A DNA stretch of 40,565 bases from Isosphaeraceae bacterium (GTDB lineage Bacteria > Planctomycetota > Planctomycetia > Isosphaerales > Isosphaeraceae): assembly GCA_025356475.1 (NCBI GenBank), contig JANXSX010000100.1, positions 1-40,565 on the forward strand. The letters are read 5' to 3'. This document shows, in pieces, positions 1-40,565 of the stretch; the first letter of the stretch is position 1, and each line of letters opens with the position of its first letter. The notes below the pieces were generated by a model, which saw only the letters and a program-made list of their open reading frames with translations, did not search any database and was not told the origin of the DNA. The position numbers and the translations under genes were made by a program.

Positions 1-2
1 TG

Positions 3-332
3 AAAGGGATGGCGGCGGATCGCGCGAAATTGTTGCTGGTCCTGGATCGACCGGAGGTGCCATTGCACAACAATCTGAGCGAGGGGCACATCCGGGATTA
101 CGTGAAGAAGCGCAAGATCAGCGGCAGCACCCGCAGCGAGTCGGGACGCCGTGCGCGAGACACGTTTGCGAGTTTGAAGAAGACGTGCCGGCGGTTGGGA
201 ATCAACTTCTGGGAATATCTTCAGGATCGCGTGCGCGGCTTGGATCTGATCCCGCGACTGGCGGATCAGATCCGCCAGAAGGCCGAGAAGACCGCCGCCA
301 GGAACGCCCGCCCCCGCCTTCCTGCCACCTAG
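3..332 (+). CDS. IS66-type transposase, C-terminal part (cut by the window edge)
   Basis: The reading frame is open from the left edge to a TAG at 330-332, so this is the 3' part of a longer gene. The visible residues match the end of IS66-family DDE transposases: the VPLHNNLSE stretch carries the region of the last catalytic acidic residue, and KKRKISGSTRSESGRRARD is typical of this family, followed by a basic tail. The protein would cut and join DNA ends of its own element. Whether the upstream part is intact cannot be judged here. It marks the left border of the accessory region. Family assignment rests on recognised motifs only. Confidence 0.85.
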   Translation, partial: KGMAADRAKLLLVLDRPEVPLHNNLSEGHIRDYVKKRKISGSTRSESGRRARDTFASLKKTCRRLGINFWEYLQDRVRGLDLIPRLADQIRQKAEKTAARNARPRLPAT

Positions 333-654
333 CCTGGACGGTGAGGCGGTTTGAACGCCGGGTCGAGTTTTCGGGGTTGGTCGTCGCACTCCCTCTGCGC
401 CGAACGAACCTGAGTCGCCCTGCCCGGTCTTATTGAGAAGTTACGTGTATTGAGGCTTCTCGAGGCTCAGAGGAGCGTTTGGCGGGATGTGCGATTGAAA
501 ATTGATCAAAGAGTGCTTACGCGAGCGGCTTGAGCGAAAAAACGAGGTCGCGAACAATTGGTTTTGTCGCGGACGTCACTGTTGCGATAGTGGCAAGGAC
601 AGCTTTTTGTCCTCATGGCATAGCCACAAGGGGAGCGACTAGCATCGCTAAACT

Positions 655-698
655 CGCATTGTGGTCGCATTGCAGTCACGTTGCATTCGCATTGCACT
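655..698. repeat. Four tandem 11-bp repeats (iteron-like)
   Basis: Four consecutive 11-bp units start at 655, 666, 677 and 688. Three begin CGCATTG and the third is the variant CACGTTGCATT. The last unit is joined without a gap to the IS-end copy at 699. Short direct repeats upstream of a ParA-type gene can be partition-protein or replication-initiator sites, but no initiator gene is seen, so that role is inference only. They could equally be slippage products at an old insertion junction. Confidence 0.6.
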
Positions 699-728
699 CG
701 GGGCGACAGGACACGGTTAGAACTTTTC
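699..728 (+). repeat. IS4-type terminal sequence, solo copy 1
   Basis: This 30-bp segment contains GGGGCGACAGGACACGGTT followed by AGAACTTTT. It matches the left terminus of the IS4-type element at 5358 and the solo copy at 2865, in the same orientation. The match stops after about 30 bp, so only the extreme terminus is left. It is probably a footprint of a deleted or rearranged insertion. Confidence 0.75.
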
Positions 729-1039
729 AGTGCGTACATGAATGGCTGGGACGTCGCCGTGCTGGGTCGGCTAAAGGCAATTTGACTCCAAACGACACAA
801 CGCGTAGACAAAATGGCCACATCTGACAATTGTAAAAATAGAGTGTCCGAATCGTGAAGTTTAGGCTGACACACTACACCAAATGCATGACTGTGCTTGA
901 AATGGGGCACCTTCCACTCGCGGAGAGGCCGAACTCATGGCATGGGATGAGATGAGCGGGTATATTGATTGGGGCCTAGAATTCGGATAAACGACGCAAT
1001 CTGACGCAGATGCGAGCCAGATACTCGCGGAGGGAGACG

Positions 1040-2098
1040 ATGGCGACTCGCATCTCGCTTTTTAATCACAAGGGTGGCGTAAGCAAGACAACCACGACGT
1101 TCAACTTGGGATGGATGATCGCTTCCAAGGGGAAGCGAGTAGTACTTGTGGACTGTGACCCGCAGTGCAATCTAACGGGCATGGTCCTTGGCTTCAAGGG
1201 CGCGGCTGACCTCGAAACTCTATACAACACACCGGGCATACACAATATCCGAGACGCGCTGGCACCGGCCTTCGAATCCCGCCCTTCAATGATTGTTGCG
1301 GCGGACTGCCAACAGGTCACAGGCCAACCGAATATGGTCCTGCTCCCTGGGCATATCGGGCTAGCCGAGTATGAAGTGACTCTCGGTATCGCACAGGAGC
1401 TTTCCGGTTCGCTCCCTACCCTACAGAACCTACCCGGAGCGATCAGCTTCCTCCTTGATGAGGTCGCGAAGAAATACAACGCAGATTATCTGCTTATTGA
1501 CATGAGCCCGAGCCTCGGCCCAGTGAATCAGAATCTGCTCATGACGAGCGATTATTTCCTCGTGCCGATGACGCCTGATTATTTCTCCGTCATGGCGACC
1601 GACTCGCTTGCCTCGATCTTGCCAAAGTGGCATGCGTGGTCCTTGAAGGCCCAGCAACAATCCGTGTTGCAAAATGCGATCTACCCATACCCCAAAAAAT
1701 GCCCGAAGTTTCTCGGAACAATCGTTCAGAGGTATCGCTTGCGCGAAGGCCCGACGCCATCCAAAGCGTTTGAAGCCTGGATCGACGAGGTTGAATCGGG
1801 TGTGAGGAACAAGCTGATACCCGTCCTGCGAAAAAACGATATGCTGCTGCCCGACGACGTTTACACGAAAAACGGTATCATGCCTGGGAAGCCTCTCCTC
1901 CAAATGTCCGACTTCAACGGCCTGATCGCACTCTCGCAGAAGCATCAGGCACCAGTATTCGAACTAACAGACGAGCAACTCGAGCAGAGCGGTGTCGTCC
2001 TGGATCGAACGAAAAAGTCGATGGAAGAGTTCCGAAGGCTGTATTCCGAGGGTGCCGACAAAATCATCGTGATGACAACAAATGCAAACGGCACTTGA
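1040..2098 (+). CDS. ParA-like (MinD/ParA superfamily) ATPase paired with a HEPN protein
   Basis: This is a deviant-Walker ATPase of 352 residues. The P-loop is KGGVSKTTT at residues 11-19, where the usual ParA motif is KGGVGKTT. VDCDPQCNLTGM near 37-48 is the Walker A' region, and LLIDMSPSLG carries Walker B. It is longer than the chromosomal ParA at 37138, with extra sequence after the core. The ATG at 1040 is preferred because GGAGGGAG lies 5-6 bases upstream; an in-frame ATG at 1010 lacks this. The gene overlaps the downstream HEPN gene by 17 nt, so they are probably translated together. No ParB-like partner is adjacent, so ordinary plasmid partition is not well supported. A regulatory or sensor role for the HEPN protein is inferred from the pairing only. 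Confidence 0.85.
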   Translation: MATRISLFNHKGGVSKTTTTFNLGWMIASKGKRVVLVDCDPQCNLTGMVLGFKGAADLETLYNTPGIHNIRDALAPAFESRPSMIVAADCQQVTGQPNMVLLPGHIGLAEYEVTLGIAQELSGSLPTLQNLPGAISFLLDEVAKKYNADYLLIDMSPSLGPVNQNLLMTSDYFLVPMTPDYFSVMATDSLASILPKWHAWSLKAQQQSVLQNAIYPYPKKCPKFLGTIVQRYRLREGPTPSKAFEAWIDEVESGVRNKLIPVLRKNDMLLPDDVYTKNGIMPGKPLLQMSDFNGLIALSQKHQAPVFELTDEQLEQSGVVLDRTKKSMEEFRRLYSEGADKIIVMTTNANGT

Positions 2099-2684
2099 CC
2101 AGTTTCGCGCGAGCATCCAAAGGGTTCGCGATCTACACGCTTTATATAATTACTTCAGTACAGCGACGACACCGGCGCTGGACCTATCCGATTTGCTTCG
2201 TGCGCAGATCGTACTTTGTGTGAGTGCCTTGGACTTCTACATTCACGAATTGACCAGACTAGGAATGATCGAGATCATCGAGGGCAAGAGGGCGGCGACT
2301 CCCGCATTTCTGCGATTTAGAGCAAGCCTCGACGGGGTAATGACGGGAATGCAACCCGGTGCGACTAGCGCTTGGCTCGACGCCGAAGTGCGGACTCAGC
2401 ATAGTCTCCTTTCCTTCCAGCAGGCCGATAAGGTTGCGGACGCAATACGGCTGATCTCCACTGTCGAGTTGTGGAACGACGTGGGAGTCAGGCTCCAGAC
2501 GCCAGCCAATGATATAAAGAACAATCTACAACTCGTAGTGCAGCGGAGAAACAAGATCGCCCACGAAGCTGACATCGACCCGAGCTATCCGGGCCTCCGT
2601 TGGCCGATTACTTCTGCCGACGTCACATCCGCAACCGATTTCGTGGAGCGAATATGCGAAACGATTCACCAAGTAGTTGTGTAG
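2082..2684 (+). CDS. HEPN-domain protein, probable ribonuclease-type effector
   Basis: This 200-residue, mostly alpha-helical protein has QRRNKIAHEAD near 154-164, which contains R156-x4-H161, the RNA-cleaving signature of HEPN domains. The LRAQIVLCVSALDFYIHEL stretch (39-57) resembles the RiboL-PSP-type HEPN group. HEPN proteins with this motif are known as metal-independent RNases in toxin-antitoxin, abortive-infection and CRISPR systems. The start ATG at 2082 lies inside the end of the ParA-like gene, overlapping by 17 nt, so translational coupling is likely. Together they form a compact two-gene unit bounded by IS-end repeats. RNase activity and a defence role are inferred. Some HEPN proteins with this motif act as nucleotidyltransferase partners or only bind. 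Confidence 0.75.
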   Translation: MQTALDQFRASIQRVRDLHALYNYFSTATTPALDLSDLLRAQIVLCVSALDFYIHELTRLGMIEIIEGKRAATPAFLRFRASLDGVMTGMQPGATSAWLDAEVRTQHSLLSFQQADKVADAIRLISTVELWNDVGVRLQTPANDIKNNLQLVVQRRNKIAHEADIDPSYPGLRWPITSADVTSATDFVERICETIHQVVV

Positions 2685-3240
2685 CCAGGCGGCTCGATTC
2701 TCGGTTCCAGATACCCTTCTATCGCCCCAGAAATACTCGCTGATGAAACCGAGTCTATCAAGCCACTTGAGATACTGCGGGCCGTAATTCTTTGAAGGAG
2801 CTATGTGCGCCGCCGAATAAAACTCTACTCCACTCCAACGTCACCCCAATGCGAACGCAACACTCGGGGCGACAGGACACGGTTAGAACTTTTTCTGGAC
2901 GGGGTGCGGTTGTTCCGGAATTCAAGGTTTGCCCAGACTGTGTAGTCTACGTCCAAAATTAATGATGTCCCCGTTGGTGTCTCCGTTGGTGTCTTGCGAA
3001 CAAAAAAGTGGTCGGGCGCGTAATTTGATTCATGTTGCCCTTAAGCATCTTGTAGCGGCCGTCTCAGGGGAAAAGTGGCCGCAGGGCGTCCTGTTAGTTG
3101 TGTGTGGCGTCGCGCGGACGTGGGGAGCGGTGTCTGGCGGCTGGAAATCCGTGGGATATACTTGACCGGCACACCCATCATACCAGGGTCGCCCCCGCTT
3201 CAGTTGATCGTTGTGGACGGATGTTTAGATCGGCTGGCAG
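2685..3240. other. Intergenic region with an IS-end remnant, no convincing gene
   Basis: About 550 bases lie between the HEPN gene and the three-gene operon. The middle (2865-2972) is a copy of an IS4-type end. A short tandem phrase, GTTGGTGTCTCC then GTTGGTGTCTTG, follows at 2973. Short open frames around 2929-3400 are compositionally unremarkable and overlap the repeat or the next gene, so I do not call them. Confidence 0.5.
2865..2972 (+). repeat. IS4-type left-end remnant, solo copy 2
   Basis: This 108-bp segment begins CGGGGCGACAGGACACGGTT and aligns along its whole length with 5357-5463, the left end of the IS4-type element. Shared blocks include TGCGGTTGTTC, TTGCCCA, TGTGTAGTCT and a final GATGTCCC. 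In the intact copy these bases lie between the terminus and the transposase stop codon. Here the transposase is missing, so only the end is left. Confidence 0.75.
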
Positions 3241-3876
3241 ATGATGATTGCGAAATTCGAGACATGGGGCGTCGTCCTCGCGGGCCATTGGAACCGGATG
3301 ATTTTTACGCCGGAGTGGGTTGGTACGCGCCTGTTCGAGCAGGAAGAAGTCGAAACGCAGATCGCCCTGATGCCGATCTTCCCGATTATCTACCGGCATG
3401 AGCAGGTGGTGCTGGAAGCCGCGAGCCAACGGCTTATCTTCCGGCCGAGGTTCAATTCTACGAAGTCACTGGCAGCCGTCGAGCGCATGGCCGTGACGGT
3501 CCTGAAAGCCTTACCGAACACTCCCCTGCTTGGCGTCGGCGTCAATTTCAGCTTTACTGAGAAAGAGCCGCCGGACAAATTAGTCGAGCTGTTCAATCTG
3601 AAGGACGCCCGGGAGATAGCGCGGGCGAATTGGGAAACGCCGGAAACCAAGCTGATCCGCAAGCTAACCGGCGAACACGGCATCATGCAGTTCGCCCTCG
3701 GGCAGGATCTGGAAGGCGTCACAATCGACATCACTTTCCATACGGATACGCTCGGATCGACGGAGACCGCCAATGAGACGGCCAAGAACGCCGTTACCGG
3801 ACGCGTGGTGCAGCTCAGGGATGTTGCCCTCGCATTCTTACTAGATATCTATACTTTACAGCTCGAAGAGGGGTGA
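3241..3876 (+). CDS. Unrecognised protein, first gene of a three-gene operon
   Basis: I do not recognise this 211-residue protein. It has no signal peptide or clear membrane segment and looks like a soluble alpha/beta protein. The first half is rich in hydrophobic and aromatic residues (WGVVLAGHWNRMIF, MPIFPIIYRHEQ). The second half includes GVGVNFSFTEKEPPDK and a strand-rich segment, VTIDITFHTD. The stop at 3874-3876 is adjacent to the start of the next gene, which has a possible GTG at 3873 and a better ATG at 3879. This close packing indicates one transcript with the next two genes. The first ATG is used; a second codon is also Met. Confidence 0.65.
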   Translation: MMIAKFETWGVVLAGHWNRMIFTPEWVGTRLFEQEEVETQIALMPIFPIIYRHEQVVLEAASQRLIFRPRFNSTKSLAAVERMAVTVLKALPNTPLLGVGVNFSFTEKEPPDKLVELFNLKDAREIARANWETPETKLIRKLTGEHGIMQFALGQDLEGVTIDITFHTDTLGSTETANETAKNAVTGRVVQLRDVALAFLLDIYTLQLEEG

Positions 3877-3878
3877 AA

Positions 3879-4136
3879 ATGATGGGCGAAACCAATTTCC
3901 GGACTCCTATGGCCACCAGCATTACCACGCGCATAGCGGATGACCAGCTCAAGGACGTGGCTAGAGACGGCATCAAGCAGTACACTGAAACCGAATACGA
4001 ATACCCGGCCGAGCAATATTTCGTGCGTGTTCGCAAGAACCAGCAAACGATCGCCTTCACGCTGAATACGAGGCGGATGGTCGAGCGGCGGGAAATCGAA
4101 CGTTCGAACGAGATGAAGCGAGCCTCCGGAAAATAA
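3879..4136 (+). CDS. Unrecognised small charged protein, second gene of the operon
   Basis: This small soluble protein of 85 residues is rich in Arg, Glu and Thr. The ATG at 3879 is preferred over the GTG at 3873 because GAAGAGGG (3865-3872) ends six bases before it. The GTG would overlap the upstream stop as GTGA. The centre (QYFVRVRKNQQTIAFTLN) looks like paired beta strands and the C-terminus is a basic/acidic helix. Its size and place between two larger genes would suit an adaptor, immunity or antitoxin-like component, but the sequence shows no diagnostic motif. The next gene begins 28 nt downstream. Confidence 0.6.
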   Translation: MMGETNFRTPMATSITTRIADDQLKDVARDGIKQYTETEYEYPAEQYFVRVRKNQQTIAFTLNTRRMVERREIERSNEMKRASGK

Positions 4137-4164
4137 TCGCCACACAGTTGCGTCCGGTACTCGC

Positions 4165-5208
4165 ATGCCCACACACTACGTCTATGACGTGACGAAAAAC
4201 ACGGAGCTGTGCCAAGGGGACGTGCTCAAGCGCTCGCCTGCGCTCATAGGGTTGTTTGATGAATATTTCCCCTATTACAGCAAGCACCGTGATTACATCT
4301 ATTTCATGGTGCTCACCCAAACCTGCGACCTCGTAAGGCGCGACGGCGAGCCGTGCAACGCGTCTTACATCTCTCTCGCCGCCGTCCGGCCGATTAAAGA
4401 CGTCGTGCTGATGGAAGCGTGGAAGCATCAGCCAGCCAGCCTTCAAGGGACGAAGATCGTCGGCACGATCGTGCGCAACAAGCTGGCGATGTTCCTCGAA
4501 AGCTTGATGGACAATAATAAGGCCGGCTTATTTTACCTGCACACCGATCTGGACGTGGGCATCACCGAGCCCTGCTGCGCGTTCCTGCAGCTCTCCATCT
4601 CTTTTAGGTCGGTGCATTACGACAAGTGCCTAGACGCCAAAATCGCCCAACTGAAAGAGCCGTTTCAGGCGAAGCTCGGCTGGCTGATCGGAAACATGTA
4701 CAGCCGCGTTGCGACGACCGAATGGAACATCGAGCGGAAAGATGAAAAGGTTGCCAAGGTCGCAAGCAAAATGCTCGGCCAAACCATCGAGGCCATCGAT
4801 GACGACAGAATAAAGGTCGCCCTTAACGAACTGCAAGCGGACGGCACGTTGGGAACGATGACGCCGGAGCAGATCGCCGCTGCCGTTAAAAACAAAAAAA
4901 TCGATCCGAAACTCACACAGTTCAAAAAGCGTGCACAGGTGACGATGGCCGATATCAAGGTCTTCGAGCCGATTCGCGCTCTAGCCGTTTCGGCCCTGAA
5001 AAGCGATGCCGAGCTGAAAGCAGGCATCGTCTCGCTGATCGGCGGCGGACAATCGCCAGACGACGTGGTTGGCGAGGTGCTGCGTATGGTCACCGACAAA
5101 CTTCGCCTTACGCTCAGCGATGCGGCTTCGGCGGCGCGCGATGAATACATTGCCGGTCTGGTGACCGACCTCATGGCCGACGAAGTGCTGAAGAAATTTA
5201 TTAAGTAG
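4165..5208 (+). CDS. Unrecognised 347-residue protein with an LTQTCDL motif, third gene of the operon
   Basis: I cannot assign a named family. The N-terminal half contains CQGDVLKRSPAL near 17-28 and FMVLTQTCDLVRRDGEPCN near 48-66, a Cys-Asp motif in a beta-strand context that looks like a conserved core. The middle contains a possible second Cys pair (EPCCAFLQL). The C-terminal half is a long helical region rich in Lys, Ala and Asp with no membrane segment. It is the last gene of the tightly spaced operon, 28 nt after the second gene. The stop is followed by a 12-bp direct repeat, AAGGGGGATTAA at 5212 and 5231, and then the IS4-type element. A foreign or accessory origin is likely from context. 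Confidence 0.65.
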   Translation: MPTHYVYDVTKNTELCQGDVLKRSPALIGLFDEYFPYYSKHRDYIYFMVLTQTCDLVRRDGEPCNASYISLAAVRPIKDVVLMEAWKHQPASLQGTKIVGTIVRNKLAMFLESLMDNNKAGLFYLHTDLDVGITEPCCAFLQLSISFRSVHYDKCLDAKIAQLKEPFQAKLGWLIGNMYSRVATTEWNIERKDEKVAKVASKMLGQTIEAIDDDRIKVALNELQADGTLGTMTPEQIAAAVKNKKIDPKLTQFKKRAQVTMADIKVFEPIRALAVSALKSDAELKAGIVSLIGGGQSPDDVVGEVLRMVTDKLRLTLSDAASAARDEYIAGLVTDLMADEVLKKFIK

Positions 5209-5211
5209 GCG

Positions 5212-5242
5212 AAGGGGGATTAAAGGGCACAAGGGGGATTAA
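5212..5242. repeat. Pair of 12-bp direct repeats after the three-gene operon
   Basis: AAGGGGGATTAA occurs at 5212-5223 and again at 5231-5242, four bases after the stop of the preceding gene. The two copies have the same orientation and lie 19 bp apart. No function is evident. It may be a short slippage duplication. Confidence 0.55.
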
Positions 5243-5357
5243 TTGAGCCATCCAGAAAATCCGACGAAGATTGAGCAGGATGGAGAAGAACATTGCCGTC
5301 TCCTCAAGCGCAACGCTACACATGATCTCCACGAGACTCCGCTCTGAAGCAATATTC

Positions 5358-6875
5358 GGGGCGACAGGACACGGTTAGAACTTTTTGTGGCTGGTGTGCG
5401 GTTGTTCCTGGATACAAAAATTGCCCATCTTGTGTAGTCTGCGTTCAATATTCAAGATGTCCCGAATGGCATGAACTTAGGCCACCAAGTCTTTTTCTAG
5501 CAAGCGTTTACGGAGCGCCGGCCTCGGCGTTTTCATCAGCGGGAACTTCTTCATCCGACGCTTAATCACGCGAGGCTCGATGCGGTCGGGGCGGCTGGGA
5601 TTCACCAGTATGTCTCGCAAGTCCCCGCCCGCAATCGGGCTCGCTAACCATCGAAACGCATCAAGAAATCCGATCCGATCCACCGGCACGTTTTGAACTG
5701 TCGCCGACTCATACATCACCGACCTGATAAGATTATATGCCAACGCATACATCGTCAGCTCCTTCATCACTCCATCGACCGTCTTGCAATGCAAAACATC
5801 CATTTTCATTGTAATCTTCATGTGCCGGATGTTAAGCTCAATCTCCCAACGCCTTCGATAGAGTGTGGCCAATTCCATTTTGGGGTAGATCAAAGGATCG
5901 AGCAATGTCGTTACCAATGTGATGACACGTACGCGAAATCCAGCCGTCTTCACCTGATATCGCAACTCGCGAACCGTGATCTCCGCGGGTAATTTCGCGT
6001 ACTCCTCTTGGGTCATCCACTTCGGCTTTTGCTTCGGCTTGTACCAGATCACAACGTGGTCAAGTTGACCGTTGGACCGCACCCAAAGCGAGTGTGGCAG
6101 ACCCTTGGGATTGGCGGCATAACTCAGCTTCGTCGGCATGGGCCGGCCGGGCGTGAAATCGACGATCTGCTTCTGATGCATGCGAAAAAACCCGTGATTT
6201 CCGCGTGTCTGCAACATTGACAAATGAGCATACGAACAAAATCCTCGATCACCAAGGACAATGTCACCAGGCTCCAATTCACGCGCGAGATGAGCCGTTT
6301 TAGACATGTCGTAAGTTCGCAGCGGGCTGGTTGTAACGCGCAAAAGCATGCCGGTTGTTAGATCGAACAACATGACCAGATGAGCCACCGGAAATCCGCA
6401 ACCGGGGCGCTGTCCCGAGGGCTGTCCGAAATGGTTTTGGAGTTCGGGAACGTCGGGCATAGACACGCCGGTTCCATCGATCATCCACACGCGATGACCG
6501 AGCCATTGGGCACTCTCCGCGGTCGTCGCGCGAAGCTTGGCGGCGACCATTTCGACCAAGGATTGCAAGACGCGAAGGGGCAATCTTTTGCGTGCTTTCA
6601 GTAGGCCGTGGCGCTGAACGCCCACTGTCCAAACTGGACGACCTGTTGGCAAGCGGTGTTGGCGTGCAGGATTTGGAGCAAGAAAAGCGTGACCGTAGCG
6701 ACGGGATCGAGCTTGCGATTTCGCCACGAATAACCGGCCCTCCGACAGGCTTCGCGGATGGATTCTGGTGTGAGGATTTCACTAATGTCTTGGCGCAGTC
6801 GCGCAAGGACAGGCATGATGTGAAGGTGCATGGGAGGGCTCCGTCCCGTTCCTGGTGAGGTCGTGTCCTGACCCC
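5358..6875 (-). mobile_element. IS4-type insertion sequence, about 1.5 kb
   Basis: The left end reads GGGGCGACAGGACACG (5358) and the right end CGTGTCCTGACCCC (to 6875). The right end read on the other strand is GGGGTCAGGACACG, so the two are imperfect terminal inverted repeats sharing CAGGACACG. The 1.52-kb span fits IS4-family elements and encloses one transposase on the minus strand. I see no convincing target-site duplication, so the exact ends may be off by a few bases or one flank has been rearranged. Its left end is repeated as solo copies at 699 and 2865. Confidence 0.75.
5477..6831 (-). pseudogene. IS4-family DDE transposase, frameshifted
   Basis: The gene starts at ATG 6831 with a GGAG ribosome-binding site. 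Its first 77 codons (ending GQWAFSATAY) stop at TGA 6598-6600. The protein continues in a different frame from KARKRLPLRVLQSL to the stop at 5477. Comparing the join with the expected reading suggests one lost base plus a substitution near 6598. The second part has the catalytic pattern: MIDGTGVSMPD, LGDRGFCSY and YRRRWEIELNIRHMK. Long open frames on either side of a single break imply recent inactivation. Programmed frameshifting or a sequencing error are alternatives, but IS4 elements do not normally use frameshifting. Confidence 0.8.
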
Positions 6876-7409
6876 CAGGATGCGCGACGCCCCTCTCACG
6901 CTCAAGAGGCTACAAGTTGTTCATTCATAAAAGGATGTGGCGAGACAAAGCGGGCGCCCTCGGCTAAAGTTCATGCCATTCCAAGATGTCCCCGTTTTCC
7001 GTTCCGCATTCGGCACGTTCTTGGATCACCCTCGTGATTTATGAGGCGAACGCGACAAGTCACATTCTAAAGTTCGGGACACGGGAAGTGCAGTTCGAGT
7101 CGGAGGGAAGCGGAGGGATTCTGGGTAAGTCAGCCATCCTTAGGCACAGGTGCGGGTTTCGAGGAACCTCGAAACAGGCCCAAGATAGGTTTAAAACTAG
7201 CGACGAGATTTGAACCGCGTAACCGACTGCTCCGATTCGATTTAGGAGAATCGGAAGACTATCCTGTCAGAAATTCGGGAGTTGTTTGGACTTCAGATGC
7301 ACTGACAAACAAGTCGCATTTGAGCTTTTCAAGAGTCAAGTCGGTTACGGATGGATTCAGCAACTCTTTGGCATGCTGGCCGAAGGAAATCTAAGTCGCC
7401 AAGTTCCTA
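6876..7409. other. Intergenic region carrying a long direct repeat
   Basis: No convincing gene lies between the IS4-type element and the kinase. Most of the stretch (7016-7343) is the first copy of a direct repeat whose second copy begins at 11275. CAAGATGTCCCC at 6981-6992 resembles the inner end of the IS4-type left-end sequence (5453-5463), which suggests further old insertion scars. Confidence 0.5.
7016..7343. repeat. Long direct repeat, copy A, downstream of the kinase gene
   Basis: This 328-bp segment aligns with 11275-11602 in the same orientation. The first 205 bp are highly similar by eye, from CGTTCTTGGATCACCCTCGT to GAGATTTGAACCGCGTAAC. The middle has diverged and the last 55 bp match again (ACTGACAAACAAG). 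A perfect hairpin, GTTTCGAGG-AA-CCTCGAAAC, sits at 7156-7175. Broken reading frames indicate it is non-coding. Confidence 0.85.
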
Positions 7410-10400
7410 TCACTTGTTTAGCCAAGCCCGCCAGCGCTTTGCCTCGCCCTCGTTTCCCGACTGCTCGGTGCGGTGAAGCAGTGCTTGTGCGAGCGGCCTT
7501 TTTTTGTCTTCCGGAGCAGCCTCAAACTCCGCACGCAGCCAGTGAAGTTTGTCGGTCGCGAGGTAGCCAGGAAATGGAAACTCGGGATGCGGCGGCGTAA
7601 ACGCGGCGAGTTCCCGCTGCTTCTTTTGCCAGGTCTCTTCGTTCCAGGGGATGAACCGACCGGCCGGGCCGAGTTCGCCACGTACGGCGACTTGAATCCA
7701 GAGTTGCAACAGTTCAGGTGAGATTTTCAAGAAACGGGGCGCGGGAAAGATGGCCGATTTGTATTCTGCGCCCGACCCGAAATGAAAGAAGGCCCCGAAG
7801 CCAACGAGGGCGCCTTCAGAACTAAGCATGTATGATTGTTCTTGAGGGATGGACTTTTCCGTCACTGAATCGATCAACTCGTAGCTACCAATCTTCACAA
7901 ACCTGCCGTCTTGGGCCAACCTCGCGAGTACGGGGGGAAATTTGTGGCCGGGTGGCGCAATGAGTCGCAGCTTGGTCTTGATGTCGTAGATAGCGTCGAA
8001 TCGATCCCACAAGAAGCCATCCTTGGTGATGACGTCTAGAACGTCGAGGTTCCATAACGGGTTCGATGCATCAAAATCGTATAGCGCCGCACTATTCCCA
8101 GCATCCGTGGTGATTAGAGCCTGATCGTCTGTGAGGAATTGGCGAAAAGCACCCGGCTGAAGTTCAGAAATTCGAGGCAGTAGACGCCAAGGATTCGATT
8201 CCCAAACGTAGAGGGCATCGCCATTCTCCGTTCTCTTAGCACTCACAACGACCCGCTTGCCGTTTGGCGAGACGTCGAAACTAAGAAACTCGCCGCCCGT
8301 GTGGTGGACTAGCCGAGTGATCTCTCGCCCATCGTTCGCCGAGTAGATGACGACTTTCGATTTCCCTTCTTGGCCGACGACCCATTTTGATTCATTCGCA
8401 AAGCGGAACCCGGTTGCGTTACCGCTCTCAGGTCGGTCGAGACGAGTGATTAACTTGCCGGTTTGTGTGTCCCATAGTTCGACTCGGACAGCGAATTCCT
8501 GACCGATTATCTTGGTGTCGCCTGTTTCTGGTCTTCGCTTTGCCTTGACGCGTTCGGTGATCAATCTGTTATTGCCGAGCGCGAAATCTTCGTTTTGGAA
8601 GAGGGCACGGATATACGGTTCTTTTTTCATTGTTCGTACATGTTCAACCTTGATTTCCTTGTTGTCAGAGGTGTCGTAAAATGAATGGCTCCCATCGATC
8701 CTGGAGAGCAATTTCGCGGTCTCGGTGCTCCAGCATCGGATCATCCCGGTTACATCCCTCGTGAGAATGGTTTTCGAGTCCGGGCTGAATAGGCGACCGT
8801 CCAAGCGCGTAGGATCGCCTAAATCCTCGTCGTCTTCGTAAAGTTTGCCTTTGAGTGTGGCCTTTCGAGAATCCCAGAGCTGAAGCCTCTTTTCCTCAGG
8901 CCCCCACGTCAGAAACGTCGAACCGTCCGGACTGTAGACATAACTAAGTTGGTCGTCTTCTTGGGTAAGAGGTGGACGGAGCCGAGCGTATTTCAACTGC
9001 CCAACCGTGATCACGGCTGCCGCGACAAATTCTTGAAGCGGTTGGAAACGATCACCAATGCTGAAAGGCATGGCTTTACGATCATCGTCGTTTTGGAATG
9101 GGAAGGGATCGAACTCGGTTTTCCTGGGACGGGCCAGACGCAGCAGGCCCACGCGGGTGTCGTTTTTTAGTTGTTCGAGATCCAGATCGATCTGATAGTC
9201 GATCGCCCTGAACTCAGCATCGAGCCGACTTCTCTGGCCTTCTGTCGAAGCCTCGAGATAGAGTCGCGCGTTTTTCTCGGCCTCTGTACGTGCTCTCGTG
9301 GCCTTGATGGCGAGTGTACCACTGATGCCCACCGCGGCGATCAACATTCCCACAAAAGCAGACACCGTGGCAATCACCACGCGGTGACGCTTGACGAACT
9401 TGCTCAGCCGATAGCTCGCCGACGGAGGGTGAGCCTGAATCGCCTCGCCGTCGAGGTACCGACGGATATCGGCTGCGAAGCCGTTGGCGGTTTCGTAGCG
9501 ACGCGACCGATCTTTTTCCAGCGCCTTCATGACGATCCAGTCAATCTCGCCACGCATGAGCGCCGAGAGTTTCATCGGATCGATCTGACGCATCGCCGCG
9601 ATGCTCGCTTTGCCTTCGGAAGTGCTGAAACGTACGCTTGGTCGGGGCGGCTCTTCATCCCGAACAATCCGCAACACTTCATCCAACGCCGCTCGTTTCA
9701 GACGCTCAGGTTCGACCGGAGGGCTGCCCGCGAGCAGTTCATAAAGCAGCACGCCTAGTGCGTAAACATCGGCACGCGTGTCAATGTCAAGCTGGTTAAA
9801 TGTCGCCTGTTCGGGAGCCATGTAAGCCGGTGTGCCGACGAGATTACCGAAGCCTGTGTAAATCGTTTTCTCCGTAAGTTGCTGGCCGACAGCCTTGGCG
9901 ACTCCGAAGTCGATCACCTTGGGTACTGGCGTTTCGTCGTGAAGGGCGACCAGCACGTTCGAAGGCTTGATATCCCGGTGAATGATGCCCTTCTGATGCG
10001 CGTGCTGGATCGCCTGGCAGACGGGAATGAACAACGCGAGGCGCTGTTTCGCAGTCAAGCGTCGAGCGTCGCAGAACTCGGTGATGGGCGTTCCCTTGAC
10101 CAATTCCATCACGAAATAGGGCTGCCCGGTTTCGGTCGTACCACCGTCGAGCACCTTGGCGATATTCGGGTGATCCATCACGCCCAGCGCCTGGCGTTCA
10201 GCCTCGAAACGCGCGAGAACGCTGCGTGAATCCATGCCGCGTTTGATCAGTTTCAAGGCGACGCGACGCTTGATAGGTTCAAGTTGATCAGCGACCCAAA
10301 CTTCGCCCATTCCGCCTTCGCCGATTTTTTCCAACAGCTTGTATTTTCCGGCGATGACCGCGCCCGCGTGGTCAGGTGAGGGTTTGAGGCGAGCCTCTTT

Positions 10401-10592
10401 TGCTTCGCCGGAGAACGATCCAGTGGCCATGAAGTCGCCCACCTTGGGGTGCGCTTCAAGCATGAGTTCCACGCGTCGTCGCAACTCGACGTTCTCACCG
10501 CAAGCTGCTTCGAGATAGGCGGCACGTTGTTCAGGGCCAATCTTCTCCAAGGCAGCGAAGAAAATGACTTCGGCCGGGGATCGCTCGGTCAT
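7410..10592 (-). CDS. Membrane Ser/Thr protein kinase with C-terminal WD40-like region
   Basis: This is a 1060-residue Hanks-type kinase. The glycine loop is IGEGGMGEVW (90-99), the ATP-binding Lys is K114, HRDIKPSN (205-212) is the catalytic loop, DFG is at 228-230 and YMAPEQ follows at 257-262. A single transmembrane helix (about 405-429) precedes a short coiled region. The last 500 residues show repeated strand-rich units such as SPDGSTFLTWGPEEKRLQLWDS and SPDSKTILTRD, typical of WD40-like propellers. The start has a GGAG site upstream. It lies 76 bp downstream of an ECF sigma factor on the same strand, a common planctomycete pairing in which the kinase probably controls or responds with the sigma factor. 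The pair is bracketed by direct repeats. Confidence 0.9.
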   Translation of the reverse strand: MTERSPAEVIFFAALEKIGPEQRAAYLEAACGENVELRRRVELMLEAHPKVGDFMATGSFSGEAKEARLKPSPDHAGAVIAGKYKLLEKIGEGGMGEVWVADQLEPIKRRVALKLIKRGMDSRSVLARFEAERQALGVMDHPNIAKVLDGGTTETGQPYFVMELVKGTPITEFCDARRLTAKQRLALFIPVCQAIQHAHQKGIIHRDIKPSNVLVALHDETPVPKVIDFGVAKAVGQQLTEKTIYTGFGNLVGTPAYMAPEQATFNQLDIDTRADVYALGVLLYELLAGSPPVEPERLKRAALDEVLRIVRDEEPPRPSVRFSTSEGKASIAAMRQIDPMKLSALMRGEIDWIVMKALEKDRSRRYETANGFAADIRRYLDGEAIQAHPPSASYRLSKFVKRHRVVIATVSAFVGMLIAAVGISGTLAIKATRARTEAEKNARLYLEASTEGQRSRLDAEFRAIDYQIDLDLEQLKNDTRVGLLRLARPRKTEFDPFPFQNDDDRKAMPFSIGDRFQPLQEFVAAAVITVGQLKYARLRPPLTQEDDQLSYVYSPDGSTFLTWGPEEKRLQLWDSRKATLKGKLYEDDEDLGDPTRLDGRLFSPDSKTILTRDVTGMIRCWSTETAKLLSRIDGSHSFYDTSDNKEIKVEHVRTMKKEPYIRALFQNEDFALGNNRLITERVKAKRRPETGDTKIIGQEFAVRVELWDTQTGKLITRLDRPESGNATGFRFANESKWVVGQEGKSKVVIYSANDGREITRLVHHTGGEFLSFDVSPNGKRVVVSAKRTENGDALYVWESNPWRLLPRISELQPGAFRQFLTDDQALITTDAGNSAALYDFDASNPLWNLDVLDVITKDGFLWDRFDAIYDIKTKLRLIAPPGHKFPPVLARLAQDGRFVKIGSYELIDSVTEKSIPQEQSYMLSSEGALVGFGAFFHFGSGAEYKSAIFPAPRFLKISPELLQLWIQVAVRGELGPAGRFIPWNEETWQKKQRELAAFTPPHPEFPFPGYLATDKLHWLRAEFEAAPEDKKRPLAQALLHRTEQSGNEGEAKRWRAWLNK

Positions 10593-10668
10593 GGGGATGG
10601 CTCCGTCGAACGGGTTGTCGTCACACTCAGTGCGAGAAAACTGGCCAACCCCTTCACGAAATCGGAAA

Positions 10669-11235
10669 TTATTCCGAAAAATGCTCCTTTTGCATCTCTG
10701 TCAACAACCAAGTCCTCGCGAAAACCCACCACCGTTCCGCCGTTGAAAGCGAGATCCCCAGAGCGTCAGCAGCCTCGGGCATCGATAACCCCGCGAAGAA
10801 TCGCAACTTCACCAGCTCGACCTTGCGAGGTTCTTCGGCGGCGAAGCGGGTCAGTGCCTGATCGAGCACGAGGAGATCGTCGGGTGATTGGGTCAAGGCG
10901 TGAATATCCAGGAGCGTAACACGAACTCTGCCGCCACCATGCCGGACGGCCTGCTTCCGACGCGCCGCATCGACGAGAATTCGACGCATCGCTTCAGCGG
11001 CTGCGGCAAAGAAATGCCCCCGATGCTCCCAACGCTTGTCGATGCCGTCGCCGACCAGCCGTAAGTAGGCTTCGTGGACAAGTGCTGTGGCTTCGAGAGT
11101 CTGTCCGGGGGTTTCATGGGCTAGCTTTTGAGCCGCCAGCTTCCGAAGTTCGGAATAGACAAGGGTCAGAAGTTGCTCGGTTGCGAGCGGTTCCCCCGCC
11201 TCAACCGCAGCCAGGATTTGGGAAAAATCATCCAT
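10669..11235 (-). CDS. ECF RNA polymerase sigma factor, planctomycete kinase-linked type
   Basis: This 188-residue ECF sigma factor directs RNA polymerase to specific promoters. Region 2 includes LVYSELRKLAAQKL and TALVHEAYLRLVG, and region 4 includes LVKLRFFAGLSMPEAADALGISLSTAERWW, a helix-turn-helix. The overall pattern matches the TIGR02999-like group common in planctomycetes, recalled from family knowledge. There is no adjacent anti-sigma factor. Instead a Ser/Thr kinase gene follows 76 bp downstream in the same direction, so phosphorylation-linked control is likely. The ribosome-binding site is weak. The second copy of the long direct repeat begins about 40 bp upstream of the start and may contain the promoter. 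Confidence 0.92.
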   Translation of the reverse strand: MDDFSQILAAVEAGEPLATEQLLTLVYSELRKLAAQKLAHETPGQTLEATALVHEAYLRLVGDGIDKRWEHRGHFFAAAAEAMRRILVDAARRKQAVRHGGGRVRVTLLDIHALTQSPDDLLVLDQALTRFAAEEPRKVELVKLRFFAGLSMPEAADALGISLSTAERWWVFARTWLLTEMQKEHFSE

Positions 11236-11274
11236 TCTGATCGCTTCGATTTACATATTGACTCTCATCCGACG

Positions 11275-11602
11275 CGTTCTTGGATCACCCTCGTGATTCA
11301 ATGAGGCGAACACGACAGGTGACATTCTATAGTGCGGGACACGGAACAGCAGTTCGAGCCGGAGGGAAGTGGCGGGATTCTGGTTAACTCAGCCATCCGA
11401 AGGTACAGGTGTGGGTTTCGAGAAACCTCGAAACAGGCCCAAGTCAGTTTAAAAATTGGCGACGAGATTTGAACCGCGTAACTGTTTATTCAAATTTAAG
11501 TTAGGGAAAGCAGGACATTATTCCCAAAGGGGTTCTTGAGAAGTTTGAACTTGAGATGGACTGACAAACAAGACTTTTTTGAGCTTTCCAAAAATCAATT
11601 CG
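11275..11602. repeat. Long direct repeat, copy B, upstream of the sigma factor
   Basis: This is the second copy of the repeat at 7016-7343, in the same orientation and of about the same length. The hairpin is kept here as GTTTCGAG and CTCGAAAC (11415-11434). Reading frames are broken compared with copy A, so the repeat is not coding. Its start is only 40 bp from the sigma factor start codon. Confidence 0.85.
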
Positions 11603-11933
11603 GGGCGATGGGATTTGAACTGGTCCGAAGCGTGTGACACTGATGCGCATGCCTGGATGCCACTGGGTCGTACTCGGCCAGTGTCTTGATTTTGTTCGGC
11701 GGCCGAGTGAGAGCTGAGTAGAGAATTCTCAGGTCAATCTCTGGACGAGAAGTTCAACTCGTGGCAATCACCGGACTCGCGAAATGACTTGACGGTCGTT
11801 CAGCCACCGCTCATAGTTGAGACAGTCACGTGAAAATCGCCGATGAGCAAGGACCGTCGAGGGCCCCTCAAAGGCACTGGCCGGGCACGCCAAATGACAT
11901 CTCGACATGATCATCAGTGCCACCCGCCGAAAG
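11603..11933. other. Intergenic region, no gene seen
   Basis: About 330 bases follow the direct repeat and I find no plausible gene. The first bases (with the end of the repeat) read CGGGGCGATGGGATTTGAAC. Its reverse complement looks like the 3' end of a tRNA (GTTCAAATCCC then CGCCCCG), but no paired T-arm or anticodon stem follows, so it is not a complete tRNA. A half parS-like string, GTCACGTGAAA, is at 11825-11835. Confidence 0.45.
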
Positions 11934-12383
11934 TCAAATCTTCAGTTGGATGATAAAGTATTTAAGCTTTATTGGCTTATGCTTGTAGTCGATCAGCAGA
12001 TAACCATCGGGCGAGCGATTGACATTAAGCCGATCTAAGTCCCTATACAGAATAATTTGCGATCCGTTGCCATTTGTAAAGTGCAAGGTAAATATAGGTG
12101 GCATACATTCGCCAAACTGGCAGCCAAAGACTACTCTGCATTCTCCACCAAACTCCGGCGACGATTCAACGATATGATAAGTTGTCAGAGATCCGTTAAA
12201 TGTATTTGCTATATCGACATTATTCATCGGATAATGTGCAGAAGGCTGTTTGTGTTTATCTCTTACTATTAGGGATGTTGCGGTGGTGGATTTAGAAACA
12301 AAAACATAGGCGCAGTCAGAGAAGCGGCCTTGCCAACGGGTCGCTTGTAGGTATTGCAGTAGCGCCGCTACTACCACAGACAA
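11934..12383 (-). CDS. Hypothetical membrane-anchored or exported protein, AT-rich
   Basis: No family is recognised. The called start is a TTG. Upstream in frame, codons back to about 12413 encode IKLKFIVLLLL, so with the called N-terminus (SVVVAALLQYL) the protein would begin with a positively charged, hydrophobic segment typical of a signal anchor. No ATG occurs before the upstream stop, so the real start may be a rare codon or the gene may have lost its start. The body is strand-rich with Cys residues (GGECRVVFGCQFGEC), suggesting an extracytoplasmic disulfide-bonded domain. The base composition is clearly more AT-rich than its neighbours, which suggests horizontal transfer. Confidence 0.45.
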   Translation of the reverse strand: MSVVVAALLQYLQATRWQGRFSDCAYVFVSKSTTATSLIVRDKHKQPSAHYPMNNVDIANTFNGSLTTYHIVESSPEFGGECRVVFGCQFGECMPPIFTLHFTNGNGSQIILYRDLDRLNVNRSPDGYLLIDYKHKPIKLKYFIIQLKI

Positions 12384-12569
12384 CAGAAGTAGAACAATGA
12401 ATTTTAATTTTATCGTGTCATCATCACATTTTCATATTTTCTAATTATGTCACTTGTAATGCTATCCCATTGGAAAACGAGGCGCTCGCCATTATACATG
12501 CCATCACCGAGATAACAGAAATATCTACCGAATTCGTGCTATATCTCACCTGGCTCACCTTATCGCCCC

Positions 12570-12686
12570 CGCGCCAATCTTGAGGCTAAGGACGACAAAG
12601 GTCGCACCTCACTGATGCTAGCGAAGGAACAGGGAAGCGCTGAAGTGGTCGCTCTCCTGACCAAGCTTCAGACGAAAACGCCCTGA
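12570..12686 (+). pseudogene. Ankyrin-repeat gene remnant (3' end)
   Basis: In the frame of AAT at 12576, the bases encode NLEAKDDKGRTSLMLAKEQG, then a segment ending EVVALLTKLQ and a TGA at 12684-12686. This is a single ankyrin repeat: the DDKGRTSLMLAKEQG segment matches the usual D-x-G-x-T-x-L-x-x-A pattern. No start codon or upstream repeats are visible, so it is the tail of a degraded or truncated gene. It sits at the boundary of the AT-rich patch and the core gene run. Confidence 0.6.
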
Positions 12687-12730
12687 CGTTCTCTTGCGGA
12701 ATCTCGCCATATGGACCGCGAATCCGTTCG

Positions 12731-13723
12731 TCACTCCGAGGCGGGCAATTGTTGGAGGAGTTCATTGGCGCGGGTTCGCACACCCGATTGCCCCCCCTTG
12801 CTCAGGGCTTCGATCTCGGGGCGGAGCAGCTTTGCTAACGTGGCGTGACCGACCCGTATCGAAGTCTGGAGCGATTCCAGCCCTTCCAGCTCGATCTCTT
12901 CGATCTTGTTGTCGGTCTCGGTCTTGGTCTCAAACTTGATGACCTGGGCCATCGCCTGAGGGGAAAGAATCTCTCGGAAGACGGAGACCGCCATTGGGTC
13001 TCCCTGTCGTCCTAAAGCGATCGCAGCGTTGTACCGGACGTACCGATCTTCATCGTTCAAGCGTCCCCGGAGTGTGGCACTCGCCGCTTCGCCACCGAGG
13101 AAACCGAGGGCGTAAGCAGAGATCTGCCGGACCTCGGGCTCAGAGGCCTGGCACGATTCGGCGAGCGCCTTGACGGCAACCTCGGACTCCAGCTTGCCGT
13201 CGAGTCGAGCTCCATGTTTGGCCAGACTCGCAGCCGCAGCGATCCGGATCGGCGAAGCATGCTTGGCGTCGAGCGCCGATGCCAGGGTTGCCAACGTATC
13301 GACGGGCTTGCCACCGACCGGCTTGGCATCAAGGGTCTTGAACCCGCCCAGGGTCAGGGCTAGGAACTGGTCAAACTTGGGGTTGGCCTCGGTCCGAAGC
13401 TCCTGGTCGAGTAGCGCGGTCAGTTCGCCGAGCAACTCGCCGTCTTGGGCCAAATTCGAATCGTTCTGGATCAGGTTTGCCAGCTCGTAAGCGGCTCGCC
13501 AGTCAGCGCTATCCCCTTTAAGCTTCTCGACATACGACCGAGCGTCGCGTTCGCCCCCCGCGAGCTTACCGAACAACAGCCAGACGACAACCACAACGCC
13601 CACGATCAGGGCGGGGATGACGAAAAGCTGAATGATAAACCCAGCAGTGGGGGCTTCCACCGGTGGGAGCTCTGGGGGCAGCGAGGCATTCTGGGCGGTC
13701 TCAGACATCGTCGGTGTGCTCAT
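12731..13723 (-). CDS. HEAT-repeat membrane protein
   Basis: This 330-residue protein has a proline-rich N-terminus and one strong transmembrane helix near 29-50 (FIIQLFVIPALIVGVVVVVW). A helical body follows with HEAT-like units such as VRQISAYALGFLGGEAASATLRGRL and VRYNAAIALGRQGDPMAVSVF. HEAT repeats form curved protein-binding scaffolds. No catalytic motif is seen. Two in-frame starts exist, at 13723 and 13708. The gene is 69 bp downstream of an APC transporter on the same strand. Its partners cannot be told from the sequence. Confidence 0.8.
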   Translation of the reverse strand: MSTPTMSETAQNASLPPELPPVEAPTAGFIIQLFVIPALIVGVVVVVWLLFGKLAGGERDARSYVEKLKGDSADWRAAYELANLIQNDSNLAQDGELLGELTALLDQELRTEANPKFDQFLALTLGGFKTLDAKPVGGKPVDTLATLASALDAKHASPIRIAAAASLAKHGARLDGKLESEVAVKALAESCQASEPEVRQISAYALGFLGGEAASATLRGRLNDEDRYVRYNAAIALGRQGDPMAVSVFREILSPQAMAQVIKFETKTETDNKIEEIELEGLESLQTSIRVGHATLAKLLRPEIEALSKGGQSGVRTRANELLQQLPASE

Positions 13724-13792
13724 AGCGGTCGGGCAACTTCGGTAATTCGGTCGCGAACATCTCCCTAGAGTGTAGGGAACGCCCCACTTCCG

Positions 13793-15175
13793 TCAAGCAA
13801 CCGTGGTCGGTCGCCCCATGATCCAGCCCCAAAGGTAGTAGACGGGAATCCCGAGAAGGATGCTCCCCAAGGCATAGAGCGACGGCCTGGGGGCTTGGCT
13901 GAACGCTGCTGAGGTCAACGCCAGGGTTGGAATGATAAAACCGAGCGGGACAAAGGGATAGAACGGGCATACAAAAGGGCGTGGCAGGTCGGGTTGACGG
14001 ATGCGCAGTGGGAAGATGGCCGCGACGGTCAGCATCGAGAAGATGGCCAGGCCGACTCCCGCGTAAACCAGGATATCGCTGAATGTCCCTGACCAGAGCA
14101 AGACCAAGGCCCAGCCGACCTGCAAGGCAGTTGCAATCGCCGGAGTCTTGGTGCGTTGCCAGATCCTCCCAGCGAACGCAGGAAACTGGCCCGCTTGGGC
14201 CATTGCAAACAAAACTCTCGGACCAGTGAGCACATACGCACTCAACGTCGACCAGAGCATGACACCTGTCACCAAGGCAACGAGCTTGGCGATACTGGGA
14301 GAGAACAGTCGTTCCGCAGCGCGCTCGGCAATCGGCGCGATCGCGTCGGGTCCCCCTGCCTTCACAACTGCTTGGATGTCGTCGGAGGAAAGCGCCAACG
14401 CATAAACGGTATTGATCGCGAGATAGAGCAAGGTTACTCCGGCGGTGCCGATCAAGATGGCGCGAGGAAGTCGCTTTTGAGGTTCTTCAATCTCAGACGC
14501 GATATACGAGGCCGCGTTCCAGCCGGTGTAGCCGTAGCCGATATAAACGAGTGAGAAGAGCATGGCGGCCAGACCTTCGGGACCCTGCTTGGCCGATCCC
14601 AGGTCATTAAGGTGACTCCACTGACCCGATGTCGCGAACAGACCCGCAGTCGCGAAGACGACGAGGACCCCAATCTTCACAACGGTGATGACACCTTGAA
14701 CCTTGGTCGTCTTCGACTGGCCCGAGACATGGATGGCGGCAAAGACGAGAATGGTGAGCGAGGCCAGCGAACGCTCGACCACCCAGGCGATCTCAGGAGC
14801 CATTGCGAGCGGACCGAGTAAGTACCGCGCCGAAGCGGACGCGGCCACCGCGATTGGTGCTGCGAATCCGATCAGAAACGAGACCCAGCCCGACAAGAAG
14901 GCCGGGAGCGGCCCATACGCCTCGCGGAGAAACACATAGTCCCCTCCCGCTTTGGGCATCGCCGCCGAAAGCTCGCACTGAGTGAGTGCCCCACAGACTG
15001 CAATCAGCCCGCCGATCGCCCAGAGGGCCAGCATCACGGCGTTCGAACCTGTCGAAAGGACCGTGAACCCCGAGGTCGTGAGTACTCCGACCCCGACCAT
15101 GCTCGACACGACGACGAAGGTGGCGGTCGTCGTACCGAAGCCTTTGGGCAATGCTTGGTCGGTATCGGACATCAT
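13793..15175 (-). CDS. APC-superfamily amino acid permease
   Basis: This is a 460-residue integral membrane protein with about twelve hydrophobic segments. The N-terminal signature matches the APC family: VVSSMVGVGVLTTSG in helix 1, an unwound substrate-binding glycine motif, and GALTQCELSAAMPKAGGDYV after helix 2, with the E-L-x-x-x-x-P-x-A-G-G pattern. Such proteins import or exchange amino acids or polyamines, driven by proton gradient or antiport. The exact substrate cannot be read from the sequence. Tandem ATG codons are at 15175 and 15172. It lies between two HEAT-protein genes on the same strand, with 36 and 69 bp gaps. Confidence 0.9.
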   Translation of the reverse strand: MMSDTDQALPKGFGTTTATFVVVSSMVGVGVLTTSGFTVLSTGSNAVMLALWAIGGLIAVCGALTQCELSAAMPKAGGDYVFLREAYGPLPAFLSGWVSFLIGFAAPIAVAASASARYLLGPLAMAPEIAWVVERSLASLTILVFAAIHVSGQSKTTKVQGVITVVKIGVLVVFATAGLFATSGQWSHLNDLGSAKQGPEGLAAMLFSLVYIGYGYTGWNAASYIASEIEEPQKRLPRAILIGTAGVTLLYLAINTVYALALSSDDIQAVVKAGGPDAIAPIAERAAERLFSPSIAKLVALVTGVMLWSTLSAYVLTGPRVLFAMAQAGQFPAFAGRIWQRTKTPAIATALQVGWALVLLWSGTFSDILVYAGVGLAIFSMLTVAAIFPLRIRQPDLPRPFVCPFYPFVPLGFIIPTLALTSAAFSQAPRPSLYALGSILLGIPVYYLWGWIMGRPTTVA

Positions 15176-15211
15176 GGATTCTGGGGTCAGGGTGTGGATT
15201 CGAGTGGAAAG

Positions 15212-16132
15212 CTACCGAGGGAACCCTGGCAGTGCGGGCTCGGGCTGATCGGGCAACGCGGGGACATTGGTCGGGGGCTGCGGGACTGGCGGGAGGGGAC
15301 GCGTCTGCGCCCGTGGTTGATCCCGCGTTGAGATCGATGGATCGTAGTCATCGGGCTGATCCGGCGTCGATGCCTCTCGCGGAAAGAGGGCCAGAGCTTT
15401 CTGGGCTCCCTCGCGAACTTCCTTCTTCTTGTCGTGGATCGCAGTCTGTTCGAGCCAGGGGATTGCCTGGGGATCGCCGATCTGGAGCAATGCCCAGGTA
15501 CAGGCTTGCCGGACTTCCTTGTCCCCATCGTGGCGGAGCCGATCGATCAGCGATGGGACTGCCCTGGCATCACCGAGCTTGCCCAAGGTGACCGCACCCT
15601 CGCGTCGGCTGTGATCGTGGTGACTGCGGAGCCGCTCCACGGCGTCCACCACGGGATCGACAACGACGGTCTGCTGTTGTTGGTAACGAACAGGAGGGTT
15701 GTAAACCGTGATCGGTGGAGGAGCGACGAACACCGGCTCTGGGTAGACGAAGACGGGTGGGGGTGCTGGTGAGCCGAACACGAAGCTCAGGAACGGCAGA
15801 ACAGGGGCAGGCCGTTCGATGATCACATCACGCTCGACATAGACGGGCCCGCCACGGAACCCGCCGCCACCTCCTCCGCCGAAGAATTGAGCTTGGGGGT
15901 GCTGCGGACGACCAGGCGTGATCGTTTCGCGATGCAGTTCAGCACCGGGCCGCTTGATATCCAGGGTCCGGTCGACCGAGCCGTCGGGTCGGCGTTCGAC
16001 GCGTACGTCCCGCTCGATGGACCGGCCTCGCGGACCGGTCACCTTGCTCTTGTGCTCGACGACCTGCCCAGAAGCCGCTCCACAAGTCACCACGAATGCG
16101 GCAGCGAGGCAGGTGAAATCATGAAAGGTCAT
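15212..16132 (-). CDS. Secreted HEAT-repeat protein with a proline-rich tail
   Basis: The start is placed at 16132 because GGGGAGG lies just upstream and the residues from there (MTFHDFTCLAAAFVVTCGAA) form a signal peptide. An in-frame ATG 51 bases further upstream would put 17 charged residues before it. The mature protein of about 285 residues has a glycine-rich patch (FFGGGGGGGFRGG), a valine/proline-rich linker, then two to three HEAT or PBS-lyase-type repeats (GDARAVPSLIDRLRHDGDKE and following), and a proline-rich end. It is probably a periplasmic scaffold protein. No catalytic residues are seen. Confidence 0.8.
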   Translation of the reverse strand: MTFHDFTCLAAAFVVTCGAASGQVVEHKSKVTGPRGRSIERDVRVERRPDGSVDRTLDIKRPGAELHRETITPGRPQHPQAQFFGGGGGGGFRGGPVYVERDVIIERPAPVLPFLSFVFGSPAPPPVFVYPEPVFVAPPPITVYNPPVRYQQQQTVVVDPVVDAVERLRSHHDHSRREGAVTLGKLGDARAVPSLIDRLRHDGDKEVRQACTWALLQIGDPQAIPWLEQTAIHDKKKEVREGAQKALALFPREASTPDQPDDYDPSISTRDQPRAQTRPLPPVPQPPTNVPALPDQPEPALPGFPR

Positions 16133-16336
16133 GGGGATCCTCCCCTTCGTATTCAGGCGTGATATCGGTCCATCAATGATCATCGGCCCTCATCCACCGG
16201 AACCGGCAGGAAAGGGCACCAAGAGTCTCAGGCTTTTGGCGATTTTTGGGAAGGCCAGTCACCGACCTCGGCTCGCCCAAACTGCAAGTGAAGGGCCTTG
16301 CTTAGTATGGCTCGCCCTCGTATTTACGCCCTACTG

Positions 16337-19300
16337 TTACCGAGACCCGGCGGGACGGGTCTGGTAAGTCTTGAGGTATCGCTCGTAATCCGGGTCGAGG
16401 GGCCGTTCTCCTTCGCGACCGAACGGGAACGCGGGCATCCCCTTCCAGGGCAAGGGCCCCACATTATCACTGCCGGCAGTGAAGGGATCGGCGTCCTTGC
16501 AGTACCCGACCGACTTGACCATAAAGGCGCGTGTCCATCCTTCAGGCAACGGCGGGAGACCTTTATCCTCGAACTCGATCCGCACCTCGTCACCCGGCCC
16601 GACCAGGCAATGCTGGTCGTCATCGGCCTGGAGTAAGCTCGTGACATCGCCGAGCCGGGTCAAGACCCCCCCCAACCGCGCAAGTGGGGCAGGATCGACA
16701 TAATCATGATCATAGAGGAGAGGAAGCTTGCCGTCGGGTGAGACCTCGCGAAAGTAGCCCTTGTATTGGAGCTCGGCACGCGTGACGGTCAGGTCAGTCT
16801 CCCGGACCATTGAGGCAGGCCCCCGAAGTGCGATAAAGGCTTGATCATAGTAGCACTCCATATTTGTCTTGATTCGGATCACGCAGGAGGGGCCGGTCAA
16901 CTTGCCGGTCAGGTCGAGCGTTGTCATCCGGGGCAGCCCGGCAGGGTAGCCCGGGTTCGGCTCGATGACGGTCCAGGTTCCGTCGGCCTGCAGGCGTTCG
17001 ATTACCGGGGTTTTCAACTCCACGCCAGCGGTGGATGCCGCGTAATTCGTTTGAGAGTAGGGGTATTCGACCCAACCGGCCAGACAAAGCGTCAAAGGAT
17101 CGGTCGGTGTGAACCCGCTCAGCCGATCGCCAAAGTCGAGCGTAATGCCGTGCTCTTCCGCGTAACCGATCCAGCCTTTGAGACGGCGGAACGTATCCAC
17201 AGTCTTTCGATCCCAGGATGCGAGGATGCTGGTGACGTCGGTACCCGACTGGTCGGTTGCCTTGATCGGGGTGATCGACTTTGACCAGGCGACGGTCTTG
17301 CCCGTAGGGCGAAGGCCTTCAGGGGCAAACCGCTCATCGGGAGTCGAGTCAACTCCGGGAGGACGATCGACCACGGTAAGGACCAAGTGGTCGAGATACG
17401 CGACTTCGTCCATGGGTTCAGTGATGCTCAAGCGGTACGTACCGTTGACCGGCTTCAACTGGTGGGGGCGGATGCCGACCGACTCATCGCGGTCGGGTTG
17501 GCCGTAAGTTCCCGGGGCGACCAGGTAGCCCATGCCCCCCCCTCCCAGGAAGTCGCCCAGACACTCAAATCGCTCGCCGTTCCACGTGAAAAGGACGGGG
17601 CAACTGCCGGTCTTGCGGCTGACTTCGGCGAGTCTCAAGGTCTGGTCAGCGGTGACGTTGAGCTCGCACTGCATGACTCCGTCTGGCCAGCGAAGTCGAA
17701 GCAGCGGGGCGGTTGTGCTTGTCCCCATCCCCAGGACGATGGGGGCAACACTCTGTGCCAAACTCGCAATTGGGGTCGTATAATCATAAGGGACGTTGAG
17801 CCCCTGCCCTTCGAGGGCGAGACGCACGCCCAAGCCTTGGGGATTCGACCTCATATGATCAAAGTCCGTTTTCCAACGCCCGTTAAGCTCGATGGCCAGC
17901 CAGTGCCGACCATTGCCGCGATTGACGGCGAGCTGGGGCCCCTGCCCGTCTCTTAGGACGAGAAGGTCGGGCAATGGGTCGCCTGCAAGGTCCACCAGAG
18001 CCATCCCTTGCGCTGGCTCTCCTTTGAGGGAGTCGGGCGCGAGGCCCAGCAGGACATCGGCGAATTGTGTGCCCGAATTCCTCTGAAAATTCAGAGCGGG
18101 GGTTGCCGACAACAGAGGCAGGCCGACGAGGTCGGGCCAGGTATCGAGGTCAAGATCGACCGTCTCGGCAGTCCGCCACTTGGTGGCAGCGATCGGGTAG
18201 TCCTTCCAAGCAAACTTCACACCGTCTCGCTCGTGGGTCGTCTCATTGCGAAGGGCTTGGACCCGGCCTCCATCGCTGACAATCCCCAAGTCGGGGCGAC
18301 CATCTTTGTCAAAATCGGCGACCAGAAGTCCGGAAATGGAACCGTCGGGCCGGACATCTTCCAACACATTCTGATGAAATTGGCCGAGTCGATCGTTCAA
18401 GATTACGATAGGTTTGGAACCATCGGCAGTGATCACCAAGTCAATGTCGCGATCTTCATCAATATCAAGGGCGGCAACCGCAGAGTGCGGACCAACGTGA
18501 TCGACGAGTGCTCCAGTCCAGGGGACCAGCGCGATCGAAAGGCCTTCAGTGGCTGCGTAATCGCTCGGTGCGGCAGCGAGCGGGACCCAGTTGTCGGGCT
18601 GTTTCTGGGCGATGGGGCCGGCTTTGCCATCGTTGCGATAAGCGAGGTTGGCTACCCCTTGCGGAGCTTTGGCTCCGGGGATGAAACAGGTGTCTTTATC
18701 GCCTACCTTTGCATAGTTAAGCACATAAAGATCAAGGTCACCATCTTGGTCGAGGTCCATCCATCGCGCAGTCAGGCTCACCGAGGGAGTCTCAGGCTTG
18801 GGCAGGTCGACGAGTTGGAACTTGCCCCCCAAGTTCCGATAGAGGCGATTGTCACCGACTCCGGTCACGTAGAGGTCGATCCGGCGGTCGGCATCGAAAT
18901 CACCGGCGGCAACGCCCAGTCCGGCACGATCGAGCGGCAGTCCAAAGGCTGCAGTCGCGTCCTGAAACACGCCATTGCCTTTGTTCACCAAGAGGATATC
19001 GCGAATCCCTTGCGGACCGACGACGGCGGCAGTCAGATAGAGGTCGAGTTTGCCGTCGCCATCGGCGTCGAACGATGCAATCGCTGCTGCGTACCGGGCG
19101 CGGGCTCGACCGATGACCGCATACGTATCGGTGAAATCGGCTTCTTTGACCCAGCGAACTCCTGGTTCTAGAGTCACCTTCAGGGGAGCGAATCCATCGA
19201 ACCTGGGGACCTGGACCGGGTCATTCGCTGGCTTGACCAGGCTGGGGAAGGGGTTAATGACTTTTGCATATTTGCCGGCTTCGCCGTAGAAAAGTTCCGC

Positions 19301-20059
19301 CGTATCGCCCGGTCCGGCGGCGTTGCCGGGCTGCTTCTTGTTGAACCGTTTCCAGAGTTCCAGCAGTTTGTCCTGCGATTGCCGATCCCCTGTCCAACTT
19401 GTCGCAGCCTGGAGCTTATACATTGCCGTGGTGAGGTACGGGTTGCACTCCAGAGCTTTGGTATAAGTGGCGACCAACTCCTTAGCTTGCTTGACACCGG
19501 CCTGGCGTTCGGGATCGTCGGGGTCGGTCATTGTACTGCCGACTTGGAACCAGACATGGCCGTCGTGGGGATCCTTCGAGGCCACAAACAGGAAGTCCTT
19601 ATGCGCTTCGGCAAGCCGGCCTTGATATCCGAGGATGATCCCTCGGCAATAGTATGCGTTGATATTGGACGGGTCTCGCGTAATGACGTCGGTGAGCAGT
19701 TCGAGAGCCTCGTCGAAGTTGGTGAGCGGTTCCCCCTTCCTGTTCTTCTTGGCGTCTTCCTTCTGGGCACCGGTGTCGTTCAAGAGCGCGATCGCCAGGT
19801 TAATTGCTCCGGGATTCCAAGTCGGAGCCAGAGCGAGGACTGCGCGGAAGTCTGCGACGGCCTTGGTGTACTCGTAGCGTTCCATGTGTCCGAGGCCCCG
19901 ATAGTGGGCCTCGGTCAGCTTAGCATTCTGTTCGGGAGCGGCGTCTTTGACCGCTTTTTCTGTGAGCGGAGTCGTCTTGTTTTCCGGCTGCCCGCAGGCG
20001 GAGAGTAGGAAACCGACCAGGATCAAGGCGAATGATCGAGTGTGGAGCGTAAGCCGCAT
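16337..20059 (-). CDS. Giant lipoprotein with TPR, FG-GAP/VCBS and ASPIC/UnbV domains
   Basis: This is a 1240-residue exported protein. The N-terminus has a lipoprotein signal with LSAC at the cleavage site, near residue 22. TPR-like helices cover roughly 50-250. Repeated calcium-binding FG-GAP/VCBS motifs (FDADGDGKLDLYL, FDADRRIDLYV, DLDQDGDLDLYVL, DFDKDGRPDLGI) span about 330-700. An ASPIC/UnbV-type region follows (NGRHWLAIELNG, LRLRWPDGVMQ, TADQTLRLAE). The last 400 residues form a strand-rich domain beginning FTWNGERFECLGDFLGGGGMG. It probably sits on a membrane surface and binds proteins or glycans. A good GGAG site precedes the ATG. It follows the nitrilase gene by 42 bp. Confidence 0.9.
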   Translation of the reverse strand: MRLTLHTRSFALILVGFLLSACGQPENKTTPLTEKAVKDAAPEQNAKLTEAHYRGLGHMERYEYTKAVADFRAVLALAPTWNPGAINLAIALLNDTGAQKEDAKKNRKGEPLTNFDEALELLTDVITRDPSNINAYYCRGIILGYQGRLAEAHKDFLFVASKDPHDGHVWFQVGSTMTDPDDPERQAGVKQAKELVATYTKALECNPYLTTAMYKLQAATSWTGDRQSQDKLLELWKRFNKKQPGNAAGPGDTAELFYGEAGKYAKVINPFPSLVKPANDPVQVPRFDGFAPLKVTLEPGVRWVKEADFTDTYAVIGRARARYAAAIASFDADGDGKLDLYLTAAVVGPQGIRDILLVNKGNGVFQDATAAFGLPLDRAGLGVAAGDFDADRRIDLYVTGVGDNRLYRNLGGKFQLVDLPKPETPSVSLTARWMDLDQDGDLDLYVLNYAKVGDKDTCFIPGAKAPQGVANLAYRNDGKAGPIAQKQPDNWVPLAAAPSDYAATEGLSIALVPWTGALVDHVGPHSAVAALDIDEDRDIDLVITADGSKPIVILNDRLGQFHQNVLEDVRPDGSISGLLVADFDKDGRPDLGIVSDGGRVQALRNETTHERDGVKFAWKDYPIAATKWRTAETVDLDLDTWPDLVGLPLLSATPALNFQRNSGTQFADVLLGLAPDSLKGEPAQGMALVDLAGDPLPDLLVLRDGQGPQLAVNRGNGRHWLAIELNGRWKTDFDHMRSNPQGLGVRLALEGQGLNVPYDYTTPIASLAQSVAPIVLGMGTSTTAPLLRLRWPDGVMQCELNVTADQTLRLAEVSRKTGSCPVLFTWNGERFECLGDFLGGGGMGYLVAPGTYGQPDRDESVGIRPHQLKPVNGTYRLSITEPMDEVAYLDHLVLTVVDRPPGVDSTPDERFAPEGLRPTGKTVAWSKSITPIKATDQSGTDVTSILASWDRKTVDTFRRLKGWIGYAEEHGITLDFGDRLSGFTPTDPLTLCLAGWVEYPYSQTNYAASTAGVELKTPVIERLQADGTWTVIEPNPGYPAGLPRMTTLDLTGKLTGPSCVIRIKTNMECYYDQAFIALRGPASMVRETDLTVTRAELQYKGYFREVSPDGKLPLLYDHDYVDPAPLARLGGVLTRLGDVTSLLQADDDQHCLVGPGDEVRIEFEDKGLPPLPEGWTRAFMVKSVGYCKDADPFTAGSDNVGPLPWKGMPAFPFGREGERPLDPDYERYLKTYQTRPAGSR

Positions 20060-20101
20060 TATCGGGCTCCGGGAGAGGATGAAGATCGGGCGCGGCGATG
20101 A

Positions 20102-21034
20102 TCAGGAGCGTCCGGGGCGGTAGATGGGTTTGGTATAGAGATGATTGTAAGCCTCGGCTCGAATATGGCCAAGCAGGTCATGGCCCCTTCGTCGCGATCG
20201 CTCCGCCCGGAGCGCTGCAATGTCGATCGGGCCTACCACAATTTTTTCGCCCGAGCCTGGGTCGGCTTGTGCGAGGATTCGGCCATCGAAGTCGACCACC
20301 ATGCTCCCGCCTGGCCATGAGAACGGTGGGTAGTTCGATGCGGTCGCTCCCTGGTTGGCGGCGACCACAAACGCCATGTTCTCGACGGCTCGTGCCCTGT
20401 TGAACAGGGTCCACCAGTCCATCGGCGGTGTGGCCCCCCATGGATCCATATAGGCGGAGACGCGAATCAAGACCTCAGCACCCGCCAGGGCGAGTGCTCT
20501 CAGGGGCTCGGGGAAGAGCCAGTCGTAACAGATGGCAGCCCCGAGCTTGCCAATCTCAGTGTCGACGACCGGGAACAGCGGTTCGTCATAACCAAGGAGG
20601 TCGTGGGGGCTGGCGTGGACTTCCCAAGGAATCCAAGGATTCACCTTGCGATACTTGCTCAAGAGGCCATCAGGCCCGATCAAACAGGTGGTGTTGAAGA
20701 CGACTCCCGGCCATTTGGGGTCCACCTCCAGGAATGTACCCGTCTGGATGTAGATTCCTCGCTCCTTGGCCTTCTTCTGATAACGGTCGGTCTGGTCGTT
20801 GGGGATGGGAATCGCCAGGCGATCGGTCAGCTCATCGACTGTCTCGTAGATGGGCGCGACATGGGCGAACTCGGGGAAGACGACAAGCTTGATGTCGAAG
20901 AACGGCTCGTAACCCACGACAGCTCGGTCGATCATCCCCAACAGAAATCCGACTCGCTCGGGGATCTCCTTGCGATCGCGGGGACAGGGTAAGTCCGTCT
21001 GACAAGCGGCCGCATAGTATCGAGGGATGGACAT
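20102..21034 (-). CDS. Nitrilase-superfamily carbon-nitrogen hydrolase
   Basis: The start is set at 21034 (MSIPRYYAAACQTD); the frame upstream is low-complexity and not nitrilase-like. The 310-residue protein has the Glu-Lys-Cys triad of the superfamily: E55 in FPEF, K130 in KYRKVN and C169 in AICYDWLFPE. These enzymes hydrolyse amides or nitriles through a cysteine thioester. The exact substrate is unknown; the length and YRKVNPW motif suit an aliphatic amidase or N-carbamoyl amidase type. The ATG overlaps the stop of the upstream TPR gene by one base (TAATG), a strong sign of translational coupling. Confidence 0.88.
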   Translation of the reverse strand: MSIPRYYAAACQTDLPCPRDRKEIPERVGFLLGMIDRAVVGYEPFFDIKLVVFPEFAHVAPIYETVDELTDRLAIPIPNDQTDRYQKKAKERGIYIQTGTFLEVDPKWPGVVFNTTCLIGPDGLLSKYRKVNPWIPWEVHASPHDLLGYDEPLFPVVDTEIGKLGAAICYDWLFPEPLRALALAGAEVLIRVSAYMDPWGATPPMDWWTLFNRARAVENMAFVVAANQGATASNYPPFSWPGGSMVVDFDGRILAQADPGSGEKIVVGPIDIAALRAERSRRRGHDLLGHIRAEAYNHLYTKPIYRPGRS

Positions 21035-21969
21035 TACTGACTCCGAGGACCTCTCTGCGCGTCTGGTGGCGGAAGATCGGTTTGAGTGACCTGAAGCAGA
21101 GCCGTCAGGACAGGGTCGTTCTTGCGGTCTGAGAGTCGGAGGAAGATATCGCCTGCTTTCTGAGTCTGACCATTCAGGTAAAACTGGACGCCCAGAACGA
21201 GCCAGGCATCGCGATCGGTCGGGTTGGCTTGGAGGTACGACTCCAACCGACTCATGCCGTCGTGGAATGTCGCGGGTTCCCCGTACAAGGCCACAATATT
21301 GGGAGTCGTCGGGAGCCAACCCCCTTCAACGGTGATCGCTTCCCGGAGACGGTTGGCGGCGTTGGAATACTCGTTCTTGAGAAAAGCGACCTGGGCCAGC
21401 CGAAGCAGCGGGAGGGGCGAGCGTCTTGCCGCCTGTTCGGCTTGCTTGAAGCGTTCGACTGCGGCGTTGAGATTGCCCGCTCGGAAGAGGTTATCCCCCA
21501 GTTTCAGATACCGTCCAGCCCGTACTCGGTCATCAGGCAATGCACGCGGAGTCTTACGAGGAACTTCAACGGGAGGGTCCTGCGGAAGGTCCATCCGCAT
21601 CGGGCTCGGGACCAGATAGATCACAGGAGGAGCTGGGACGAAAAAAATCACCGGATGCGTGTATGGACAACCGTTAGCGACAGAACACTGATGCCGAGGT
21701 TGGTTGTCTTTGTGCTGGCTAACCGATTGGCTCCGAGCGGGCGATGAGGTGAGCAAACCGACTAGGAGTACCAGGCCAGGGATCAACTGGTTGTACGCTC
21801 GCAGATGTGAATCGACGCCTGACCGGAGCTTCAGGGTGTCGCAGCTTGAATTCGACCTCTGCTCTTCACGCAGGGTGAGAGAAACCGATTGTGGTCGGAT
21901 TCCCAGCCTGTTCAACAGTTCGATGCAACTCCCTCGATGCTGCCGATTCATGGGGGACAACCTTTCCAT
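21034..21969 (-). CDS. Secreted TPR-repeat protein
   Basis: The C-terminal half contains TPR-like helical pairs (YLKLGDNLFRAGNLNAAVERF, LLRLAQVAFLKNEYSNAANRL, AWLVLGVQFYLNGQTQKAGDI). A hydrophobic segment (LIPGLVLLVGLLTSSPARSQ) lies at about residues 62-81 of the longest frame and would be a signal peptide if translation begins later. No good ATG lies just before it, so the start is uncertain. A proline-rich stretch with many Val residues follows. The gene is 21 nt downstream of the kinase and overlaps the nitrilase gene by one base, so the three are probably co-transcribed. It likely serves as a protein-interaction scaffold. Confidence 0.75.
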   Translation of the reverse strand: MERLSPMNRQHRGSCIELLNRLGIRPQSVSLTLREEQRSNSSCDTLKLRSGVDSHLRAYNQLIPGLVLLVGLLTSSPARSQSVSQHKDNQPRHQCSVANGCPYTHPVIFFVPAPPVIYLVPSPMRMDLPQDPPVEVPRKTPRALPDDRVRAGRYLKLGDNLFRAGNLNAAVERFKQAEQAARRSPLPLLRLAQVAFLKNEYSNAANRLREAITVEGGWLPTTPNIVALYGEPATFHDGMSRLESYLQANPTDRDAWLVLGVQFYLNGQTQKAGDIFLRLSDRKNDPVLTALLQVTQTDLPPPDAQRGPRSQ

Positions 21970-21990
21970 CCCTGCGGTGTGGTCAAGCCT

Positions 21991-24900
21991 CTACCGTTTG
22001 CGCATCGTTCGGGACTGCAAGGACGACGGGGTGACGTCCAGCCGCGTCCAATCGGCACCGACCCCCTTGAACTTGCGGTCGGTGTCGAGGGCAAGAGCGA
22101 GGTCTCCAGGCTGGACCTCGCCAGGAATCAGCTTGCCAATGATCGGTCGAACCGTCAGATTCGCCCGGTTCTGGGCGGGGCCGGTCGAGTTCTTGATCTT
22201 GCGTTCACCCCAGAAGTCGAGCCAGTGGCGTCGGAAGTCAATCGGAGCATTCTCAACGAGTTTCGCTCCTTCCGTGGTCACAAAGCGAGTGAGTTCGTAC
22301 ACGTCTCCCTCAGCTTGCCATGTGATCACGTTTGATGAGAGGGTGTCTGCCTCGGACTTAAGCAGCACACTCGATCGCTTCGTACGATTATAGGCGTCCA
22401 GAAAGAGGCAGCCACGTGTGGAGATCAACCAAGGTCGATTCGGGCCGGTAGCCGCTCCAGGCCACAGGCCGACCCTTACGAACGAGTCTTCCGAAGCGAG
22501 CGTGCAGCGATCGAGCTGAAGATCGACTTCAAAGCGATCGGCCCGGACATTCTCGGGGATGAGTGAGAAACAACCGGCCCCCACCGCGAGCAGGCAGTTC
22601 TCAAGTCGAACGATTCCACGCGCCATGAAGGTCTTGAAGGCGATCCCACCCGTGATGAAGACCGAGTCGATCGCCAGGCAGGTCGGTCGATCATTGGGCG
22701 ATTCGAAAGGGCTGATGAACGGTGGAAGAGGCTCGCTGCCGGTCGCCTGGAACTCGACGAGCCCGCCCCCGCCAGGCCGGACCTTGCCGGGAGCGGTCAG
22801 CTTACAGCGGATCATGACGAGGTGACCATGATTGACGCGCAGCAGGCTGAGCGGCTGACTGGTCTCGTCGCGAATGAACCGGACTCCAACGAGGGTGAGA
22901 TCGGCACCCGTGACCTCGATGAGAGCGTTGGCACTGGCGCGTGGGGTTGTGGTCCAGGTGATGGTTTGGTCGCCGGGCTTCTGCGGGCCGTCGACCGCGA
23001 TTTCGAGCGAGACCCCTTGAGGAAGCTTGATCGGTGTCCAGGTTCTGGGGCCGAAGCCTTGGACCCGGACCTTGATCCGTTTCAAGCCTGGGCGTCCTGC
23101 GATGTTCTGTTTGATGAATGCGCCGAGGTCGCCAAACCAGGGTGAGACCTGTGTGTCGAACCCCAGTTCAAGCTGAGCTGGATCGACGGCGATCGGTGCG
23201 GCTTTCCCTGGTGGGGCTCCGCCTGGCGGACTTCTTTTTGTGGAGGCGATCCCGATCTCGGGTGCAGCCATACCGGATCCACCGGGCGTGACCACGTTGA
23301 TTGGTGTCAGTGCGACTCGCGGAACGTAGAGGGGGGTGAAGTTGGTTTGCGACTTCTCACGGATCCAAGCTGTCGGTGTAGCGACACGCGATAGGGTGGG
23401 GGCCTGCTCCTCGGCAAGTTTGACGAGATCGAGAGGAAAGAGTTCCTCGATGCCGGCGGGCCAGGCATCCACCTTCTCGACACTCATCACATCCCCACCG
23501 GGCCAGGCGATCTTGAGCGCGCCCAGGTCTGCTGCGCGGGGAACTCCCTCCCTCTCAGAGACGAGCGAGGGCCAGCCCCGGAACGTGTTCGACTCACCTG
23601 CCCAGTCCAGAGACGTCACCGCATCCGAGCCCGCATCAACACCCACGACACTCGACCGTCCTGAGTGAAGGACGGATTGAGCCGCATTCCTCGGTTCAAT
23701 TCGTGCATATGTTGAACAGAGTGACCGCAATAAGAGCGGCCCTCCCAGGTCGAGGAGGGGCCCCTGCCCAGCTAATAGCGATCGTGTGACCGCTAGCCGA
23801 CGGCTCAGGCCGGTCCCCTTTCCGGTCACTCGCATGAGTGGAGCCGAGCCCCCAAGGACCACCGAACGAGCGATGACCACGTCGGCCGCTTCCACATTCC
23901 ACGCCAGGGTCATCAGTGCAGGGCCACGAATCAGCGTGCGATCGAACAGCAAACGCGAGCGGCCTGTGCTCGCGAGCCCAGAGTCGTCTCCGATCCTCAC
24001 GATACTGAAGTTTCGAGACGAGCTGTTCAAAACCGTGATCGTGCAATCACGGAGGACCAGTTCGCTCCCTTTGAGGTCAAAAAGGGCCGAGTGCTTTTCG
24101 GGAAGTTCGCGTGTATCAACCAGGATATCAAGGCGTTCAAGGATCAGTCGCTTGTTCGCAAGTGGAATCACTGCGGTTGAGTTTTCGTCGGTCCGAGGCT
24201 CGATCTTGACGACGGCTCGATGCCCTCCAGTCGCCCGAAGATGGCGAGCCGGACCTGTGAACATCAGGTCATTCATGTAGTACGGACCGTTGTCCGAAAT
24301 CTCGATCGTGGCGGAATTTGCTTCCAGCCCGCTCTTGAGGTTGGTAAAGCGAGCCTTTTCCCCCGGGCGATCGAGCCGATTTACAGTCACGACCGAGCCT
24401 TCCATCCGGCTCATATCGATCAGCTTGGTCACCCAGTCGGGCACGTGGCGTGACTCAACCTCTGAGGCGATGACAATCTCGGGAACGACGGTCGTCTGAG
24501 AGTCGACGGGTTCGACATAGGCAACCGGCTTGGTCGGAATTGCCTTGGGGGCCGGTTGCGTGACCACGACCGGCTTAGGGGCGACCAAGACCACAGGAGG
24601 TGGCTGTTGAGGGACGACATCCGTGCTTTCCACTTCGTTCGACTCGGACGACTCGGCGACTGCGGTCTCCGAAGACATCTGCCGGAGTCCAATCGCCAGC
24701 AGTCCAATGAACAGGCCGACCGCCAAACCGATCCCGATCATCGCGGAGAGCGAGATCTCGGGGCCCCCTGTTCCGCTTTTTGAGCGGTTCGCGGCGGTGT
24801 AGGAATTGCCGGGCTCATCCTCACCTTCATCGCTCTCGTCATCCTCGTCCTCGTCGATCTCGGCCAGATCGAGGGGGGTAGGTGCGGTGACGCTCGGTCT

Positions 24901-25983
24901 TGGCTTGAGCTGCGCGGGGGTGCGAAGGGGACTAGGAGTCGGAGATTCGTCGGCATGTAAGGCGACGAGATCGACGAGCGAGAGGTCCCGGTGATCCTTG
25001 GCGATGGTACTCGCGTTGGGATCTCCAGGCTTCGAGTCGGATGCGAGCCAACCTGCGTCGGCGATCCCGAGTGGAGAGTCGTCGACCAGCACGTCGGCAA
25101 GCTTCTCGGCAGAGTCGGGCGAACGCAATGGCTGGAGTGCGAGCAAGAGCGCGGCGTAGTCGGGATAGCGTCGCTCGGGCCGTTTAGCGAGCAGCTTCAG
25201 GATGACATTCGCGAGTTCTTCCGGGATCTCCGGGCGTTCTTTTCGAGGGTCGGGGGCGGGCTCGTTACAGTGGCGAGCTAACTTGTCAGCGACATCACCC
25301 CCGAAGAAGGGTGCATGTCCGATTAGGAGATAGTAGAGTGTACATCCCAACGAATACATATCGCTGCGAATCGAAGCTGCCCTGCTGTCGCGAGCCTGTT
25401 CAGGAGCCATGTAATCGACAGTACCTACCGTGGTACCGTCGCGAGTTACGCGTTCGTCATCATCCTCGACCTGGAGCGCCAGGCCGAAGTCAGTCACCTT
25501 CACATGCCCTTCAGCGGTCATCAATAAGTTCGCGGGTTTGATGTCCCGGTGAATCACGTTGCGACCGAACGCATAGTGAAGCGCGTGGGAGACCGCGACG
25601 GCGATCTCCACAACGTCGTTGACCGAAAAAACCCCTTTGCGAACCCGCTCGTGGAGATCGCCCCCCAGCAAGTATTCGAGTACGAGGTAGTGTCGCCCCT
25701 GCTCGACCCCCCGGTCGTAGATTGCCACGATGTTGGGGTGGTCGAGAGCCTCAACGTTTTTGGCTTCGCGAAGGAAGCGCTGGAGCATTGTGGAATTCTT
25801 GGCGAGCGTCCGTGGCAGAACCTTCACCGCGACCTCATGGCCGGTCTCAATATGCTCAGCGCGGAAGACAGAGCTCATCCCACCGGTGCCGAGCGGCTCC
25901 AGCAGTCGATAGCTCCCCAGCCGTGGAGTGGTGCTACTACCACCACCACCTATTGTTCCGCCACTCGATTCGGCCTCGACCAT
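21991..25983 (-). CDS. Receptor-type Ser/Thr kinase with beta-helix-like extracytoplasmic region
   Basis: This is a 1330-residue Hanks-type kinase. The glycine loop is LGTGGMSSVF (31-40), the ATP Lys is K54, HRDIKPAN (145-152) is the catalytic loop, DFG is at 165-167 and YMAPEQ is at 191-196. An acidic linker (DEDEDDESDEGEDE, about 377-390) leads to one transmembrane helix near 412-433. About 890 residues follow, with many strand-turn-strand segments (NDLMFTGPARHLRA, VLRDCTITVLNSS, TLVGVRFIRDET) resembling a right-handed parallel beta-helix in two similar halves. It probably senses a surface ligand outside the cytoplasm. It heads a tight cluster with the TPR, nitrilase and ASPIC genes. Confidence 0.9.
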   Translation of the reverse strand: MVEAESSGGTIGGGGSSTTPRLGSYRLLEPLGTGGMSSVFRAEHIETGHEVAVKVLPRTLAKNSTMLQRFLREAKNVEALDHPNIVAIYDRGVEQGRHYLVLEYLLGGDLHERVRKGVFSVNDVVEIAVAVSHALHYAFGRNVIHRDIKPANLLMTAEGHVKVTDFGLALQVEDDDERVTRDGTTVGTVDYMAPEQARDSRAASIRSDMYSLGCTLYYLLIGHAPFFGGDVADKLARHCNEPAPDPRKERPEIPEELANVILKLLAKRPERRYPDYAALLLALQPLRSPDSAEKLADVLVDDSPLGIADAGWLASDSKPGDPNASTIAKDHRDLSLVDLVALHADESPTPSPLRTPAQLKPRPSVTAPTPLDLAEIDEDEDDESDEGEDEPGNSYTAANRSKSGTGGPEISLSAMIGIGLAVGLFIGLLAIGLRQMSSETAVAESSESNEVESTDVVPQQPPPVVLVAPKPVVVTQPAPKAIPTKPVAYVEPVDSQTTVVPEIVIASEVESRHVPDWVTKLIDMSRMEGSVVTVNRLDRPGEKARFTNLKSGLEANSATIEISDNGPYYMNDLMFTGPARHLRATGGHRAVVKIEPRTDENSTAVIPLANKRLILERLDILVDTRELPEKHSALFDLKGSELVLRDCTITVLNSSSRNFSIVRIGDDSGLASTGRSRLLFDRTLIRGPALMTLAWNVEAADVVIARSVVLGGSAPLMRVTGKGTGLSRRLAVTRSLLAGQGPLLDLGGPLLLRSLCSTYARIEPRNAAQSVLHSGRSSVVGVDAGSDAVTSLDWAGESNTFRGWPSLVSEREGVPRAADLGALKIAWPGGDVMSVEKVDAWPAGIEELFPLDLVKLAEEQAPTLSRVATPTAWIREKSQTNFTPLYVPRVALTPINVVTPGGSGMAAPEIGIASTKRSPPGGAPPGKAAPIAVDPAQLELGFDTQVSPWFGDLGAFIKQNIAGRPGLKRIKVRVQGFGPRTWTPIKLPQGVSLEIAVDGPQKPGDQTITWTTTPRASANALIEVTGADLTLVGVRFIRDETSQPLSLLRVNHGHLVMIRCKLTAPGKVRPGGGGLVEFQATGSEPLPPFISPFESPNDRPTCLAIDSVFITGGIAFKTFMARGIVRLENCLLAVGAGCFSLIPENVRADRFEVDLQLDRCTLASEDSFVRVGLWPGAATGPNRPWLISTRGCLFLDAYNRTKRSSVLLKSEADTLSSNVITWQAEGDVYELTRFVTTEGAKLVENAPIDFRRHWLDFWGERKIKNSTGPAQNRANLTVRPIIGKLIPGEVQPGDLALALDTDRKFKGVGADWTRLDVTPSSLQSRTMRKR

Positions 25984-26086
25984 CCCCTAAGCCCTCCGTC
26001 CCACTCTGAACCATTCGCAAACGAACGTCTTGTACGGATAGTACGCAAGAAATGGTCACCCGCGTCGGTTGTGTCGCAAACAAGTG

Positions 26087-26866
26087 TCAAAGTCGGGGTA
26101 ACTGGAGACCACCATCAACGTCGAACACGGTTCCAGTCGAGAACGGGAAGGCTCCCGAAGCGATGGCCGCAACGGCTTTGCCCACATCTTCAGGGATACC
26201 CCAGCGACGGATCGGCGAGAGGCCTGCTGCGATCCGGCGGTCATAGAGTTCCTTGACGGGGCCAGTCATGTCCGTCGCGATTACCCCCGGGCGGACCTCG
26301 TGGACCCGGATGCCTAACTCGGCGAGACGGACCGCGAAGAGTCGAGCGACCATTGAGAGGCCTGCTTTAGCTACACAATACTCACCCCGCCCAACGCTTG
26401 CCATCACACTCGAAACCGAAGTGATGAAGATGATCTGGGGGTCCTTGATCTGCTTCGCCTCAACCAGCCTGATCATGTGGTGGGAGACAGCCTGGGTGAG
26501 AAAGAATGGCCCGCGCAGATTTGTCCCCAAAGTCCGGTCCCAGCTTGCGGGGGTTGTCTCCAGCAGATCGAGGCGGACCTCGGGTGCGACTCCCGCGTTG
26601 TTGACCCAGAGGTCGAGCCGACCGAACTTGGCGATCGCGGCATCGACCAGGCTGGAACCTTGCTCAAGGTCCGAGACGTCGGCCTGGAAAAGTTCGACCC
26701 GCCCTGCCCCAAGCTGAAGAGCCTCGGCACGGGCGGATTGAGCGGCGGTCTCGTCGCTCCGGAAGTTGATACCCAGGTCGAACCCGATCTTGGCTAACTC
26801 GCGGACAATCCCCCGACCGATCCCCCGAGATCCCCCGGTCACGACCGCGACTCGCGAACTACTCAT
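26087..26866 (-). CDS. Short-chain dehydrogenase/reductase (3-oxoacyl-reductase type)
   Basis: This 259-residue classical SDR enzyme uses NAD(P)H to reduce or oxidise a carbonyl or alcohol. The nucleotide-binding TGGSRGIG is at 10-17, NNAG at 89-92, the catalytic Ser is near 150-153, and Y163-x3-K167 lies in YCVAK. The C-terminal GTVFDVDGGLQ is typical of FabG-like proteins. The substrate cannot be assigned; FabG itself would sit beside other fatty-acid genes, which are absent. GAGGGA lies upstream of the ATG. The gene is transcribed away from the tRNA-Arg pair and lies 103 bp upstream of the kinase gene. Confidence 0.92.
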   Translation of the reverse strand: MSSSRVAVVTGGSRGIGRGIVRELAKIGFDLGINFRSDETAAQSARAEALQLGAGRVELFQADVSDLEQGSSLVDAAIAKFGRLDLWVNNAGVAPEVRLDLLETTPASWDRTLGTNLRGPFFLTQAVSHHMIRLVEAKQIKDPQIIFITSVSSVMASVGRGEYCVAKAGLSMVARLFAVRLAELGIRVHEVRPGVIATDMTGPVKELYDRRIAAGLSPIRRWGIPEDVGKAVAAIASGAFPFSTGTVFDVDGGLQLPRL

Positions 26867-26973
26867 CGCGGAGATCCCTCTGACTTGATAACGAAGTGTC
26901 GCGATTGATTGACAGAAGCCGATCGACTGGACACAATTCGTGGGAAGCTGTCAATCAGATTTGATGGCCATTC

Positions 26974-27047
26974 GCGCCCGTAGCTCAGGTGGATAGAGCG
27001 GCGGTTTCCTAAACCGCAGGCCGCAGGTTCGAATCCTGCCGGGCGCA
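26974..27047 (+). tRNA. tRNA-Arg (anticodon CCT)
   Basis: This is a 74-nt cloverleaf. The acceptor GCGCCCG pairs with CGGGCGC, the D-arm is TAGCTCAGGTGGATAGAGC, the anticodon stem GCGGT pairs with ACCGC around a TTCCTAA loop, and the T-arm is CGCAGGTTCGAATCCTGCC, with A as discriminator base. CCT reads AGG (Arg). CCA is not encoded. It lies 24 bp upstream of a second tRNA-Arg. Confidence 0.97.
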
Positions 27048-27071
27048 TTTCGAGCATTGACTGGTAGCCAC

Positions 27072-27144
27072 GCGCCTGTAGCTCAGTGGATAGAGCAGCG
27101 GTTTTCTAAACCGCTGGCCGCAGGTTCGAATCCTGCCAGGCGTA
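27072..27144 (+). tRNA. tRNA-Arg (anticodon TCT)
   Basis: This is a 73-nt cloverleaf with acceptor GCGCCTG and CAGGCGT (one G-T pair) and an anticodon loop TTTCTAA giving TCT, which reads AGA (Arg). It closely resembles the preceding tRNA-Arg, so the two probably arose by tandem duplication and are likely co-transcribed. CCA is not encoded. Confidence 0.97.
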
Positions 27145-27283
27145 TTTACACTCGATCAATTCTTGGTCGTTTTGGTTCGTCATAGGTTTTTGCGAGCGAG
27201 CGGACTCTTGACAGAGCTTGTGGGATCGGCTGACATAGGGCTTAGTACACAAGAGACTGCGGAACGTCGGCTTACCTGGGCAA

Positions 27284-27299
27284 CGTTCCACGTGAAACA
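27284..27299. promoter_or_regulatory. parS site 1 (ParB binding)
   Basis: CGTTCCACGTGAAACA matches the widely conserved parS consensus TGTTNCACGTGAAACA at all but the first base. It is intergenic, between tRNA-Arg and the sigma factor gene. The parAB genes are about 10 kb away in the same window, so ParB is expected to bind here. Confidence 0.85.
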
Positions 27300-27394
27300 G
27301 TCTGGTGAGTGACCTTGTGGTGGGAGATTCATTTCTGCGGATTACCGCTGAGGTGAGTTACTCTCGCCAGGCCCGTCTCATAGGGTCGAGCGAA

Positions 27395-28177
27395 ATGAAT
27401 CCCTTCGACGAAATGCCTTCTCAAGAGGAACTGACGTCGCTGACGACTCCCCCTCTCCCCACGGTCGTTCCGGGTGATCGGCTTTCAAACCTTCCAACCT
27501 CCTGGACAGTGATTCGAAATGCCCACCTGACTGGGCCAGTCGGCCAAGAGGCAATGGGCCAGTTGATTGGTCGGTATCACGACGCCGTCGAGCGCTACCT
27601 GAGACTCAAGCTTCGTGATCAGAACCTCGCCGACGAGGTTTTTCAGGAGTTTTGGACCAAGCTCCTGACCCACAAGCTGGCGGGTGCAGACAACACCAAG
27701 GGACGGTTTCGCGACTACCTCCGGACCGTTCTTCATCGGCTGATCATTGACCACTTTCGAGGCCGAAAGCTTCAGCCCCTTCCACCGGGTGACCTCCTCG
27801 ATCCCGCCAAGCCCGACGACGATTATGATCGGGTCTGGCGTGAGGCTGTTATCAAGCGAGTTTGGCTCCGTCTGGAGACCTACGAAGCCGGCACCCCCAA
27901 GAACCGCTATGCCACCGTCCTCCACCTACGCGTGGGTGACCAGAAGGCCGCGATCGAGGACCTCTCCGCTCAGCTTGCGGAACAGACTCGGACGAAAGTG
28001 ACTCCCGAAGCATTCCGTAAGACCTTGCAACGAGCACGAGGCAAGTTCTTGGAGCTCCTCGTCCAGGAGTTGAAGGACACGATCCATCCCTGCACCAACG
28101 AGGATATCGAGGCTGAGATCAATGACCTCGGCCTGGGCCAACTCTATCGCCGTTATGCGACCGAGGCCAGTAAGTAA
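27395..28177 (+). CDS. Sigma-70 family (ECF-like) RNA polymerase sigma factor, divergent
   Basis: This is a putative ECF-type sigma factor. Region 2 is clear (LIGRYHDAVERYLRLKLRD, then LADEVFQEFWTKLL and FRDYLRTVLHRLIIDHFRG). The C-terminal region 4 (TPEAFRKTLQRARGKFLELL) is weak and may be a degenerate helix-turn-helix. I use the ATG at 27395, giving 260 residues. An in-frame GTG at 27305 would add 30 residues that do not look like a sigma factor. No anti-sigma gene is adjacent. A parS site lies about 100 bp upstream, so ParB spreading could affect its expression; that is inference. Confidence 0.75.
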   Translation: MNPFDEMPSQEELTSLTTPPLPTVVPGDRLSNLPTSWTVIRNAHLTGPVGQEAMGQLIGRYHDAVERYLRLKLRDQNLADEVFQEFWTKLLTHKLAGADNTKGRFRDYLRTVLHRLIIDHFRGRKLQPLPPGDLLDPAKPDDDYDRVWREAVIKRVWLRLETYEAGTPKNRYATVLHLRVGDQKAAIEDLSAQLAEQTRTKVTPEAFRKTLQRARGKFLELLVQELKDTIHPCTNEDIEAEINDLGLGQLYRRYATEASK

Positions 28178-28531
28178 CAGACTTCAAGTCGTCCCCTACG
28201 GGATGCGACAACGTGACGAGAGTGCATACCGTATGTTTGGCACCGGCGCAATCGGAGGTGCGTGGTCATCCGGTGGTGTCGATTGGCTCACGCAACTACG
28301 AATGGCCAATGAGAAACATGCCTGCACTATCTCGTATTTCAAAAATGGGAAGAAAGTTGCGTTACGTGCCTTGACCAGCTTGCCTAGTCGGCTCTAGACT
28401 AAATAAGGTAGAATTTAGAGCGAATGCTCTTTGTTCATTCCGAGGCGGGCCCGGTTTGGTCGAGTTGCGATCCCCCGAGCTCACCCCAGGCAACTTCGCA
28501 AGATGCGCTACCAGAGAGGAGCGGCGAGGCG
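28178..28531. other. Intergenic region upstream of csrA
   Basis: About 350 bases without a gene. TCCGGTGGTGTCGATTGGCT at 28269-28288 resembles a palindromic unit found near 31120-31140 read on the other strand. The 3' part holds a candidate promoter for csrA (28371-28400). Confidence 0.45.
28371..28400 (+). promoter_or_regulatory. Candidate sigma-70 promoter for csrA
   Basis: TTGACC (28371-28376) and TAGACT (28395-28400) are separated by 18 bases. Both are close to the bacterial -35 and -10 consensus. This would leave a 5' leader of about 125 nt before csrA. It is a prediction from spacing only. Confidence 0.35.
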
Positions 28532-28747
28532 ATGCTGGTTCTCTCCCGCAAGATCAACGAGAGCATCATCATTAACGATGACATCGTTGTCACCATCATT
28601 GAGGTGCGGGGCGACAAGGTCCGTCTGGGCATTGAGGCCCCACGGGACGTCTCGGTCCACCGCCGCGAAATCTACGAAGCCATCATGAACCAAGGCCGAA
28701 GAAATGGTTCTGAAGGGCCTCCCCCGTCGGATCAAGGCGGAGCTTGA
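28532..28747 (+). CDS. csrA: Carbon storage regulator CsrA
   Basis: This 71-residue post-transcriptional regulator binds GGA motifs in mRNA leaders and blocks or alters translation and mRNA stability. The sequence begins MLVLSRKINESIIINDDIVV, the conserved CsrA core, and continues VRLGIEAPRDVSVHRREIYEAI, which forms the dimeric beta-barrel and RNA-binding edge. The ATG at 28532 is chosen because the core motif starts there; longer frames upstream are not CsrA-like. A GAGG lies just upstream. The C-terminal tail (SEGPPPSDQGG) is variable in this family. No FliW gene is visible nearby. Confidence 0.95.
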   Translation: MLVLSRKINESIIINDDIVVTIIEVRGDKVRLGIEAPRDVSVHRREIYEAIMNQGRRNGSEGPPPSDQGGA

Positions 28748-28760
28748 AGATCCTTAAGCG

Positions 28761-28790
28761 TGGAATGCTGACGAACCAACTTCCCGATTT
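28761..28790 (+). repeat. Half copy of the GCTGACGAA palindromic repeat
   Basis: The segment starting TGGAATGCTGACGAACCAAC and continuing TTCCCGATTT matches the left arm of the palindromic units at 31014-31080 and 31271-31345. The right arm is absent here. It lies just after csrA. Confidence 0.6.
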
Positions 28791-28835
28791 CTCGCCCATT
28801 CACGAATGACTCTGCCTTACGAATCACGCGCCAAA

Positions 28836-29017
28836 ACTCGTTCCCACGGTCCCCGGTGGGAATGCCGTCCGGGACGCTCCTGCGTCCCCGGTTGAGTCCT
28901 GAAAGCACTCGTCCGCCGGGCCAGTGTTGCACTACGATCTCACTCGCGGTATGGGATCGGAAACGACGCAGGAGCGTCGCAGACTGCATCCCCACGGAGG
29001 ACCGTGGGAACGAGTCT
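28836..29017. repeat. Long imperfect inverted repeat with GGGAATGC-type arms
   Basis: The left arm (28836-28886) and right arm (28965-29017) are imperfect inverse copies. Both contain CTCGTTCCCACGGTCC, a GTGGGRATGC block and GACGCTCCTGCGTC. The 78-bp centre is unrelated. Arms with this GTTCCCACG...GGGAATGC pattern are known as dispersed repeats in several phyla (recalled, not searched). It fills the gap between csrA and the alcohol dehydrogenase gene and could fold into a large hairpin between convergent transcripts. Confidence 0.75.
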
Positions 29018-29082
29018 CGTGAGCAGATCGGCTCAAAAAGAGGGAGGTTTTTTGTCGGCGTTCCATTGCCAAATCCGCCGGC

Positions 29083-30105
29083 TCAGAATTGCAACACAGC
29101 CTTGATGACCCCCGCACCACCTCGCGCTTCGTGAAGCCAGTTGAAGACCCGCGTCCCCTCGTCAAAGCCAAACTGATGGGTAACCATCTTGGCGAGAGCC
29201 GCTCGATGGTTCTCGAAGAGCTTCAGGACCGCAGGGAACGCTCCACAGCTATTGCGGGTGGTTAACAAGGCCACCTCTTTGCGCATCAAGTCGGAGATCT
29301 TGATCGGCACCTGCTCCTTGCAGACACCGATGATCACGACCCGTCCTGTTGGAGCTGCGCAATCGATCGTGGCGGCGATCGTCGCGGGCACGCCTACCGC
29401 TTCAAGGACGACATGCGCACCCCCGTCGGGACCTGCCCACTCGCGAGTTCGCGTTGCCAAGTCTTCGGCAACGGGATCAACAACCGCGTCGGCTCCCATG
29501 GACATGGCAGCTTCGCGATTCTTGGCGATAGGGTCGCTCACCAGAACGCGGGCCCCTTTATCGAGGGCTGCAACGAGGCACCCTAAGCCAATGGGGCCAC
29601 CCCCCATGATCAGGACCGATTCCCCAGCCTGAACATTCGCCCGCTTGACCGCTTGGACACCGATCGATAAGGTCTCGCAAAGCGCAAGCTCGTCGTAGGT
29701 CAGGTCAACGGTCGGCTTGTGCAGACGATTGATCGGTACGGCGATCCGTTCGGCCATCCCGCCGTCGGTGTGGATACCCAGGACCTTGATTGCGGTGCAA
29801 CAGTTGTAACGCTGTTGTCGGCAAGGGAAACAGGTCCCGCACGCCAAGATCGGCTCGATGCAGACCTTGTCCCCGACCACAATCCCCTGCTCATTGGGGC
29901 GAATCTCCAGGACTTCGACTCCAAGCTCATGGCCCAGGACTCGAGGATAGCTGACGAACGGATGATGTCCTCGGAATGCGTGCAGGTCCGAGCCACAAAT
30001 TCCGATCGAGTGGACCTTGACCAAAGCCTCACCGAGTTTAGCTGTGGGCTCGTCACGTTCGGTCGGGGCGATCGCCAGGGGCTCACTCAGAAGCAACGCA
30101 CGCAT
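29083..30105 (-). CDS. Zinc-dependent medium-chain alcohol/polyol dehydrogenase
   Basis: This 340-residue MDR-family enzyme oxidises an alcohol with NAD(P)+. The catalytic zinc ligands are C37 (GICGSD) and H59-E60 (GHE). The structural zinc site is C89, C92, C95 and C103. The Rossmann motif GGGPIGLG lies at 167-174. It resembles sorbitol- and threonine-dehydrogenase-type proteins, but the substrate cannot be assigned from sequence alone. GGAG lies upstream of the ATG. It is the second gene after the DJ-1/PfpI gene on the same strand, with a gap of 42 bp, so both may belong to one transcript. Confidence 0.92.
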   Translation of the reverse strand: MRALLLSEPLAIAPTERDEPTAKLGEALVKVHSIGICGSDLHAFRGHHPFVSYPRVLGHELGVEVLEIRPNEQGIVVGDKVCIEPILACGTCFPCRQQRYNCCTAIKVLGIHTDGGMAERIAVPINRLHKPTVDLTYDELALCETLSIGVQAVKRANVQAGESVLIMGGGPIGLGCLVAALDKGARVLVSDPIAKNREAAMSMGADAVVDPVAEDLATRTREWAGPDGGAHVVLEAVGVPATIAATIDCAAPTGRVVIIGVCKEQVPIKISDLMRKEVALLTTRNSCGAFPAVLKLFENHRAALAKMVTHQFGFDEGTRVFNWLHEARGGAGVIKAVLQF

Positions 30106-30147
30106 CGCGGGGATCTCCGGAATCGGTCGAAAGTCAGTGAATTCAGA

Positions 30148-30699
30148 TTAGAGGGCCTTGAGCAACTTCACGAACTCTCGCATCCAGGGGCCGTTATCCG
30201 GCCAGCCGCGTACGGTGACAAGCGAACCATCAACTACGACGTCTCGATTGACGAACTCGACCCCGGCCGCCCGCATGTCGGGTTCGAGTTCGGGGAAACA
30301 GGTCATCGTCCGGCCAGAGACATTTCCGGCAACCAGCAAGAGCAGAGGCCCGTGGCAGTTGGCTGCGATCGGTTTCTTGGTGTCGAGAAAGTGCTTGACG
30401 ATCGCCACGGCCTTGGGCCGGTTGCGGAGAAACTCGGGAGCGCGACCCCCTGGCAACACCAATGCATCGTAATTCGCCGGGTCAACTTCGTCGAGTCCAT
30501 GATCCGCTTCGACCCGATAGCCCGGCTTCTCGGTGTAGGTATCGAACCCGGGGTCGAAGTCGTGAACGACCGAGTGGAACACCCGCTTGGTCGTGGTCAC
30601 GATATCAACCTGCCAGCCCTCTTCTTCGAGCCGGTATTTGGCGTAGAAGATCTCTTGTGCCTCGCCCGCATCGCCGGTGAGCAACAACACGCGAATCAT
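30148..30699 (-). CDS. DJ-1/PfpI-family protein
   Basis: The start is placed at 30699 (MIRVLLLTGDAGEAQE), where the family fold begins; the frame extends further upstream without similarity. The 183-residue protein has the nucleophile-elbow Cys C115 followed by His (IAANCHGPLLLL) and the LVLPGGRAPE loop. Members include PfpI-type proteases, glyoxalase III/deglycase and chaperone-like proteins. The activity here is not determined. The alcohol dehydrogenase gene follows 42 bp downstream on the same strand. A parS site lies upstream. Confidence 0.9.
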   Translation of the reverse strand: MIRVLLLTGDAGEAQEIFYAKYRLEEEGWQVDIVTTTKRVFHSVVHDFDPGFDTYTEKPGYRVEADHGLDEVDPANYDALVLPGGRAPEFLRNRPKAVAIVKHFLDTKKPIAANCHGPLLLLVAGNVSGRTMTCFPELEPDMRAAGVEFVNRDVVVDGSLVTVRGWPDNGPWMREFVKLLKAL

Positions 30700-30795
30700 T
30701 GGAAGAGTCCTAGCTGGAGATGATCTTGAAGACATAGGGCGTATTCTTCAGAAGGCTAAACCATCATGAGTCGGCCTGCAACCGCCCATCGCAGA

Positions 30796-30811
30796 CGTTT
30801 CACGTGAAACA
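30796..30811. promoter_or_regulatory. parS site 2 (ParB binding)
   Basis: CGTTTCACGTGAAACA matches the parS consensus TGTTNCACGTGAAACA at all but the first base. It lies between the DJ-1 gene and tRNA-Glu. Confidence 0.9.
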
Positions 30812-30887
30812 TTCGTCGAATCCCAAAGCGATGGACCAGGGGGTTGACCTACGTTGATCCCGCGTTTATCTTTAGAGGTCTAACGAC

Positions 30888-30962
30888 GCTCCCGTCGTCT
30901 AGTCTGGTCTAGGACACAGCTTTTTCACAGCTGCAACACGGGTTCGAATCCCGTCGGGAGTA
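30888..30962 (+). tRNA. tRNA-Glu (anticodon TTC)
   Basis: This is a 75-nt cloverleaf. The acceptor GCTCCCG pairs with CGGGAGT, the anticodon stem CAGCT/AGCTG encloses a TTTTCAC loop, and the T-arm is ACGGGTTCGAATCCCGT. TTC reads GAA (and GAG by wobble). The discriminator is A. CCA is not encoded. Confidence 0.97.
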
Positions 30963-31013
30963 TTCTTGAGTCGGTGCGACCGATTCTGCGTTGGTGCTAA
31001 TTAGGGTGGGCTT

Positions 31014-31345
31014 GGAACGCTGACGAAATAACTTCCCAGAAACCGACACCCCGCAATCGGGAAGAAGTTTCCTCAGCGTCACAAGGATGCCGCAGGCATC
31101 GTCGCTATTATCCGGTGGTTGAGCGAAGCGACACCACCAGATTGACAGGGCATATCGAGCCGCGATGCTGGCACACCGCTGGTGTGCATTTTTGTCGCGT
31201 TGCTCGTCCGGTGGAATCCCTGCGGGATGAATCCTTGCTCGACCATTGGCTGATGGCTGGCATCTCTGCAAACGCTGGCGAAACAATGTCTTGGAAACCG
31301 ACACCCGTACCTTCCCCAATCGGGAAGTTGTTTTGTCAACGTTCC
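31014..31345. repeat. Cluster of nested palindromic repeats
   Basis: Two related hairpin units (31014-31080 and 31271-31345) share AAACCGACACC and AATCGGGAAG. In each, the start (GGAACGCTGACGAAA or AACGCTGGCGAAACAA) pairs with the end (TTTCCTCAGCGTC or TTTTGTCAACGTTCC). Between them are three smaller perfect or near-perfect hairpins: GATGCC-GCA-GGCATC (31085-31100), GGTGGTTGAGCG...CGACACCACC (31114-31138) and GCACACC-GCT-GGTGTGC (31171-31187). No gene fits here. It may be a MITE-like or REP-like family; a half copy lies at 28761. Confidence 0.75.
31171..31193 (+). terminator. Candidate intrinsic terminator within the repeat cluster
   Basis: GCACACC-GCT-GGTGTGC forms a perfect 7-bp stem, followed by ATTTTT. 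It would terminate plus-strand transcription from tRNA-Glu. Since it is part of the repeat, the terminator role may be incidental. Confidence 0.35.
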
Positions 31346-31359
31346 TGGCCCACCCTTTC

Positions 31360-32646
31360 TCATTGGTTCGAGGCAAATTCGGCTGTCTGGGGGTCCGCAG
31401 CCTCAAGGGCTTTAGGCTGGAACCGATCGAGCAGCACAGCCACTAATAAGTCGCTGATGACGTTGGTGACTGCCCGACCTCGGGACAACACCCAGTCCAC
31501 AGTCAGCAGGAGCGGCAGAACCTCGACGGGAAGCCCCACGGTGTTCAGCACGAGGGCAAGCGAGATCAGCCCTGCATCGGGGATACCGCCGATCCCAACC
31601 CCCGCGAGAGCACACGAGGCAGCCGCGAGCATCTGCTGGCTGAAGCTAAGCTCGATACCGTGGATCTGAGCGACCATCAGCACCGCCATCGCCTCGTAGA
31701 GCAAGATTCCGTCGTTATTCAGGTTCGTTCCCACACAGGCTGCGAGTCGTGCTGACGAGGGTGAAACGCCCATCTCGTCGAGACATTCGAGAGTCTTGGG
31801 CAACGTAGCCAGGCTCGAACTTGTCCCCATGGCGGTGACAATCGCCTTTCGTCCTCCGCGCCAAAACCAGGCCAGAGGTCGTTTGGCCACGAACACAATC
31901 CAACTCTGATAGACGACCAAGATGTGGATCGCCAGTCCACCAAGGACAATTAGGACATAGACCGCCAGCCCTTGGAGCGGCTTGAAGCCCTCCTTGGCTA
32001 CAGTCCGAGTGACGACGGCGAAGACGGCCAGCGGGATCAAAGCCACCACCCAGCTCAGCACGATCTCCACCCCACGAAGAAGCGTGGCGGTTGCCCCTTC
32101 GATCACCTCGTAGTCCCGCTCCCCCCTGGCCTGTTGCTCATCCTTGGCCCGGCGGAGACCCAGCCCAGCGAGGACGGCCAGGATCACGATCGTGATCACC
32201 GAGTTATCCAGGAACGGTTGGACCACACTCGTGGGGAGATAGCCTGTGATCTCCTTGACGAAGTCGATCGATTTCTCAGTCATCTTGGGGGCGGTGGCGG
32301 CGGTACCGATCAGGTTCCGCAAGTAGTCACCAGGTCGGAAGACGTTCGAGATCGTCAGCCCGATCATCAGCGCGATCATGGCGTTGGTCAGAGCGATCGA
32401 GACCATGATCAAACCGGCCCGAGCCTGGATCTTCGTGCGCAGGAATGCGTCGATCACCGCGAGGAATAGCAGCGGGCCGGCGAGCGACTTGATCAGGCCG
32501 ATGATCACCGTGCCGACCTGGCCGAGCGACTCGGTCGAAAGCCAGGGCAGGTATCCCTCTCCCCGGAACCAACCTGTGAGTGCCCCCAGGACCATCGCCC
32601 CTAGCAGGTATGCGACAAACGGGATGCGCGGGCGATCTTTTTTCAT
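31360..32646 (-). CDS. Dicarboxylate/amino acid:cation symporter (SDF/GltP family)
   Basis: The start is placed at 32646 (MKKDRPRIPFVAYLLG); upstream codons are not membrane-protein-like. The 428-residue protein has the glutamate-transporter layout: six N-terminal hydrophobic helices, a serine-rich hairpin SSSLATLPKTLE, and NLNNDGILLYEA matching the cation- and substrate-binding NMDG-type motif. It should import a dicarboxylate or acidic/neutral amino acid with Na+ or H+. Substrate is not resolved. It lies 31 bp downstream of the histone-deacetylase-like gene on the same strand, so they are probably co-transcribed. The ribosome-binding site is weak. Confidence 0.9.
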   Translation of the reverse strand: MKKDRPRIPFVAYLLGAMVLGALTGWFRGEGYLPWLSTESLGQVGTVIIGLIKSLAGPLLFLAVIDAFLRTKIQARAGLIMVSIALTNAMIALMIGLTISNVFRPGDYLRNLIGTAATAPKMTEKSIDFVKEITGYLPTSVVQPFLDNSVITIVILAVLAGLGLRRAKDEQQARGERDYEVIEGATATLLRGVEIVLSWVVALIPLAVFAVVTRTVAKEGFKPLQGLAVYVLIVLGGLAIHILVVYQSWIVFVAKRPLAWFWRGGRKAIVTAMGTSSSLATLPKTLECLDEMGVSPSSARLAACVGTNLNNDGILLYEAMAVLMVAQIHGIELSFSQQMLAAASCALAGVGIGGIPDAGLISLALVLNTVGLPVEVLPLLLTVDWVLSRGRAVTNVISDLLVAVLLDRFQPKALEAADPQTAEFASNQ

Positions 32647-32677
32647 CCGGGGGTTCGCTCGCGAAAAGGGATCTGTG

Positions 32678-33619
32678 TCAGGCGGGTTTGGCCCCCATGG
32701 CCAGGACATGGGCTTCCACACAACCCGCGAGGATCGGCACGTTATAGCCGCCCTCCATGACACTCACAAGCCTCCCCTGAGCATGCACCTCGGCAACTTC
32801 GAGAACATCCTGGGTCATTGTCACGAAGTCCTCGACCTCCAGCCCAAGGTTCCCCACCGGGTCCTCGGCATGAGCATCGAAGCCGGCGGACAGGATGATC
32901 AGCTCCGGCTTTGTTTTGTCGGCGAGGTCATGCAGCGCCTGACGAAACGAAGCCAAATAGTCGCGTCTGGAGATCCCGAACGCCAGGGGGACGTTCTTGA
33001 TCATTCCCAGACCATCGCCGCTTCCTGTCTCGTCCATGGCCCCGGTCCCCGGGTAGAACGGGTATCTATGGACCGAAACGAACCCAATTCGGCCATCCTC
33101 GTAGACCATCTCCTGAGTTCCGTTGCCGTGGTGAACATCCCAATCGACGATCAAGACACGCCGTAGGCCGTGGTTCTCGATCGCATCCGCCGCCGCAACC
33201 GCGACGCTTCCGAACAGACAGAATCCCATCGGTTCGGCAGGCCGAGCATGGTGGCCGGGTGGGCGAACCGCGCAGAATGCTCGCTTGACGGGCGTATTGA
33301 TCACACTTCCGACCGCCTCGACAACCGCACCTGCGGCCAAACGAGCCGCCAGGTTGGAGCCGGCGGAGATCCAAGTATCGGCCTCGACATTGCCGCCGCC
33401 GTTGGCTTCGTACTCGGCGATTGCCGCGATATAGTCCGGGTCGTGGACCCGGCTCAATTCGAGGTCGGTCGCTGGTCGGACGAGTCCGCTCGGGCAAGAC
33501 TCCAGCAACCCCGTCCGTTCCAGTTGGCGGATGACCATCTGAAGCCGCTCCGGCCGCTCGGGATGGCGGGATGCGGGCCGATGTTCGAGCATCCGACGAT
33601 CTGTGAAAATGCGGACCAT
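32678..33619 (-). CDS. Histone deacetylase-family (HDAC/AcuC/AphA-like) zinc hydrolase
   Basis: This 313-residue zinc amidohydrolase removes acetyl groups from lysine or polyamine-like substrates. The catalytic His pair is in PPGHHARP (H123, H124). The zinc ligands are D161 and H163 (DWDVHHGNG) and D248 (SAGFDAH), with the catalytic Tyr Y292 in EGGYN. All core residues are intact. Bacterial members include acetoin-utilisation (AcuC) and acetylpolyamine amidohydrolases; which one is not clear. A parS site lies upstream, between this gene and the divergent glycosyltransferase. The symporter gene follows. Confidence 0.93.
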   Translation of the reverse strand: MVRIFTDRRMLEHRPASRHPERPERLQMVIRQLERTGLLESCPSGLVRPATDLELSRVHDPDYIAAIAEYEANGGGNVEADTWISAGSNLAARLAAGAVVEAVGSVINTPVKRAFCAVRPPGHHARPAEPMGFCLFGSVAVAAADAIENHGLRRVLIVDWDVHHGNGTQEMVYEDGRIGFVSVHRYPFYPGTGAMDETGSGDGLGMIKNVPLAFGISRRDYLASFRQALHDLADKTKPELIILSAGFDAHAEDPVGNLGLEVEDFVTMTQDVLEVAEVHAQGRLVSVMEGGYNVPILAGCVEAHVLAMGAKPA

Positions 33620-33695
33620 AAGCGACCTCGCAACAGGATCAAGATTGAAATCCAGGCTAAGGGACGCACCTCAAAGCGTCAACGTAAGACCGGAC

Positions 33696-33711
33696 TGTTT
33701 CACGTGAAACA
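33696..33711. promoter_or_regulatory. parS site 3 (ParB binding), perfect consensus
   Basis: TGTTTCACGTGAAACA is a perfect palindromic parS consensus. It lies in the gap between two divergent genes, about 3.4 kb before parA. Confidence 0.95.
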
Positions 33712-33783
33712 TCAGGGCAGGAGGCTCCTCGGCAATCGTTCGCCTAGGTCGACCGACTCCTCTGAGGTGATTAGACTTAGACC

Positions 33784-35544
33784 ATGAACCAAATGAACGC
33801 TCGGCGTGAAACTCTGCTCATTCTCGCCATCACGACCGTGGCGGGAGTCGTCCGACTCTGGTATCCCGATCGCCTGGGTCTCGATCACTTCGACGAGGGG
33901 ATCTACGCACTCTCGGGTCTCTGGTCAACGAGTCCCAAGGGTCTTTGGTCGCTTGACCCGATGGTCATTCCTTACGCGCCGCCTGGCGTTCCGATCTTGA
34001 TCGGGCTGGCATATGTGATCTTTGGGGTCTCGGATATCGCGGCGATTCTCGTGTCGATCGTGAGCGGAACACTGACGATCGCGGCGATCGGCTGGGTTGG
34101 CCGCCGAACGTTTGGGCCGGGGGCAGGGGCCGCAGCCGCAGGCTTGGCGGCACTCAGTGGGACTCACCTGCTCTTTTCCCGGATGGCTTTGACCGACGCG
34201 ACCTTCTTGCTCGGCTGGGTGATCGGACTTGGGGTCGGTGGTCAATTCCTCGAAAAACCAAGCCTAAAGCGCGGCCTGATGCTGGGCCTGGTGGTCGGGA
34301 TTGTCATGAACCTCAAGTACAATGGTTGGCTCGTGGGGGTTCTTGTCGCCTTGGCCGCTCTATGGGAATTGATCTTCGATCGGGCCAAGCGGACGCGTCA
34401 GGCCGTCGCCCGCACCTTTGGTTTCGGAGTCTTGGGCGCGGTTGTGGCAGGGTTGATCTATCTCCCTTGGGTTCGCTTTGTCGAGCGGCATGGAGGGTAT
34501 TCCGGCTTGGTTGCGCACCATCGCAGCTACCTCGGTGGACCAGCGACGTGGCTGCCGCACTGGAGGCAACAGCTCGCTCAGGTCACAGCGCTGAGTGGAG
34601 GAGAATACTGGTTGCTCTCCGCCTGGACACTGGCCTGTGTTGGGCTCATGCTCGCGGTGGTTCAGCCCAAAGGAACGGCTCGACCAGACAAGACCGGACG
34701 GGTCTGGCTGGTTGCACTCCTGGGCTATGGAGGGATCGCCTACGCCATGTTGCCGACTGCGGGTTGGTGGCTATCGCTCGCTGTGGTCCCTTGGCTCTTG
34801 CGGCTCAATTCTTCGGCACGGCTACTGGCAATCGGCTGGGTGACGCTCAGCGTGATGACACCGTTCTACCATCCCTATGCTCGGCTCTGGCTGCCGCTTC
34901 ATGCGTTTGGTTGGCTGATCCTGGGGGGAATTCTCCGTGAGGTTTTTTACGTCACCTGGTTCAAGCCGGAGCCAGGTCTAAAGCTTCTTCGAAGCCTCAG
35001 GATGAGGTGGCTGGCGGGCTTATCGCTCGGAGTTCTTCTCGCCTATCTTGAGTCGACGGCGGGGACCGCCCGGGCGATCCCGCTTCCAACGCCCACTGGG
35101 CTCTATCCGATCTCATGGACCAAGTCCGAGCTGATGATCGCTCGGAGGTCGTGTCCCCTAATCCCAGGGCCGATTCGGATCTATGCCCGCCCTTCACTGC
35201 TGTTCTACCTGAGTATGATCTGGCAAGGACCTGTCTATCGGACGTCGTCCGCTCAGGAAGCTCTCGCAGTGAACGGCCCGAGCAACTACACCCTGCTCGA
35301 TGAGGCGATCTTCACCGCTGATGACTTCGCCAAGGTTCCGCTCGCACGTTCGCTGGGCTGGGAGGAGCCGCTCTCTCCGGTGACATGGCTCGACATCGAT
35401 CCTTCGGCAGCTTACGGTCAGTCATCCCGGCGCAAAGTGCAGGTGGTGCTTCTGCCGACCACTGCGTTACAAAATACGCTCGGTGGTCGAGTGTCGCCAC
35501 TGACGCCCTTGATCGCTCCCCAAACCCTGCCGAGCAACCCATGA
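33784..35544 (+). CDS. PMT-type (GT39-like) membrane glycosyltransferase
   Basis: This 586-residue membrane protein has about ten hydrophobic helices in its first 420 residues and a soluble C-terminal part. HFDEGIYA near 35-42 carries the Asp-Glu motif in the first extracytoplasmic loop, typical of dolichyl/undecaprenyl-phosphate-sugar glycosyltransferases. Such enzymes transfer a sugar from a lipid carrier to protein or lipid targets on the outer face of the membrane. The acceptor is unknown. The stop overlaps the start of the nicotinate phosphoribosyltransferase gene by 4 nt (ATGA). Confidence 0.85.
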   Translation: MNQMNARRETLLILAITTVAGVVRLWYPDRLGLDHFDEGIYALSGLWSTSPKGLWSLDPMVIPYAPPGVPILIGLAYVIFGVSDIAAILVSIVSGTLTIAAIGWVGRRTFGPGAGAAAAGLAALSGTHLLFSRMALTDATFLLGWVIGLGVGGQFLEKPSLKRGLMLGLVVGIVMNLKYNGWLVGVLVALAALWELIFDRAKRTRQAVARTFGFGVLGAVVAGLIYLPWVRFVERHGGYSGLVAHHRSYLGGPATWLPHWRQQLAQVTALSGGEYWLLSAWTLACVGLMLAVVQPKGTARPDKTGRVWLVALLGYGGIAYAMLPTAGWWLSLAVVPWLLRLNSSARLLAIGWVTLSVMTPFYHPYARLWLPLHAFGWLILGGILREVFYVTWFKPEPGLKLLRSLRMRWLAGLSLGVLLAYLESTAGTARAIPLPTPTGLYPISWTKSELMIARRSCPLIPGPIRIYARPSLLFYLSMIWQGPVYRTSSAQEALAVNGPSNYTLLDEAIFTADDFAKVPLARSLGWEEPLSPVTWLDIDPSAAYGQSSRRKVQVVLLPTTALQNTLGGRVSPLTPLIAPQTLPSNP

Positions 35545-36890
35545 ACGCGACGTCACTCTGGCCCGATCCCGCCGCGCTCGGTACGGTGACCGATCTTTAT
35601 GAGCTCACGATGATGGCGGCCTACCACGCGGCGGGGATCAGTTCCAAGCCGGCGGTCTTTGAGATCTTTGTCCGCAAGCTACCACCAGGCCGTTCGTATC
35701 TGGTCTTCGCAGGCTTGGAACAAGTGGTCACCGACATCTTGAACCTGGCATTCTCACCCTCGCAGATCGCGGCTCTTCGAGCCCTGCCCGTCTTTGCTCA
35801 TCTGAAATCAGGCTGGTTCGATCACCTCGCAAAGCTCCGATTCACCGGCGATATCTGGTCAATTCCCGAAGGAACGATCGTCTTCGCGGGAGAACCACTC
35901 GTCCGAATCTCAGCGCCTCTGGAACAGGGCCAGTGGCTGGAAACCCTCTTGTTGACTTCGCTCGGCTACCCGACCTTGGTTGCTTCCAAAGCCGCCCGGA
36001 TCGTCCAAGCGGCGGCCGGTCGGCCTGTTTTCGACTTTGGTGCCAGGCGAGGCCATGGTCCACACTCGGGGATGCTTTCCGCCCGAGCGGCTTACCTGGC
36101 GGGGTTCGCCGGGACCAGTCATGTCGAAGCCGCGCTCCGACTCAAGATCCCAGCGGTCGGAACGATGGCTCACGCCTGGGTCCAAGCGTTCGACCAGGAA
36201 CTCGATGCGTTTCGAGCGTTCGCCAAGGTTTATCCCGACGAGCCCACGCTCTTGATCGATACCTACGACGTGTCCTCAGGGGCGCGGCACGCGGCGATGA
36301 TCGAACCTGCCGCTGCTGCGGTCCGGATCGACTCTGGCGACCTGAATATCGAGTCCCGTAAGGCTCGGACGATCCTCGACGAGATGGGGCGAACTGCGAC
36401 CAAGATCGTCGTGAGTGGAGATCTTGAGGAACACGCCATCGCAATGCTGGTCGAGCAGGGTGCCCCGATCGACGCCTTCGGGGTAGGGACTGAGTTGATC
36501 ACCAGTCGGGACGCGCCGGCGATCTCGATGGTCGATAAACTCGTCGAGTTCGAAGGCTCAGGACGAATCAAGCTCAGCGTTGGGAAGAAGACCTATCCGC
36601 TCGGCAAACAGGTCTCACGGAGGCTGAACGCCGAGGGCAAGTTTGCAGGCGATCATGTCACCCGGTTCGACGAACCGATCGTGGAACGGCCCTTGATGCT
36701 CCCGGTGGTCGAGTCGGGTTATGTCCTGCAAGACTGGCCCTCGATCGAGTCGATCCGCGCCCATTGCAAGGCCCAATCGGAGGGACTCCCCGAGAGTTTA
36801 CGTTCCTTAGACACGACCGGACGCTATCCCGTCACGTATAGCGACGCTCTGGAAGCCGAGGCAGAGCGTCTGATGGCGAGGTCTTCGTGA
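35541..36890 (+). CDS. pncB: Nicotinate phosphoribosyltransferase
   Basis: This 449-residue enzyme makes nicotinate mononucleotide from nicotinate and PRPP in the NAD salvage pathway. Motifs are TDLYELTMMAAYHAAG at the N-terminus, FDFGARRGHGPHSG (165-178), GTMAHAWVQAF (207-217) with the catalytic-loop His, VRIDSGDL and GVGTELITS at the phosphate-binding site. I use the ATG at 35541 because the family sequence begins there; the longer frame from 35385 overlaps the glycosyltransferase. The ATGA overlap suggests translational coupling with the upstream glycosyltransferase, an unusual partner. parA follows after 247 bp. Confidence 0.93.
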   Translation: MNATSLWPDPAALGTVTDLYELTMMAAYHAAGISSKPAVFEIFVRKLPPGRSYLVFAGLEQVVTDILNLAFSPSQIAALRALPVFAHLKSGWFDHLAKLRFTGDIWSIPEGTIVFAGEPLVRISAPLEQGQWLETLLLTSLGYPTLVASKAARIVQAAAGRPVFDFGARRGHGPHSGMLSARAAYLAGFAGTSHVEAALRLKIPAVGTMAHAWVQAFDQELDAFRAFAKVYPDEPTLLIDTYDVSSGARHAAMIEPAAAAVRIDSGDLNIESRKARTILDEMGRTATKIVVSGDLEEHAIAMLVEQGAPIDAFGVGTELITSRDAPAISMVDKLVEFEGSGRIKLSVGKKTYPLGKQVSRRLNAEGKFAGDHVTRFDEPIVERPLMLPVVESGYVLQDWPSIESIRAHCKAQSEGLPESLRSLDTTGRYPVTYSDALEAEAERLMARSS

Positions 36891-37137
36891 GACAAACCGG
36901 CGCAGAACGACCGGAAAACTGCGAGAAGGCTCACCTAGACAGAAGCCGTCCGATGCGATAGCCTCCGAATCGTCCGATGGACCGGAGGCTCGACCGTCGC
37001 AAGACGAGAGCAGGGGCATGGATGCCCCACGCTAGAACTCAACTGCTAGTGGCGTTTCGCTCGATGCTGAGCGGTTCGCCAGCGGTGGTTGGGGTGTCTT
37101 GCCCCGGTCGGACGGCTGCCGATCGGGGGTTTCCGGC

Positions 37138-37884
37138 GTGGGCAAGATCATTAGCGTAGCCAATCAGAAGGGCGGAGTGGGCAAGACCACCACCGCCATC
37201 AATATCGCCGCAGGACTGGCCAAGGCGGGCCGGACGGCCCTAGTTATCGACATCGACCCGCAGTGCAACGCCACGAGCGGACTCGGTGTCGAACCAGCAT
37301 TGCGACACCCCTTGGTTGCGGGTAAGCCGTTAGCGGAGAGTGTGGCGTCGACCACGCAAGAACGCCTCTTCGTGCTTCCCGGCTCGCAGAGCCTGGCCGA
37401 TGCGGATGCTCTGTCGGCTCCCAACCGCCAGAGGGCTTCGACCTTACGCCAGCAGCTCTCCGGTGAGCTTGGCAATTATGACTACGTGTTCTTTGATTGC
37501 CCGCCTAGCCTGGGCCAGTTGACCAGGGCTGCACTCGCTGCGTCCACGGATATCTACATCCCGATCCAATGCGAATACTTCGCCATGGAGGGGCTCTCCC
37601 AGATCATCGAACTCGCCCGGCAAACGAAGTCGAAGGAGAACAACCGCCTGGAAATTGGCGGGATTGTTCTGACCATGTTCGACCCGACCTTGGAGCTGGC
37701 CAACGAGGTCGCGAACGAGGTTCGGGGCTACTTCGACGACACCGTCTTTCAGACACCGATCCCGCGCGACGTGGTGATCAGCGAGTCCCCCAGCCACGGT
37801 AAGAGTGTGTTTGACTACAACCCACGGGCCCGAGGGGCCTGGGCTTATGCTGAACTCGTGATGGAGGTCCTCGACCGTGAATAA
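37138..37884 (+). CDS. parA: Chromosome partitioning ATPase ParA (Soj)
   Basis: This 248-residue ParA/Soj ATPase binds DNA non-specifically in its ATP dimer form and moves ParB-parS complexes during chromosome segregation. The signature is KGGVGKTT (11-18), followed by VIDIDPQCNATSG and YVFFDCPPSLG (Walker B). The start is the GTG at 37138, with GGGGGT upstream; the frame extends to an ATG at 37099, but those residues are not ParA-like. It overlaps parB by 8 nt. Three parS sites in the same window support an origin-proximal chromosomal location. Confidence 0.95.
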   Translation: MGKIISVANQKGGVGKTTTAINIAAGLAKAGRTALVIDIDPQCNATSGLGVEPALRHPLVAGKPLAESVASTTQERLFVLPGSQSLADADALSAPNRQRASTLRQQLSGELGNYDYVFFDCPPSLGQLTRAALAASTDIYIPIQCEYFAMEGLSQIIELARQTKSKENNRLEIGGIVLTMFDPTLELANEVANEVRGYFDDTVFQTPIPRDVVISESPSHGKSVFDYNPRARGAWAYAELVMEVLDRE

Positions 37885-38764
37885 GCGCCGACTTGGACGC
37901 GGACTCGATAGCTTGCTCGGTCGTGATGAAGGGGGTTTCGAACCCAGTTCGCTCGAAGCTGCCGACCTGCTCCACTTGGCGGTCGATCAGATCGACGCCA
38001 ATCCCTACCAGCCTCGGACCGTGTTCGACTCAAGCGAGATCGCCGCTCTGGCTGACTCACTTCGTCAACACGGCATGATCCAGCCTGTGATTGTCCGGGC
38101 AGTGGGCGAGCGGTATCAACTCGTGGCCGGCGAGCGCCGACTCCGAGCCGCGATCGAGGCCCGCCTGCATGAGATTCCCGCTCGGGTCATGGAGCTCAGC
38201 GATCAGCGGGTCCGCGAACTCGCCATGGTCGAGAACCTCCAGCGTGAGGATCTCAACGCCCTCGACAAGGCGGTCGCCTTCCGCGACTACCTAGGCCAGT
38301 ACGGCGGTACTCAGGAAGAGTTGGCGGGTCGGCTCGGTCTCGACCGCTCGACAGTCGCCAACTTCATCAGACTCCTGGAACTCCCCGAGGATGTCCGCGA
38401 CGCCCTCAAGTCGAAGCGAATCACTCAAGGCCATGCACGGGCCCTGCTCGGCCTTCCTGACGGCGAGACTCGCAGCGCGGTCTGCAAGCGAGTGATCGCC
38501 GATTCGCTCTCGGTTCGGCAGACCGAAGCTCTGGTCTCGACCGGGGATATCGTGGTCGTTACCAAGAAGTTCCGCCGAGACCCCGGCGAGACGCCAAACG
38601 CGGTCCGAGCCCCCCATTTTGTCGAGGTTGAGGAGTCGCTCAAGGAACGCTTCGGCACCAGCGTCCTGATCCGGGTCAAAGCCAAGGAACGGGGTCAGAT
38701 CGTCATCGACTTCAACTCGCAGGAAGATTTCGACCGGGTCACGACTCTGATCCGGGGAAACTAA
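37877..38764 (+). CDS. parB: Chromosome partitioning protein ParB (Spo0J)
   Basis: This 295-residue ParB/Spo0J protein is a CTP-dependent clamp that loads at parS and slides on DNA. It begins with RRLGRGLDSLLG, the conserved ParA-stimulating N-terminus. DANPYQPR and GERRLRAA form the CTP-binding pocket, and ELAMVENLQREDLNALDKA follows. A helix-turn-helix (TQEELAGRLGLDRSTVANFI, about 138-157) contacts parS. The C-terminus dimerises. Translation begins at GTG 37877 with GGAGG upstream, inside the end of parA. Confidence 0.95.
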   Translation: MNKRRLGRGLDSLLGRDEGGFEPSSLEAADLLHLAVDQIDANPYQPRTVFDSSEIAALADSLRQHGMIQPVIVRAVGERYQLVAGERRLRAAIEARLHEIPARVMELSDQRVRELAMVENLQREDLNALDKAVAFRDYLGQYGGTQEELAGRLGLDRSTVANFIRLLELPEDVRDALKSKRITQGHARALLGLPDGETRSAVCKRVIADSLSVRQTEALVSTGDIVVVTKKFRRDPGETPNAVRAPHFVEVEESLKERFGTSVLIRVKAKERGQIVIDFNSQEDFDRVTTLIRGN

Positions 38765-39023
38765 GCCCGTTCCGTTCGTAAGGAACCAGACGGCAAGAAC
38801 CCTCCTGCCCCCGCACGATCGGCCAAGCACCTTCCCATTTCGTCCCCACCCCGGCGAGATGGGAAGTCGCGTTTGCAACCTCAAGATTCACGAAGAGTAG
38901 GGCGGCTCGATCAAAGTACCGGTCAGGATGAGACCTAGGACTGGAGCGAGCCACGCCTAGTGAATTAGGCACTACCTTTGCTACTCTCCTCGGAACTCTC
39001 CCAAACTCAATCGAAGTCACACC

Positions 39024-39731
39024 TTGGATCGTTCGATGGATCGACTGGTCGAGGAGCTTCTTAACGTGATCTCTTCTCCCGAAGGGATCAACGAACTCCA
39101 CGATGTGCTGGGATCGTTCTGTCATCGTTGGCGGAACCATCTCAACGCTCTTAGCCTGGGGATTCACCTGACAAGTCAGGCCCAGGGCAACTTGCATGGC
39201 GACTTCTGGCAAGACATGGAAGGGCGTTACCGGTCACTCGAACGCTTGATCACCGAGTTCCAAGAGATCAGCCGACCCGCCCGCCTGACCCCGTTACGAC
39301 TCCCGCTCTGTGCTTTCTGGGCGGATCGCCATGTACAGTGGCAGCCGGAATGTGAGCGATTAGGGCGAACCTTGGAGCTGTCACCACCGTCGACTCTGGT
39401 ATACGCGGAGTTCGACCCAACCCGATTCACCCAGGTTTTCGACACGCTAGTCATCGGAAGGGACGCTCCTGGGCCAATTGAGGTCCGGTGGTGGGAGGGA
39501 CCTGATAAGCACGTTCGGGTCGAGTGGCATGAACCCGAGGCTCTTGTCCGACATCATCGTCGGACCGATCAACCCGCTTCGCTCGCTGTTCCGCTCCTGG
39601 GCCGCTTGATGACCTCGCATGGTGGACGACTCGACGTGACCGAACATCCCGGGTGCGGCTTCACCTTGGCAATGGCCTGGCCACTTTCGCACACGAAGAA
39701 TCACGCTTTCGCCTTGACCGAAGAGGCCTGA
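39024..39731 (+). CDS. Degenerate histidine-kinase-like protein
   Basis: This is a 235-residue soluble protein. CHRWRNHLNALSLGIHL (33-49) resembles the dimerisation/phosphoacceptor helix of histidine kinases (H-x-x-R-N-x-L-N). The C-terminal PLLGRLMTSHGGRLDVTEHPGCGFTLAMAWP matches the G2/G3 end of a HATPase domain. The N and G1 boxes (N-x-x-x-N and DxGxG) are not seen, so it may not bind ATP normally and may be a structural or phosphotransfer relative. No response regulator is adjacent. It follows parB by 259 bp and lies before tRNA-Pro. Family relation is probable; activity is uncertain. Confidence 0.65.
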   Translation: MDRSMDRLVEELLNVISSPEGINELHDVLGSFCHRWRNHLNALSLGIHLTSQAQGNLHGDFWQDMEGRYRSLERLITEFQEISRPARLTPLRLPLCAFWADRHVQWQPECERLGRTLELSPPSTLVYAEFDPTRFTQVFDTLVIGRDAPGPIEVRWWEGPDKHVRVEWHEPEALVRHHRRTDQPASLAVPLLGRLMTSHGGRLDVTEHPGCGFTLAMAWPLSHTKNHAFALTEEA

Positions 39732-39774
39732 ACACTTTAGGATACGAACGTCCTGCGAGGGACTGCCATTTCTA

Positions 39775-39848
39775 CGGGGTGTAGCGCAGCCTGGTAGCGC
39801 GCCTGCCTTGGGAGCAGGAGGTCAGCAGTTCGAATCTGCTCACCCCGA
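39775..39848 (+). tRNA. tRNA-Pro (anticodon TGG)
   Basis: This is a 74-nt cloverleaf. The acceptor CGGGGTG pairs with CACCCCG, the anticodon stem CCTGC/GCAGG encloses a CTTGGGA loop, and the T-arm is AGCAGTTCGAATCTGCT. TGG reads CCA (and other Pro codons). CCA is not encoded. Accessory-looking sequence begins soon after its 3' end. Confidence 0.97.
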
Positions 39849-39864
39849 CTGATCTGCTAATTTC

Positions 39865-39904
39865 AATCCCGCCTGGCATTGCGAAAGCAAAGCCGGGCGG
39901 GATT
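39865..39904 (+). terminator. Candidate terminator after tRNA-Pro
   Basis: AATCCCGCCTGGC pairs with GCCGGGCGGGATT (one G-T pair) around a 14-base loop. TTGACTTTTC follows, a weak T-rich tract. Position 17 bp after tRNA-Pro supports a role in ending that transcript. Confidence 0.6.
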
Positions 39905-40117
39905 TGACTTTTCTCCCCACATCCAACCTTCTCGATTGCTTTCATGTACGAGAGACGAAATCTCCTCACATGCTGCGCCACAAGAAGTGCCTCAATGGCT
40001 CGTCAATTGACAGGCCGGCCGCTCCTTGTTGTTAAAGTTTGAAGATGCAGATCAGTCTGCGCCCTATACCAACTCTAGGACACGCGTGAAAGACGGCCCC
40101 ACAGCGATGAACTGCTC

Positions 40118-40426
40118 ATGGGATGGTCGAAAAACTCACACGCGGCCTTTACTGGCGGTAGCGGCCAGATGGCCGTTATGGGCGAACTCTTACATCCCAA
40201 GTGTAACGCAGCGATCCCCTTGATCGATGTTGGCACGGATGTGTTCGCGTACCAAGACGGTCGCGAAGAAGTCGCTCGTATCCAGGTCAAGACTGGAGCC
40301 GGGACCTGGTACAACAATCGGCAGGGATTCAGTGCGAGGTTCGGCATTCCGCTGAGCGAGTTGGCGCGCAGGGACACTCCGCCAATTTTCTCTAGAACTC
40401 GGCAGTTGGTGCGCGCATTTGGGTAA
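40118..40426 (+). CDS. PD-(D/E)XK nuclease-like protein, apparently truncated
   Basis: The first 90 residues look like a small restriction-endonuclease-fold protein. E23 lies in GQMAVMGELL, D41 in DVGTDVF, and the core strand has RIQVKT with Q56 and K58, matching the E-D-QxK variant of PD-(D/E)XK. GFSARFGIPLSEL is a conserved follow-on. Related proteins usually continue well past this point. Here the sequence changes at about 40401, where a 15-bp inverted-repeat segment begins, and the frame ends at 40426 with unrelated residues. The start could also be a later Met. A nuclease or DNA-repair-like role is inferred. Confidence 0.55.
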   Translation: MGWSKNSHAAFTGGSGQMAVMGELLHPKCNAAIPLIDVGTDVFAYQDGREEVARIQVKTGAGTWYNNRQGFSARFGIPLSELARRDTPPIFSRTRQLVRAFG

Positions 40427-40530
40427 AGATCGCTGTCTGGAAAGGCAATCTACGGCCTGAACTGGTAGCTCGGGGTGTCCTGGAGGCCTTGAGCAACTCC
40501 GGACGAATCCGGATTCGCGCACCAACTGCC
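40401..40530. repeat. 130-bp segment with 15-bp terminal inverted repeats (MITE-like)
   Basis: GGCAGTTGGTGCGCG (40401-40415) is the exact inverse of CGCGCACCAACTGCC (40516-40530). A perfect 14-bp palindrome, CGAATCCGGATTCG, overlaps the right arm (40504-40517). CTAG occurs five bases before the left arm and overlaps the last base of the right arm, so a target duplication is possible but not symmetric. The segment sits at the point where the nuclease-like gene loses its expected sequence. Confidence 0.65.
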
Positions 40531-40565
40531 TAGCGCTAACAAGTTTTGCGGAGTTTTACACCAGA

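Follow-up and report, generated by a model that had tools for sequence, protein, structure and literature searches.

Features of the sigma factor/kinase locus

The window analyzed here, the whole 40,565-nt stretch of DNA from an Isosphaeraceae bacterium, contains an ECF sigma factor gene and a Ser/Thr protein kinase gene surrounded by repeats, small groups of other genes and an insertion sequence (Table 1). The sequence-only reading had placed the pair between two direct repeats, here called A and B, and both repeats were confirmed in the same orientation, enclosing exactly the two genes at a spacing of 4.26 kb. By BLASTN they extend over 7007–7344 and 11266–11603 (79.6% identity over 339 bp, E 3.8e-79), and a gapless repeat finder returned 261 nt at 78%. 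The hairpin reported for the two copies is also kept, as a perfect GTTTCGAG-4nt-CTCGAAAC in each (by eye). Identity counted per 40 columns is uneven, from 0.53 to 0.88, and peaks around the hairpin. A protein-coding function of A and B was rejected, as stops occur in all six frames of both, and an Rfam search of 6800–12600 gave two sub-threshold matches only, probably due to chance.

Table 1. Coordinates of the features between 698 and 11,930 of the window
Feature	Position	Strand	Remarks
R1 core, tRNA-Pro-3′-end-derived	698..727	+	LSR-like tail RGDRTRLELFSAYMNGWDVAVLGRLKAI-stop, to 782; opens unit 1
Unit 1 cargo	1010..2684	+	ParA-type AAA_31 ATPase (1010-2098), HEPN RiboL-PSP protein (2082-2684)
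R1 core with tail	2864..2893	+	Tail RGDRTRLELFLDGVRLFRNSRFAQTV-stop; opens unit 2
Unit 2 cargo	3241..5208	+	Two proteins, family unassigned
R1 core with tail	5356..5385	+	Opens cargo-less unit X
Insertion sequence	about 5464..6981	-	DDE_Tnp_1 transposase 5477-6727; inside unit X; ends read by eye
Direct repeat copy A	7016..7343	.	Putative recombinase-side end of unit X; hairpin 7156-7175
T2, second tRNA T-arm-like motif, in copy A	7198..7219	-	CGCGGTTCAAATCTCGTCGCTA
Ser/Thr protein kinase (Pkinase)	7410..10592	-	Pfam; weak beta-propeller matches toward the C-terminus; cargo of unit Y
ECF sigma factor (PF07638)	10669..11235	-	Pfam; cargo of unit Y
Direct repeat copy B	11275..11602	.	Putative recombinase-side end of unit Y; hairpin 11415-11434
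T2 motif in copy B	11457..11478	-	146 bp from core
Exact tRNA-Pro 3′ end	11600..11620	-	GTTCAAATCCCATCGCCCCGA; no tRNA gene call; directly outside copy B; core closing the array
Outer flank	11621..11930	.	Parts recur in five places on contig C131

Three neighboring features had gone unremarked: the insertion sequence beside A, the tRNA-Pro 3′ end outside B, and a repeat family at 698, 2864 and 5356, the only positions at which profile searches of the window gave above-threshold cores. This family accounts for the setting of A and B. Each of its cores is followed by a short tail resembling the end of a large serine recombinase (LSR). The first two open units with cargo; in unit 2 the 3241–3876 protein is without a Pfam match and the 4165–5208 protein has a sub-cut-off match to DUF445 only. 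The 30-bp core at 5356 has a 115-bp end in common with 2857–2971 and is followed by copy A, with the insertion sequence inserted between them; the latter has inverted ends (GAATGGCATGAACTT...) and is bounded by an 11-bp repeat, CAAGATGTCCC (5453–5463 and 6982–6992). No recognizable core was found at the outer end of A, where the best site scores at background level (equalled by 3,358 of 16,214 scored windows), and neither a DNA profile nor a protein profile detected a tail between A and the kinase. One of the five places on contig C131 in which parts of the outer flank recur is next to the tRNA-Pro 3′ end present on C131 itself.

Copies A and B are the only ones of their sequence in the 5.92-Mb assembly (232 contigs), and a comparison with 58 relatives gave a single 25-bp match. 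It had been proposed that the repeat might be characteristic of sigma/kinase pairs. BLASTN with A and B found nothing beyond chance (best E 0.7) at 14 other PF07638 loci of this genome and 29 ECF loci of relatives, the latter being those retrieved from about 150 matches listed, with at most 1.5 kb of flank per side at every locus; the repeat was thus present at 0/14 and 0/29 loci, and the proposal is not supported. The wider family of cores and LSR tails is widespread and flanks unrelated cargo, which is the outcome that the sequence-only reading had named as refuting its proposal. As 40 bp separate B from the sigma factor start downstream of it, the regulatory role also suggested for it is possible; a consensus scan of B gave neither a sigma-70-like promoter nor a terminator consensus, and planctomycete promoters may differ.

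Cores, tails and tRNA-Pro 3′ ends across the genome

Within 3 mismatches, the core was found in 17 places in the genome and the reversed pattern in none, and core orientation is uniform on all six contigs with several cores (C37, C50, C143, C191, C201 and C212). Tails are present in 22 copies. Searches for the tRNA-Pro 3′ end gave 13 matches within 2 mismatches (control, 0), which correspond to 11 distinct ends after two contig overlaps, 2 of them being tRNA genes. Seven of the 11 contigs with cores also have a tRNA-Pro 3′ end, and in all seven it is placed and oriented as expected. The other four (C51, C143, C191 and C212) have none, C191 having a T2-like one only, and on C27 and C84 tRNA-Pro ends occur with no core detected in these searches. 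Six arrays close at tRNA-Pro ends lacking a tRNA gene, which strict insertion into tRNA genes does not explain. When seven slices around tRNA-Pro ends were scanned with ARAGORN at a relaxed setting (80%), two degenerate calls resulted, on C103 (64 nt, tRNA-Ser) and C27 (undetermined type), and none in the slice from the window; some of these ends may therefore be decayed tRNA genes.

The cores resemble tRNA 3′ ends and differ according to the tRNA. T2-like motifs occur on the recombinase side of 8/58 cores and on the tail side of 0/56. The cargo of other cassettes includes ParA/HEPN, HipA, Fic, restriction-modification-like and ABC-3C genes. A contig of another assembly (L104) matches C103 at 98.6% identity over its bases 1–142, the match ending 6 bp beyond the core; after this shared flank it has KatG/Fur-type genes where C103 has HipA. 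Another contig, L100, begins inside a kinase-like gene, so that a sigma factor would lie outside view; this gene was discarded as support, as it is 72% identical over 145 residues only and Pfam recognizes in the fragment only TPR repeats and one sub-cut-off match.

Of 297 sampled Planctomycetia genomes, 110 have a tail match at E 0.05 or less, as have 70 of the 144 genera; about 15 genomes could be chance at this limit, and 85 of the 297 have a match at E 1e-4. The core was found in 0 IMG/VR viral contigs, and a weak search with one short query found no tail in PLSDB plasmids.

Link to large serine recombinases in relatives

Read through, the core encodes RGDRT(P/R)LELF, which is the C-terminus of LSRs in other planctomycetes. 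The codon bias of the conserved LELF codons is weak proof, because these codons lie under the DNA pattern with which the sites were picked. LSRs fused or adjacent to the same tails were found in four relatives (G272, G489, G600 and G539): the LSR frame ends in the tail in G272, a stop inside the tail cuts it in G489, and the LSR stops at the core in G600. An RKPFD motif near the C-terminus was seen at 6 of 30 PF07508 loci read. Five of these frames, all encoding LSRs by Pfam, enter tRNA genes (Pro-tgg, Pro-ggg, Ala-ggc, Ser-tga and Ser-gct), and one enters a core. At the occupied tRNA genes the frame enters the tRNA 3′ end in antisense, with a stop there in 4/5 cases, and at one locus (L226) 8 bases of the tRNA-Ser end, GCGGAGAG, are repeated in the far-end core.

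The genome under study has no LSR match (0 PF07508 matches), and tblastn of 7 LSRs of the same subfamily against the window gave none; an RKPFD peptide remains behind its tRNA-Pro(cgg). At the level of genomes PF07508 does not track the tails (24/30 tail-bearing and 15/20 tail-free genomes), as this family covers many LSRs. Tyrosine recombinases were rejected as movers: none of the 6 PF00589 matches in the genome lies on a contig with cores or tRNA-Pro ends, and the stretches examined around all six contain no core.

Interpretation of the array

We consider it likely that LSR-type cassettes at tRNA-3′-end-like sites form a head-to-tail array over 698–11620 and that the sigma/kinase pair is the cargo of one of them. 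Direct support comes from the cores, the tails and their orientation, the LSR frames that run into cores or tRNA ends, and the varied cargo; this genome has no LSR match, and in the other assembly the same flank is followed by a different cassette at the core. In the model, small integrative cassettes would each be bounded by a core derived from a tRNA-Pro gene's 3′ end. The family enzyme would be an LSR with a gene that extends into the attachment core; where another cassette adjoins, the LSR frame would continue across the core and take in the tail of that cassette. The cassettes of this genome, lacking an LSR, would be non-autonomous or relic. Copies A and B, of which A has no recognizable core and which have no third copy, are best read as homologous recombinase-side ends of neighboring units, X (no cargo, with the insertion sequence) and Y (sigma/kinase). 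As unit X is almost empty, its end seems to bracket the pair together with that of Y. The insertions were presumably catalyzed by an LSR, and the units were presumably moved in trans.

Several other explanations were weighed against this. A and B could be the leaders of two ancestral sigma/kinase operons that arose by tandem duplication; loss of the second would have left its leader, A, next to the kinase, and neither repeat would be an element end. The distance of B from the sigma factor start and the position of A after the kinase in the same orientation would agree with an order of leader, sigma, kinase and again leader, as would the uneven A/B identity with a regulatory region. Yet B directly adjoins an exact tRNA-Pro 3′ end, A comes after one of the element family's cores with its tail, and the T2 motif of both is also present in another genus (G012), 179 bp beyond the equivalent point of tRNA-Pro(CGG). 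Moreover, the contig has only one PF07638 match, and no A/B-like leader precedes any of the 14 other own or 29 relative ECF loci, so that we regard this origin as improbable.

That the repeats are a mobility device specific to the pair, which homologous recombination between A and B excises or copies, is very unlikely in our view: their direct orientation and 4.26-kb spacing around exactly these genes would suit it, but there is no further copy in the genome and none at the ECF loci examined, and 80% identity should be poor for homologous recombination. We give almost no credence to chromosomal integron cassettes with the cores as attC-like sites for IntI. Arrays of small cargo units would be expected of them and a tyrosine recombinase on C152 reads as IntI-like from its motifs; the cores, however, match tRNA 3′ ends, vary with the tRNA and end LSR frames, the C152 stretch examined has no core, and the attC-like repeat of the genome is a different sequence (40387–40538 of the window).

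Under the LSR cassette model, the proposal that the sigma factor and kinase move as a unit holds in part: lying amid mobile units, with flanks at recombination-type cores, the pair was probably moved as one, but recombination between the two copies as the mover is not supported. In a cassette family found in many planctomycetes, the pair seems to be just one of the cargoes, next to defense, toxin and regulator genes. The array model would offer a concrete route for a possible spread of sigma/kinase pairs, defense systems and toxin-antitoxin genes among planctomycetes, the tail would be a simple tag for finding cassettes, and several tRNA genes are indicated as natural targets of LSRs. More speculatively, planctomycetes might have an integron-like cassette economy run by tRNA-targeting LSRs, in which cassette ends combine a tRNA-mimic core with a coded tail and each insertion swaps the C-terminus of the neighboring recombinase. 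Tail exchange could then toggle the recombinase between a tailed form for insertion and a resident form with its stop inside the tRNA, and recombinase-less defense, toxin and sigma/kinase cassettes would accumulate in arrays. We hold this broader scheme to be a tentative one, though control by exchange of a recombinase C-terminus is a testable idea.

Comparison with known systems

No account of LSR cassettes at the tRNA genes of planctomycetes was found in a search of the open-licence literature, which is a weak negative. Integron arrays consist of small accessory cassettes arranged head to tail, often with toxin-antitoxin and defense genes; the sites here are tRNA-derived rather than attC, and no IntI is next to the arrays. 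In SSV-type (partitioning) integrases of archaeal viruses the att site is inside the integrase gene, and insertion at a tRNA splits the integrase parts. There a tyrosine recombinase is cut in two, whereas here only the last ~20–30 codons would be exchanged.

A study on Methylophilaceae describes an additive flexible genomic island in which the final 20 bp of tRNA-Lys occur repeatedly, and tycheposons that start at a tRNA gene, one of which carries the tyrosine recombinase xerD (PMC10872708). As in such additive islands, the cassettes here are separated or flanked by repeated tRNA 3′ ends. Unlike in the tycheposon, the linked enzyme is an LSR and not a tyrosine recombinase, and the array genome itself has no LSR match.

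Composite and recombinase-less forms of SCC exist. In the staphylococcal and enterococcal cassette chromosomes (SCCmec and ECC), LSRs target the 3′ end of a conserved gene, where they integrate islands that differ in cargo and have att sites in direct repeat; tandem ECCs with several ccrAB were not observed directly in that study (PMC6222049). In the relatives studied here, LSR frames likewise lie at the 3′ ends of conserved genes, the core being repeated at the far end as at L226. The targets, however, are tRNA 3′ ends rather than rlmH, there is one LSR per element in place of CcrA/CcrB, the LSR frame crosses the core, so that its tail is supplied by the neighboring unit, and many units are 1.3–2.5 kb. 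The array in the window, whose genome has no LSR match, is at most a recombinase-less relative of LSR islands of the SCC/ECC type.

Repeats A and B and the tRNA-like sites of the window

The sequence-only reading had claimed that two direct repeats (copies A and B) surround a sigma factor/kinase pair, and this was borne out: the repeats share 79.6% identity over 339 bp, have the same orientation and enclose a sigma factor (PF07638) and a kinase (Pkinase). One 25-bp piece of them, CGCGGTTCAAATCTCGTCGCCA, was matched among 58 relatives, in genome G012; it resembles the T-arm end of a tRNA and is located in G012 179 bp beyond the corresponding point of a tRNA-Pro(CGG) gene. Directly outside copy B stands GTTCAAATCCCATCGCCCCGA, a type of 3′ end found in tRNA-Pro, and no tRNA gene was called at this site.

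As a search of the genome revealed, tRNA-Pro-type 3′ ends occur 13 times within 2 mismatches (reversed control, 0). Since contigs C35/C37 and C3/C227 overlap and each pair represents one place, 11 ends are distinct. Two of these are tRNA-Pro genes, with anticodons GGG and CGG. At two of seven others (C103, C27) ARAGORN gave degenerate calls under a relaxed setting, which suggests that some of the gene-less ends may be decayed tRNA genes.

A 30-bp core related to these ends, TCGGGGCGACAGGACACGGTTAGAACTTTT, was found in the window (see the table); in reverse complement it is a modified tRNA-Pro 3′ end. Allowing 3 mismatches, the genome has 17 such cores (control, 0), spaced by about 1.3 to 4.6 kb where they share a contig. 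Core orientation was uniform on all six contigs with several cores. When the weaker cores of C103 and C137 are included, 11 contigs carry cores, and seven of these (C37, C50, C103, C131, C137, C147, and C201) also carry a tRNA-Pro 3′ end, which in all seven cases lies past the cores and is oriented as expected; that of C137 is an intact tRNA-Pro(CGG) gene and that of C201 has 2 mismatches. On C51, C143, C191, and C212 these searches found no tRNA-Pro end, C191 having only one like T2, a second tRNA T-arm-like motif. From the placement and orientation of cores and tRNA-Pro ends, we read the window as a head-to-tail array ending at 11620. The arrays on C37, C50, C103, C131, C147, and C201 terminate at secondary sites, tRNA-Pro 3′ ends where no tRNA gene was called.

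Positions of the array features and other repeats in the window and in further fetched loci
Feature	Window	Other loci	Remarks
133-bp repeat	445-578	L073 198-330; L081 3871-4004	97-98% identity
30-bp cores	698, 2864, 5356
Unit X (cargo-less)	from core 5356		115-bp tail end, common to 2857-2971; then IS; then copy A
IS in unit X	about 5464-6981		ends read by eye; 11-bp flanking repeat
Copy A	7016-7343
T2	7198-7219, 11457-11478
Unit Y	to 11600-11620		kinase, sigma factor, copy B
Copy B	11275-11602
Interspersed repeat beside the array	11635-11930	L117 (C131) 2998-3104, 11313-11486, 11721-11831, 12835-12937, 17727-17900	C131 five times; weaker matches on C191 and C103
51-bp inverted repeat, 78-bp spacer	28836-29015	L077 9626-9782
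152-bp sequence	40387-40538	L079 3584-3735	complementary ends, GGCAGTTGGTGCGCG...CGCGCACCAACTGCC

A coded tail at the core and its link to large serine recombinases

Translated through, the core reads RGDRT[RP]LELF or a close variant at 46 of 47 sites (the frame of locus L138 stops at once), a conservation that is weak evidence by itself, since the sites were chosen by a DNA pattern over those same codons. Across 45 distinct copies taken from other genomes, codon position 2 was the least variable (0.14 bits, vs. 0.82 at position 3); over the following 8 codons its variability was only slightly lower (1.47 vs. 1.72). A downstream xAGxxGW motif is common to many copies of this coded stretch, the tail, and is absent from those at 2864 and 5356. 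Among 297 genomes of the class, all at least 95% complete, a profile of 24 tails matched 110 at E ≤ 0.05, representing 70 of 144 genera; this genome gave 22 matches, and 85 genomes reached 1e-4. By DNA pattern, the tRNA-Pro-type core was found within 3 mismatches in 14 of 392 genomes of the phylum, some of them with other tRNA ends.

The tail forms the C-terminus of an open frame in G272, where the Recombinase domain scores above its cut-off and Resolvase and zinc ribbon score below theirs. A large serine recombinase (LSR) frame of G489 terminates within the tail, and an LSR fragment of G600 ends at the core. We read the C-termini in 30 fetched PF07508 loci, taken from a longer list, and found RKPFD near the end in six. 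Five of these run into convergent tRNA 3′ ends, namely Pro(TGG), Pro(GGG), Ala(GGC), Ser(TGA), and Ser(GCT), and the sixth (L215, from G600) into the core. ARAGORN called tRNA genes at exactly those five of the 30 loci, and Pfam identified all five adjoining frames as LSRs; four stop at or inside the tRNA and the Ser(GCT) one passes through. The remaining 24 loci end elsewhere and probably represent other subfamilies.

Behind the tRNA-Pro(CGG) gene of this genome the RKPFD peptide of those LSR ends is still present (RKPFDVLAKGLLLKNS), with a weaker one in G012; none was found behind its tRNA-Pro(GGG). PF07508 had no match in this genome, nor in G010, G029, G448, G054, and G621, all of which have tails. 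Some PF07508 protein was present in 24 of 30 genomes with tails and in 15 of 20 without, so presence of the domain by itself does not track tails. Two contigs of G066 (C1 and C2) hold 13 LSR genes of equal profile score and frame length (752 aa), as if this LSR multiplied like an insertion sequence.

Cargo and units

For cargo, we scanned 16 proteins of this genome, and 10 against PADLOC, picked by eye from ORF lists, together with two proteins of the window and the sigma/kinase pair. Of the 16, one was a transposase and three lacked a Pfam match. The units of the window carry ParA-like and HEPN proteins. Elsewhere there were an N6-methylase protein similar to type IIG R-M (C37), HipA (C103), a match to the PADLOC model 'Helicase' with 1,043 bits (C131), PIN (C137), SocA/Panacea (C147), ABC-3C CTD10 proteins, one with PDC-M68B (C201), Hypoth_Ymh (C143), and Fic (C212). 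The sigma/kinase pair belongs to this varied cargo. In an Isosphaeraceae MAG (L100), a cut gene end, 72% identical across 145 residues to the kinase of the window, stops about 250 bp short of an exact core and has the same relative orientation; as a single case of a common type of gene, this could be chance.

The layout of units X and Y places B and A where recombinase-side ends should be. T2 is present in both, and a T2-like motif (at least 14 of 19 matches) was found on the recombinase side of 8 of 58 cores (4 of 17 own, 4 of 41 in others); on the tail side none of 56 had one, and among random stretches 0.45% did. Three points count against this placement: the core of A itself is not recognisable, no tail was found between A and the kinase, and the whole assembly has no matching copy besides A and B. 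Places similar to T2 lie about 110-200 bp from some cores on the recombinase side; T2 may be an accessory site or a relic of an older core.

Other genomes show the order of such units. In L226 (G539) the order is tRNA-Ser(TGA), an LSR, proteins with a lectin domain and with DUF5131, and then tail and core; this core starts with GCGGAGAG, which the tRNA end also has, and is preceded by an LSR-end remnant that we read as a second unit. In G272 (contig C36) an LSR follows tRNA-Pro(TGG). The 39 kb of sequence fetched starting at the tRNA showed no tail, and two tails lie at distances of about 42 and 50 kb, the latter joined to another LSR; we read this arrangement as tandem insertion with tail sharing. 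L104, a contig of 3,376 bp assigned to a Rhodanobacteraceae MAG and possibly mis-binned, is 98.6% identical to C103 over 142 bp ending 6 bp after the tRNA-like core. Past it C103 has HipA and L104 a peroxidase (KatG-like) and a Fur-family gene, then another core; in this one case, the same locus seems to have received different cassettes at the core.

Other repeats on the contig

The 152-bp sequence, which we take to resemble an integron attC site, is 92% identical to a copy on C201; a gene at the end of C152 (L110) was read as IntI-like. The 133-bp repeat lies close to contig ends on three contigs of this genome and is probably part of a mobile element breaking the assembly. The surroundings of the 51-bp inverted repeat, possibly a small non-autonomous element, match C84 at 93-95%.

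Comparison with known systems

The proposed working principle resembles that of SCC/ECC, whose cassettes are placed by LSRs at a conserved gene's 3′ end (PMC6222049), combined with repeats of tRNA ends like those in an additive island of Methylophilaceae (PMC10872708). For mycobacterial prophages, PMC8092301 and PMC10654092 credit tRNA sites to tyrosine integrases. PMC12884075 describes tRNA genes as common targets of islands and treats both enzyme families, so serine integrases aimed at tRNA may already be known as such.
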